64,000 bases of DNA from Isoetes taiwanensis (Eukaryota > Streptophyta > Lycopodiopsida > Isoetales > Isoetaceae), in NCBI GenBank assembly GCA_021234155.1, contig JAJEKV010000086.1, positions 3,149,461 to 3,213,460 on the forward strand, in the 5' to 3' direction. Shown here piece after piece: positions 1 to 64,000 of this stretch (position 1 is the first letter of the stretch; each line of letters begins with the position of its first letter). A program made the position numbers and the translations under genes. The notes beneath the pieces were generated by a model, which saw only the letters and a program-made list of their open reading frames with translations, made no database searches and was not told where the DNA came from.

Positions 1-300
1 GAGGCGGCTGTATGGGCACTAAGGGCACTTTCAACCACGGCCGGCCACAAGAAGTTAGCTCCTAACCTTGAGCAGATCATCCTGGTGAACCGTGATTTAG
101 CCATTGCAGTGTTTGACCATGAGATTGGTTCTTGGATGAACATGAGTCTGCTGGTCGCAGCGCCATTGGCCACCAATGTCCCTCCAGAGATAGCTTCATC
201 AGCTGCCTCGTCAGTTAATCCTAGTGTGCTACTCCTACAGCATCGGCCAGAGCCCGAGTTGGGTACCCAAGCACAGGATGCTGAAGGGTCGACTTCTTAG
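1..300 (+). CDS. Accessory 5' ORF of element A, C-terminal part
   Basis: Frame 1 is open from the first base to a TAG at 298-300. The product contains LVAAPLAT and ends in an acidic/serine tail. It aligns along its length with 36400-36815 of element C (for example NQDLALAA there and NRDLAIAV here), so it is a conserved accessory protein of this family and not a chance ORF. No known domain is recognised. It precedes another conserved exon-like block at 553-1001, separated by AT-rich sequence with a typical intron 3' end (TCTTGCAG at 545-552). Confidence 0.7.
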   Translation, partial: EAAVWALRALSTTAGHKKLAPNLEQIILVNRDLAIAVFDHEIGSWMNMSLLVAAPLATNVPPEIASSAASSVNPSVLLLQHRPEPELGTQAQDAEGSTS

Positions 301-552
301 TCTAGTTTAAGCAGACAACTGTATCTAGTTTAAGTACTTTTGATTGCCTTACCTTTAAAGGCCATCACATAATTTATGTACTTTTTTATATATATATATA
401 TATATATCCAGGGATTTCCCTTATGTTTTTTTGTACTATTGAAAAAAAAACCATTGAATTGTCTTGTCTCTTCAATGTCTAAGTTGCTTCCTTAAAGTAG
501 GAATGTAAGGGATTTCTTCAATGCATATATATTCATCCCTGCTGTCTTGCAG

Positions 553-1001
553 ACGAGACATTGGAGAGAATTACCGACCTGATTCGAAGGGATGATCCAG
601 GGCCTCCCGAGCAAGATTACGGCCAAAGATACGGGCAGTACCCGGAGCGAGATGGTGACTACGAGATGGAAGAACCTGAGGAGCCAGAAGAGCCTTACGA
701 TCCAGATAAGGGGATGGAGGTCGTTAACATCCTCAGGGAACGGGCCTTTGATGACCTGAAGCAGACCCTTTGCCGTACATGGGACTACTGGGATATGTCC
801 AGGCACGAAGCCTTTGAGGATGCCAACGATCACCTGTGGCAAATCTTCTATGCGTTAAGGCGGCTTTTCAACCTCCTTATTGTTAGCCCTACCTGGGATT
901 ACCAGCCTGTAATTGTTCAAGCCTGGGCTCGCTACAAGTTAGTGAGAGCTGTACGCGAGAGTACTCGCTACGCTATCTTGTACCCCTTCGCGAACCCCTA
1001 G
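553..1001 (+). CDS. Accessory 5' ORF/exon of element A preceding gag
   Basis: The open frame follows a plausible splice acceptor (CTTGCAG ending at 552) and ends at TAG 999-1001. The N-terminal half is acidic and charge-rich, with a run of EEPEEPEEP. The C-terminal half contains DHLWQIFYALRRLFNLLIV and the motif QAWARYKLVRAVRE. Element C has the matching DHLWELYRVMHDLFDLLII and QAWRKYNLVRSVRE at 37045-37344. Conservation between two diverged copies supports real coding. Function is unknown; it may be an accessory protein or be spliced to gag. Confidence 0.7.
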
Positions 1002-1220
1002 GTCCAGACCCTTAGTTTTGTTTTATTATGTTCAGTGTGACTAAAGAAGTGGGCCATGTATAAAAATCCACTAGTGTATTATATAACTTTGCGTGATAAC
1101 TAGCTTCAGTGTGAAGCTCTTCGATGTAACACTTGTTTTGACTTATAATTAAAATCTTTTCTCTTGTCTTCTCTATACACTCTTACTTCAATATTACACA
1201 AAATGATCTTATTATGAGAC

Positions 1221-3020
1221 TTGAGGTTGTTGGAATACCGCTTATATTTTCTTATGCTCAATATATACGGTGCACGCAACGCCGCCTGGCAGACACCTTC
1301 GAATACTAGTAGGTTAACCCCTGAACAGGAACTCATGCTGATGAAAAGGCAACTAGTTGAGTTGCAAACTTATGTACTGAATACCAACCCACCGCAGCAT
1401 GCTCCGGAGGATGGACCAGAGTTACCTCCGTTACCACCAAGTCCCCCACCACAGCAGCCTTCTGCACCTGAATCCAGTCCTGCAACCATACCGAGGAGGC
1501 ACCGTTCCAAACGGCATCGAAGTTCCTCTAGGGACAGTGCAACCTCCTCCCAGTCAGCTTCTTCGAAGTCTTCTGAGTCATCGGTGTCATCTGATGGCCA
1601 TGCACATCGCCGGGACAAGGAGTACCGTAAAACGGTTGATACAGCTATAACCAGTATATGGAAAAATAGGAAACTGGCCCAATTTGATGGCAAATCTAGA
1701 GGTGGGCTGAATGCAGAGTCCTGGCTCGATGAAATGAAGGAGTTTGGGAAATCCTATGGCATGACAGAAAAGGATACAGGGAAGGTTGCCACCACAAACC
1801 TTACCGGAGCTGCCCGTATTTGGTGGAAGGGCTATGCCAGAGCCAAGCACCTGGACAGGAGCAGGTGCAAGTTCAAAAAGTTCGCCAAGGCTTTTAAGTC
1901 GCATTATGTGCCTCGTGCGCACAAATGCCAACAGATCCAGACCTTCTACAGGTTAGAGCAGAAGGGCATGTCAGTTCAGGCCTATACTTATGAGTTCATG
2001 CGCCTGAGGCTGTATGTACCAGGGATGAATGAAAAGAGGGCGGTGGAGGGCTACATTGAAGGGTTGGCCCCATCCATTAAACGAATGGTTAAGGCCATAG
2101 ACCCAAAATCAGTTGCAGAAGCGGAGGCTAAGGCATTAAGCCTCGAAGAGGACACACCAAGGAACCAGTATCCGCGTCCTGCTCCTTACTCGCAGCCACG
2201 CCCATCCACACCGTACAAACCCCGCTCACCAAGTCCGGGGCCCTCTCAGCAGAACTCCTACGGTCGCCAGGAAAAGAAAGTCACCTTTAACATGCCCGAC
2301 AAACCCAATAATGTTGGCAAGGAAGTTCGGAATCTCTTACAGTCTATTCCTAAAGAGGCCCGAGATCAGTTACGTAAGGATAAGGCATGTTACAGGTGTA
2401 TGCGACCCAGGCATTACATGCAGAATTGCCCTTACATCACGCAGACTGCCCAGCTGGCCATGGCTGACCTTGATTGGGACGATCTGGAGTCCACTCTACC
2501 TGTCGAGGACGAGGCTCCCGAATACATTCACGGTGCGTCTCATATTCTTGTCGCCATTGAAACTGGCAACGCTGAAAGTCAGCCTTCTGTTATTTCTACC
2601 ATAGGCCAAGTAGACAGTAAGCCTTTCATAATTTTGATGGATACGGGTAGTACGCATAATTTTGCTTCTCCTAGAATGGCCCAGGTATTGCAGCTTGAAA
2701 CGTTGAGATCCCGACCTAAGCCAGTCACGTTAGCCAGTGGTAAGATCAGGCACACTCATGGCCGCCGCATTAACCTTAAGATGCAGTTGCCAGGTGCACC
2801 AGTTGCCTTGGGTGCCGAGTTAATGGACATTGGCAAATATGATCTTATTGTTGGTATGGAGTTTTTGGCATCTGCGAAGGCCAATATAGACTGCGAGAAA
2901 CGGGAGGTTACCTTCAACGCCGCTAATGGAGCACGCGTGACGATAAAAGGTGATCCATTCAACCCTATTATGCAGTCTATGTCAATCAGGCAGTTAGAAA
3001 AAAGCTATACGCCGGGATAA
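1221..3020 (+). CDS. gag-PR: Gag with zinc knuckle and retropepsin-like protease
   Basis: This is a 599-codon frame. The real start is probably near 1265, where similarity to element C begins. Residues about 60-130 are low-complexity Pro/Ser. The retrotransposon gag domain follows at about 150-300 ([30 protein letters not shown]). A zinc knuckle [14 protein letters not shown] (CX2CX4HX4C) lies at about residue 390. A retropepsin active site, [13 protein letters not shown], lies at about 470. Gag packages the RNA and the protease cleaves the polyprotein. The frame ends at TAA 3018-3020 just where element C reads on toward RT, so this stop and the offset to the next frame are probably decay rather than the native junction. 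Confidence 0.9.
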
Positions 3021-3087
3021 GCTCCTTTGCCTCATTACACTTGCCTCCATTGAGTCCGACGCTAAGCAGAAGCAGGTAATCGATACC

Positions 3088-5175
3088 TTGCCACAAGACA
3101 TTGCCAACCTTCTTCGAGAATTTAGCGATCTTTTTCCAGATGAGATCCAGAAGCTTCCTCCTTTCAGAGGGGTAGAATGTGAGATAGCTCTAGAACCAGG
3201 TACTAAGCCTACCAGTAAGGCCCCGTACCGTATGAGCCCTCCGGAATTGGCAGAGCTTAAGAAGCAACTTCAGGAGTTACTAAACCTAGGTTTTATTCGG
3301 CCTAGCGTTTCGCCTTTTGGCGCCCCTATCCTTTTTGTTAAGAAAAAGGATGGCTCCTTGAGGATGTGTATTGATTATAGGCAGCTCAATAAGCATACCA
3401 TCACGAATCGGTACGCTTTGCCTAGGGCAGATGATCTAATGGACCAGTTGCAAGGGGCCAAGTATTTCTCAAAGATCGATTTACGCTCCGGATACCATCA
3501 GATCAGGATAAAAGAGGAGGACATCCATAAATCTGCTTTTCGCACGAGATATGGGCATTATGAGTTCACCGTTATGCCTTTTGGATTAACTAATGCCCCG
3601 GCGACTTTCATGCGACTAATGAATGATGTCTTCCGACAATACTTAGATGATTTTGTTGTTATTTTCTTTGACGACATTCTCATCTATAGTAAGACTCTGA
3701 AGGAGCATGAGCAACATCTTAGGTTGGCCCTACAAAAGCTAAGACGCCATCAGCTCTTTGTCAAGTTCTCTAAGTGTAAGTTTGCGACGCCCAAGGTGGA
3801 TTATTTGGGGCATATCATTTCACCAGAGGGAATTGCTACAGATCCCGCAAAAATAGAAGCAGTAAGGGATTGGCCTATTCCGGGTAATGTTTCGGAAGTC
3901 CGCAGTTTCTTGGGGCTAGCAGGATATTATCGGAAATTTGTTAAGGATTTTGCAACGATCGCTGCACCTCTTACTGATCTCACAAAGCACGAGAAGGTGA
4001 AGGATTGGATGGAACATTGGAAAACAAAAGTCCAGGTAGGCTTCCAGAAGCTTAAGGATGCTTTGACGTCAGCACCAGTCCTCACTTTGCCCGATCCTGA
4101 AAAGGATAAATTAGTGGCAACCGATGCTAGTAAGATTGCTACCGGTGGAGTCCTAATGCAGGAGGGGAGAGTCATTGCATATGATTCAAAGAAAATGAAC
4201 GACACGGAGCAGCGATACCCTACCCATGATCAAGAATTGTTAGCAGTTGTTTGTGCTCTCCGCATTTGGAGACATTACCTTCTTGGTAGGAAATTCCAGT
4301 TGGATACGGATCATCAGAGTCTCCGTTATCTAACAACCCAGCCTAATCTCAATCTCCGTCAGAGAAGATGGATGGAGTTTCTCGAAGAATATGACTTTGA
4401 GATTATGTATAAACCTGGGAAGCACAATGTGGTTGCGGATGCGTTGTCACGCCATTCTTTAATAACCCGGACCCATTGTAACGCAATTTCCACACTCACC
4501 AGTGACTTTGGGAAGCAAATAGAACAGACCTTGGCCACAGATCCCGAATTCCGTGATATTTGGCGTAGTTTGAGCAAAGAAGCACGCACAGACAAAGAAC
4601 GCGAAGCTTTCCGTTCGTATAAGAAAGAGGGCAACTTGCTATACTGCAAAGATAAGTTGTGTGTACCTGAGACTTCAGGAGTGCGTAAGTTAATTCTCCA
4701 TGATACACACAACAGTCCTATAGCTGGACATGCAGGTTTTATGAAGACTTACTTTAAGATCCGCTCCAGCTATTTTTGGCCTTCGATGAAAAAGGATATT
4801 GCCAGATACATTAAGCAGTGTCAGGTGTGTCAACAAACCAAGGCTGAGCAATTAAGAATTCCAGGAGAGTTGCAACCTTTGGATGTGCCCAACGCAAAGT
4901 GGGAAGTGATAACCATGGACTTCATTGTGGGCCTTCCACGTACTCTCCGTGGATATGATGCATTAATGGTAGTGGTCGACAAATTGTCGAAAATGGCTCA
5001 TTTCTTGCCATGTCGTACCACCGACACCGCCTTCGACACCGCCCTGCTTTTTGCAAAGGAGATTTTCAGGTTGCACGGAATGCCAAGAGTTATTGTGTCT
5101 GACAGGGATCCCAAATTTGTAAGTGCATTCTGGAAAGACTTCTTCGCCACCATCCAGACCAAGCGCTTGCTATGA
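3088..5175 (+). CDS. pol: Pol: reverse transcriptase, RNase H and N-terminal part of integrase
   Basis: This 695-residue frame has RT motifs [31 protein letters not shown] and the catalytic [10 protein letters not shown] box (about residues 90-210). Gypsy RNase H follows ([23 protein letters not shown]; about 340-420). The integrase HHCC zinc domain is [10 protein letters not shown] with CQVCQQ (about 545-590). The integrase core begins with MDFIVGLP (first Asp) and VSDRDPKF (second Asp). It ends at 5175, where the expected continuation to the third catalytic residue is in another frame. The shift lies within about 15 bp of 5165, so the intact gene would be one gag-pol frame. Catalytic residues are otherwise intact. 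Confidence 0.93.
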
Positions 5176-6158
5176 GTACGGCCTATCATCCTCAAACGGA
5201 TGGTCAGACGGAACGTACCAATCGCATTATCGAGGATATGCTACGAAGCTATGTGTGGAGTAAGCAATCACAATGGGCCGACTATATCTACCTGGTAGAG
5301 TTTGCCTACAACAGTATGAAACAAGAGTCTTCCAGGATGTCTCCCTTTATGATAAATTATGGATATCAATGTCTTACTCCAGACACATGGCATAACCTTG
5401 TCTCCAAAGTCGAGGTTTCTCAACAACTCCTTTTGGAAATGCAAGCTCTAGTTGAAGAGGTTCGTGGTTACCTATTAGCTGCACGCAGTCGCCAGAAAAG
5501 TGTAGCGGATAAGCACAGAACCCCACGACTCTTCCAGGTGGGCGAATCAGTTTGGCTTAAGATCAAAGTAAAACAAGCCAAGCTTAAGATTGGTAACTGC
5601 AAGAAGTTGGCACCCAGATGGGCTGGCCCATTCAAGATTACTGAACGTGTTGGAGAACAGGCGTATCGCTTGGATTTACCACCCCGCTTGAAGATCCACA
5701 AGGTCTTTCACGTGAGTCTTCTGAAACAACACACCCCTGATCCAGACGAGGTTTTGGATACCCCAACCCTCCTAGAAATGATAGAGGAGCACCTGGAGAT
5801 AGTGCCTGAAGCTCTTCTTGATCGAGCTTATAAACAAACCAGAAGGACTCAAATGTTGCAATACTTGGTTAAGTGGAAACACTTACCAGTTGAAGATGCT
5901 ACCTGGGTGATGAAGATAGACCTTGAAAGGCACTATCCGGACTTCATGCGGGAATCTCAGGGCCGCACCATCAACGATGCTATCAACCCCGCTCCCGGCG
6001 GTAAGCTTGAAGGCTTGATTTACCGAGAATCATGCTCTAGAGGGGTAGATGCATCGTATCTTATAATAATAACCGATGATGAGATCACCTTTGTGTTCTC
6101 TAGGACGTGGTGTATTGTTGATGTTGACATGACCGCGCATTGCTTGGAAAGCATCTAG
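5172..6158 (+). CDS. Integrase C-terminal part with chromodomain
   Basis: The frame opens with [17 protein letters not shown], which carries the third catalytic residue (Glu) of integrase. The GPF/Y-type domain follows ([23 protein letters not shown]; about residues 150-185). A chromodomain lies at about 208-258 ([29 protein letters not shown]). Chromodomains on integrases of this clade are known to bind modified histone H3 and direct insertion. This frame overlaps the previous one by 4 bp in a different phase, a decay product and not a designed overlap. The C-terminal 60 residues after NPAPGG have no recognised domain. Confidence 0.9.
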
Positions 6159-6602
6159 TTGATAGCAAGCCATAGACATGATAGGTTCCCTCGTAGCTAG
6201 ATTTTCTTTTATTATAGGGGGTGGTCCCTTCAACCACAATCTAATTATATTATTGATATACTGATATATTAACATGTGCAGGCCAGTGAGCAGTTCGTGA
6301 CCTGCCATGTATAGAGGGTTGCTGATGACCCAACCTTTTCGCATTCGTTTTGTTTACATGTGTGATTTTCGTCGTCTATGATGTTTTTAAATCGGACTTC
6401 GGTCCCTCAACTTTCTCTAATGATAAGTTTGTTAAATGCACCTTGGTGCGTACACTATGTTATCCTTTCAACTTCAATGTATTACTGTCCGAAATGCTAT
6501 AATTTCAACGTATTACTGTTATACTTTCTGTTTTCTAATTCAGTTCTTTAAGTACATATATCCCATTAACTAACCCCAATGCTGAGGACAGCATTATTTT
6601 TA

Positions 6603-6614
6603 AGGAGGGGAGAA
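6603..6614 (+). other. Polypurine tract of element A
   Basis: AGGAGGGGAGAA lies directly before the LTR start TGTGACG. The matching site in element E (minus strand, 41898-41911) has the same arrangement and is also preceded by the conserved GCTGAGGACA stretch. It primes plus-strand DNA synthesis. Confidence 0.85.
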
Positions 6615-8234
6615 TGTGACGTTCCACGTATTTATACGGTATACGTAACGTATTTATACGTGCACCCAGTAAAGGTACACCATTAGGGGGTACTATAACC
6701 TAGGGGGTTGTTCTAAAAGGGATTAAATCATTAAAGATAATAACCTATAACTTAGGGAATTAAGGTTCAAATGGATTAATTAGGCTAATTAATGCTTTGG
6801 GAAAGCGCCACCTGGCCTAAATCGATTGGCCAGCATGGGGACTTCCAAATTTGGCTGTCAACCTAACCCCTATCCCTAAGTAACTCTCAAATTCGTCCAA
6901 AAAGGAGCAGGAGCTGAGCGCCACCACCAAGCTGAGCGCCACCATACCAAGCGCCTGTACCTGTGTAGCTGAAGCTGAAACCCCAAGACCCAGGAGATGG
7001 AAGCACCCCATGGTAACGGATCCAAACCCGTAACTTCGTGGGTGGCTAGGATAGCCTGTGAATTCTAGGGTAGCGCACCTGTTGGGCCTTGGTTGTGATT
7101 GTTTCTCTGTTCTCTCTGTGTTTTAATCATAGGAACTAACCCTTGATTGTAAAGGTAAGTTCTCTTTATATTTGATTCTGGTTTGCTCTGAAAGGATGGA
7201 TTGTCAGCTCTTTGCCTAGTATTACTCTCGAAATGGGGGAATTACGGGGGGTAGAGACCTCTGAGCCCATTTATTGTAGTATGCTCCTAGATAGAGCCCT
7301 GTACAATCCCATTAAGTGCGGGCTGTGCACAAGAGCCCACCGGGTCATAGATGCTATGGACTGGCTTAGCACCAGACAAGGAACACAGTGGTGAAGTGGG
7401 GGTGGGGTCTTGCACGAACATAAAAGGCTCCTGAGACTCCTACGATGGGGCTAGGCCTAATAGCCGGCCCGATGAGCTAAGCGCATCCGGGCCGGGTATG
7501 GGTCTGACACTCCCTGGGTACAGAGGTGTGACCCGCATGGGGCATCCTGTACTTTGAGTAGATTTAGGGTGAGTAAGTCGGGAATCGCGGGGTCGCCGAT
7601 GCGCACGCATTCTCTAGCTCACCCATGGAACCACTGCGTGATTCTCGAAGGGGCCTCCCCGACCTGCCTCATCGGACCGGGGGCTTCATGAACCCCGGGA
7701 GTAGGCTCGATGGGGTGATACCTCGAGCACTGCGTCTCCCAAGGCTATAGCGGCCATATCGTGGATTGACCCATCCGCAAAGTGTGTGCAAGAGGGGCGG
7801 ATGGAGTGGACAACCCTAGCCGATGTTCTATGCCGATAACGCCAAAGTTATACCTCTGTCACGATCTCTTGAGGCCGAGCCGTCGATCTATCCTCACGAG
7901 AGTCGGGCAGGGGTAGACACGGGGTTTGGGGTGTTTTCTTAGTTAGATGCATATTCTTTGCAGTTGGTATTTGGATGGATGTGCCACCCTTCGTGGTGGC
8001 TATTTATATATATGATTTATGCTGTGTGCTAACATGTATTCACGCTTCTGCGACGTAGGATGTCCCACTGAAGGCGTGGGCCGAATGACACCTCCGTGTC
8101 CTTCACTCGGGCATCTTTCTATAGATGGCCCGGGGTAGACGGAGGGCCCTGCTCGTGGCGATATGGTCGCCATGGGAGGGGGAAGTCCCCGTATGTATAC
8201 GGCCGGGGGTCGTATATGTTCAGGGAGCGTCACA
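6615..8234 (+). repeat. 3' LTR of element A (1620 bp)
   Basis: It begins TGTGACGTTCC and ends GGAGCGTCACA, so both ends carry the same inverted TGTGACG. The complete LTR of element E (40283-41897, reverse orientation) has the same ends and nearly the same length. Internal blocks such as CTGTGCACAAGAGCCCA are shared with element C's 5' LTR and with a decayed piece near 17530. The 45-90 codon ORFs inside are not conserved and are left out. Confidence 0.9.
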
Positions 8235-8439
8235 GCTACGAATCATACTATCAGTATTTTCCTCGAGCTCTAAACCAAAATCAATAATCCATCCAGTCTG
8301 GCCATAGATTTGTAGTTGTGTCCATCCTTTGAGTTAAATTACCACTCCCCACTGTTTTAGTAGGAGCCATCAAATCCCCCCCCCTCCCCCCCCAAAGGGC
8401 CCGATTCCATGCAAGAGTAGGACAACAAAATGTTGATTG

Positions 8440-9975
8440 TATTTAAATTGACGATGTAAGTGCAGTCAACTCTAGTATTGGAAAACTAGAACATAGTTAG
8501 GTTCTGCCTGCATACTTTATCAAAGGCCTTAGACAAATCAACAAAAATAGCAAAAAGTGGCTTTCCTGTTCCTTTCACAGCATCCATCATACTTTTAAAA
8601 GTTACCAGATGACCTATACTTGATCTTTTTGCCCTAAAACCTGCTTGCCTTAAAGATCTCACTTTATGTTCCTCCGTCCAGGAGCTAATTTTCTTTACCG
8701 CAGCTAGAGGTTTATTATCATGGGATAATTATTTGCACTCTTTTCATCTCTTGCTTTATAAATGGGAGCCACCACGTTAATGGAAGAGCATCTCTAATAG
8801 CAGCATTTAACAAATTTGTCAACATCCCAAGTGTATTAGGCATGTTCATTTGCCAATTATTCTGAATCCTCAGCTTCGCCACTTGCCAACTTTTTTAGTC
8901 CCACTAAATTAGTAAGTGTCAATGCACAACTGCTAATATTTGCTATAGCTCTCATGACTCCACTTACATGCTACATGTTATAATAAATCACCAGCTTGCA
9001 GCTTTACAGATGTATTTATTTCCTTGCTTAATCCCCTGCCAAAACTTTTTTGGATTTGCTACCAAATCCTTGGCTAGTCCCTCCTGCTTCCCTTGCAAAA
9101 ATTTTTTTTTTCTTTGGTTCTTAATGCAACATTTGAACTCTCTAATTAATTGCTTCTGCATGGGACCTTTAGCTTTCTTATATTCCAACTGCTTCAATTT
9201 GCATTCTTCATCAAACTACCCATTGCATGGGAATCCTTTGCTTCTTCATCCATTTGTATCAAAACATTTCTTTGTCTCATTTAGAAGTAGAGAAGTAAGC
9301 TTGATTAAGATTCTCCACATTGGTAGACCATTCTATCTCAAATGCTTTTTTTTTCACAATTCTCTTGAAGATTTTCTGCTTTATTTTTAGACAAGTGGAT
9401 TATGTTTATCTACCCTTGCTTGCTTGCTTGCTCGCTTCTATATAGGACAATGTGTCTATCTTTTGCATATGAATCACAATGGGGACACGATCAGATTCAT
9501 GTCTAGAGTCATATATCTGAACAAAGGAAATTTCCTCGCGCATATTCCCAAATGCAATAATGTAATCCACAACCTTGCTGCCATTACATGTGCATTTGGC
9601 AGTGTCTGAAAAATGTGTAGGGCCACTATAAATTAACAGGTTAAGACCTGTACACATATTCAATAATTGATTCCCCTAAGCAGTTTCCCATTTGTCTCCA
9701 TCATTTGTCATATGATTCCATCCTTGTAGTGCTAATTCTCCCTCATCCAAAGAGCTAACCCATATTGGGCATTACAACTTGCAATTTTCGCCTGTTGCTT
9801 TCTTGTTCTGCCATTAAAGTCTCCCATAAGTACTACATCTCCCATAGGCATGAGCCTTACAATATCTTGTTCGAAGCTACTAATAGGGTCCTTTATGTCC
9901 AACTGATATCTGACCGCAGTATCTTTATTTAAAGGTGGAAAGTAACATCGTGCAATAGAATAGAATCGAATAGAT
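8440..9975 (-). pseudogene. L1-type LINE fragment: endonuclease and reverse transcriptase remnants
   Basis: On the minus strand, from right to left, translated fragments give an endonuclease with MGDFNGRT (near 9830), an endonuclease C-terminal region GSKVVDYII with ESDRVPI (9406-9663), a linker NPKKFWQ (about 9050), and RT text including QAGFRAKRSS and FVDLSKAFDKV (8500-8680). This is the standard EN-linker-RT order of non-LTR retrotransposons. Stops and frameshifts are frequent. The copy lacks most of RT, so it is a dead fragment. 8235-8440 between the LTR and this fragment shows nothing recognisable. Confidence 0.85.
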
Positions 9976-10083
9976 TTTTTTTAACATCCACGGAGACTTT
10001 ACTTTTCCTTCCCCGCATTGCAACCCAGAGAGGGGAAGGAGGGAGGGAGGGAGGGAGGGGAGGAGAGAAGAAGGGAGGAGAGG

Positions 10084-10260
10084 AGGTTGATGCTGCATTT
10101 GAGGCAAGTGCTGCCAGGCTAAGGAACTTCATGTACCTAAGGGGCCAGTCTAGAGTGACACCTGTTTTTGGTTTCCAAATGCCTTTGAGTGAAGAAGTAA
10201 GGAATAAGAGGCTAGAGGCCATGAACAAGCTGATGATGAGGCAAGAACTCTGCCCAATCT
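10084..10260 (+). other. Short open reading stretch, possible exon relic
   Basis: Starting just after a purine-rich GGGA run, one + frame reads without a stop through AAFEASAARLRNFMYLRG and FGFQMPLSEEVRNKRLEAMN to a TGA near 10260. The composition looks like a real amphipathic protein and not random sequence. No start codon or family is recognised. It could be an exon fragment carried with the adjacent LINE. Confidence 0.3.
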
Positions 10261-10485
10261 GATCTTGCGCTCGAGAAGATGCACAAGGAATATGTCAAAT
10301 GCATGTTCCAATTAGTCCTCCCCAATATTCCATGTAGCAAGGGTTTCTCTCTCTTCACATTGATATGTACAAATGTACAGATGTACATTTTTTCAACGAT
10401 TCTATTACTGTTAAGATTTCTTCCCTCCAAAATCCTTCGGGGCGGTTTTTTTAATCTTAGGCAATAATGGACTTGTTGTGTTCTT

Positions 10486-12391
<1,906 letters not shown>

Positions 12392-13159
12392 TGATATAAT
12401 TAAGAAGTCTCAGCGATACTGAATGCTTAGACTACAGCTAAGGAAATAGAAAGAATAGTATTATAACAGCTTCTCTCAAAAACAAAAACACTTGGTTACC
12501 ACAACCAAGTTATGGAGCATCCAGTTACCACCCAACCGGATCCAAAAACTATGGCAAATTTCAAAGGGTTTAACAACAAAGGAATGGATCAAGGCTTATT
12601 TCATTCTATTACAATAGCTTAAGGACTTAATCAGGCTCAAACAGGAACCGTCAAGAATTGAAGGCTCGTCTCAAACTCTTGCTACACAAGGCAGGGGGTA
12701 TTCAATGCGGACCAAGGAGTTTCTGGGTCAGAAATCCCAGCAATGTCGACACTTGCAGATCGGTTTCAGCGGTAGATGCAGAAGTTGCATAAGTCGAAAA
12801 TGGTGGCCGAGGCTCTCTCCGAGTCTTCAAAACTGGCCGATGTACTCCTTTATAGCCAAATCGGGCCCTTTTTGTCTGTTAAAGGTCTTCTGATCACGCT
12901 ATTCTTGTCTCCACCCTTTTCGGCGCAAAATTAACTATACACCAAATATTTCGATGCATCCCCTTTTTGACCACGATCCCAACTTTAATATTAGCCTATG
13001 TTTATGTTTGTAGAAGCCCTTTAGTCCATACTTTTAATGGTTGTTTGTAATAGCATGCACCCCTTGTCAAGTCTTATAAACCATTGGAATATTGTCTCCC
13101 CTTGGCAATTGCCGTAGCATTTTTATTTTGGATCGCTCCCCCTATCCTGCTCCATATCA
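12392..13159 (-). repeat. Element G 3' LTR (768 bp)
   Basis: On + it begins TGATATAATTAAG and ends CCATATCA. It is a direct repeat of 14811-15594 with few substitutions and an approximately 19-bp deletion relative to that copy (the CCCTTTAGCACAAGATCATT region near 15020). Its end forms the left border of the CTAAA duplication. Confidence 0.93.
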
Positions 13160-13757
13160 ATCCGTCCCTTCTCAAGAACAAGATTCCAGAGATTTCTTAT
13201 TCCTGCACAACTCAGAAATAATTACGGATATTCTTGTACTTCCAGAGTACCTGAATACCCCTCGTACCTCCAAGGTACAGATGTAATTTTGTCAAGCCAG
13301 TTGTGTTGCAACCACAATTACTAATCTTCCAAGAATTACATCTTATGCTCTCTTGTCAAGCCGATTGTGCTGCAGTCACAACCACTAATCTACCAAGAGG
13401 CATTCGCATCGAGTATACCATGTCAAGCCGGCTACGTTGCAATCGTAGTCACTAATCTACCATGGTACACATTCAAAGTATCTATTATTTATTCCAAATA
13501 AAGGAAATCAACCTTAAAAATCCTACTCTTTATTCCTAATAAAAAGTTTCACTTACAAAAGCTTCCATAATATCTCCAAGAAGAGAGGTCACCAGTTATT
13601 CATCCTAGAGTTCCCATTTGGAACCATCTCTTCTCCTTAGCGGCAGCTTTCTCTCGCTCCTCTTCATGGAAGCTTACTTTTCTTCACTCCTCTCCCGCCT
13701 TTGAGGTCTCTCCCGCCTTCGAAGTCTCAACTATTGGCTCCACTGGCTTAGGCGCCT

Positions 13758-14688
13758 CTAAAGCATGCATCTGAATAGTATGCTGGGATTTAGGAGGTTC
13801 AACTTTTGTAATACCCCCTTCTCCAAAAGGACAGTTCTTAATAAAATGCCTTCCTCCACATCTAAAGCATCCTTTTTTTGGTTCATTCTTTTTATTTGAG
13901 GTGTCAACTTCCTCTTGCCTTCTTTCAGACCCATTGTTCTCTCCGTTGTACCTTCCGCTGTACCTTTTTCTTTTGAACTGTCTATCGGAGACCCTCGTCC
14001 CAAATATCTAACTTTCGCGTTTTGGGATCCAACTTCCTTTCCACTGCAGATGCCATCTTTATAGCCCAATCTAAATCTTTAGGATTTAGAATCTCCAATT
14101 CTGCATATATGTCATCCTTACACCCGCTAATGTATTTTCGTAGGAGTTCATTCCCATCTAGGTTCCTTATCAGTGCGGCCAAATGGATAAACTTCGAGGT
14201 GCAAGACTGAATCGTTTCTTGTCTTGCTGTTTTAGTTGATCCCATACTCTTCTTAACTCACTTTGATGATTAGAAGGATGGTATTGCGATTCAAATGCTT
14301 TCTTGAATCTTTCCCATGTGTCTATCTTAGGGTCACACTCTCGTCGACCTTGCCACCAAGCTTGGGCTTGGTCTTTCAAATAGCTATCCATAGCTTGCAA
14401 TTTTTCCACATCGCTTGCTTGCACTCGATCAAAGAATTTTTTCCACTGACTTAAGAAACTGACTACTTTGATTGGCCTCATCTCCCTCCCTTTAAAAGTA
14501 GGCATATCTACTTTCTCCAACCATTTTCTGATCTTGTTGGGATTGACTGGCAACGGCGGTGGAGGATTTACAGGTGGAGGATCATTCGGCAGAGGTGGCT
14601 GCTGGGAAATATCCGGTAGAAAGCAATACAAAATAGCCAACTGCTCAATCTTCTTTTCATATTCCTGCTGATTAGCAGGTGTAGGCAA
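13758..14688 (-). pseudogene. gag: Gag of element G, frameshifted
   Basis: Reading on minus, a Pro-rich N-terminus leads into a retrotransposon gag domain (RKWLEKVDMPTFKG, AQAWWQGRR, AFESQYHP). This continues in a second frame (CTSKFIHLAALIRNL, LDWAIKMASAVE) and then a third frame with a basic stretch and the zinc knuckle CFRCGGRHFIKNC near 13830-13870. Two frameshifts, near 14240 and near 14000, break a gene that is otherwise complete from start to zinc knuckle. No protease, RT or integrase motif follows before the 3' LTR. Confidence 0.88.
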
Positions 14689-14796
14689 TGCTATTTGAGA
14701 CGCAATGTAACTAGCATTGGCTAAAGCTTACTGATACTGACTATCAGAGATATTAAAACGGTTTTGGGCCATTGCACAGATGCCTTGATTGACCGG

Positions 14797-14808
14797 GCTC
14801 TGATACCA
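14797..14808 (-). other. Primer-binding site of element G (initiator tRNA-Met)
   Basis: The minus strand reads TGGTATCAGAGC, complementary to the 3' end of plant initiator tRNA-Met, 2 bp from the inner end of the 5' LTR. This fixes the element's orientation. Confidence 0.93.
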
Positions 14809-14810
14809 CT

Positions 14811-15594
14811 TGATACAATTAAGAAGTCTCAGCGATACTGAATGCTTAGACTACAGCTAAGGAAATAGAAAGAATAGTATTATAACAGCTTCTCTCAAAA
14901 ACAAAAACACTTGGTTACCACAACCAAGTTATGGAGCATCCAGTTACCACCCAACCGGATCCAAAAACTATGGCAAATTTCAAAGGGTTTAACAACAAAG
15001 GAATGGATCAAGGCTTATTTCCCTTTAGCACAAGATCATTCTATTACAATAGCTTAAGGACTTAATCAGGCTCAAACAGGAACCGTCAAGAATTGAAGGC
15101 TCATCTCAAACCCCTGCTACATAAGGCAGGCAGTATTCAATGCGGACCAAGGAGTTTCAGGGTCAGAAATCCCAGCAATGTCGACACTTGCAGATCGGTT
15201 TCAGCGGTAGATGCAGAAGTTGCATAAGTCGAAAATGGTGGCCGAGGCTCTCTCTGAGTCTTCAAAACTAGTCGATGTCCTCCTTTATAGTCAAATCAGC
15301 GCCTTTTTGTCTGTTAAAAGTCTTCTAATCACGCTATTCTGGTCTCCGCCCTTTTTGGCGCAAAATTGACTATACACCAAATATTTCGATGCATCCCCTT
15401 TTTGACCACGACCCCAACTTTAATATTAGCCTATATTTATGTTTGTAGAAGCCCTTTAGTCCATACTTTTAATGGTTGTTGGTAATAGCATGCACCCCTT
15501 GTCAAGTCTTATAAACCATTGGAATATTGTCGCCCCTTGGCAATTGCCGTAGCATTTTTATTTTGGATCGCTCCCCCTAGCCTGCCCCATATCA
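14811..15594 (-). repeat. Element G 5' LTR (784 bp)
   Basis: It begins TGATACAATTAAG and ends CCCCATATCA on +, and is a direct repeat of 12392-13159. It is followed by CTAAA, the second half of the target duplication. Confidence 0.93.
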
Positions 15595-16755
15595 CTAAAT
15601 ATAACATTTCAAATAATACTAGGATGCATTCCTTTATTACATTTAAGAAAATACCAAACATCTACATGCATTGGATTATGGAGCATGAAGTTTAGAGCAT
15701 TGGCTCATATAGACTATGAAACTTGAGTGGCCCTTGCTGTAATCAATGCAGAAAAGGTTAGAAAGGATAAAATGTCAGGACACAAAATGGGAAAGGTGTT
15801 CAACACCTACTTCTTTAAATTATTGACCCACTGGAAATTGACTATATAAGCTACGAGTTATAGAAACTCCAGCTTATAACTATCTACTCCGCCTCATATA
15901 ATTTTTTTTTGGAAAGAATACAAAAATATATGACATAAAGTCTTTTGCCATTTGGCCATTAGATTCTTTGAACCTTGTGAATCAATATAATCATGTTTTT
16001 TTCCCAGAATAAAATTACATTTCTTCTAACTAACTTCCATGGCAATCAATTGATCTCTGAGGAGCAAGGAGCAGCGCTAAGTTGATTAGCGATTATGCTT
16101 ATCATAAATGAAGGAAATGTCATGGAGTTCATATCCAAGGTTCTCAACATACAATCTACAATCTCAAATTTTTGGGCATCACGGACGAAACTGGATATCA
16201 ATACAATATGAAGGATAACACTCGAATTGAAAGTAAGTGTAACTTCTAAAATCTTTCAATTTCTGTACCAGACCATAGAAGGGGTATATAAACAAACAAA
16301 AGAAGTTACAATTTACAATCAATAAGTTCATATTGGCTGCATAGTTGCAGACCATCAAACTAGCATCAAAGGTGATTGTCTCCCAAATTTGGCCTTATGT
16401 TTATGACCATTCAGATGCTTTAACAACTGCATATGACATCTGTAACTTGATTGAAACCTTTGCGAACAAGGGATGTGTGATACTAATGGTACTAAAGACC
16501 ATGCTAGAGGAATGTTTCCTAGGTACATTATATAGTACAATATATGCTTTACAGGACATGATTAGATTTCTTAAAAGGAAAATTCTGGTGAGTATTTGTG
16601 ATTTCTTAAAAAATAATGCAGGATAAGTAGAGTAGGGCCTTGGTGGTACAATAGGGCCCTACTCCCCTTGTTGATACCAATAAATTCTTAATATTTTGGC
16701 CCACCTAACCTACGGTAGGAGGCAAGAGTTTTTTTTTTAATTATTATTATTATAG
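15595..16755. other. No recognisable gene
   Basis: This AT-rich stretch continues the DNA that element G interrupted at 12391. The only sizeable ORF (16345-16626, +, 93 codons) shows no motif and no second copy in the window. A T-run and ATT units at 16721-16752 lead into the repeat block at 16756. Confidence 0.5.
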
Positions 16756-16925
16756 GCGTTTTGTGGCTCAAACGATGACAATAGGGAGGCATATAGGTCC
16801 TTAAAGATGCAATAGGACTTATGCTGACAGGATAGTCCAGTTTTAAGGCTGCTAATGGTTCTGTTATTTACCTTCTAAAGTTGTTAGCAGATGGTAATTT
16901 GTTCGGATGAGCAGATTAAAAAGGT
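16756..16925 (-). repeat. Second copy of the dispersed block, without the 1.36 kb interior
   Basis: It matches 10672-10745 joined directly to 12107-12183. It begins after an ATT-rich run, as the first copy begins after the TTG run. This is consistent with a minus-strand retroposon 3' end carrying a simple-sequence tail. Confidence 0.6.
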
Positions 16926-17290
16926 TTTTTTTTCTTTTTTTGACGGATAAGAAGCTTTATTCACTAATCAAAACTACAGCAACATAAAATGCAAAGATCT
17001 TTTGGTCCCATCATAGACCTTTTGGTCTCTTGGAGACCATTATATTGCACATGCCCATCTAGACATTTGAATATAACCCATATTGCTAGTAGCAACACCT
17101 CCCAGCCCTAAAAATGTGCCCTAGTAACGCGTGGCCTAAAATGGACAGGAACTGTAAATTCCTCTTTTCAAATTCTAGCCTTGAAGCATGCATTGGCACT
17201 AGCACCTGACATATACCAACTTACCAGCAGCCTCCAAGCTCGAATCTTGAAGCACCTTCTCAAGTTTCAAGTGTGACAACAACATGGACG
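16926..17290 (-). mobile_element. 3' end of an L1-type LINE with poly(A) tail
   Basis: On the minus strand the sequence ends AGTGAATAAAGCTTCTTATCC followed by a poly(A)-rich tail (the T-run at 16926-16942 on +), the arrangement of a plant L1 3' UTR. No ORF remains. The inner limit near 17290 is not sharp. Confidence 0.5.
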
Positions 17291-17529
17291 CTCCATGGTA
17301 GGAGCCCGCCAAACATCTGGTAAGTGTTGATTATGACAGCCAATGCATGCTTCCCGACAGATAATAGGCCAGATTTATATTTGTTCTTGGCCTTAGACGA
17401 TCTCTACAGCCCAAGAACCCTAACAAGTATCCAGATTGACTAAAGAATCCTAATCATGTCTGATTCGAGTAGATAGATTAGATCTACATTCATGTGCTTG
17501 GATTCATTATGATAATGTTGTTACACTTT

Positions 17530-18130
17530 ATGCACACCTCTTGTGTATTGGAAATGGGGGGTAGAGACCCAGATCCTTCTTAGTTGATGATCCTAGATTA
17601 TCCTCATTAACTCCCAATTAATACGGCTTGTGCATAAGAGCATGCCTAGTTGTGGATGGTGGGGCTCGACCGATTTACAAGAAAGACTTGTTCAGCTACA
17701 GTTGAGCACTTGGCGTGTAGAGTCTATTGGGGCAAGGAAGGGGGGGAGGGGGATGGGGGTCTAGTAGAATGAAATACAAGACGACATTTTTATTGGTTAA
17801 GGGCATCACTATTTTCGAGCCCTGGTATAGTGTAGTTGATTCTGATGTTATATACTTTATGGTGATCCCACCCTTCGATGTGGTTATGTATTTATTATAT
17901 TGTTATGTGCCCATGTATGTGCTTTTGCGGCTAGGTTGGTCCTGAAAGAGATGGGATGAATGACATGTCTATTCCTCCTATTTCGGATTCTGGCGCACCA
18001 TCAAGAGTCCGTCGTCAGTTAGACGACCTCTCATGTATGTTGTCAACCATGTACTGATAGGAGGGAATCTCTGTTCAAGGGAGTGTACTTGTGAGCTTCT
18101 CACGACCCCGTTTAGTGCATCGCGAGAGTC
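17530..18130 (+). repeat. Decayed LTR fragment of the A/C/E family
   Basis: Blocks in the right order match the A LTR: AAATGGGGG with GGGTAGAGACC (A 7230-7260), CTTGTGCATAAGAGC (A 7322-7337), and the later CCACCCTTCG...GTGCTAACATGTAT-like region (A 7985-8040). It ends near TCAAGGGAGTG. The first half of an LTR is not seen. Whether it is a truncated solo LTR cannot be settled by eye. Confidence 0.55.
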
Positions 18131-18240
18131 ATCCTATAACTAGACCATGGTTTTGCTCTCTGAGCAAGGCCTAAATGTATAATTATATGCCAAAAATAGA
18201 CAAATTGAAAAATTATACCCAAAACCCTAGGGCCCGAGCC

Positions 18241-18250
18241 TATAAAAAGG
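18241..18250 (+). promoter_or_regulatory. TATA-box core promoter candidate
   Basis: TATAAAAAGG follows a GC-rich GGGCCCGAGCC and precedes a pyrimidine-rich CTTCTTCATTTAAAC about 20-30 bp downstream, the layout of a plant TATA/initiator promoter. No ORF longer than about 60 codons follows before element B at 18775. The driven transcript is unknown and may belong to a decayed element. Confidence 0.4.
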
Positions 18251-18774
18251 CACTTAAATCTTCTTCATTTAAACTTTCACGTCTTTTGAAGCTGCTTCGA
18301 TTCTTGAGCTGATTTACAGGCGCCCTTGAGGCAATCTAGCTGATGTCAAATACGTCCAAGACCAAGCAAACTGCACGATGAAAAGGACGGCACTAATGAC
18401 GCTAATGTATGTGCCATGCATGCCAGGTGAGTAACAGTAATGTCCAAAGATATAAGACTGGCTAAGTTCATCAAGAACTGCCAGAATTAACAATTTCTTG
18501 TATAAAATTTTGGTAAGTCGATATAATGGGATAGTTAATATACATCCAGTTAAGTATCAAATATAGCTGTATGTTTAAAATTTTGTCAAAATCGTTAAAA
18601 ATGAGGCAAAGACCTCAGACAAGTCTCATGGTGCGCGAGAGCTCCCTGTGAGATTCTCACAAAGCCTTTAGGTGCACGGTGAGAGTCTTTACCTCTTTTC
18701 ATGCATGAAAACAATAAAAATAACAAAAATAAAAGGATATACTAAGCTTAAAATTGAAGATAGAGCTCGATTAT

Positions 18775-19327
18775 TGTTTGGGGTCTGGGTTCGGGAACTC
18801 CTGGAAGACAGCCCTCTGTGAGGACCCGTGGATCTAACAGGAGAGTCCGGGGGACTATGTCACGCGGGATTTGCAAGAAAAGAACAAGAAGAAGAAAACA
18901 GAACAAATATGAGGAAAATGATAAGCTTCCTTGATATCAATGATGAACATACATGAGCTCTCGCAATAGAGAGAAAAACTGAAAGGAGACAAGACTCAAA
19001 ACTCATCTAGAACTCATGTGCGAGCTCTAGTCATATATATAGTACAATGGCCTCTGGCCCAATATAGACACTCTGACTGATCTCGGTGCCGACTCCTGGA
19101 AGGAGGCCTGATTTGCAGGAATGCTGGCGGTGCCTCTTGAGGTGCCTGGGACCACGCTGACGCGGGCGGTGATGGCCCGTCACTTGTCTGAGCGCCTCCT
19201 TTTGGGCTGCTGCTTGGTCTTCTGCGGGGCCTTTGATGACTGACCCGTGGTTGACTGTGGATCCTTGTTCTTGACCTGGTCCGTCGTATGCATGAATAGT
19301 CCTGTACCAGGAGGCACAGGACTAACA
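18775..19327 (-). repeat. Element B 3' LTR (553 bp)
   Basis: On + it runs from TGTTTGGGGTC to GGACTAACA. It carries a minus-strand TATATATA at 19031-19038, the likely promoter. The last 49 codons of the extra ORF lie inside it (19180-19327). Confidence 0.95.
19031..19038 (-). promoter_or_regulatory. LTR TATA box of element B
   Basis: Minus strand TATATATA is followed by GACTAGAGCTCGCACATGAG. The same box occurs in all four LTRs of B and D (near 29515, 49738 and 60219), so it is a conserved U3 promoter element. Confidence 0.6.
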
Positions 19328-22314
19328 CTCCCCCCCACCAAACGACACTCAGAGTGAAGAAAAGGAGGAAGTGTTTCTGAGGGCGGGAAGCCATCTGTCT
19401 GAAAGTGATCCTCACGGGAGTGAGGACGGGCACCATTATGGTACTGGCCAATGAGATCCTGGCGTGTTTGAAGAGCAGGAGGAGTGTTGAGGCCAAGGGC
19501 AGGATCTGCATCAATAAGAAATCGAGATCGGACCATGTCTTCAAGGGCAGCATGGGCGTCTGAAGAAACGAACTGACATTCCATGAGGAGGCAGGTCTGG
19601 AGGCCGAAGGCACTGACACTGGCATTCGGATTGCAGTAAAAAATGGGACGCTGCCGATTTAAGGAGCTGAGTAAGAGGCATTTGAGAGCAGCACAAAAAC
19701 CTGCTTGAAGATGGACTGAAGGATCAGGTGAGGTGGTGGCATTCTGCAAGAAGGTGTCAAGACCATGAAGCGCATCAGCCGGGCGTTGCCAACCACGCTC
19801 ATTAGCAATATAGATCCAATTTGTGGTGGTATCAAGAGTGGCACCCTCCTCCCAATGTGAGCGGCGAACAAAACGTGGATCCCACCGGAGATCCGTCGAG
19901 ATCTGAGGTGGAGTCCATCCAGCATGGCCATCCATGACCTTTGTCCAAAAGGGGAGGCGCCAATCAGAAGTCAGGAACCTGGGGCGTGGAGGAACACCCA
20001 GGGAAGCATAGGGAGAAGGAACCATGCCCGTGGGCGTGGGTTGCTGAGCTGTCTCCCTGAATTGACTGACAAGATCCGGATCAAGTGCTTGACACCAACG
20101 ATCCCAAAGAGAAGCAGAGAGTTGAGAGTTGACAGGAGGGCTATCCCATCCCGTGGGGACCGTCTTGCTATCCAACAGAGCTCGTAATTGATTATAACCT
20201 GCGAGGTGCTGCATATAAACTTGTGCATAGGGAAGATCCTCGGGATGTCCCAGATACTTCCTTATCTGTTGCAGCGCTTCCGCTTGCCATAGAGGTAAAT
20301 GATTGGCAAGCTCAGGCATGTACTCCTGATGAAGAGTGTGGGTCTGAGCATGATCAGCAAGATATGGATTGTTATCCTGAAGCAACCATTGCACAGTGGG
20401 GTCACCCTGAAAGAGCTGGCGTGGCCCATCTCTAAAGTTTTCCTGTGTATCACCCAGATAGAAATCATGAAATATGTAAGCCATGGGCTGAACAACTCTG
20501 AAGGTGATAAAGTCCGGATCGGCACAGTGTATGAGATCAAAGACCAAAAGGGCACAGCATAACCCTTTGTCTTCAATGGAGAGTTCTGGCCAAATCCGAA
20601 GAAAATCGGCAGTGCGCAGGGGAATATCCACAGGTCCATCTGCCGCATGCCACTTCAAAAGGAAGAGGTGGCGGCGAGCAACCACATAATCGTGATAGCA
20701 GGAAGGAACTGGGAAGTCAAAAGGCAGTCTGTTAATAATGGCGTTATGGCCGTCAAGTTTTGCTTGAGCCTCATCAGCAGACTGAATAGCTTGCTGCAGC
20801 TGTTGTTCAAGGTCACGGATCCGGTTGTCCTTTTCTAGCAGCAGGCGTGATTGGTCACGGACCCGTTTCTGCGAAGTGTTGACCTGGGAGGAGGATTGCC
20901 CTGGTGTATTGAGACGAAGCACGGCAATCTCCACGTCATCAAGAATCTTCTGTTTCTGCACCTCTGTAAGCTGATCTTGAAGAGAGGTGAGCTGAGAGGT
21001 CTGTGTAGAAAGCTGAGCCGTCAAGGAGGCAATTTGAGCGTCCCGCTCTGTAAGGTTTTGAACTTGAGTGCTGTAATTGTCACAGAGCTCAGAGTACAAG
21101 GCGTCGAGCTTAGAAATATCTTTTTCCTTGGCACCCAGAAGAGTGTCTTTGGACTTGTTTTGCTCCAACAAATTCTGAATTTCTGATTGGAGCTGAGCCT
21201 GTTGATCTGCAAGTTGGCTGACCTGATCCTGTGCACTTTTGAGATCTGTATGAGCCTGTAAGAGAGCTCCGTGCTTGTCTTGAAGTTTGGTCTCCAAAGT
21301 TGCAACTTGGGCAGTGGCAGCTTGAAGATCCCGTTGGACCGCATCCGAGGCCTCTAGTGCCGTTTGAACCCCGTTCATAAGAGCTTCCTGGGATTCTTGT
21401 AACTTGAGAACAGCAGCTTGAGCATCCTGCTGATACTGATACAACAGCTGACGAGGGTGTTGTGGTGGTGGAGCCTGCTGTTGCCTGGTTTGTGATGTTT
21501 GGGAGATATGGTGTGAACTGGATGGTGTAGCTGAGGAGGAGACAGTGACATGGGAGTGCGGATTTTGGACATGACCAGTGGAAGACGGGCGTGAAGTGCC
21601 AACGTTGTGAGTCTGGGGAAGGGACCGCTGAGTGGAATTATGAGAATTTTGTGGTGTGGGAGGAAAATAATGACGGACAATGGCTTGAAGGTGGCCTCCC
21701 ACAGAAACTTCAGAAATGGAAGTGGCACCCCGAAGGCAGTCCACTTCTTGGAGAAGACGGTAGAACAGTAATTGGGGCCAATCTATGTGGTGGTTGGAGT
21801 GGGTAGCAGTGAGCACCATATTATAGAAAGGCTTATTGATATGGGTGTTCTTGATAGAATACCCAAGGAACTTGCGCCACAGAAACTTAACAAAAGTTTC
21901 ATGGGGTTTGTCGATATTTGTCAGGCGATGTACATTGGCATGATAAGGAGGTGCACCAAACTCTGTGACATCCAGATCCTGTATGGCAGACCATGATAAA
22001 CAAGGGGTTTGTAAGGGAATATGGAATACCTCGGAAATCAAATGTTGAGTCAGCGAAATGGTGGTGCCATCGACTACTGTGGTGTATCCATGCGGGCTGT
22101 TAACGATATTGGCGATGAACTGCTTCAGTTGGTCAGGATTTGGAGCCGGAAGTTCCATTTGAGAGAATTCGTAAAGCTTTTGGCGTTCAGCAACTTCTCG
22201 ATTTGGGCCAACAAGGGCGTCACGGAAAGTGGGCGTCAAGAAGGATACAGACTCGAAAAGAGCGGGGTCCCTAGGAGCAGTAGCTTGAAGTGTAGAAAAT
22301 CTTGGTGCAGCCAT
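19180..22314 (-). CDS. Extra ORF downstream of pol in element B (1044 aa, coiled-coil)
   Basis: The start chosen is ATG 22314 (product MAAPRFSTLQ). The sister copy D has MAAPKFSTLQ at the same place, while codons upstream are not conserved in frame. The N-terminal 230 residues (HLISEVFHIPLQ, FVKFLWRKFLGYSIKNTHIN, WPQLLFYRLLQEV) loosely resemble the putative plant transposon protein domain found in Tat-type elements; this is tentative. A Ser/Thr/Gln-rich linker leads to a Gln-rich coiled coil at about 330-540. A globular C-terminal half follows (YHDYVVARRHLFLLKWHAAD, CALLVFDLIHCADPDF, WIYIANERGW). The frame crosses the polypurine tract and ends 148 bp inside the LTR with a basic tail KTKQQPKRRRSDK. 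No signal peptide or envelope-like membrane segment is seen. Function is unknown. Confidence 0.85.
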   Translation of the reverse strand: MAAPRFSTLQATAPRDPALFESVSFLTPTFRDALVGPNREVAERQKLYEFSQMELPAPNPDQLKQFIANIVNSPHGYTTVVDGTTISLTQHLISEVFHIPLQTPCLSWSAIQDLDVTEFGAPPYHANVHRLTNIDKPHETFVKFLWRKFLGYSIKNTHINKPFYNMVLTATHSNHHIDWPQLLFYRLLQEVDCLRGATSISEVSVGGHLQAIVRHYFPPTPQNSHNSTQRSLPQTHNVGTSRPSSTGHVQNPHSHVTVSSSATPSSSHHISQTSQTRQQQAPPPQHPRQLLYQYQQDAQAAVLKLQESQEALMNGVQTALEASDAVQRDLQAATAQVATLETKLQDKHGALLQAHTDLKSAQDQVSQLADQQAQLQSEIQNLLEQNKSKDTLLGAKEKDISKLDALYSELCDNYSTQVQNLTERDAQIASLTAQLSTQTSQLTSLQDQLTEVQKQKILDDVEIAVLRLNTPGQSSSQVNTSQKRVRDQSRLLLEKDNRIRDLEQQLQQAIQSADEAQAKLDGHNAIINRLPFDFPVPSCYHDYVVARRHLFLLKWHAADGPVDIPLRTADFLRIWPELSIEDKGLCCALLVFDLIHCADPDFITFRVVQPMAYIFHDFYLGDTQENFRDGPRQLFQGDPTVQWLLQDNNPYLADHAQTHTLHQEYMPELANHLPLWQAEALQQIRKYLGHPEDLPYAQVYMQHLAGYNQLRALLDSKTVPTGWDSPPVNSQLSASLWDRWCQALDPDLVSQFRETAQQPTPTGMVPSPYASLGVPPRPRFLTSDWRLPFWTKVMDGHAGWTPPQISTDLRWDPRFVRRSHWEEGATLDTTTNWIYIANERGWQRPADALHGLDTFLQNATTSPDPSVHLQAGFCAALKCLLLSSLNRQRPIFYCNPNASVSAFGLQTCLLMECQFVSSDAHAALEDMVRSRFLIDADPALGLNTPPALQTRQDLIGQYHNGARPHSREDHFQTDGFPPSETLPPFLHSECRLVGGSVSPVPPGTGLFMHTTDQVKNKDPQSTTGQSSKAPQKTKQQPKRRRSDK
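19328..19340 (-). other. Polypurine tract of element B
   Basis: Minus strand TGGTGGGGGGGAG abuts the LTR end. It is coding here: the G-run is read as Gly-Gly within the extra ORF. Confidence 0.85.
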
Positions 22315-22811
22315 GGTAAGGATGGGCAGAAAAGAACAGTGATTCAAAGGCGGAGGACGAAAGCCAAGAACGGAGGACGAAGGCGCAGAGGAACGAAAAG
22401 GTTTAGGGCGCACAACTGGAGTCGAAGAGGTATGATGAGGGCGAAACTGGAGCCGTTGATGATGCCAGGTGTCGAAAGATGCCAAGGAGTGCATTGAGAG
22501 GCAAAAATTTGGCTAAGACCCCAAAGAACTTAAGGGAGAAACAATGAACGGTGAGGATGAGACGTGAGAGAAAGATCGGATGTGACAGGTGGCCAAAGGA
22601 CACATATTAATGTTTGACGGGTATGAAAAGAAACAATGGCATTTAATGCTGGCAACTCGAAGAGGGATATCATTAAAACGAATGTGTCAGAGGGTACCCG
22701 GGCTAGATATGCGGCGGGAGAAAAGATTCTCAGTTTAGAAAGAGCCTTGCATTGCAAACACGTTGGCGAATTTCTGATTGGTCCACGTCGACTAGCAGGT
22801 CCTCGGTTGGC

Positions 22812-22818
22812 TATATAA
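22812..22818 (+). promoter_or_regulatory. TATA box of an antisense promoter in element B
   Basis: TATATAA on + in GGTTGGCTATATAAGACGAA, with an ATG 31 bp after its end. D has the identical sequence at 53538-53544. Its conservation and spacing fit a core promoter for the antisense ORF that follows. Confidence 0.55.
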
Positions 22819-22848
22819 GACGAACCGGAAGTGAAGTGAAGACATTCG

Positions 22849-23052
22849 ATGGCGCTTAGCATGGCGGCTGCTGGTTTGAACGAGGGTTGCACCATGCCGA
22901 CTAACTGTCAAGAGTGGATCACCTGTAAAATGAATTGTCTGGACCTCTGGCGCTGCCACAATCGTGGCGTGCGAATGGATGGTCGGTGCTCGATGGCTGA
23001 ACATCCCGACCTCTTACCAACGGGATGGAGGTGGTTCTCGCACCTTCGCTGA
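22849..23052 (+). pseudogene. Antisense ORF of element B, frameshifted
   Basis: The product begins MALSMAAAGLNEG and contains CKMNCLDLWRCHNRGVRMDG. It is cut short by an indel after VRMDGRCS, compared with the 88-codon copy in D (53575-53841). It lies opposite to gag-pol in the spacer between integrase and the 3' extra ORF. Antisense accessory ORFs in this position are known in Tat-lineage elements. It is small and Cys-rich with no known domain. Confidence 0.6.
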
Positions 23053-23347
23053 CCCCGAGCGTAACCTCTACCACCTCCTCCGCGTACCTCTCGCTTTCCG
23101 AACCCGAGGAGAGGGTTTTTTTTTAGGCTTGGCTTGTAGTAGATAGGGCTCTAAGCCCGCTTTTTGTATATAGGGCGTTGCCCATAGCGGAAGTAGGCTG
23201 GGTCAGTGCCCGCATTTTTGTAAAAAATTATCCACTATAATATAATATGCCGCCTTTCTAGTCACTTTTACGTGGTATTTGCTTCTTGAACTCAGACTGC
23301 TTGTTGATTTTCGCTATGTGTGATGAAATGTTTTGAGGCTAAAACCA

Positions 23348-24259
23348 TTAACCAAAGGTAGGTAATGGAGTGCCATCTAACTCAGCCAGTTGGAAAACGC
23401 TGGGTCGAACCACTTGAACAATCTGATAAGGGCCAAGCCAACGAAACTTAAGTTTACCCGGAAAATTTTTGTACCGAGAATCATAAAGAAGAACCAAATC
23501 GCCTTCTTTGAATGTTTTTGTCTTCAACCGTTTGTCATGTAAAGATTTTTGCAATTGTTGTCCATGAAGAACACGAATATAAGCATCCCTTCGAAGTTCA
23601 TCCAACTGTTCTAATTGATAGACCCTTTCTTTGAGTGCAGCAGGTGGATTATGAGCAGTAGCCAATTGAAAACGGAGTGTTGGAAGGATGTATTCAAACG
23701 GCATGAGAGCTTCCTAACCATAAACCAATTTGAAAGGAGTGTGACCTGTAGCAATTTTGAAACAAGTGTTGTAGGCCCAAAGAACAGTAGGAAGTTTTGT
23801 TTGCCAGTCTGTGCGTGAAGCGTCACAAATTTTCTTGAGAATTGTGACCAGAGTTTTGTTGGTGCTTTCTGCCAAACCATTACCTTGAGGATAGTAAGGT
23901 GTGCTCTTGTGATGATGGATCAGGAGATAATCCGTCAGCTCCTTGATGGTATGATTGATGAAATGGACACCACGATCACTGACCAGCTCCGTGGGGCATC
24001 CGAATCGCGTGATGATTTGTTGATAAAGGACCCTGGCTGTGCTTGCTGCAGTGTTGTCTGGAAGTGCACAAGCGTCCGCCCATTTAGTAGCATAGTCAGT
24101 GAGAACTAGAATGTAACGGACGCGGGTGTGCCAAGCGGGAGGGTCGATGGGTCCCACAAAATCCATTCCCCATTTGCTTTGAAGGAAGTGGCGTGGCAAC
24201 CGGCGCTGGGGAAGAGCGCCACGGGGCAGTCGGCCGTCCCACACGCCGGCAAGCATCAC
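23348..24259 (-). pseudogene. Integrase of element B
   Basis: The core has MDFVGPIDPP (first Asp), ELVSDRGVHF (second Asp) and YYPQGNGLAESTNK (catalytic Glu), all present in one open stretch at 23714-24259. After an in-frame stop near 23715 the C-terminal domain continues at 23348-23704 (KTKTFKEGDLVLLYDSRYKN, WLGPYQIVQVV). No chromodomain follows. The upstream zinc-binding part (24260-24600) is scrambled by indels. Confidence 0.88.
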
Positions 24260-24724
24260 ACGTCGCGGGCGTGCGTGAGCGTCTTTGAAAGAACGTGGGC
24301 CAAAAAATACCCAGCTAGAAGGATTTTATGCGTGCGTGGTGTCACCATGAAAATGACCACCACCTAGCCCTTGATGAGCTTCTCGAACAATATCCGAACT
24401 TCATGAGGTAGAACACAAAATACGGGCGATGGTGTCCTTACCCTTTTGTAGAGATGTCCCGCAACCATGGTGTAGTCCACGACCTCAGCGGAGAAATTGA
24501 TGGCGACGGGATTGCCGCTATGTGAGAGAGCATCCTCGCCTTCCTCGTGGAAGAGCACATGTGAGGAGGTACCGCTGAAAATCATGGAACCAATGTGGTG
24601 TTGCCGTGACTAAAAAGAGCCGAGCATTAGAAAGGCGCCCGAGACTCCGGGCTTGAGGGATCATCCGTGGATGCGTGAAAGATAATCCGGGATTTACATG
24701 AGATTTGCCGCCTTATGAACGATT

Positions 24725-25850
24725 TCAAAAGGGGCAAATTCTTGGAGAAGAAGGACCCAACGAAAGCAATGCGCCCGTGGGCATGGACTTGTTGATCAAA
24801 TAAAGGAGTGCTTGGTGGTCCACAAAGAACTTGATTTGACTGCCCAAAAGGTAGTGACGGAAGCGTTGGACACGAAAAATGAGACCCAAAGCTTCACGCC
24901 TGCGTGGCGTAATAGTTGCGCCAGCAGAAATTGAGTTTTCTACCGGGCGTATCGATTTGGTTTGTCGGTGTGCGATCATACTTTTGGCGAAAAGAACAGC
25001 TCCAATAGCAAACGCCGAGACATCGACATGAACATGAAAGGGCTTGTCCCATTGAGGAGGAACAAGAACCGGGGCCTGAGTAAGCAAAAGCTTCAACTGT
25101 TGGAAAGCAGCATCTGCCTGGGAATTCCAAGCCCAGGTGGATTCGTCACCCGTGAGTTTATGAATGGGATCCGCAATGGCTGCTAGTCCAGGAATGAAGG
25201 TGGAGTAATAATTGACCTTACCCAGGAAAGACCGTGTCTCCTTGATATTGGCTGGTGCTTGAGCCTTGAGCACACAACTGATTTTGGCAGGATCTGTGGT
25301 GATACCTGCTTTGCTGACAACGTGGCCCCAACGAACACCGTGAGGTGACGCAAAAGGTGCATTTCTCAGGATTGAGACTAATGCCGGACTCATCACATTT
25401 CTGGAAGACGAGTTCCAATTTATCCAAATGGTCAGCCATGGAACTGTAGGCAGAGAAGTCATCTTGAAAAATTTGTAAGAAGGGATTTTCCTTCATGAAA
25501 TCATGAAAAACTGAGAGCATGATGCGTTGAAACGTTGATGGAGAGTTTGATAATCCAAAAGGAACCACCTTGTAGGCAAAAGTGCCCCACGGGGTGGTGA
25601 AAGTAGTCTTGAGTTGATCAGATTCTTTGATTGAGATCTGATTGTAGCCAGAAAAACCATCCATGAAGGAGTACATCTCATGTCCAGCCACCTCTTCCAG
25701 AACCTGATCTGTGAAGGGAAGTGGAAAATGATCACGCTCCGTGGCCTGATTGAGTTTTCGGTAGTCCACACAGACGCGGATCTTACCATTGTGTTTGAGG
25801 GCAATGACGATGGGGCTCACCCATTCAGAATGTTTGACCTCATAGATCAA
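24725..25850 (-). pseudogene. Reverse transcriptase and RNase H of element B
   Basis: RT motifs are WVSPIVIALKHNGKIRVCVD, FMDGFSGYNQI, KVVPFGLSNSPSTFQ and the catalytic box FLQIFQDDFSAYSS (25218-25850). Connection and RNase H follow in a second frame (KETRSFLGKVNYYS, PFHVHVDVSAFAIGAVL, FFVDHQALLYL). The catalytic box is F-Q-D-D instead of the usual Y-x-D-D; D has the same, so it is family-typical. One frameshift near 25400 separates the two. Confidence 0.9.
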
Positions 25851-25899
25851 ACCTGCAGCAAGGAGTTTGTCAATTTCCGCCTTGACGCGATCACGGTAA

Positions 25900-27107
25900 T
25901 TAGGGTTGAGCCGGTACTGTCGTTGCTAAACTGGTCGTGCATCAGATTTGGTAGGAATGGTGAGTTCCCCCAAGCTTTTGTTGATTCCCCGAAGATCTCT
26001 CAGAACTCCAGTAAAAATGTGTTTGAATTTTTGAATAACTTTGACGGCCCTGCTACGATAAGGGGCGGAAGATTTGGCAAAAAATGCGACAGGTTGATTG
26101 TTGCCCATGTCCACGATCTCGACTTCAGAGTCCTAATATGAGGGATCACTTTGGTGTCTTGGACAATATGAGCAAAGCGGTTGAAGCATAACAGATGCGT
26201 GGCACTTTGAGTGGTGAAAAGAGGGGTTCCGAAGTTTCATCCAAAGAGAGGTTGCTTCATGACAAATGTACATAAACAGGAGTTGCGGGAGGTTCAAAGA
26301 TCCGAAAAGTGATCAACACGTTGGATTCGATTGCAAGGAGCCGTAAGGGTCAAGCAAAGCAGCCGCGGCACTGTCCCGATCAAGAGTCATTTCTCCCCAA
26401 GGATCGGCATATTCGGGTAGGATGACAGAGGCGGCGCACTCGCAGTGGAGCCCGAACTTGATAAATATTCCGAGCTTCTTCGAAATCGTGGTCCAGAGAG
26501 AGGGTTCCGCATGTTCAACAGAAATGATCCCCGCCTTTTCCAAGTCCATGGTGGCATTGAGGTGACCATCGCTGATGACTAACCGATCCGTGGCCCAAAG
26601 AATGGATACTCTTGGCCCGGCGGAGAAAAGGTCTCGCCGACCAACATTTCATAGTCACCGGATCTTCGCCAGCCTTCCAAACTCCAAATTCCATGGGGAA
26701 GCGGAGATCACCTATGTTGATGTGAAGAAGAGGCGTGGCGCCTTGAGGTCGCGTGATATGGCCATTAGCCAACTTGATGTCATATGGGGCACGAAAAGAG
26801 TTGTGTGATGCCCATTTGTTTGCGGAGTTTATCCGTGATGAGATTGATCTGCGCTACCTCCATCTATTTGAACATGGTTGACTTGCTGATTACCCACCTT
26901 GGCATGGACCGTGGGTGTAGAGGTATTGCCCCCAACTAAAACAGTTGGGAGTGGTAACCGGTCCTTGAGAGCAAGACAGAGTTTCAAAATGGTTGCCAAG
27001 CTTAAAGGAATTTTGATCTTGGCTAGCTCCTCTTGGAGTTCCAGAGGCACATGAGAAAAAAGATCTGCTGGTTCCACGGGTCTTTGGAGTGCGTGGTAGT
27101 GAAGCAA
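25900..27107 (-). pseudogene. Protease and protease-RT linker of element B, heavily broken
   Basis: Near 26860 the minus strand reads VNHVQIDGGSA, a retropepsin active site with DGGS in place of DTGS, a variant seen in plant gypsy elements. The linker to RT is fragmented over several frames. Copy D at 57340-57600 gives a longer stretch (IDGGSAVNLI, LLHINIGDLRFPMEFGVW). Confidence 0.75.
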
Positions 27108-27284
27108 AGAACTTTTTTGAGTAAGTCAACCTCTGCAACAATATTGGGATACGCCCGAGAGCGTGGAGGTTGAGATGTGGAAGGTGTATCTTGTCTTTGT
27201 TGAGCTCGGTGGTGGCATGAACATTAAGCTATGCGTCGCCTTCCTTGGCCCTTTGCATGAGATTTAAAATGCTTTGGCCGAACT

Positions 27285-29049
27285 TTAGGCATGACATGTG
27301 GCATGAGTTTCTCCAAGTCGGTGCAAAGTGAACCTTTTTTCGTCCTCATGAGGAATGGTGTCAACCGCAAAGCGTGGTTGCGTGCCATTGGGAATAATGG
27401 TCAAGGGACGTGATGCCCTGGTCTGGCGTGAAACCAAACCAACCCAATTGGATGGCTGGACTGGAGGATTAAGTGCCTGAAAGATTTCCTCCTGTGCTTG
27501 TTGATCCAGCTGAGGTTGATTTGCTGGAGCTGGTTGATAGCGTGATTGCTGAGGCGCTCTTGGTGGCTTCTTAAGAACTGGTCTCGGGCCTTGTTTGCCA
27601 TTAGCAATCCAGAGTTGGTAAGCCGTGAGGCGGACTGATGTGGTCTGATTGGTGCCGTGAAGTCGTACACTTGTGGAAGTTGAGGGCACGCCGTGGTGGT
27701 ATGACCCCATTCTTGACAAAGGATAACACCGAGCTTTAGAAGGATCAAAAGGAGGGCGGGGTTGGGTCCCCATTGTTGCCCCCGCTGCTGATAGAGTTGA
27801 GGTGGTTGCACCTTTGGTGGTGGCCGCGATAGTGCGATTGTTGCCGAGGTGTGGTTTGCACTTGATAAACCCGGTTTGTTGCGAACGGTGTGGGATGAGT
27901 GCGAAGTGCACTCTTCCGTGGCATGATTGCACATGTTGCATCTCTTGCAATGAGGCGGGCCATTGGTGGAGTTGCACTCATTTGCCAAGTGGCCTTGGTA
28001 TTTGCTGCATATGGCACCAGATCCGATCCGCTACCAATGGATTGGCGTGTTGAGGCCGGGATGGCCGTCTGTGGAACCATAACAGGTGGAATGAAAGGGA
28101 GCTCCTGAAGAGCCACGCCACGGGAGGAAACATTGACTGAGTGATTGACAAGATCAATAGCCTGCTCCAAGGTCTTGGGACGCAGGTATTCCGTCATGAG
28201 TCGAATAGCTGGAGGAAGTCCTTGGAGAAACCAGACCAAAATCTGGCTCTGTGTTGGGTACTCCTTGAGTTTACTGAGCAGAATGTGAAGTCGATCTGCA
28301 AAATCCCGGGCAGACTCCGTGGGCTCTTGTTGAAGTTCATTGAGTTGCTTGAGATGAAGTTGATCATCATCCGTGGTCCCATAATGAGAAAGAAAAGCAG
28401 TTCGTATTTCTGACCAGTCTTGTTTCCAATGGCTTTTGTTGGACATGAGCCATTGATGAGGAGAGCCACGCAGGGTGGTGGAAAAGATGTGGAATTTCAG
28501 TTGAGGTTGCGCATGACCATTTAGGACAGCTAGAGCCTCAAATTCTTCCATGTGGGCCTGAGCACTTTGGTCTAAGGGTTTGCCTTTCGTGTTGCCAAAG
28601 GTGGGATAAGTCGGTTTAGTCCCGAAAGGTAGATGTGAAAGTGCTTGGCTGGGACAGAACATTATAGTGAGGATATTGAGGTTGAGTTGGATGTGGCATG
28701 GTGCCCGAAGGACCCCGATGAAGGGGTGGATCAGCGGTTGAGGAACTGTTGCTTGAGCATTGGTTTTGAGATCCGTAAGGTTGTAAACAGAAGGGCAAAG
28801 GGGAAATGTAGGGAAAGGATATTCCCGGTAGGTGCAAAAGAGACTTGTGGATATCCTTGCCCACCCTGGGGAGATGATGGTTGTGAAGGAAGAGGCGTGT
28901 GGCCCAAGAATGATGGATGTAGGCATGTTCGTGTATGAAAGTACGGTTGAGAAGGTTGAGCCCGATAGGGCTCCCGGATAGTGATGAGGTGACCGAGGTC
29001 GTGAGCAATGTTTGCACGCTTTGGGAGGGAGGCCGGACGAGACAGACAC
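27285..29049 (-). pseudogene. gag: Gag of element B
   Basis: The gag domain is clear in 27745-28600 (KFHIFSTTLRGSPHQWLM, WSEIRTAFLSHYGT, ESARDFADRLHILLSKLKEY). A first Cys/His cluster (CKRCNMCNHATEEC) and a second knuckle follow; the second reads CYHCQEWGHTTTAC in copy D but is damaged here. The N-terminal part is Pro/Ser/His-rich and not reliable in frame. Confidence 0.85.
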
Positions 29050-29256
29050 GAGGGGTGGGTGGCGCCGACCGAGCCCCTAGGCCGAAGATGGCCTCCCTCT
29101 ATGTCATAAGCGTATCCATACATGTCGCGAAACGGTTTCCCGACGCCGATGGCGCCCAAAGCGAGATGCCGCTCGAGAAAGGAGTTCTTCTCGGGCGTGA
29201 AATTTTACGGACATGGCGGCAGAAGAAAGTAGGATTGAATCGACCCGGCAGGCAGG

Positions 29257-29800
29257 TGTTTTTGGGTCCGGGTTCGGGAACTCCTGGAAGACAGCCCTCT
29301 GGAGGACCCGTGGATCTAACAGAGAGTCCTGGGGGACTATGTCACGGGATTTGCAAGAAAAGAACAAGAAGAAGAAAAACAAACAAAATGAGGAAAATGA
29401 TAAGCTTCCTTGATATCAATGATGAACATACATGAGCTCTCGCAATAGAGAGAAAAAAACCGAAAGGAGACAAGACTCAAAACTCATCTAGAACTCATGT
29501 GCGCAGCTCTAGTCATATATATAGTACAATGGCCTCGCCCAATATGAACACTCGATGATCTCGGTGCCGACTCACGAAGGAGGCGATTCTGAGGAATCTT
29601 GGAATGCCGGTGCCTCTTGAGGTGCACGGGACCACGCCGACGGTGATGGCCCGCCACTTGTCCGAAGCTCCTTTTGGGCTCTTTGCTTGGTCTTCTGCGG
29701 GGCCTTTGATGACTGACCCGTGGTTGACTGTGGATCCTTGTTCTTGACCTGGTCCATCGTATGCATGAATAGTCCTGTACCAGGAGGCACATGACTAACA
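29257..29800 (-). repeat. Element B 5' LTR (544 bp)
   Basis: On + it runs from TGTTTTTGGGTCC to ACATGACTAACA, followed by the target duplication ATTAT. Compared with the 3' LTR it has many short indels, chiefly at CTG/CAG positions in 29535-29690. Confidence 0.93.
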
Positions 29801-32220
29801 ATTATGCCAATTATTTTACCATTTGACCAATTGTAGACCTTGAAATGATTGGCGATTCTCATAGTGCGCAAAAGCCACATGAGATTTTCACAATTCAGTT
29901 TGGCACACGGTGAGAGTCCTTCAGAATTCTTGCACTGCGACTCGCATGAAACCAACAAAGCGCCCGATAGGCTTCTCATTCATCTCAGCAGATTTTCTAC
30001 AATGGTGGACAGTGGATAGCCGCACACATGCGAACTACCCACAAAAAATAAAGGGAAAATCCAATTATATCATTTGGACCCCAAAACAAATACAATGCTA
30101 ATAGATGAGTGGCTGATGTACCTGCCGAAAACTTATCACCGGGATTAAAAAACCCCGCCCTTTCGGGTTTTCGAGGAAAAACCCTAGTGATAAGCCTTCG
30201 GCAAGGGGCTTAGACAAACGTAAGGCATAGAATCGCTCCCAAAAACCCGCGCATGGAGAAGTCAAAACGGATGGCGCTCGCCAACCTGTACCTGCACATC
30301 ACCAACAACAAACGAGAAACATACCAAAGAATAGCATCACCCAGTGGGTGGAAAAAAAGCATCACCCACCGGGTGAAAAAACATGATAAACAGAACTTGT
30401 ACAAAATATAATAAACAAAGAAGGGGGGGAGGGTGGGTTCAAAGAGAATAAGGTGCTGGCGAGAGAGAGGAAGCGCCGATGAAACGTCGATGAAGAACTC
30501 TGCAATAAGTAGCAAACGCCCAACCTGATGAACGGCCCAAAACGCATGCGATGCATGCATGCGACGCATGCAATGCATGCATGCTCGTCTTGAGCAAGAA
30601 TGCCGATTCGCTACGCGAATCGACGACATTTTAGGTGAAATATTTTTAGGTTGACTTTAATTTGGACGTCCCCAACATTAATAGAAGTATAGATTTAAGC
30701 CTATATTAGTTAGTGAACAACCCTCTAGTGATAGACCAACATAGAATTGCTAAACTTGTTCAAATCCGACAACTTTTTTTTTTTAACCCTAAAATTTCTA
30801 GATCTAGTTTTCTATGAATAGCCTCCCATTTATACAATTTAACCAGAAGTCTTTAGCTCCTATAAAAGAGAGGATTTCTCGGCACACTTAGACGCTTCAA
30901 TGTCCATTTGACATAGTCAGTTTTACAAATATCATAGCGTCGCCCGCATTCAGACGATGGTACATCGACACTGCACATCTCAAAGAGACAGATGTCAACC
31001 AGATCTATAAAGTCTTCCAATACACCTTTAACATCCAAGCCACCTTGACCACCACTCCTTACTACCACAACATTATGGCTGAGTTCCTAAGCAGGAAGGA
31101 AGGAAGGAAGGAAAAATTTTAACGTCAACGGGTTATCTATAAAGTCTTCCAATAAGAACATGGGCTTTAAACCAAAGCACAACGTGAGCTAGAACACAAC
31201 CATCATGACCCGGATTAAAACTTGACCACCACTCCATACCTACTACCACAACAACTCAACCGTTAACCTGGTCTGAAACAGACGCCTTCCTAAATCGCCC
31301 CATCGGAGGTGCCTCCTCACCCATCCTCCAGTTCCAGGGGTAGGAGTCACCGTATGCACGCTGAGACAAGTCCTCCATGCGAGGGACTCTACATTTCCAA
31401 GACAGCTCTAGCGAGTGCTAGGGAAGGAAAAGGGTAGAGTCCACGGCTAGACAAGTCCTCCATGTGGACAATGTTATAAAAGCATTATGGAATAAAGTTT
31501 CTCAAATGCAGATTGCATGTTCATGAGTCACAGTGAAGGGAAAGGCATATGTTTGAAACATTTCAAGCGAACGGTGTAGATTATAAGAGACGAATTAATG
31601 GAAGACTGGATGTAATAGCAGCTAAGGGCATAATTTTCATACAACCTTTCTAAATAGAGTGGCACTTAACTAATAAATAGGAGTGGGAATAGGCATGGCA
31701 TGGAATGGGAGCAGGCCTCCCATGCATGCATGTAGAATTTTAGTGTATTCGGATGGTTGTGTAATGAAAAATATTGGAGATAAGGAACCGGAGCATTGCA
31801 TTCGATGAACATCTAGTTGGTTATTTGTAGTGGCAATTTCCAGGTAACAATTCCTTGTAACGTAGAAAACATTGTAAATGACTGGAAGGCGTATTAAGTA
31901 GAAGCTTTGGTTTTTAATAGTTAATTTATGTTGTCAATAGATATTCTTTAGGCATTGCTTGGAGTACTCAATTATATATGGTTTTTTTGTTATTGGTGTG
32001 GATGTGTAGATTTGTTGCTAATGAATTAGAATTCTTGAGCAATAAGGAATGAACTCAATTGCAAGCATTCATTTTGTAGTGCTGGAAGAATTGAGAAAGG
32101 CAAACATAGGCGCATCCATGAACTGTCTATTTGTGTATGTCCATGTAGTATCTATAACATTTAACAGCTAAAGTGTAATACAGTACCATAGAGGTGAAGC
32201 TTGCACCATTCTACATGCAG
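29801..32220. other. Unassigned DNA with hairpins and short tandem repeats
   Basis: 29806-29960 resembles 18600-18700 on the other side of B (shared GAGATT-TCACA and GGTGAGAGTC blocks), as expected for DNA split by B, perhaps with an older local repeat. Two near-identical palindromic units lie at 30344-30385 (CATCACCCAGTGGGTG and CATCACCCACCGGGTG). A GCATGC-rich patch lies at 30543-30584. An 8-bp perfect hairpin CGATTCGC/GCGAATCG lies at 30604-30622. A local duplication (31005-31070 and 31134-31250) encloses (GGAA)4-5. No convincing gene is seen; the 139-codon minus ORF over the palindromes has no support. Confidence 0.5.
30123..30203. repeat. 81-bp near-perfect inverted repeat (MITE-like hairpin)
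   Basis: The left arm TGCCGAAAACTTATCAC pairs with the right arm GTGATAAGCCTTCGGCA with 15 of 17 matches. The interior (AACCCCGCCCTTTCGGGTT and GAGGAAAAACCCTAG) extends the fold. No obvious target duplication is seen. Confidence 0.7.
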
Positions 32221-33171
32221 CCTGTGCACAAGAGCCCACCTGGCTATAGATGCTATGATGTGATTCAACACCAAATAACAAGTATGATGGTGAATTGAGG
32301 GTGGGGTCTTGCCTAGCGCGGCTACAGGACTCCTACAGTGTGCTAGGCTTATAGCCGGTCACGGAGAGGGCCGGGCATGGGTCCGACACTCCCTGGGTCG
32401 CAGCTGACATGCCAAAAGTATGTGGGCACCCTGGACTCGAACGGGCAGGTGAGCCGTCCTTTAGATTTAGGGGAGTAATTCGGGTACGAATGCGGGGGTC
32501 ACTGAGGTGGCACGTATTCTCTAGCACACCCAGGAATCCATCATGCCCGGGGGTCACTGAGATGGCACGTGTTCTCTAGCACACCCAGAGATCCGACCTG
32601 CCTCATCGGACTGGGGAGATATAACCCAGAGTAGTTCCATAGGGTGATTCCATGGGATTGCGTCTCCAGAAGGCTACAATCATGCCATAGCATGTTCCAG
32701 CCTAGTTGCAAAGTGTGCACAGGAGGGGCGGATGGATTGGACTACCCTAGCCGTTGTTCTATGTCAACCAACGCCATTGTTATGATTTCGTCTGTTGTTA
32801 TCTGGAGGCTCTGACTGTCATTTGATTCCCATGAGTCTGAGCCGGGGTAGAGCCTTATTTATGATGCATTTCCTTGTTATGTTGATATTCTATTGCATTC
32901 TTATGGATGATGATGGGCCACCTTTCGTGATGGCATATTATTTATTTGTGTTGTTGCCAGGTGCTAACCTTGTATGTATGCTTCCGCCATATAGGATTCC
33001 CATCGAAGGCATGGGACGAATGACACCTTCGTGTCCTTCACCCGGACACTTGCCATCACAAGTGGTCCGAGTCAGACGAAGGGCCTTTCCATGGTGGTAT
33101 TGTCGCCATGGAAGAGGGGATTTCCCGTATTTATATGATGAGAGCATCGTATAGGTTCGGGAAGCGTCATA
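32221..33171 (+). repeat. 5' LTR of element C, lacking about the first 700 bp
   Basis: Similarity to the A LTR begins at CCTGTGCACAAGAGCCCACC and continues in order (GGGTGGGGTCTTGC, CACTCCCTGGGT, GTGCACAGGAGGGGCGGATGGA, GAATGACACCTTCGTGTCCTTC) to the end GAAGCGTCATA, a mutated CGTCACA. Nothing before 32221 matches the LTR start, so the 5' portion is deleted or replaced. Confidence 0.85.
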
Positions 33172-33172
33172 A

Positions 33173-33184
33173 TGGTATCAGAGC
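33173..33184 (+). other. Primer-binding site of element C (initiator tRNA-Met)
   Basis: TGGTATCAGAGC lies one base after the LTR end, complementary to the 3' end of plant initiator tRNA-Met. The leader from here to 33830 has no gene. Confidence 0.95.
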
Positions 33185-33830
33185 ATGATTTTGGTGGACC
33201 AGATCATTGCACTGGCCATGTTCTAATTCGATAGAACGTTAAGTAGTTGCAGACTCTAACTTAGGGAAATACTTTAGAACCCTGTAGTTAGAATGTTTGA
33301 GGCCCAAATTTGTCCTAACAGTGTGGTTGTGAGGAAAATTTAGAGGTATAAAGGTAGAACTGTATTAAGTTTTAGCAGGAAATGGTCCCTCTCTTCCAGA
33401 GGCCATAACTTTCTCTAGGAAGCTCGGATTGGAAAAATTCTCGTTCCATTGCGTCGCCAAATTAGCTTAGAGCACCTTTCAGTATGTGACATTAGAAGGG
33501 AGGAAACCCTAAATCGGCGCACTTTGCAAAATAGGAGTTTATTTTTCAATTATAAGCATCCAAAATGCAGAGTGCGTTGGTTTGACCAAAGTTGACTTCT
33601 TTTTTTTTAGGAAAAAAAATAATTAGGGGCATTAAAAAAACCGACGGACGTTAAAACGGGGTTTTATTATCTTGTTTGCATTAACTCCGCCTACCGCCTG
33701 CTCCGCCCGCCATAGCCACCGGAATAGCCCCATCGCCATAGCTGTTGCACCCCTTTTATTCTGCCATAGTTGCCCCTGCCTACTATCCTGACGGGCTCGG
33801 CCTGCTTGCTGCCACTTCACTTGATAAGCG

Positions 33831-34370
33831 ATGGCCCGCACCAAGGGAACAAAGAGCTATTCCTCTTGTAATGTCTTCCAACTCTTCGCTGAGCTTGGCC
33901 GCAATATCGGTGTCACAACCGACGGCCCTAGGAAGGTCGAGCTCCTTCTCGAGCAGCTAGTGCTGAGGTTTATCGAAGGCGACCGGATATCATACCCTAT
34001 TTTCCACCTCACCGAGAGATTTTTGTTGAAACTGAACGCTGAAGGGGAGACCTATACTTTGGTGGAGCAAGAAGACCAGGTTTTGACCCTTGTTCGTTAT
34101 TATCCCTCGGACATGCCCCAAGATGCTGCCGATGCCGATGCTCGTCAGGAAGCCGAAAGGATTATGGCAATGGCGCAAGAGGAGGACGTCCAGCAAATCG
34201 CAAGTGGAGACCCAGTTGTCCGAGGACAGGAGTATGTTTATCTGGGAAGAGGGAGGGCCATTACACGAGGGTGCAACTTTACCCTGCCTCCCTATCACTA
34301 TAAAGAGGACGCCATCTTCATATGGGAGGATATACCGAAACCTTTCACTCCAGAAGACTTGCAACCTTGA
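33831..34370 (+). CDS. Element C ORF1, N-terminal part, begins MARTK
   Basis: A 179-codon frame begins at ATG 33831. The first residues MARTKGTK match the start of histone H3 (MARTK) at five positions. The body (FQLFAELGRNIGVT, LLEQLVLRFIEGDRISYPIF, LNAEGETYTLVEQEDQVLTL) has no recognised domain and ends near FIWEDIPKPFTPEDLQ. Just past its stop the sequence stays protein-like in a second frame (KIYRRTEVRML, then a TAG, then EQHAEQQASRLAEEQARE and the repeat NRVEEPANHVEEPANR up to 34611). It then reaches the H3 frame. I infer one original protein of about 390 residues with a C-terminal histone fold. Confidence 0.7.
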   Translation: MARTKGTKSYSSCNVFQLFAELGRNIGVTTDGPRKVELLLEQLVLRFIEGDRISYPIFHLTERFLLKLNAEGETYTLVEQEDQVLTLVRYYPSDMPQDAADADARQEAERIMAMAQEEDVQQIASGDPVVRGQEYVYLGRGRAITRGCNFTLPPYHYKEDAIFIWEDIPKPFTPEDLQP

Positions 34371-34613
34371 CATGGCGGCCCGGCCCGACTGATATCTTGG
34401 AAAGATCTACAGGCGCACCGAGGTACGCATGTTATAGGAGCAGCATGCCGAACAACAAGCGTCTCGGCTAGCAGAGGAGCAGGCAAGGGAAACTACCAAG
34501 GACACTGCCAATCGTGTTGAGGAGCCTGCCAACCATGTCGAGGAGCCCGCTAACCGTACCATACAACGCAAGCGGAAGATCACTAACCCGACGCGCTTGG
34601 GGCCCTAGTATAA

Positions 34614-35023
34614 AACCCGACTGCAAGCGATTGGTGGGGTGACAAAGCAGAAGGGGACACTCGTCGGGAGAATTTAGTCGAGCGGGCCCGGCATCCAGCC
34701 ACTGGAGGCAAGACCCTTCCCCTTGTGCCCGCACCTCGTCAGAGGAAGCCCCACAGGTTTAGACCGAGGACAGTGGCCTTGCGGGAAATCCGGAAGTATC
34801 AGAAGACGATGGAGCTCCTCTTGCAGAAGCTACCCTTCCACAGGAATTTAAAACAGACCTCAGGTTCCAGACCCATGTTATTCTTGCTTTGCAGGAAGCT
34901 GCCAAGGATTACCTCGTCGCCCTCTTTGGCGGCGCCAACCTTTGTGCTATACACGCTAAGCGCGTGACTATTATGCCAAAGGATTTGGCCTTAGCACGTA
35001 GGATCCGCGGGGATCGAAACTAG
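34614..35023 (+). pseudogene. Histone H3-like domain of element C ORF1 (H3.3-type), frameshifted
   Basis: One frame gives ATGGK, then [20 protein letters not shown] and ELLLQKLPF. After a shift of frame near 34840 it gives [36 protein letters not shown], and ends [10 protein letters not shown] at TAG 35021-35023. This is alphaN, alpha1, alpha2 and alpha3 of histone H3 in order. The only gap is the eight residues expected between LPF and QEF, consistent with a 22-bp deletion that also causes the frameshift. His and Leu occupy the positions (87 and 90) typical of plant H3.3. Substitutions relative to H3 include GT to RT, EDT to GGA and IQ to LA. There is no intron in the fold. A true host H3 gene would not sit between this LTR, PBS and gag. 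Confidence 0.93.
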
Positions 35024-35170
35024 ATCCCCCATTTTGTAATATGACTGTATCTTTTTGTATCTAAGTTTTTATAATTAATACAATGTTGTATATTATCGGC
35101 TACGTGTATCACTGTCTGTTCCTTCATGCAAACAACACACATAAATCTCGAGTTCAAAATAATAATAATA

Positions 35171-35307
<137 letters not shown>

Positions 35308-35433
35308 GTAATGGACCCTAAGGAATATTCCCTAATAAAAGCCCCATCTTTTTAAAACGTGCTTCTACTTTTTAGGGTTTCATTGTTGTTTAGCCTCCTA
35401 TACTTTCGCTCCTCCTCCTTCCAGCAGACTGTT

Positions 35434-35938
35434 ATGGATTATGCCAAGCGCCAGCAGTGGTACCAAGATGGAGAGCACTGGGACTCTCAGGTCCCATTTG
35501 AGCTTCTCCACCCTTATCTATTGCAGCAGGTGGATCTCATAACCAACATGGAGGCTCATCCCGATTACTCCGATTTCTTGGAGTTCTACACCCAAGAAAT
35601 GGTTCCCCAATGCCGACCTTATGGCGATCCTCCACAGCTCTATCTTCACTGGGACATACTCATACAAATGCTAGGTGATGATTGACACGTGGAGGATAAT
35701 CTTCGAGGCATTCAGCGCCGCGCAACATGCTCCCATTCTTCATCTTGGCCACCAGCAAACTTATTTTGAGGTCCGCTTTGCTTTGGCCATTCTCATGGAC
35801 CAATATATGGAAGCTGACTCCACTCCATGGGAAAAAGGGAAGGTACCTATTTCTGACGATCCGGAAGAAGACGAGCGCGTAAGCCATACCGATTTTAACC
35901 GTTGGAAGCAACTCGCTGCCGAACTACCCGTGCCCTGA
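35434..35938 (+). pseudogene. Element C ORF2, one frameshift
   Basis: It starts MDYAKRQQWYQDGEHWDSQ after a plausible splice acceptor. It runs to GDD at 35685 and continues in the next frame from about 35675 (DTWRIIFEAFSAAQHAPI, RFALAILMDQYMEADSTPWE) to PVP and a stop at 35938. It is aromatic-rich and acidic. No homologue is visible in element A because the window starts after this point. No domain is recognised. Confidence 0.55.
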
Positions 35939-36229
35939 ACTCAGGGCCGCAAGCTCGCCAGACTAGTTGGACTTCCTACGATTCTTCTCAATATTCAAGA
36001 GTACCTGCTGCTCGATGATATTTTGTGGGCATACCATGTAATCGCCAAATGAGGAAAGACAATATTTTGTACGAGTTAGCGGAATACTGTCAAGGTGATT
36101 TTATTGATTTTTCACCTCCCGAGTACCCCCCACAGGTCTAGCAGTTGCTTAGGTTCCATCCAGAAGATCTAGAACCTGTCGAAACCTTGCTGGAGTTGCG
36201 ACATCTCATGTACAGGCCCCTCCTTGTCC

Positions 36230-36815
36230 CCCACCTGAAGATGCTTTTGCTGCTATGGGGCCACAAGTCCCTAGCATCAATGACATGGTGATACCTATGG
36301 ACAAGGACGATGAGGGGGAGGATCTCTATGATAACAAGGACCATCTCAAAGAGGAGAAGGAAAAAATCTATGAGGAGGGTTACAGTGAAAGGCAGAAGTG
36401 GCAACCTCCACATATCCGGAGGTAGCAGCCTTGAAGAACCATCTCACAAGATTCTTCCTCTCAGCTTTTCGCCAAGGCCAAGTGCTATTCTTTTCCAAAG
36501 CGCTCGCTCCAGAGGCCGAGGCATTCTTTTGGTCACTAAAGGCCTTGTCCGCTATGGCAGGACATAGAAAGCTCCCCTCCAATCTTCATGTTGTGATGCT
36601 CGTAAATCAGGATTTAGCACTTGCTGCTCTAGGCCAGGATATCGCCGCCTGGATGAGCATGAGATGCTTGTAGCCGCACCCTTGGCTACTGCCTTCCCTT
36701 CCGCAATTGCATCAGCAGCCGCCCTCACGATCAGCCCCGGTGTCGCCTTGCTCCGCCAGCGACAACCACCAGAACCCCCTACAGACATGGATCAGGATGC
36801 AGGACCTAGTTCCTG
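36230..36815 (+). pseudogene. Element C ORF3, counterpart of the first ORF of element A
   Basis: An acidic stretch (MDKDDEGEDLYDNKDHLKEE) leads, after a frameshift near 36415, to EVAALKNHLTRFFLSAFRQ, FFWSLKALSAMAGHRKLP and LVNQDLALAALGQDI. After another shift at 36670 comes LVAAPLATAFPSA and the end DQDAGPSS. The part from FFWSLKAL aligns with positions 1-300 of the window. Confidence 0.65.
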
Positions 36816-37021
36816 AGCATAATTTTTGGTTTCTATTGTTTGGCCTTTGGCCATTCTTATATGTATTACTCATATAGGCAATTTTGTGCCGATTTATTAA
36901 TACAAACTATGGTTCCATTGTATTAATTGTCCTTTTTCCTTGCTAATCATTCACACGTAATGCCTCGAGTTATTAATTAAGTATCTTCTACACCACCTGT
37001 TACAGGGACAACCTTGCCACA

Positions 37022-37344
37022 ACACTCCGCCAACGGGTGGGAAATTGTCATGCTCCTTCAGGACAAGGCCGTTTGCAACTTACAAACGCAAGATACAGAG
37101 GGGTTGGGACTATTGGGAGTCCACCAATGTGGACGCCTTCCACGATATTGACGATCATCTGTGGGAACTTTACAGAGTGATGCACGACTTGTTTGATCTT
37201 TTAATTATAAATTCAACCCTAGCATACCAGGCCATCATCATCCAAGCATGGCGTAAATATAACTTAGTGCGCTCAGTGAGGGAGGACTATATTGATATGA
37301 TACTACATTCCTTTGGGCAACCAATGTATGACCATCTTGTATAA
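37022..37344 (+). CDS. Element C ORF4, counterpart of 553-1001 in element A
   Basis: It follows the acceptor-like CACCTGTTACAG. It contains RGWDYWESTNVDAFHDIDDH, LFDLLIINSTLAYQAIIIQA and KYNLVRSVRED, matching the A copy position by position, but lacks most of the acidic N-terminus seen there. It ends at TAA 37342-37344. Confidence 0.65.
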
Positions 37345-37503
37345 CCATCTTGTATAAGATACAGTTTCAATTTTGTTCATCCTTTGGGACTTATTTTAAA
37401 TGTAATTTCTCGTCTACTTTAATGATAAATCTTTTCCTTATACATTATTTTATTGTAGCAATGTGTGGATGTTGTGCTCATTCTGTTTTTACTGATATTT
37501 TAG

Positions 37504-38870
37504 ACGGCGCACGTTTCCCTCCGTGGGTGACGCCCATGGAACCAGGCTGCCTTACGCTTGAACAGGAATTGCTTATCACTAAGCGCCAGATGGCGCAACT
37601 CCAACAATACGTCCTGCAAAGGCCTATAGGCCCTGTCATGGCAGAAGAGGGACCAGAAGTGCCAGTCACCGAGGTGGCCCACCTACGCCGACCCGATCTA
37701 AACGTCGCCGCCATTCTTCATCTTCGGACAGTAGTTCTGACTCATCAGATTTTGATGACTCTTCTGACTCCTCCCCCTCTAAGCAGGACCATGATAAGCC
37801 CAAAAAGAAGGATTATCAGAAGACGGTGTATTCTGCCATTACTAGTATTTGGAAAAACCACAGACTTGCTCAGTTCTCTGGTACTTCCCGTTCTGGTGTG
37901 GATGCGGAATCGTGGCTCGACGAGATGCGAGAATTTCTCAAATCTTACGGAATGATGGAGAAGCACATTGGCAAAGTAGCTACCACTAATCTTACCAAGT
38001 CCGCACGAATTCGATGGAAAGGGTATGCACGCTCGCATGAGCTCAATAGGGGACATTGTAAATTTAAATCTTTGCCAAGGCCTTCAAGTCCCACTATGTT
38101 CCTCGGGCACATCGCTACAAGCAGATACAGACGTTTTATCGCTTGGAGCAGCGCGGCATGACAGTCCAGGCCTATACATATGAGTTCATGCGCCTTCGAC
38201 TCTATGTTCCAGGGGTCACTGAACACCGTGCAGTTGTGAACTCCCAGCTTTGGCGGAGGAGGAAACGACTGACTATATACAAGGTGAGTCTCACATTTTT
38301 GCTGCTATTGAGATTGGTCAGGCCGATTGTCAACCCAGTGTCATCTCTATAGTGGGTCAAATTGATAGCAAACCTTTTATTATCCTCATGGACACGGGTA
38401 GTACCCACAAATTTGCATCCCCTAGGTTGGCTGAAACTCTGTAGTTATCCCCCTTGAAATCTAAACCAAGACCAATCACATTGGCTAGTGGAGCTGTTCG
38501 CCACACCCAAGGCCATCGTGTTAATTTGAACATCCAATTACTAGGGGCACCCATCACTTTGGGAGCTGAGCTTATGAATATTGGAAAGTATGACTTGATT
38601 GTGGGGATGGAATTCCTAGCGACAACAAAGTCGAATATAGATTGTGAGAAGCATGCTGTCACCTTCAACGCAGCAAATGGGGCCCGCGTGACTATAACAG
38701 GTAATGCAATCCGTTCTATAATGCAGTGCATCTCCTTGCGTAGCTTGAAAAAAGCTATTCGACGTAGGCAGGTGGCTGGTATTGTTAGGCTTGCGTCCTT
38801 TGAAGCCAAGCAAGAAGAAATCATTCAAGAATTGCATGATTCACGAGTTCTAAGACCTCTTTCCAGATGA
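37504..38870 (+). pseudogene. Gag-protease of element C with internal deletion
   Basis: It begins after TATTTTAG with text matching A gag (GCLTLEQELLITKRQMAQLQ). It carries the gag domain ([38 protein letters not shown]) over several frames. Sequence equivalent to A 2040-2500, including the zinc knuckle, is missing at about 38236. The protease keeps [16 protein letters not shown]. The text then runs to KKAIRRRQVAGIVRLASFEA, joining the RT region. Confidence 0.85.
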
Positions 38871-40282
38871 GATTCGGAAGTTACCACCTTTTAGGGGGGT
38901 AGAGTGCGAGATTGCACTCCAACCAGGTACCAAGCCTACCAGTAAGGCTCCTTACTACATGAGTACACATGAGCTAGCAGAACTTAAGAAACAGTTACAG
39001 GAACTTCTGAACCTAGGCTTCATTCAGCCCAGTGTTTCACCTTTTGGAGCTCCTATCTTGTTTGTTAAGAAGAAGGATTATCGATTATCGCCAACTAAAT
39101 AAGCATGTTGTTAAGAACATATATGCATTACTGAGGGCCGATGAGCTTATGGATCAGCTACAAGGAGCTATGTATTTTTCCAAGACAGATCTTCGCTCTG
39201 GCTACCATCAAATAAGGATTAAGCAAGAGGACATTCACAAGTCCACTTTCCGCACTCGTTATGGATATTATGAGTTCACAGTTATGCCTTTTGGACTCAT
39301 TAATGCACCAGCAACCTTCATGCGTCTCATGAACGATGTCTTCAGAGACTATTTAGACGAGTTTGTCATTATTTTCTTTGATGACATTCTTATCTATAGT
39401 AAAACCCTGGAGGATCATGAATGCCATCTTCGGCTGGCCCTCCAGAAGTTGTGGCGCCACCAATTCTTTGCTAAGTTTTCCAAATGCAAATTTGCGACCA
39501 CCAGGGTCGACTATTTGGGCCATATTGTTTTAGCTGATGGTATAGCTACAGACCCGGCAAAAATTGAGGCAGTCAAAGAGTGGCCGGCTCCTACCAATGT
39601 CTCAGAAGTCAGAAGTTTCCTGGGGTTGGCAGACTATTATCGTAAATTCGTTAAGGACTTTGCTAAAATTGCAGCACCCCTTACTGACCTAACCAAGCAT
39701 GAGAAGGTTAAGGATTGGGCAGCACATTGGAAAAGCAAGGTTCAATCAGGCTTCCAATAGCTGAAGGATGCCTTAACGTCGACATCCATCCTTACTTTAC
39801 CTGATCCTCAGAAGGATAAGGCGGTTGCGACTGATGCCAATAAGATAGCCACATGAGCTATTTTGATGCAAGAGGGACGAGTCATAGCCTATGACTCTAA
39901 GAAAATGAATGACGCAGAACAGAGATATCCCACTCATGAGCAAGAGTTGCTTGCGGTCGTGCGTGCCTTGTGCATCTGGCGGCATTATCTTCTTGGACGG
40001 TGGTTCCAACTAGATATAGATCACCAAAGTCTCCAATATATCTTCACACATGCTAATCTCAATCTTCGGCAATGCATGTGGATATAATTTTTGGAGGAAT
40101 ATGGCTTTGATGTTTTGTATAAACCCGGGAAATATAATGTTGTTGCAGATGCCTTATCTCGGCAGACATTGACCACAAGTACCCATTGCAATGCCATTTC
40201 CACTCTAACAAGTGAATTTGGGAAGACTATTGAGCAATCTCTTCCAACGGATCCCGAGTTCAGCGAAGTGGGTCAGCCTTTC
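38871..40282 (+). pseudogene. Pol of element C (RT-RNase H), truncated by element E
   Basis: [20 protein letters not shown] is followed by a short deletion where A has [10 protein letters not shown] then continues with [32 protein letters not shown] and [10 protein letters not shown]. RNase H follows ([29 protein letters not shown]), and then [14 protein letters not shown]. In-frame stops occur (for example TAG at 39757). Similarity to A ends at TDPEFSE just before 40282. Confidence 0.9.
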
Positions 40283-41897
40283 TGTGACGCTCCCTGCTAA
40301 ACATACGGCGCCCGGCCGTACACTCCCCCGTCCGGCTCTTCGTCTACCCCGCACTCTGAGGTGACCCCAGTGCGGGGAGGGGACACGAAGGTGTCTTGCG
40401 CGCCCTTCCCCTATGGGCTCCTATAACAGCGGAAGCAATAAACACGTCAGAACTAGCAATACAATACAACATACTACCTCAAAGGGTAGTCCCTCACATA
40501 TCCACAAGTGCAACGATGAGAATCATAAACCATAAAACATGAGAGCTCCTACCCATGGCTCGGACTCGTAAGGTGGATGACTGACCGGCTGGGCCTCAAG
40601 ATAGAGCAGACCGAATCATGACAGTGGTGAGGGCTGGCATAAGACAATGGCTAGGGTTGACCACTCCATCCGCCCCTCCTGTGCATACTTTGCAGATGGG
40701 CTAGATCAGGCTCTGGCATGACTCTAACCTTCCGGATACGCAATTTCATGGCATCACCCATTGGGACTACTCCAGGTTGCATCTCCCTGGTCCGTCGAGG
40801 TAGGAAGAGTTGCATCTCCCCTTCCCGGGGTCTAGAGGCTCCACGGGCGGCTAGATAATCGTGGTGACACACGATTCGTACCCGACTGAACCCCCCAAAA
40901 CAAGAGCCAAGCTGACACTTGCAGCTCTTGAGAGGCAGGGCGTCACCATCGCCCCAGGAGGTGTCGGACCCATGCTCGGCCCACACGAAGTGACCGACCA
41001 TAAGCCTAGCCCACTATGGGATCCCCCGTAGCCCCCACTCGGCAGGGATCCTCCCTCCATCTTGCTTCTAGCCCCGTTGTGTAGTGCTGAGTCACATCAT
41101 AGCTTCCATAGCCCGGTGGGTTCCTATGCACAGGCCGCAACTAATAGGAACTAAGGGATCTAATCTAGGAGCATACTACATATGGCTCTAGGTCTCTACC
41201 CCCCTTCCTAATACAAGAGGAGCAAACATGATCAACCAACATCACATAATCATCACATCATGAGAATCATCATAAGAACATCTTAACCTAATCATACAAA
41301 TCTAACTTACAGTTAGGGTTCCTTGATTAGGGTTCAAGATGATGTATGAGGGTTCTAGGATGGCTCTACTCTAGATACAAGATACTAACTCATCTGGAAT
41401 GCTAATTTCAGATGAACTACTATGACCACTACTCCACATACCTGTTCTTGAAGCACTCCCTCCAAACCCGGGCGTCTCCATGGCCTTCAAATCGCGTGAA
41501 GCTACTCTCCCTCCAAGGATGAATCTACCCTCAGGGGGCTACTACACCAACCTATGCCACCGCAAACGATACTCGGAACGGGGTTTCGAGTGCGTAGATG
41601 AGTCTCTGGGTGCTAGGGCTGGAAAAGAGGCCTAGGGTTAGGGTTCATGCAAATATAGGTTAGGGTCCACATAGGATGCCACGTGGCACCATTAGGATGG
41701 GGCCGTGTGGCGGTTGCCCACTAGGATAAGGCCATGTGGAAATGGGTCTTATCCTAAGGTTATCTAAGTTAAACAATTAACTTAGATGTGCACCCCTTGC
41801 CACATTCTAAGGTATACAAGTCTACATAGGTAGACTTGTATAGTGACGGGTCCAGGAAGATACGTATTCATAGCGTATATTCCCCTGGAACGTCACA
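40283..41897 (-). repeat. 3' LTR of element E (1615 bp, A family)
   Basis: On + it begins TGTGACGCTCCC and ends GGAACGTCACA. On the minus strand this is TGTGACGTTCC to GGGAGCGTCACA, the same ends as the A LTR. A reversed polypurine tract follows at 41898, so the element body is to the right. It is inserted in the RNase H/integrase region of C. The second target duplication would be outside the window. Confidence 0.93.
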
Positions 41898-42549
41898 TTC
41901 TCCCCCCCTTAGGACAATGTTGTCCTCAGCATTGTGCTAAGGTGACTAACTTACCTTATGCCTGCAAAACAACATAGCATACACTTTAATTCAATTTAAA
42001 CGGTCAACTTCCTATTAAAGAGTTAATTGTCAAAATTTAGGCTATATTTGTACTTATACAAAATTATATAGCCTCAACAAGGTTACTTCTTATAATAATT
42101 ACGAAACATTACTATAAGAATTATTAGGGTTCATAATCTAAATTATGATTCCCCCATCTTCTCGTAATGCGCCCCTCCTCGATGCTCGCTTCTTACTTGC
42201 CTGCACAAGGAGCACATTACGTTAGTTTAATTAATAAATTTGTGGTTTTAGGGGACCACCCCCCTTACCTACCTCCTTGAGCTGAACTACTAGCTCAAGG
42301 TTATCCTACTACCTTGCACTCGATCATGGCCCTTTCGGATTTGAGCTAAGGACCATTTAAGACGATCCTATCATCGCCCATGATCAAGTGCTACATCGTA
42401 CACGATCACCCAGATCGAGTACACCCCAGTGCATCATGCCCCGAGTGGTTTCAAGCTAGGGAACGTCTCACGATCCCATCATCGCGCATGATCACTTAAA
42501 CTTCACAATGACCCTCCTACGGCCAGGTGTGCGTACCCCGCATCGTGGC
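41898..42549 (-). mobile_element. Element E interior, part next to its 3' LTR
   Basis: It starts with TTCTCCCCCCCTT (polypurine tract on minus) and AGGACAATGTTGTCCTCAGCATTG, matching A at about 6575-6614 in reverse complement. From 42320 there are degenerate repeats of about 100 bp marked by CATCATCGCCCATGATCA (42374 and 42476). The stretch is cut at 42550 by transposon F and resumes at 63758. No coding sequence is seen. Confidence 0.85.
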
Positions 42550-42571
42550 GGGTAAAAGCACGCTGTGGTGT
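42550..42571 (+). repeat. Element F left terminal inverted repeat
   Basis: GGGTAAAAGCACGCTGTGG and three more bases, the exact reverse complement of 63736-63757. A subterminal CCAAAATGTGGCGT motif occurs on + at 42599 and again at 63704. Confidence 0.95.
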
Positions 42572-43584
42572 TCCAATTCGGCTGTCCCCCCTGTCCCCCC
42601 AAAATGTGGCGTTGCATCCACCACTTTTGTGGTATGAAAGTATAATTATGGCACCGCTCAGCTGCCGGTATTTAAGAATAGAGTCCCAATTTGTGGGGGA
42701 AATTCTAATTTCAAAAACTAAAATTCAAATTCAAATTCCTATTCTTTGGCCCCTTCCTGTTCTTTGCCTGCGTCCTGTTCTTTGGCTCCCTCCCTGCTGC
42801 AAGCTCCAATCCATTGTGGATATGGATGTCAATGAGGTAATCTGTACACAAACCGGCATTTCAGACAGGAGAAAACGAAGAAGAACCAAGGAACAAGAAA
42901 TGTTGAAGAAAAGACGCCAGAGGAAAAGAAGAAGAGAAGAAAAATTGGAGCTTGCAGAATTGGCAGAAGGATCCGGTTCATCAAGAAGTGCAAGCGAAAC
43001 TTGCCCGTATTGTCCTTAGTTTGCTAACGTCTTTCCATAAACAGACCAAAAGAATGGAGGATAGCACGAAGAAAGAAATTTTACTTGATTTTTTGAGGGA
43101 TAAAACATTGGAAAAATTCATAGGTGAAGAATTAAAGGATTTGGAAGCCAAGAGCATCGTTATAAGGAGCCTCTGGGACTCCATGCAGACTGTCAAACTC
43201 TCTACCAGCAATGACTGCCTAGCAGCCAAGAATAGCTGCCTTGCAATGTCACGTACCACGCCCGTGCGGTCTGAAACAAGTGACAAAATCAGCCCGGCCG
43301 AGATCTTGGAAAGGTATTAGGTGTTCACCCAAGAAACCTGCAAAAGGCAAAGAAAAAGAGGGAAGAGATCGATTACAATGGTGGGAAATGGGTTTCTTAC
43401 AAGAGGGCTAAAAGATTCAATGCAATTTCAGATGAACATATAGAAAAAATTCAAAAATTTTGGATTGAGAACACCAGAGTGTCTTCTAACACAAAGGATG
43501 TTAGAACTAGAAGATTGGAGAGAAATATAAGAGAAGAACATGCTGCCCACTATCTGGAGGAATCACATGTTGGTTTATTTCTGT

Positions 43585-45432
43585 TAATCGTGTTTTCTTA
43601 GTTATGGTGCTTAGTATGGTGGTGCATGTGGTGGTTATTGTGTTGTACAGTGATTGTGGTATACTGTATGCAGCATGTGAATTGTGTGTAGTTGACTCTA
43701 GTCTGAAATGCAATATTTAATGTTTGGAATATTATTAGAACATGACATAATTGAGTACTCCTTTACTGGGTGTGTGTACAGTCTAAAAATACTTGAGCTA
43801 TAACTAACTGATCCTGAGATACAAATTTTTGTTGAATAAAGACAATCAGATTCAAGCACAGCTCTGTTGGAAAGTATGATATATTAAAAAAAGGATCTTA
43901 CAAAATTTGGCTTTACAAAATTTGGCTTTCCATTGAAAGCTCACATACGAGAACTAAATTTACATGCATGATTTCCTAAACAACGGGAAATCTTTGGTAT
44001 GACTGCTCTCGAGAACCTGGTGCATCCAAAATTATTGTTTTACGCACTAAAGCATTTAAGCTTTCTGCGATCATCCCGAATTTAACGGGATGAGGTTTGC
44101 GGTGCTTCACGCATCCTCACGGTGGTAAGTACGCAATTACGCCCGGTAAAATCCGCTTTCTTGCAGTCGGAGCGGACAAGTGACAGAGAACAAATATACC
44201 CGTGCCCCCTTGCGGCGGCGGCATGTAACATAAGCTCATGAACTCGTCTAAGAGCTCTCTTTACGTCAATCGACTCAAGCATAGCCATTGAAGGCCCAAA
44301 GATCCAAATTGTTTGTATGCCTTTAGGTTGGATTCGAAATCAGCAAAGAAGGTGGATTTAGGCATATCCACCTTCGGAGATTTATCCGCGAGCCCCTGTT
44401 TAACATGTGCGAATGCCCTCCTCGGTCACCCTACAATAGCCGTAGTGATCTCTGAACATGGATCCTACCATGTTGTCGGAATGAACTTCTTCGATTTGGC
44501 GCGAATTGGGAATGAAACGCCAAAAATCAGACGTAGGAACAGGATTTAGGACCCAGATCCTTTTCTAATGATTAGAAGAGGAATGTAATTATTATCAGGG
44601 TGTACGAATTTCAGAAGTGTTTATGAGAGCAGGCTAGGCAGATTTTTTATGTCAGACGAAATAGGATAAAAGTGATGTGATGTGATGTGTGGTGTCGTGA
44701 TGGTGTGGTGTGGTGTGGTGTGGGTTGCGTTATGTCCATGGTGTCATGTGGGTGTGTGCATGTTAATGTATGATCTGGAGAATCTCCCCCCTCACCCCAC
44801 CACACCCCATCTATCCCACCACCATAGACTACCACCACATCTTTGCGACCACCACATTACCACCACATGCACACACATCCCACCACATCCCACGCCACAC
44901 CCCTCCACCACCACCACCACACTCCACCACCACCACGTCACACCACAATCCACAACACCACACCACACCACCACCACTACACCCCCCACCACACTCCACG
45001 ACCACCACCACCCCACCACCACACTCCACCACACCACATCATAGCACCACACACCCACTACACACACCACCACCACCACCCCCACCACCACACCACACAC
45101 CACCCACCACCACCACCCCCACCACCCCCCCACCACCACACCACACACCACCCACCACCCCCCACCACCACCACACACCACTCCCACCACCCCCCCACCA
45201 CCACAATCCACCACCACCACCCCCTACCACCACCTCCACCACCACTCCACACTCCACCATTTGGTGTATGGTGTGTGGTGAATGGTATGGTGTGTGGTGG
45301 GGTGAGGTATGGTGTGTGGTAATGTACACAAAGACTAAGGTGCTGGATTAAGTGAATATGATGAGTGTGGGGCATGGTATGGTGCATGGTTTGGTGTGGT
45401 ATACACATCCTAACAGTTTAGTGTTCATTTCA
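43585..45432 (+). other. Probable intron of the transposase gene, carrying the left satellite
   Basis: It lies between coding text ending YLEESH and the acceptor CATTTCATGCAG at 45421-45432. It has no coding similarity. Its first kilobase is AT-rich non-coding DNA; its last part is the CCA/TGG array. Confidence 0.6.
44690..45415. repeat. Left CCA/TGG satellite of element F
   Basis: A short TGG-type part (44690-44735, TGGTGTGG units) is followed by about 470 bp of CCACCACC/CACCACACC units on + (44790-45260), then TGG-type units again (45262-45410). Opposite orientations side by side can form long hairpins. ORFs of Pro/His/Thr or Gly/Val/Trp across it are artefacts. Confidence 0.95.
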
Positions 45433-47484
45433 TGCAGATGCTATTGTTCAAGAGGTTTACGGACCAACATCCAGAAATTAAGATTAGCCTTTGAGCTTTT
45501 GAGAAGCTAAAACCACGGTTTGTTGTGAAATTGAAGGACTTCAATAGTTCTTTGTTGCATTCAAAGACGTGAGGATGCAAATGCTAGTGGATGGACTCAA
45601 TGGGATGAGAACCAAACATCCAAAGAATTGCACTTGCACTGCGATGTTTGTAGATCACATGAACTTGGTCAATCACGGGCACACCAAAGATAAAATTGCA
45701 AGTACTGAGGAAGCTTGTGGAGATCTATATTGTGTCCAAAGAGTGAATTAGATGAGTTTCACAAGAAGGCGTGCATCCTTGGAAATTGTGAGCTGTGTGG
45801 AATCAAGAAGTTTCGGACTGTCCCCATGGAAGGAAGTGGCGGTAGGAAAATGGGAGTACATTGACTATGAAAAGACAACGTCTCGAAGTTACGTAGGAGA
45901 CCCGACTCATCAAGACAATGAGATAGAACCAAGGAGCTTAGGATAAACCGAAAGAGCGTCTAAAAATCTTTCCAATTGCATAATTTTAGGTACCAATGGC
46001 GGGCAAAAGCAGTTTAAGGAGCTTATGGAGAATCTCCCGGCGGATGCATGTCTCGGTAGTGGATTTTGCGAGAACTATACATTCAAGGAACAAGAGGAGG
46101 TCGCGGTCGATCTTTTGGGTCAATAACCATATTACCATTTTGGTTCAAATAACATATCAGTATGACTCAGTGGCAGATGAGATTATCAAGGAAACACATT
46201 ACTATGTATCAGATGATAGGGAACACGATACTTTGTTAGAGTGCAACACCGCTTCATGAAGCACCACAAATATCTGGGAGCGAAGGAAGGGTTCCAAAGA
46301 GACATTATATGTTTTCAGATGGTGCAGCATCTCAATTCAAGGCTTCTAGACCATTTTACTTTGTGGCTAGGTACACAAACGACACTGATGTCTATATGAT
46401 GTGGAATTTTTTTGGTTCTAACCACGGGAAAGGTGAACACGATGGCTGAGTTGAAGAGATGGTTAAGACAACTGCAATTAAAATACAGCAGCATAAAATT
46501 GGGTAATGCTCATGAAGTGGTAGAAGTTGCCGAAGAGATGTTTACTTGTGGAACATCCGAGTGGATGAACACATCTGAAACCAGTAAGAGGAAGAATATA
46601 AAAAGGTTCTTTTGGGAAGTCAAGGTGGAGGATATAGATAGAAAGAAAGCATGGGGTGCAAAAAGGATTTTGGACACTAGGCGAGATCCATTGTGTACAT
46701 GCATTCAATCCACGAATCTCCATTGCGGTTACACGAGGGAACTTTCATGCTTCGCGACTCTTTGCTTGGATGGCATGTGGGGCGGTTGTGTGAACAAGCA
46801 CTACGTTGATGATTGGAAACTTCAAGTTATTGTACCATCCTCCAATGTGCATCTTGACATTGAGGACCGTAAATCCAGCAGGTCCTTGTTCTCCTCAATC
46901 CCACGATGTTAGCGAGAGGCACTTAGAGTTGGTGATAATTTTGTTTGTTGTTGCTCGAAAGGGAATGATGAGGGTTCTGAATTTTGGATTACGATGTGCA
47001 CAAAACCAAAATGGATAGTGGAGAAAGACTTCCAACTCAATGGAACATGGTACCTCGCCCGGTGATAGTGTCATAGAAGGTATGTATTACAAGAAGGGCG
47101 CAAGATCAACCGTCGGCTATGATCTTTGCGGATAAAGAAGACACCTTAGGCATAGTACTCACAACACGGATCACGTACAATCGGACTTCACATGCCACCA
47201 ACTAAACGTCAAAAACAGGGGTATATATAATTTGGATCCTTTAGATGAGGAGAAATTTTTACAGAATTTACCCGAAGTTCTTTCTGATGATGATGAAATA
47301 TAAAACCATTCTGTAGTTTTCAGAACTCATGTGAAGTTTTGTGCTTCAGCTGTGAAAATGAGTTTGTCTTGATTTCTTTTGAAGATTTGAATTCTTCTGA
47401 AACACTTGATTCCTTTGTTTGTGAGATGAATTGAATATGAATTTTCATTGAAATGAATCGAGGTTACAATAACAATTATGTACA

Positions 47485-47485
<1 letters not shown>

Positions 47486-47515
<30 letters not shown>

Positions 47516-47542
47516 AAGAAGAAGAAGAAGAAGAAGAAGAGA
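47486..47542 (+). repeat. (AAG)19 microsatellite between convergent genes of element F
   Basis: It lies between the transposase stop (47302) and the Ulp1 stop (47691). The surrounding 390 bp holds no gene and presumably carries both 3' UTRs. Confidence 0.95.
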
Positions 47543-47690
47543 TTTTAACGTCACGCCACAAGGCAGCGTCCTATCGGACATGTGACACTTTACAACACAC
47601 CCAGATGGGTCCTGCCCCCACCACTTTACATTGCTGAAGTGGGTCCTTCCCCCACCAACTTTACATACAGTGATTTAAGTACGAGGTGAC

Positions 47691-48665
47691 TCATGCACCT
47701 ATATACTTCCCAATACATATGTTCCTCTCAGTTCCAGCTTTTGTTGCTTCTAATCTTAAAACTTCAAGCATGAACACTCTAACATCAACTAGATCCTGGT
47801 CTGAAATGTCCACAACCTGCATTTAACCACACTTTGTCAATAACAGAGTTTGGTTTGTCTGCTGCATTTAAGTTGACTTACTAGATCAGGCAACAATATA
47901 TTCACTCCTTTTAAGTACCCCCTCACAAATTTGTGCATAAATGAACATACGGCAGGGCCACATGAATGACCATCGGTTTGAAGAGGCGTTCTAGAAATTT
48001 TCACAACATCTGAGGTTGTAAAGCTGAAATTATTGTGTCCAAGCAATTCCAGGAACCTGCACTCAAAGTTTGTTGTCATTGTGCCACAACAGCAAAATGC
48101 AACGAGCAAGCACTAACCTCTCAATATGTCTGCTTCTGCCATGCAAGCCCGAGCTATCAAAGTGATATATCCCTGGTTTATATCTCTGTGCGAGACATGC
48201 GTGGCTTACAATCAGAAAACAGGTCCAGTGATGTCCATCACAAGTAGGTAAAAACATGTACTGTCACTTATCCAGATTCACATGTTTCCTTATTGTTTTG
48301 TAACTATTTGTGTCCTTGGACAATGTCGAGTGAAAAAGAGGGTCAAATAAATGAAAGGGATGGCTCATTCCTTGGAGAATCAAGTAGTATTCCATGTATC
48401 TGCAAACATATGCATATCATCTGGCACAATCCTGATGATCACAAATCAGATGAAAGTATCACCTTGAGAAGAGGAGGATCAATTGATCATTGAACCACTG
48501 CGTATCAGCTTCCAAAATTTTGATGTCGATGGAGCTAATCACGACAGTTTCAGTTCCACTCAGCACCACTTCCAGATGTGTATTTGGCTTTAGATAGTCA
48601 GGGACTGCCGAAGCTCTATCATCTCTAGTTCTAAACACACACGAGAACATTTGCTCACAATCCAT
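47691..48665 (-). pseudogene. Ulp1/SENP-type (C48) cysteine protease gene, four exons, one nonsense codon
   Basis: Exon 1 (48463 to 48630 or 48665) has VVISSIDIKILEADTQWFND, the usual start of the Ulp1 fold. Exon 2 (48118-48399) has YYLILQGMSHPFHLFDPLF and then GHHWTCFLI (catalytic His) and IYHFDSSG (catalytic Asp). Exon 3 (47882-48056) has PLQTDGHSCGPAVCSFMH (catalytic Gln and Cys). Exon 4 (47691-47816) ends at TGA. All junctions are GT-AG with matching phase. Ulp1 enzymes cut SUMO or related modifiers; plant DNA transposons often carry such domains. One TGA at 48264-48266, in the context DK-stop-QYMF, interrupts exon 2 and would be Trp by one base change. It may be the 3' part of the FCP1-like gene. 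Confidence 0.85.
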
Positions 48666-48748
48666 TCAAATATTTTAAATTGAAAATGTACAACACATAT
48701 CATAGAAATTCTTTTACTTATATTGACTTTCAAAGAGTTTTACAAGAT

Positions 48749-49476
48749 TCATTTATGAAAATACTTGTCGAGCATTTTCATGCAGTTGCGTGACTCTTCA
48801 GAATCCCACATGTTCCACATTTGATGTTCCTTCACATAAGCTGGCACACTTTCTGCAGCCAGAAGTCCCTCCAGCCATGGTTTGAGTTGCTCCAAAAGGA
48901 AATTGGAATCCAACCTGTCGGGAGCAAAACTATTTGGACATATCATTGTGTTCGGCTGGTTGGCAGAACCCTTATATCTGATGTCATTTATCAACAATGT
49001 GTTTGTCACCTGGTATCTCCAAAATTTTTGGTACACTTTGGACAGATCCTTAAGGAAAATTGGCTTATTAACCACTTTTAATTTTGTGTTGGTGCAGTCA
49101 TCCTGATTCCAAATAAAAAGAAATCTGCCCTTATATTCCTGCAACAACTTTCTCGTCAACAAGTCAACATTACTCTTAGCCATGCTGGACCACAATGCAA
49201 TCTCAAATTTTGAAAAACACCATTCTAAGAACTCCTGAAATCCAGGCCTGGAAACTGCGAACTTTTGATGGTTCAATTTCTGGATGGTCAATTCTGGCTC
49301 GGCCGATGCAGGGATCCTCTCTTTCAAGTCATAAAACTTGCCTAAAACCCCATTAAAATCCAGAACAAGGAGAATTTCAGTTAACCTCTTGGTTTTTGTT
49401 GGTTGAGGTTGTATTGGACTCGTTGAGCAGTCTGCATCTTGTCCAGGATCCGGGGTTTCTTTGTCAACTTCATCAC
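48749..49476 (-). pseudogene. FCP1/NIF-like HAD phosphatase domain (3' exon part, left of element D)
   Basis: Reading on minus from the D boundary: EVDKETPDPG, a Ser/Pro/Thr linker, and then HAD motif I as LLVLDFNGVL. Next come FAVSRPGFQEFLEWCFSKFE and ALWSSMAKSNV (motif II), LFIWNQDDC, PIFLKDLSKVY (Lys of motif III) and NTLLINDIRYK (motif IV), then a helical tail to DKYFHK and TGA. FCP1-type enzymes dephosphorylate phosphoserine proteins such as the RNA polymerase II tail. The second Asp of the DxDx signature is Asn here, so activity is doubtful. The exon is open throughout and is split from its 5' part by element D at 49477-60510. Confidence 0.87.
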
Positions 49477-50063
49477 TGTTTGGGGTCTGGGTTCGGGAAC
49501 TCCTGGAAGACAGCCCTCTGTGAGGACCCGTGGATCTAACAGGAGAGTCCGGGGGACTATGTCACGCGGGATTTGCAAGAAGAGAACAAAAAGAAGAAAA
49601 CAGAACAAATAAGAGGAAAATGATAAGCTTCCTTGATATCAATGATGGACATACATGAGCTCTCGCAATAGAGAGAGAAAACTGAAAGGAGACAAGACTC
49701 AAAAACTCATCTAGCACTCATGTGCGAGCTCTTAGTCATATATATAGTACAATGGCCTCTGGCCCAATATAGACACTCGGTGATCTGATTGCCGACTCAC
49801 GGAAGGAGGCCTGATTCTGCGAGGAATCTTTGGCGGTGCCTCTTGAGGTGCACGGAATCATCTTGTATTGCCGACGCGGTGGCGGACGGGTCACTTCTCT
49901 TCTCGAAAGGCGCCTCTTAGGGTTTTGAGGCTTTGGCTGCACGGTCTGCTGCTTGGTCTTCGGCGGAGCCTTTGACGACTGACCCGCTGACTGTGGATCC
50001 TTGAGCTTGACCTGGTCCGTTGTATGCATGAATAGTCCTGTACCAGGAGGCACAGGACTAACA
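49477..50063 (-). repeat. Element D 3' LTR (587 bp)
   Basis: On + from TGTTTGGGGTC to GGACTAACA, then the reversed polypurine tract CTCCCCCCCACC. It has the conserved minus-strand TATATATA near 49738. Confidence 0.94.
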
Positions 50064-53041
50064 CTCCCCCCCACCAAACGACACTCAGAGTGAAGAAAAG
50101 GAGGAAGTGTTTCTGAGGGCGGGAAGCCATCTGTCTGAAAGTGATCCTCTCGGGAATGAGGTCGGGCACCATTATAGTACTGGCTAATGAGGTCCTGGCG
50201 GGATTGCAGAGCAGGAGGTGTGTTGATGCCAAGGGCGGGATCTCATCAATGAGGAAGCGAGGCGGACCATATCTTCAAAAGGCGGCATGGGCGTTTGAAA
50301 AAACGAAACCCGACATTCCATGAGGAGACAGTGCGGAGGCCGAAGGCAACGGTTAATCGCATTCGGATTGCAGTGAAAAATTGGGCGCTGCCGATTTAAG
50401 GAGCTGAGCAAGAGGCATTTGAGAGCAGCACAAAAACCTGCTTGAAGATGAACTGAAGGATCTGGTGAGGTGGTGGCATTATGCATAAAGGTGTCGAGAC
50501 CATGAATCGCATCTGCCGGGCGTTGCCAACCACGCTCATTAGCAATATAGATCCAATTTGTGGTGGTATCAAGAGTGGCACCCTCCTCCCAATGGGAACG
50601 GCAAACAAAACGGGGATCCCACCGGAGATCCGTCGAGATCTGAGGTGGAGTCCATCCAGCATGGCCATCCATGACCTTTGTCCAAAAGGGGAGGCGCCAA
50701 TCAGAAGTCAGGAACCTGGGGCGTGGAGGAACACCCAGGGAAGCATAGGGAGAAGGAATCATGCCCGTGGGCGTGGGTTGCTGAGCTGTCTCCCTGAATT
50801 GACTGACAAGAGCCGGATCAAGTGCTTGACACCAACGATCCCAAACAGAGGCAGGAAGTTGAGAGTAGACAGGAGGGCTATCCCAACCCGGGGGGACGGT
50901 CTTGCTATCCAGCAGAGCACGTAATTGATTATAACCTGCGAGGTGCTGCATATAAACTTGTGCATAGGGAAGATCTTCGGGATGTCCCAGATACTTCCTT
51001 ATCTGTTGCAGCGCTTCCGCTTGCCAGAGAGGTAAATGATTGGCAAGCTCAGGCATGTACTCCTGATGAAGAGTGTGGGTCTGAGCATGATCAGCAAGAT
51101 AGGGGTTGTGATCCTGAAGCAACCATTGCAAAGTGGGGTCACCCTGAAACATCTGGCGTCGCCCATCGCGAAAGTTTTCCTGTGTATCACCCAGGTAAAA
51201 ATCATGAAAAATGTAAGCCATGGGCTGAACAACTCTGAAGGTGACAAAGTCTGGATCGGCGCAGTGTATGAGATCAAAGACCAAAAGGGCACAGCATAAA
51301 CCTTTGTCTTCAATGGTGAGTTCGGGCCAGATCCGAAGAAAATCTGCAGTGGGCAGGGGAACATCCACAGGTCCATCAGCCGCATGCCACTTCAGAAGGA
51401 ATAGGTGGCGGCGGGCAACCACATAATCATGATAGGAGGAAGGAACTGGGAAGTCGAAAGGCAGGTTGTTGACAATGGCGTGATGGCCGTCAAGTTTTGC
51501 TTGAGCCTCATCAGCAGACTGAATAGCTTGCTGTAGCTGTTGTTCAAGATCACGGATCCGGTTGTCCTTTTCTAGCGTAAAGATTGGTCACGGACCCGTT
51601 TACGGCGTTGATCTGGGAGGAGGATTGCCCGGAGCATTAAGGCGGAAGCGCGGCAATCTCCGCGTCATCAATAATCTTCTGTTTTACGTACCTCGTAAAA
51701 GGCGATCTTGGAGAGGTGAGCTGAGAGGTTTGTGTAGAAAGCTGAGCCGTCAAGGATGCAATTTGAGCATCCCGCTCTGTAAGGTTCTGAACTTGAGAGT
51801 AGTTTGTCACAAAGCTCAGAGTACAAGGCGTCGAGCTTAGAAATATCTTTTTCCTTGGCACCCAGGAGAGTGTCTTTGGACTTGTTTTGCTCCAACAAAT
51901 TCTGAATTTCTGATTGGAGCTGAGCCTGTTGATCGGCAAGTTGGCTGACCTGATCCTGTGCACTTTTGAGATCTGTATGAGCCTGTAAGAGAGCTCCGTG
52001 CTTGTCTTGAAGTTTGGCCTCCAAAGTTGCAACTTGGGCAGTGGCAGCTTGAAGGTCACGGTGTACTGCATCAGAGGCCTCTAGTGCCGTTTGAACCCCA
52101 TTCATAAGAGCTTCTTGGGATTCTTGTAACTTTAGAACAGCAGCTTGAGCATCCTGCTGATACTGATACAACAGCTGACGAGGGTGCTGTGGTGGTGGAG
52201 CCTGCTGTGGCCTGTTTTGTGATGTTTGGGAGATATGGTGTGAACTGGATGGTGTAGCAGAGGAGGAGACAGTGACATGGGAGTGCCGATTTTGGTCATG
52301 ACCAGGCGAAGAAGGGCGTGAAGTGCCAACTTGGTGAGTCTTGGGAAGGGACCGCTGAGTGGAATTATGAGAATTTTGTGGTGTGGGAGGAAAGTAATGA
52401 CGGACAATGGCTTGAAGGTGGCCTCCCACAGAAACTTCAGAAATGGAAGTGGCACCCCGAAGGCGGTCCACTTCTTGGAGAAGACGGTAGAACAGCAATT
52501 GGGGCCAATCTATGTGGTGGTTGGAGTGTGTAGCCGTGAGCACCATATTATAGAAAGGCTTATTGATATGGGTGTTCTTGATAGAATACCCAAGGAACTT
52601 GCGCCACAGAAACTTAACAAAAGTTTCATGGGGTTTGTCGATATTTGTCAGGCGATGTACATTGGCATGATAAGGAGGTGCACCAAACTCAGTGACATCT
52701 AGATCCTGTAGGGCAGACCAAGATAAACAAGGAGTTTGCAAAGGAATATGGAATACCTCTGATATCAGGTGTTGAGTGAGCGAAATGGTGGTGCCATCGA
52801 CCACTGTGATGTATCCATGCGGGCTGTTGACGATGTTAGCGATGAACTGCTTCAATTGTGCAGGATTTGGAGCCGGGAGTTCCATTTGAGAGAATTCGTA
52901 AAGCTTCTGGTGTTCGGCGACTTCACGATTCGGGCCAACAAGGGCGTCTCGGAAAGTGGGTGTCAAGAAGGAGACAGATTCAAAAAGAGCCGGGTCCCTG
53001 GAAGCAGTAGCTTGAAGTGTAGAAAATTTTGGTGCAGCCAT
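49736..53041 (-). pseudogene. Extra 3' ORF of element D, frameshifted
   Basis: It starts at ATG 53041 (MAAPKFSTLQ) and is the counterpart of 19180-22314. It is open to about 51840 through the N-terminal region and coiled coil, broken around 51570-51830 by indels, and open again 50184-51422 (ARRHLFLLKWHAADGPVDVP). It ends in a third frame inside the LTR with a basic tail (KRRLSRREVTRPPPRRQYK) and a stop at 49736. The tail differs from B because the LTR sequences differ here. Confidence 0.85.
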
Positions 53042-53537
53042 GGTGAAGATGGGCAGAAAAGAACAGTGATTCAAAGGCGGAGGACGAAAGCCAAGAACGG
53101 GGGACGAAGGCGCAGAGGGACAAAAAGGTTTAGGGCGCATTAACCGAGTCAAGAGGTATGATGAGGGCGAAACTGGAGCCGTTGATGATGCCAGGTGTCG
53201 AAAGATGCCAAGGAGTGCATTGAGAGGCAAAAATTTGGCTAAGTCCCCAAAGAACTTAAGGGAGAAACAATGAACGGTGAGGATGAGACGTGAGAGAAAG
53301 ATCGGATGTGACAGGTGGCCAAAGGACACATATTAATGTTTGACGGGTATGAAAAGAAACAATGGCATTTAATGCTGGCAACTCGAAGAGGGATATCATT
53401 AAAACGAATGTGTCAGAGGGTACCCGGGCTAGATATGCGGTGGGAGAAAAGATTCTCAGTTTAGAAAGAGCCTTGCATTGCAAACACGTTGGCGAATTTC
53501 TGATTGGTCCACGTCGACTAGCAGGTCCTCGGTTGGC

Positions 53538-53544
53538 TATATAA
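53538..53544 (+). promoter_or_regulatory. TATA box of the antisense promoter in element D
   Basis: TATATAA in GGTTGGCTATATAAGACGAA, identical in B at 22812. A transcription start about 30 bp downstream would give a very short leader before ATG 53575, or would favour the next in-frame ATG at 53587. Confidence 0.55.
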
Positions 53545-53574
53545 GACGAACCGGGAGTGAAGTGAAGACATTCG

Positions 53575-53841
53575 ATGGCGCTTAGCATGGCGGCTGCTGG
53601 TTTGAACGAGGGTTGCACCATGCCGACTAACTGTCAAGAGTGGATCACCTGTAAAATGAATTGTCTGGACCTGTGGCGCTGCCACAATCGTGGCGTGCGA
53701 ATGGATGGCTGGTGCTCTGGGATGGCTGAACATCCCGACCCTCTTACCAACGGGATGGAGGTGGTTCTGCACCTTCGCTGGGACCCTGAGCAGAACCTCT
53801 ACCACCTCCTCCGCATTACCTCTGCTCCGAACCCGGAGTAG
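53575..53841 (+). CDS. Antisense ORF of element D (88 aa), intact
   Basis: The product begins MALSMAAAGLNEG, with CKMNCLDLWRCHNRGVRMDG, AEHPDPLTNGMEVVLHLR and a C-terminal DPEQNLYHLLRI. It has six Cys in the first half. Its position, antisense between integrase and the 3' ORF, and the shared upstream TATA box support a real accessory gene. B has the same gene with a frameshift. No function can be assigned. Confidence 0.6.
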   Translation: MALSMAAAGLNEGCTMPTNCQEWITCKMNCLDLWRCHNRGVRMDGWCSGMAEHPDPLTNGMEVVLHLRWDPEQNLYHLLRITSAPNPE

Positions 53842-53982
53842 AGGGGTTTTTTTCTTCTTAGGCTTGTAGTAGATAGGGCTCTGAGCCCGTTTTTGTATAT
53901 AGGGCAGTGCCCATAGCGGAAGTAGCTGGGCTGTGCCCGCATTTTGTAAAAAATATCCACTATAATATAATATGCCGCCTTT

Positions 53983-55013
53983 CTAGTCACTTTCTGTGGT
54001 ATTTGCTTCTTGAACTGTATCTGTTTGTTGATTTTCGCTTGCGGTGTGATGAAATGTTTTGAGGCGAAAACCATTAACCAGTGTAGGTAATGGAGTGCCA
54101 TCTAACTCAGCCAGTTGGAAAACGCTGGGTCGAACCACTTGAACAATCTGATAAGGGCCAAGCCAACGAAACTTAAGTTTACCCGGAAAATTTTTGTACC
54201 GAGAATCATAAAGAAGAACCAAATCGCCTTCTTTGAATGTTTTTGTCTTCAACCGTTTGTCATGTAAAGATTTTTGCAACTGTTGTCCATGAAGAACACG
54301 AATATAAGCATCCCTTCGAAGTTCATCCAACTGTTCTAATTGATAGACCCTTTCTTTGAGTGCGGCAGTGGATTATGAGCGTGCCGGTTGAAAACGGAGT
54401 TGGAAGGATGTATTCAAACGGCATGAGAGCTTCGACCATAAACCAATTTGAAAGGAGTGTGACCTGTAGCAAATTTGAAACAAGTGTTGTAGGCCCAAAG
54501 AACAGTAGGAAGTTTTGTTTGCCAGTCTGTGCGTGAAGCGTCACAAATTTTCTTGAGAATGGTGACCAGAGTTTTGTTGGTGCTTTCTGCCAAACCATTA
54601 CCTTGAGGATAGTATGGTGTGCTCTTGTGATGATGGATCAGGAGATAATCCGTCAGCTCCTTGATGGTATGATTGATGAAATGGACACCACGATCATCGA
54701 CCAGCTCCGTAAGGCGGCCGAATCGCGTGATGATTTGTTGATAAAGGACCACAGGCCGCGTGCTTTGCGGTGTTATGCGGAAGTGCACAAGCTTCCGCCC
54801 ATTTAGTAGCATAGTCGGTGAGAACCAGAATGTAACGCACGGGGGTGCGCAGAGGGTCGATGGGTCCCACAAAATCCATTCCCCATTCTTTGAAGGGAAG
54901 TGGCGTGGCAACCGGCGCTGGCGGGAAAGCGTCACGGGCGTCGGCCGTCCCACACGGCAAGCATCACCGCGTCGCGGGGCGTGAGCGTGGCGTCTTTGAA
55001 GAGCGTGGGCCAA
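53983..55013 (-). pseudogene. Integrase of element D
   Basis: The C-terminal domain is open at 53983-54330 (KTKTFKEGDLVLLYDSRYKN, WLGPYQIVQV). The core is at 54414-54960 with MDFVGPIDPL, LVDDRGVHF (second Asp present; B has VSDRGVHF) and YYPQGNGLAESTNK. It is split by indels near 54380 and 54740. Confidence 0.85.
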
Positions 55014-55317
55014 AATACCCGGCTAGAAGGATTTTGGCGTCGCGGTGGTGTCACCATGAAAATGACCACCACCTAGCCCTTGATGAGCTTCTCGAACAAT
55101 ATCTGGAACTTCATGAGGTAGAACACGTCGAAGGATGGTGTCCTTACCCTTTTGTAAAGATGTCCCGCAACCATGGTGTAGTCACGGACCTCGTGAGAAA
55201 TTGATGTCGGCCAGGATTGCGGCTTATGGCGGGAGAGAGCGTCTCATCTTACGGTGGAAGAGCACACGTGAGGAGGATGCTAGCGAAAATCATGGAACCA
55301 ATGTGGTGTTGCCGTGA

Positions 55318-57600
55318 CTAAAAGAGTTGAGCGTCGGGAAAGGCGTCACGAGACTCCAGTTGAGGATCATCCGTGGATCGTGAAAGATAATCCGGGCGAC
55401 ATGAGATTTGCGGCCTTATGAACGATTTCAAAAGGGGCAAATTCTTGGAGAAGAAGGACCCAACGAAACAATGCGGCCCGTGGGCGTGGACTTGTTGATC
55501 AAATAAAGGAGTGCTTGGTGGTCCACAAAGAACTTGATTTGACCGCCCAAAAGGTAGTGACGGAAGCGTTGGACCTGAGAAAATGAGACCCAAAGCTTCA
55601 CACGCCTGCGCGAGAATAGTTGCGCTCGCCAGAATTGAGTTTTCTATTTGGCGTGATCGATTTGGTTTGTCGGTGTCGATCATACTCTTTGCGAAAAGAA
55701 CGGCTCAATAGCAAACGCCGAGACATCGACATGAACATGAAAGGGCTTGTCCCATTGAGGAGGAACAAGAACCGGGGCACGAGTAAGCAAAAGCTTCAAG
55801 CTGTTGGAAAGCGAAGATCCGCTGGGAATTCCAAGCCCGGTGGATTAGATCACCGTGAGTTTATGAATGGGATCCGCAATGGTCGCTAGTCCAGGAATGA
55901 AGGTGGAGTAATAATTGACCTTACCGGGAAAGACCGTGTCTCCTTGATATTGGCTGGTGCTTGAGCCTTGAGCACACAACCCGATTTTGGCGGGGATCGT
56001 GGTGATACCCGCTTTGGCGACAACGTGGCCTAACGAGAACACGGAGGTGGCGCAAAAGTGCATTTCGGGATTGAGACTAATGCGGGACTCATCACATTTC
56101 GGAAGACGAGTTCCAATTTATCCAAATGGTCAGCCATGGAACTCAGAGGCGGAGAAGTCATCTTGAAAAATTTGTAAGAAGGGATTTTCCTTCATGAAAT
56201 CATGAAAAAGCGAGAGCATGATGCGTTGAAACGTTGATGGAGAGTTTGATAATCCAAAAGGAACCACCTTGTAGGCAAAAAGTGCCCCGGGTGGTGAAAG
56301 TAGTCTTGAGTTGATCAGATTCTTTGATTGAGATCGATTGTAGCGGAAAAACCATCCATGAAGGAGTACATCTCATGTCCAATACCTCTTCCAACCCGAT
56401 CCGTGAAGGGAAGTGGAAAATGATCACGCTCCGTGGCTTTGATTGAGTTTTGGTAGTCCACACTGCACGCGGATCTTACCATTGTGTTTGAGGGCAATGA
56501 TGATGGGGCTCACCCATTGAAATGTTTGACCTCATAGATCAAACCTATGACAAGGAGTTTGTCAATTTCCGCCTTGACGCGATCCGCGGTAATTAGGGTT
56601 GAGCCGCTGATCGCATGTTGCTAACTGGTCGTGCATCAGATTTGGTAGGAATGGTGAGTTCCCCAAGCTTTTGTTGATTCCCCAAGATCTCTGTAACTCG
56701 GTGAAAATGTGTTTGAATTTTTTGAACGGCTTGACGGCCCTTCTACGATAAGAGGCCGGAAGATTTGCAAAGAATGCGACACGGGTTGATTGTTGCCCAC
56801 GTCCACGATCTCGACTTTCCGAGTCTGAATATGAGGGATCGCCGGTGTCTTGGACAATATGGCGGTTGAAGCATAACAGGATGCGTGGCACTTTAAGTGG
56901 TGAAAAGAGGGGTTCTTGAGTTTCATCCAGCCAGGGTTGCTTCATGACGGCGTGTACATCAACAGAGTTGCGGGAGGTTCAAAGATCTGAAAAGTGATCA
57001 ACACGTTGGATTGGATTGCAAGGAGCCGGTAAGGGTCAAGCAAAGCGACCTGACACCGGTCCCGATCAAGAGTCATTTCTCCCCAAGGATCAACATATTC
57101 GGGTAGGATGACAGAGGCGACTCGCGGTGGAGCCCCGAACTTGATAAATATTCGAGCTTCTTCGAATCGTTGGTGAGAGAGAGTTCCGCATGTTCAATGA
57201 AATGATCCCGCTTTTGTTTCCAAGTCCATGGTGGCATTGAGGTGACCATCGGTGATGACTAAGCGATCCGTGGCCCAAAGAATGGATACTTTTGGCTCGG
57301 CGGAGAAAAAAAGGTCTCCGACCAACATTTCATAGTCACACGGATCTTCGCCCGACCTTCCAAACTCCAAATTCCATGGGGAAGCGGAGATCACCTATGT
57401 TGATGTGAAGAAGAGGCGTGACGCCTTTGAGGTCCAGTGATATGGCCATTTGCCAATTTGATGTCATATGGGGCACGAAAAAAGTTGTGTGATGCCCATT
57501 TGTTTCATGGAGTTTATCCGTGATGAGATTGACTGCGCTACCTCCATCTATTTGAACATGATTGACTTGTAGATTGCCCACCGTGGCATGGACCGTGGGT
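55318..57600 (-). pseudogene. RT-RNase H and protease of element D, fragmented
   Basis: Fragments match B: HYLL-type RNase H near 55500-55780, RT with the FQDD box near 56160 and ERDHFPLPFTD near 56410, and protease IDGGSAVNLI near 57520. Many short indels put consecutive motifs in different frames. Confidence 0.8.
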
Positions 57601-59816
57601 GTAGAGGTAGCCACAGCCCCAACTAAAACAGTTGGGAGTGGTAACTGGTCCTTGAGAGCAGGACAGAGTTTCAAAATGGTTGCCAAGCTTAAAGGAATTT
57701 TGATCTTGGCTAGCTCCTCTTGGAGTTCCGTGAGGCACATGAGAAAAAAAAAAAGGATCTGCTTTGGTTCCACGGGTCTTTGGAGTGCGTGGTAATGAAG
57801 CAGCAACTTCTTTGAGTAAGTCAACCTCTGCAGCAATATTGGGATATGTCTGAGAGCGTGGAGGTTGAGATGTGGAAGGTGTATCTTGGCGTTGTTGAGC
57901 TCTGGTGGTGGCATGAACATTTGCCAATGTGCGGCCTTCAGCAGCTTGCATGAGGTTCAAAATGCTTTGGCGTACTTTTGGCATGACATGTGGCATTAGT
58001 TTCTCCAAGTCAGGTGCAAAGTGAACCTTTTTTTCGTCCTCATGAGGAATGGTGTCAACTGCAAAGGCAGGTTGCGTGCCATTTGGAATAATAGTCAAGG
58101 GACGTGATGCCCTGGTCTGGCGTGAAACCAAACCAACCCAATTGGATGGCTGGACTGGAGGATTAAGTGCCTGAAAGATTTCCTCCTGTGCTTGTTGATC
58201 CAGCTGAGGTTGATTTGCTGGAGCTGGTTGATAGCGTGATTGCTGAGGCGCTCTTGGTGGCTTCTTAAGAACTGGTCTCGGGCCCTGTTTGCCATTAGCA
58301 ATCCAGAGTTGGTAAGCCGTGAGGCGGACTGATGTGGTCTGATTGGTGCCAGGAAGTTGTACCTGAACTTGTGGAAGTTGAGGGCACGCCGTGGTGGTAT
58401 GACCCCATTCTTGACAGTGATAACACTGAGCTTTAGAAGGATCAAAAGGAGGACGTGAGTTTGGTCCCCGTTGTTGGTCCTGTTGCTGATAGAGTTGAGT
58501 TGGTTGCACCTGAAGTGGTGGCTGCTGATAGTGCGATTGTTGCTGAGGTGTGGTTTGCACTTGATAAACCAGTTTGTTGCGGAAAGGTGTGGGATGAGTG
58601 CGAGTGCACTCTTCCGTGGCATGATTGCACATGTTGCATCTCTTGCAATGAGGCGGGCCATTGGTGGAGTTGCACTCATTTGCCAAGTGGCCTTGGTATT
58701 TGCAGATATGGCACCAGATCCGGGACCGCTATGGATTGGCGTGTTGAGGCCGGACGGTAGTCTGTGGAACCATGACAGTGGAATGAGCGGAGCTCTTGAA
58801 GAGCCACCTCGGGAGGAAACATTGGTAGTGATTGACAAGGTTCGATAGCCTGCTCCAAAGTCTTGGGACGCGTATTCATCATGAGTCGAATAGCCGGAGG
58901 AAGTCCTTGGAGAAACCGGACCAAAAATGCGGCTCGTGTGGGGTACTCCTTGAGCTTACTTAGCAGAATGTGAAGTCGATCCGCAAAATCCCGGGCAGAC
59001 TCCGTGGGCTCTTGTTGAAGTTCATTGAGTTGCTTGAGATGAAGTTGATCATCATCCGTGGTCCCATAATGAGAAAGAAAAGCAGTCCTCATTTCAGACC
59101 AGTCTTGTTTCCAATGGCTTTTGTTGGACATGAGCCATTGATGAGGCGAGCCACGCAGGGTGGTGGAAAAGATGTGGAATTTCAGTTGAGGTTGCGCATG
59201 ACCATTTAGGACAGCTAGAGCCTCAAATTCTTCCATGTGGGCCTGAGCACTTTGGTCTAAGGGTTTGCCTTTCGTGTTGCCAAAGGTGGGATAAGTGAGT
59301 TTCAGAGTCTGAAAGGTAGATGTGAAAGTGCTTGGCTAGACAGGAACAGTATAGTGAGGATATTGAGGTTGAGTTGGATGTGGCATGGTGCCTGAAGGAC
59401 CCCTCGATGAAGGGGTGATCAGCGGTTGAGGAACCAAGGCTGCTTGAGCATTGGTTTTGAGATCCGTAAGGTTGTAAACAGGAAGGGCGAAGTGGGAAAT
59501 GTAGGGAAAGGATATTCTGGGTAGGCATAAAAGAGACTTGTGGATATCCGGTGCCCACCCGGGAGATGATGGTTGTGAAGGAAGAGGCGCTATGGCCCAA
59601 GAATGATGGATGTAGGCATGTTCGGTGTATGAAAGTACGGTTGAGAAGGTTGAGCACGATAGGGCTCCCCGATAGTGATGAGGTGGTGAGGTTGTGAGCA
59701 ATGTTTGCACGCTTTGGGGGTGGGGCCGGGACGAGACAGACACGAGGGGTGGGTGGCGCCGGCCCGAGCCCTAGGCCAAGATGGCCTCCCTCTATGTCAT
59801 AAGCGGATCCATACAT
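57538..59816 (-). pseudogene. gag: Gag of element D
   Basis: 382 codons are open from 57538 to 58686, with CKRCNMCNHATEEC and the zinc knuckle CYHCQEWGHTTTAC. The region continues through a conserved DEDEKKVHFAP-type part to IAAEVDLLKEVAASL. The gag domain proper is at 58676-59236 (KFHIFSTTLRGSPHQWLM, AFLSHYGTTDDDQLHLKQL). The N-terminus is broken by indels. Confidence 0.85.
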
Positions 59817-59954
59817 GTCATGAAACAGTTTCCCGACGCGATGGCGCCCAAGCGAGATGCCGTCTCGAGAAAGGAGTTCTTCCGGCGTGAAATTTCGGAC
59901 GGATATGGCGGCCGAAGAAAGTAGGTTTGAATCGAGACGGCAGCCCGGCGGCGG

Positions 59955-60510
59955 TGTTTGGGAGTCCGGGTTCGGGGAACTCGGAAGACAACTGACCCTC
60001 TGTGAGGACCCGTGGATCTAACAGGAGAGTCCGGGGGACTATGTCACGCGGGATTTGCAAGAAGAGAACAAAAAGAAGAAAACAGAACAAATAAGAGGAA
60101 AATGATAAGCTTCCTTGATATCAATGATGGACATACATGAGCTCTCGCAATAGAGAGAGAAAACTGAAAGGAGACAAGACTCAAAAACTCATCTAGCACT
60201 CATGTGCGAGCTCTTAGTCATATATATAGTACAATGGCCTCTGGCCCAATATAGACACTCTGACTGATCTCGGTGCCGACTCCTGGAAGGAGGCCTGATT
60301 TGCAGGAATGCTGGCGGTGCCTCTTGAGGTGCCCGAATCATCTTGTTGGCCGACGGTGGCGGGCGTCACTTCTCTTCTCGAAGCGCCTCTTAGGTTTGAG
60401 CTTTGGGCATCTGGTCTGGCTGCTTGGTCTTCGGCGGAGCCTTTGACGACTGACCCGCTGACTGTGGATCCTTGAGCTTGACCTGGTCCGTTGTATGCAC
60501 AGGACTAACA
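59955..60510 (-). repeat. Element D 5' LTR (556 bp)
   Basis: On + from TGTTTGGGAGTCC to GGACTAACA, then the duplication ATCAC. Compared with 49477-50063 it lacks about 22 bp before CACAGGACTAACA, and its middle is closer to the 3' LTR of B. Confidence 0.93.
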
Positions 60511-62012
60511 ATCACCTGCATCCGCATTTGGCTCATATTCAGCACCAAAACTTTTTTCTGGTGAAGGACCCCGTACAGAATGAATCTCAAGGGAATTAAT
60601 TTTCCCCCCTAAATCAGATGCACTAGGAATCTCTTCGTCATGGCTTCCAGTTGCAGTAGCATTTATCTCTGCAACATAATTGAAATGAGGAAGACCACAG
60701 AAAAATACAAAAAAATAAATCATGTATGTGGCATCGGTACTTACTTGATACGACTGCATTCAGTTGACTATCCAAATTTCGTTTTGGAGTCTCCATGCCG
60801 TCAGCAGCTGGGATTGACTTAGGAGTATCAAATGGGGTGAATTCTAGGTATAACCGGGAGGTATCTTGCAGTCTCATAACTGATCGAGGCATGGATAACT
60901 GTTGGATATCCTTGGTCTCAAATTTCTGCAATTCTGCAAACACTAAGTCAGTAGACCTGTGACAACATCAGTAAACATTAGTTAAGGCGAACCTATATTG
61001 TTTGCAGCGAACAATATCAAGCCTGGTGAGTTGACAACCATTCAAGAGGGTCACACACCAGGCTTTTTACTCTCTTTTCGATGTTCCTGTTTATATATAT
61101 CTAAAGTGCCCCTAAAATGAGCGAGTGATTTCATCCCAGGGGGCACTTTAGATACAATAAACAGGACAAGCAAAAGAGACTAAGCCAGCCAGGATGGAAG
61201 AGACTAAGCCAGGATGAAAGAGACCTGAGTACAAGCATCGAGACTTCCCAAACCTTGCTTTCACCCCTCTTTGGACTTACTTGTGTCTATTGGTTCTTGT
61301 GGTACCACTCGAACACCAAAAGCCAAAAGCCATGTCTCAGTCATAATGTGGCCACAACTGGGGCTGCAGCAGGTTCTAGAGTGTCTGCAAAACAAATTCA
61401 AAATCAATAGAGTCTTTAGACGAGGGTTAGAGATGATAATATTTACCTCAAATGGTGTGATAGACATGGAATGTGATATCGGTGATTTGCATTCGCTATC
61501 TGGCCCGGCAACATTTTACCCTCCCATTTCGCACAACGTCCACAAAATGGACAACCTTCATCACCCTCTTCTTACGCCTCGGGAAGCATTGGAAGTCGCG
61601 GGGATCTAAAGGAGTGTCATGACCACTACGCCGAGAAAAAATCTCAAATCTTTGCATTCGAGGTGTAGCTCAGCGATAAAGTCTTCACATGCCTTTAGCT
61701 CAATTTCAGTTTCTGTTAATTCCTTATTTAATTGTTTCAGCCCAGGCAACGTTGTACCATTTAGCTCTTCATCCTTTAGTTCACTTACAACCCGAACACC
61801 CTCTGCTGCTTTTCGATTTCTTTGTCATGATTGATTGCCATCTGTGCAAATCAGCTCTAATTTCGATGCTTTATGCTCCATCAACTCAATCTTTCTTTTG
61901 ATATCATTTTTCCTATCCTCGTTTGCTTGCAATCGCGTTGCTTGCATCTATCAAACCTAGCTGATGTTGCAGCCAACCATTCCTTCACAAGTCTGCCATA
62001 GTCTGCAAAACA

Positions 62013-62870
62013 AAACACTACATATATGTCAGCCTCCTAACATAGTAAGCCACGTACTGATGGAAAACCACAATCACACATAGTCTCTACACACCACCAC
62101 ATACCACCACACCACACACGAACCACACAACATGCTCGCAGATACACACCACACAACACAAATGGTGTCCGTGGTGGTGGTGGTGGGGTGGTGGTGGTGG
62201 TGGTGGTGGTGGTGGTGTGTGGTGGTGGTGGTGTGTGTGTGGTGGTGAGGTGGTGGTGGTGGTGGTGTGTGTGGTGGTCCGTGGTGGTGAGGTGTGGTGG
62301 TGGTGGTGGTGGTGTGTGTGTGGTGGTGGTGGTGGTGTGGTGGTGGTGGTGAGGTGTGGTGGTGGGGTGGTGGTGGTGGGGGGTGTGTGGTGGTGGTGGA
62401 GTGGTGGGACATGGTGGAGGTGTGGGGTGTGGTGGTGGGGTGTGGTGTGGTGTGGTGGTGGTGGAGTGTGGGGTGTGGTGGTGGGGTGTGGTGGGTGGTG
62501 GTGGATGGTGGTGGATTGTGGTGACATGGTGGAGTCTGGTGGTGTGGTGTGGTGGTGGTGGAGTGTGGTGGTGGTGGTGGAATGGTGGTGGTGGTGGTGG
62601 TGTGGTGGTGGTGGTGGTGTGTGTGGTGGTGGTGGTGGAGTGTGGTGGTGGTGTGTGGTGTGGGAGTGTGGCGGTGGGAGATGGTAGAGTGTAGTGGTGG
62701 GAGATGGTGGGGTGTGGTGTGGGACATGGTGGATGCCAACAACTCACCACCACCACACATACCTCATCTATCATTCTGGCATCCATTGCACGAAATGCCC
62801 CACAGATGGCATCATAGAGACACAACATGACAATACAGCCAACATGATGCAAAATGGTAGTAGACATACC
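62013..62870 (-). other. Intron of the FCP1-like gene carrying the right satellite
   Basis: The donor TCAG/GTATGT at 62870 and acceptor TTTTGTTTTGCAG at 62013 join exons in phase 1. A second donor (GATGAG/GTATGTG, about 62762) would retain 36 more codons in frame, so alternative splicing is possible, but joining from there gives a stop. Confidence 0.6.
62090..62757. repeat. Right CCA/TGG satellite of element F
   Basis: A short CCA-type part (62090-62150) is followed by about 570 bp of TGGTGGTG/TGTGGTGG units on + (62165-62735), then a short CCA part (62745-62757). Its main strand sense is opposite to the left array at 44790-45260, so the two are inverted about the element centre. Confidence 0.95.
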
Positions 62871-63735
62871 TGATTCTTGAAGTGGATTTGATGTTACCTT
62901 TTCTGTGTTGATAGAAACAATCTAGATCAAGCTTGAGATTTTTTTCTGTTGTAACACAACTAATAATTGAACATACCTGCAATGGCATGTTTTGGTCTCA
63001 GAACATTGCTCTGCTTTTCTGTTTTGATTGTGAGTTCAGATTGAATGTGTGGTCTAGAGGAACCTGATTTGGTTATTTCCCTATCATCTTCATCATCCCT
63101 GTCACTTTTACTATTTTCCTCCTCGTCAGGTTGGATTTGCCTATGCTTTCTCTTGGGTCTAGAAGAACTGGCCTCGGCTTTCTCATCGGGAGTTTTATAA
63201 TAATCCGAGAAGCTCTTCCAATTAACAGCCTCCCCCTTTATATGCAGATAATAAGCCACTGCCCAGGTTCCAGGAGCCATTCCACCCCATGTATGTGGCT
63301 TCCCTGTAATTCTTTTGTAAATTTGCATGAACTCTTTGTATTGTTCATTGCTCAGGTACATATGCCTTAATTTTTCAGTTTGAACAAAACATTTGGGGGA
63401 AAATACCTGTAGCCAGATTTATTTGGAACTCTGTCACCCCAAAGCTTCTTTAGATCTTCGTGGGGCACAATCTCTTGTTTGAGGAGAGATTTCATCGTGT
63501 AACCAGTGGCGTTCAATTCCGACTCCATTAGGGTTCAATCGGCAAGAAGCGGCAAAAAAACAGAGGAAGAGGTGATTCTTTCTTAATTCAAAAAGGTGGA
63601 CAATGACGTGGCATAAAATTCAAAATAACCGACGCTCATTAATTCGCACTCCCGCAATCTCCACTTCGGTATGCACCACCCGATTCTACCACAAAGGTGG
63701 TGCCAAAATGTGGCGTCAAAATGCACGTTTTTGAT

Positions 63736-63757
63736 ACACCACAGCGTGCTTTTACCC
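63736..63757 (-). repeat. Element F right terminal inverted repeat
   Basis: Ends CACGCTTTTACCC-type: on + CACCACAGCGTGCTTTTACCC is preceded by A, and is the exact inverse of 42550-42571. It is followed by TGGC, the target duplication. Confidence 0.95.
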
Positions 63758-64000
63758 TGGCATAGAGATCATCCGATTGATGCCCCATCATCGCCCACCA
63801 TGCTTCATTCCTCACTCACATGACCCTAATGGTCATGCGCACCTCTTGGTGCGTGTGGCCTAGAGAATGCCCTAAAGGCGTATCCCATCATCGCCCACAC
63901 GATCCAAAGATTCTAGCACATGCACCCTACTAGCTAGAATGCATGGGCCAGGACTTAAGGCTAACTAACAAACATACTAGCTAACCTCCTGGCAAGTCGG
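63758..64000 (-). mobile_element. Element E interior, continuation beyond transposon F
   Basis: The same degenerate repeats of about 100 bp as 42320-42549 appear (CCCATCATCGCCCAC at 63784 and 63887). It also has GCACCTCTTGGTGCGT, resembling GCACCTTGGTGCGT in element A at 6440. E continues past the window end. Confidence 0.8.

Follow-up and report, generated by a model that had tools for sequence, protein, structure and literature searches.

A large family of chromodomain Ty3/gypsy retrotransposons in Isoetes taiwanensis carries a near-unchanged histone H3 core

Element C and its neighbours in the window

The window analysed here is the whole stretch of 64,000 nucleotides of Isoetes taiwanensis DNA. 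On its plus strand we found a decayed LTR retrotransposon, element C, with a histone H3 segment. The element opens with a 5' LTR remnant (32212..33172), which at the DNA level matches the 5' LTR of a complete element, in retrieved locus L033, at 72-74%. It is followed by the primer-binding site (PBS) TGGTATCAGAGC at 33173..33184, an exact motif present at the same position in other copies, which presumably pairs with initiator tRNA-Met. The N-terminal part of ORF1 (33831..34370) is open over 179 aa and consists of a MARTKGTK start and a new domain. By tblastn it aligns with the intact ORF1 P0003 over residues 1-179 at 66% identity, and no Pfam family matched it above the cut-off. Downstream lie a decayed linker with stops and other frames (34371..34724, tblastn of P0003), the first H3 piece (34725..34850) and, in another frame and including a stop codon, the second H3 piece (34841..35023).

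The Pfam Histone family PF00125 matched the window at 34614-34850 (residues 38-77, E 3.4e-8) and, in the other frame, at 34853-35020 (E 6.5e-19). The second piece also matched a solved H3.3 in the PDB at E 2.1e-23. Comparison with sibling cores revealed a small frame-shifting deletion that removed about 8 residues after PFHR, as the first-pass annotation of this DNA had described. That annotation had also placed an H3 fold between the LTR/PBS and gag. The fold is real, lies in two frames, and its position was borne out by the PBS at 33173 and gag remnants from 37506. It is not a free segment, however: positions 34725-35020 encode the C-terminal domain, now decayed, of the ORF1 that begins at 33831. 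Because this ORF1 carries stops, frame changes (its N-terminal part is in a different frame from the H3) and the deletion, the copy in element C is non-functional.

The remainder of element C is also on the plus strand. It comprises a decayed ORF2 (35434..36813; 49-86% identity in pieces to L033 ORF2 by tblastn), a decayed ORF3 (37027..37323; 41% identical to the element A ORF3), a decayed gag-protease (37506..38759; 47-85% identity in pieces to element A) and a truncated RT-RNase H (38836..40270; 80-88% identity to element A). An (ATG)n simple repeat occupies 35159-35305, between ORF1 and ORF2.

Element A enters the window from the left. Its 5' LTR (L031 4818-6462), PBS (6463) and ORF1 (7156-8405), with the full H3 core at L031 8112-8405, lie outside the window and were located by the LTR pair, the PBS and tblastn. 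The window itself holds, on the plus strand, the ORF2 end (1..294, tblastn) and ORF3 (561..1001), which is open over 146 aa and is 78-83% identical to its counterparts in elements C and B2. These are followed by gag-protease (1221..3020; PF19259, PF03732, PF08284), RT, RNase H and the integrase start (3088..5175; PF00078, PF17917, PF17921, PF00665), and the integrase end with a chromodomain (5172..6158; PF00385 Chromo at E 8.7e-8, PF24626). The 3' LTR (6615..8234) is 94.7% identical to the 5' LTR and is followed by the 5-bp target duplication GCTAC.

A further family, D, is represented by one broken copy beyond the right end of the window, at a distance of 7.4-8.6 kb (ORF1 at L049 8560-7436, minus strand). 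Its ORF1 reads MARTKQTARK, then a charged linker, then an H3 that is divergent and interrupted by a stop and a frame change; gag and RT follow. Its gag is 52-54% identical to those of A and C, and its RT 78-79%. H3 was present in all three elements of the H3-bearing clade with pol (A, C and D) in the 84 kb of window and flanks, a small number of elements. The other gypsy elements of the window have RT 27-36% identical to that of element A, and none of them matched H3 at an E value below 1.9. Another gypsy-type element, lacking H3, is represented by two related copies at 19180-22494 and 50184-53329 (minus strand), with a long ORF (1104 aa in one of the two). A lone H3-like C-terminal fragment at 18398-18475 (57.7% identity, E 3.1e-5) has a stop and lies outside any ORF1. 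Long simple repeats at 10480-10670, 44800-45350 and 62100-62800 comprise (GTT)n and CCA-rich arrays that give spurious ORFs.

Sibling copies and the architecture of ORF1

We searched the whole assembly (1,658,258,908 bases in 1110 contigs) with the H3 pieces of the window, and scored the best 150 of 7514 first-look candidates. All 150 places matched at E 3.9e-37 or better. Among these best 150 of 7514, the match contained a stop at 15 places, and 41 places were open and stop-free over 390 aa or more, an intactness that is biased upwards because the scored places are the best-scoring part of the candidates. Most copies, element C of the window included, are decayed. The first-pass annotation had named a lone H3 copy, or a lack of open frames among siblings, as evidence against its proposal; neither was found, since many open siblings carry H3. 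A chance insertion of an H3 pseudogene into one element is likewise rejected, because siblings carry H3 in the same place and many of them are open.

A second search with plant H3.3 as the query gave 9031 candidates, of which the best 150 were scored. Fifteen of these places matched at 97-99% over residues 1-136 (273-281 bits), and the score then fell to 193 bits. The remaining 135 rows matched at 72-87%, and 45 of the 135 were open over at least 390 aa without a stop. By this score gap we take the 15 places to be host H3 genes and the 135 to be of the element type, two of the 15 and a minority of the 135 having been read individually.

The elements read with both LTRs are about 12-13.4 kb long, and their LTRs of 1.5-1.65 kb have the ends TGTGACG...CGTCACA. 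Their order is LTR, PBS, ORF1 with H3, ORF2, ORF3, gag-protease, RT-RNase H, integrase-chromodomain and LTR; no ORF3 match was found in L037. Both LTRs were in reach in 5 of 9 retrieved pairs, one of them element A, and all five elements have exact 5-bp target duplications (GCTAC, TTATC, TCCAT, CCGGC and ATGTG). LTR divergence (K80) was 0.034-0.081, and the gag-pol frames of the retrieved copies are broken by mutation or assembly errors. Two LTRs with a short duplication, gag, protease, RT-RNase H and integrase in this order (by Pfam in element A, with the same order in others), and the chromodomain at the integrase C-terminus of element A agree with a Ty3/gypsy chromovirus. An H3L-bearing hAT transposon was considered and rejected, as the elements have LTRs, RT and integrase instead of terminal inverted repeats and hAT transposase. 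ORF2 (L033 4613-5985) and ORF3 (L033 6255-6692; window 561-1001) are kept between families, had no Pfam match at E<=0.5 in L033, and may act together with ORF1. In two family-B copies (L043, 5929; L045, about 5957) the match ends at the same place near the ORF2 end, and in L043/44 it resumes 12 kb on (L044 8365), which marks a nested insertion.

In siblings, ORF1 reads through without interruption for up to 415 residues and is made up of an H3-like start (MARTKGTK), a new domain of about 200 residues, a linker and a complete H3 core. The core has the H3 histone fold (PF00125 at E 2.9e-41 in P0003 and 4.3e-41 in the L041 ORF1) and is 83-87% identical to plant H3.3 in families A, B and C. An intact N-terminal tail with K4, K9 and K27 in context is absent. 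Because the tail is split by about 280 residues, we describe ORF1 as an H3-derived protein and not as a canonical H3.

The first residues of ORF1 vary between families. Alignment from residue 1 was found in 22 of the 30 retrieved loci (20 starting with MARTK, one with MAPTK and one with MATKK), and the other 8 have no judgeable start. Families A and B depart from the MARTK start, with METPK in A and MAITK or MDITK in B, and family D, the most divergent one seen, has the first ten H3 residues exact, Met included. The linker before the core is basic, and in family C it contains a stretch ending RKPHRFRPG that resembles H3 26-44. The simplest reading is that the H3 tail was split by inserted sequence. 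An origin from CENH3, which we take to have a longer loop 1 than H3, is rejected, because the cores align to host H3.3 without insertion or deletion.

No relatives of the ORF1 N-domain were found elsewhere at E<=10, either with residues 1-312 of P0003 (6212 candidates) or with the seven-row alignment A1 (7999 candidates), in a search that requires shared 5-residue words. With the whole ORF1 as the query, H3 proteins dominated the best 120 of 5424 candidates, none of which covers more than 45% of the query. The fold of the N-domain predicted from the window sequence alone had a mean pLDDT of 38.7, too low for use.

Selection on the H3 core and its origin

Between families, the core is 86-92% identical and the rest of ORF1 25-46%, at saturated synonymous sites, and the core pN/pS is about 0.06-0.11. 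This high identity of the core, set against the low identity of the rest of ORF1 at saturated synonymous sites, indicates that strong selection keeps the histone. In nine open ORF1 copies, B and C were compared part by part: identity was 39% (N-domain), 25% (linker) and 90% (H3 core); the respective pN/pS values were 0.51, 0.69 and 0.09, with pS 0.79-0.80 in all three. These nine copies were picked for an open ORF1, so decay is not reflected in the comparison. A larger codon test kept 30 of 39 entries, after removal of 2 without an ungapped full core, 4 duplicates and 3 with stops, and yields no values for family A.

Within family B all core protein sequences are the same at pS 0.106, and within family C the core pN/pS is 0.056, compared with 0.22-0.28 in the rest of ORF1. 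Comparing A with B and C, we found 86-89% identity in the core, 32-40% in the rest of ORF1 and a core pN/pS of 0.09-0.11. RT, wherever its frame is undisturbed, gives a pN/pS of 0.07-0.18, so constraint on the core and on RT is of similar strength. The core of family D, read from a single broken copy, is 59-60% identical with pN/pS 0.33-0.49, which may reflect weaker constraint or decay.

Synonymous sites of the core are saturated between families (pS 0.78-0.99); on this ground we reject the idea that host H3 genes recently converted the element cores and so made them alike. We also compared element A with L033/34, L041/42 and L047/48, and found that synonymous divergence among A, B and C was pS 0.34-0.68 in gag-pol, 0.74-0.99 in ORF1 and ORF2, and 0.66-0.97 in ORF3. 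Since gag-pol pS lies below that of ORF1-ORF2, this suggests that the 5' module and gag-pol may have been swapped between lineages.

A tree of H3 sequences, which had been proposed along with the selection test when the locus was first read, places the element H3s in one clade next to plant H3.3 (support 94.1/98, with D represented by one 59-residue piece). This clade joins H3.3, and not the H3.1-type gene of the host, at weak support (84.3/75). Seven residues, derived relative to what we assume to be the plant H3.3 sequence, are common to A, B and C, and D has three of the seven. At position 77, where plant H3 presumably has D, both host genes read have E, as do A, D and the ERP-ending C copies; Q77 occurs in B and most DRN-ending C copies. 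Because the element H3s form one clade with the host H3 genes apart, the best reading is that an H3.3-type gene of the host lineage was likely captured a single time. Independent captures are unlikely for A, B and C, given the seven shared derived residues, and for D, given the three it has and the tree.

The first-pass annotation had taken two marker residues as signs of an H3.3-type source, and the intronless fold as a sign of cDNA capture. Of the markers, H87 is informative and L90 is less so, being present also in the one host H3.1-type gene read. All 15 host H3 places match residues 1-136 in one open frame; since the host H3 genes are intronless too, capture through cDNA is not demonstrated. 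Its central claim, that the element captured a host H3.3-type gene, is supported by the many open copies, the LTRs with 5-bp duplications, the single clade and the strong purifying selection on the core. Taken together, this sequence evidence makes it highly probable that a chromodomain Ty3/gypsy lineage captured one H3.3-type gene of its host lineage, which became and stayed the C-terminal domain of ORF1, with the tail split by about 280 residues.

Possible roles of the element histone and known systems

Mobile elements are silenced largely via marks on histone H3. That a large Isoetes element family carries a near-unchanged H3 core suggests that the core is used in dealing with host chromatin. 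The first reading of the locus had proposed packaging, nuclear import or chromatin targeting, and H3 may serve any of these. We tentatively favour, at slightly less than even odds, a role in which ORF1 would enter the host histone supply. The core would pair with host H4 and be bound by host H3-H4 chaperones, and ORF1 would then join the host route of histone supply and deposition. It would thereby bring into chromatin either nucleoprotein of the element or, on element DNA, an H3 with an altered tail, working alongside the integrase chromodomain. For the whole explanation, capture together with this chromatin mechanism, we put the probability at about 0.5.

Conservation within the core is in line with such a role. 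In family D, 22 of 24 core residues at 108-131, which we take to be the H3-H3' and chaperone face, are identical to the host, compared with 34 of 64 at 44-107 (Fisher p 0.0009). As this face is, to our knowledge, conserved in H3 relatives generally, the pattern supports the mechanism but does not prove it, nor does it single out chaperone binding. Several features count against the role: most copies are decayed, A and B lack the MARTK start, and the D core, known from one broken copy, has an identity of only 59-60% and the higher pN/pS of 0.33-0.49.

A stronger form of chromatin entry, which we regard as possible but rather unlikely, is that ORF1-H3 is an element-made histone variant. It might replace host H3 on element DNA or at target sites, forming a private nucleosome whose new-domain tail could not be read or written by host silencing as usual. 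A little less probable again is an anti-silencing role, in which an ORF1-H3 nucleosome would form on unintegrated or new element DNA with a tail in which the usual surroundings of K9 and K27 are missing; host methyltransferases would then be unable to mark it, and the element would remain transcribable. The replacement of the tail after the first residues in A, B and C, the H3.3-type source and the conserved histone surfaces are consistent with this, but family D keeps K9 in MARTKQTARK.

The same conserved core surfaces could instead serve a decoy. ORF1 might titrate host chaperones, H4 or H3 modifiers and weaken silencing generally, without entering nucleosomes, and thousands of candidate gene copies (7514 at first look) make a high dosage possible. 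We consider this improbable, as a decoy would need fewer conserved surfaces than were observed, and the core positions that we take to be DNA-contact residues are kept in B and C. More doubtful still is a structural role, in which the H3 core would bind element RNA or cDNA, or dimerise within the virus-like particle, without host histones. ORF1 is indeed encoded with ORF2 and ORF3 beside gag, and a basic linker precedes the core, but without H4 the 86-92% retention of H3 residues between families is not expected. Finally, a functionless gene fragment copied along as a passenger is very improbable: although the window copy is broken and captured genes in LTR elements are often present in one or few copies (excerpts of PMC7264820), the core is under purifying selection at saturated synonymous divergence, one capture is common to several families, and the codon pattern in the copies tested already contradicts this reading.

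An LTR lineage that conserves its own H3 core through several subfamily splits suggests that an element can take part in chromatin and need not only read it. ORF1 also offers a natural tail-swapped H3 for testing nucleosome assembly, chaperone choice and silencing escape.

Among the matches listed in the open-access literature, no LTR retrotransposon carrying H3 was reported, which does not by itself establish its absence from print. Excerpts of two reviews (PMC7264820, PMC12786077) name no H3 as an additional ORF or host factor. A passage of the Isoetes genome paper (PMC8566536) states that repeats similar to plant proteins were removed from the repeat library; this filtering may have removed the H3-bearing elements, which would explain why they were overlooked.

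With Ty3/gypsy chromoviruses, as described in parts of two papers (PMC3350952, PMC2864245), the Isoetes elements share LTRs, PBS, gag, protease, RT-RNase H and an integrase with a chromodomain. They differ by 4.5 kb of leader, in which three additional ORFs precede gag; the H3 core is in the first of the three. Orchid Ty3/gypsy elements with a 2-ODD (m6A demethylase) domain likewise captured a host domain and kept it as an additional ORF, but the excerpted account (PMC9289625) concerns an RNA demethylase in 25 kb elements, with no histone. Histone sequence was also captured by a rolling-circle element, a Culex Helentron (PMC4067079), but as fragments disrupted by a stop, a frame shift and indels.

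Among the matches listed, the closest parallel is H3L of the fungus Pyrenophora tritici-repentis, where a hAT DNA transposon carries it (Manning et al. 2013, PMC3538342, in part). As in Isoetes, a mobile element family bears an H3-like gene in many copies, and ESTs are reported for H3L. The fungal element has terminal inverted repeats and 26 nearly identical copies in one genome, and its H3L is a separate ORF with a core that has diverged from H3 and is suggested to drift. In contrast, the Isoetes elements are LTR retrotransposons of four families, with H3 fused to a new domain and a core under strong purifying selection. N-terminal tail insertions are reported for the fungal H3L, as found here in ORF1, which hints at convergence.
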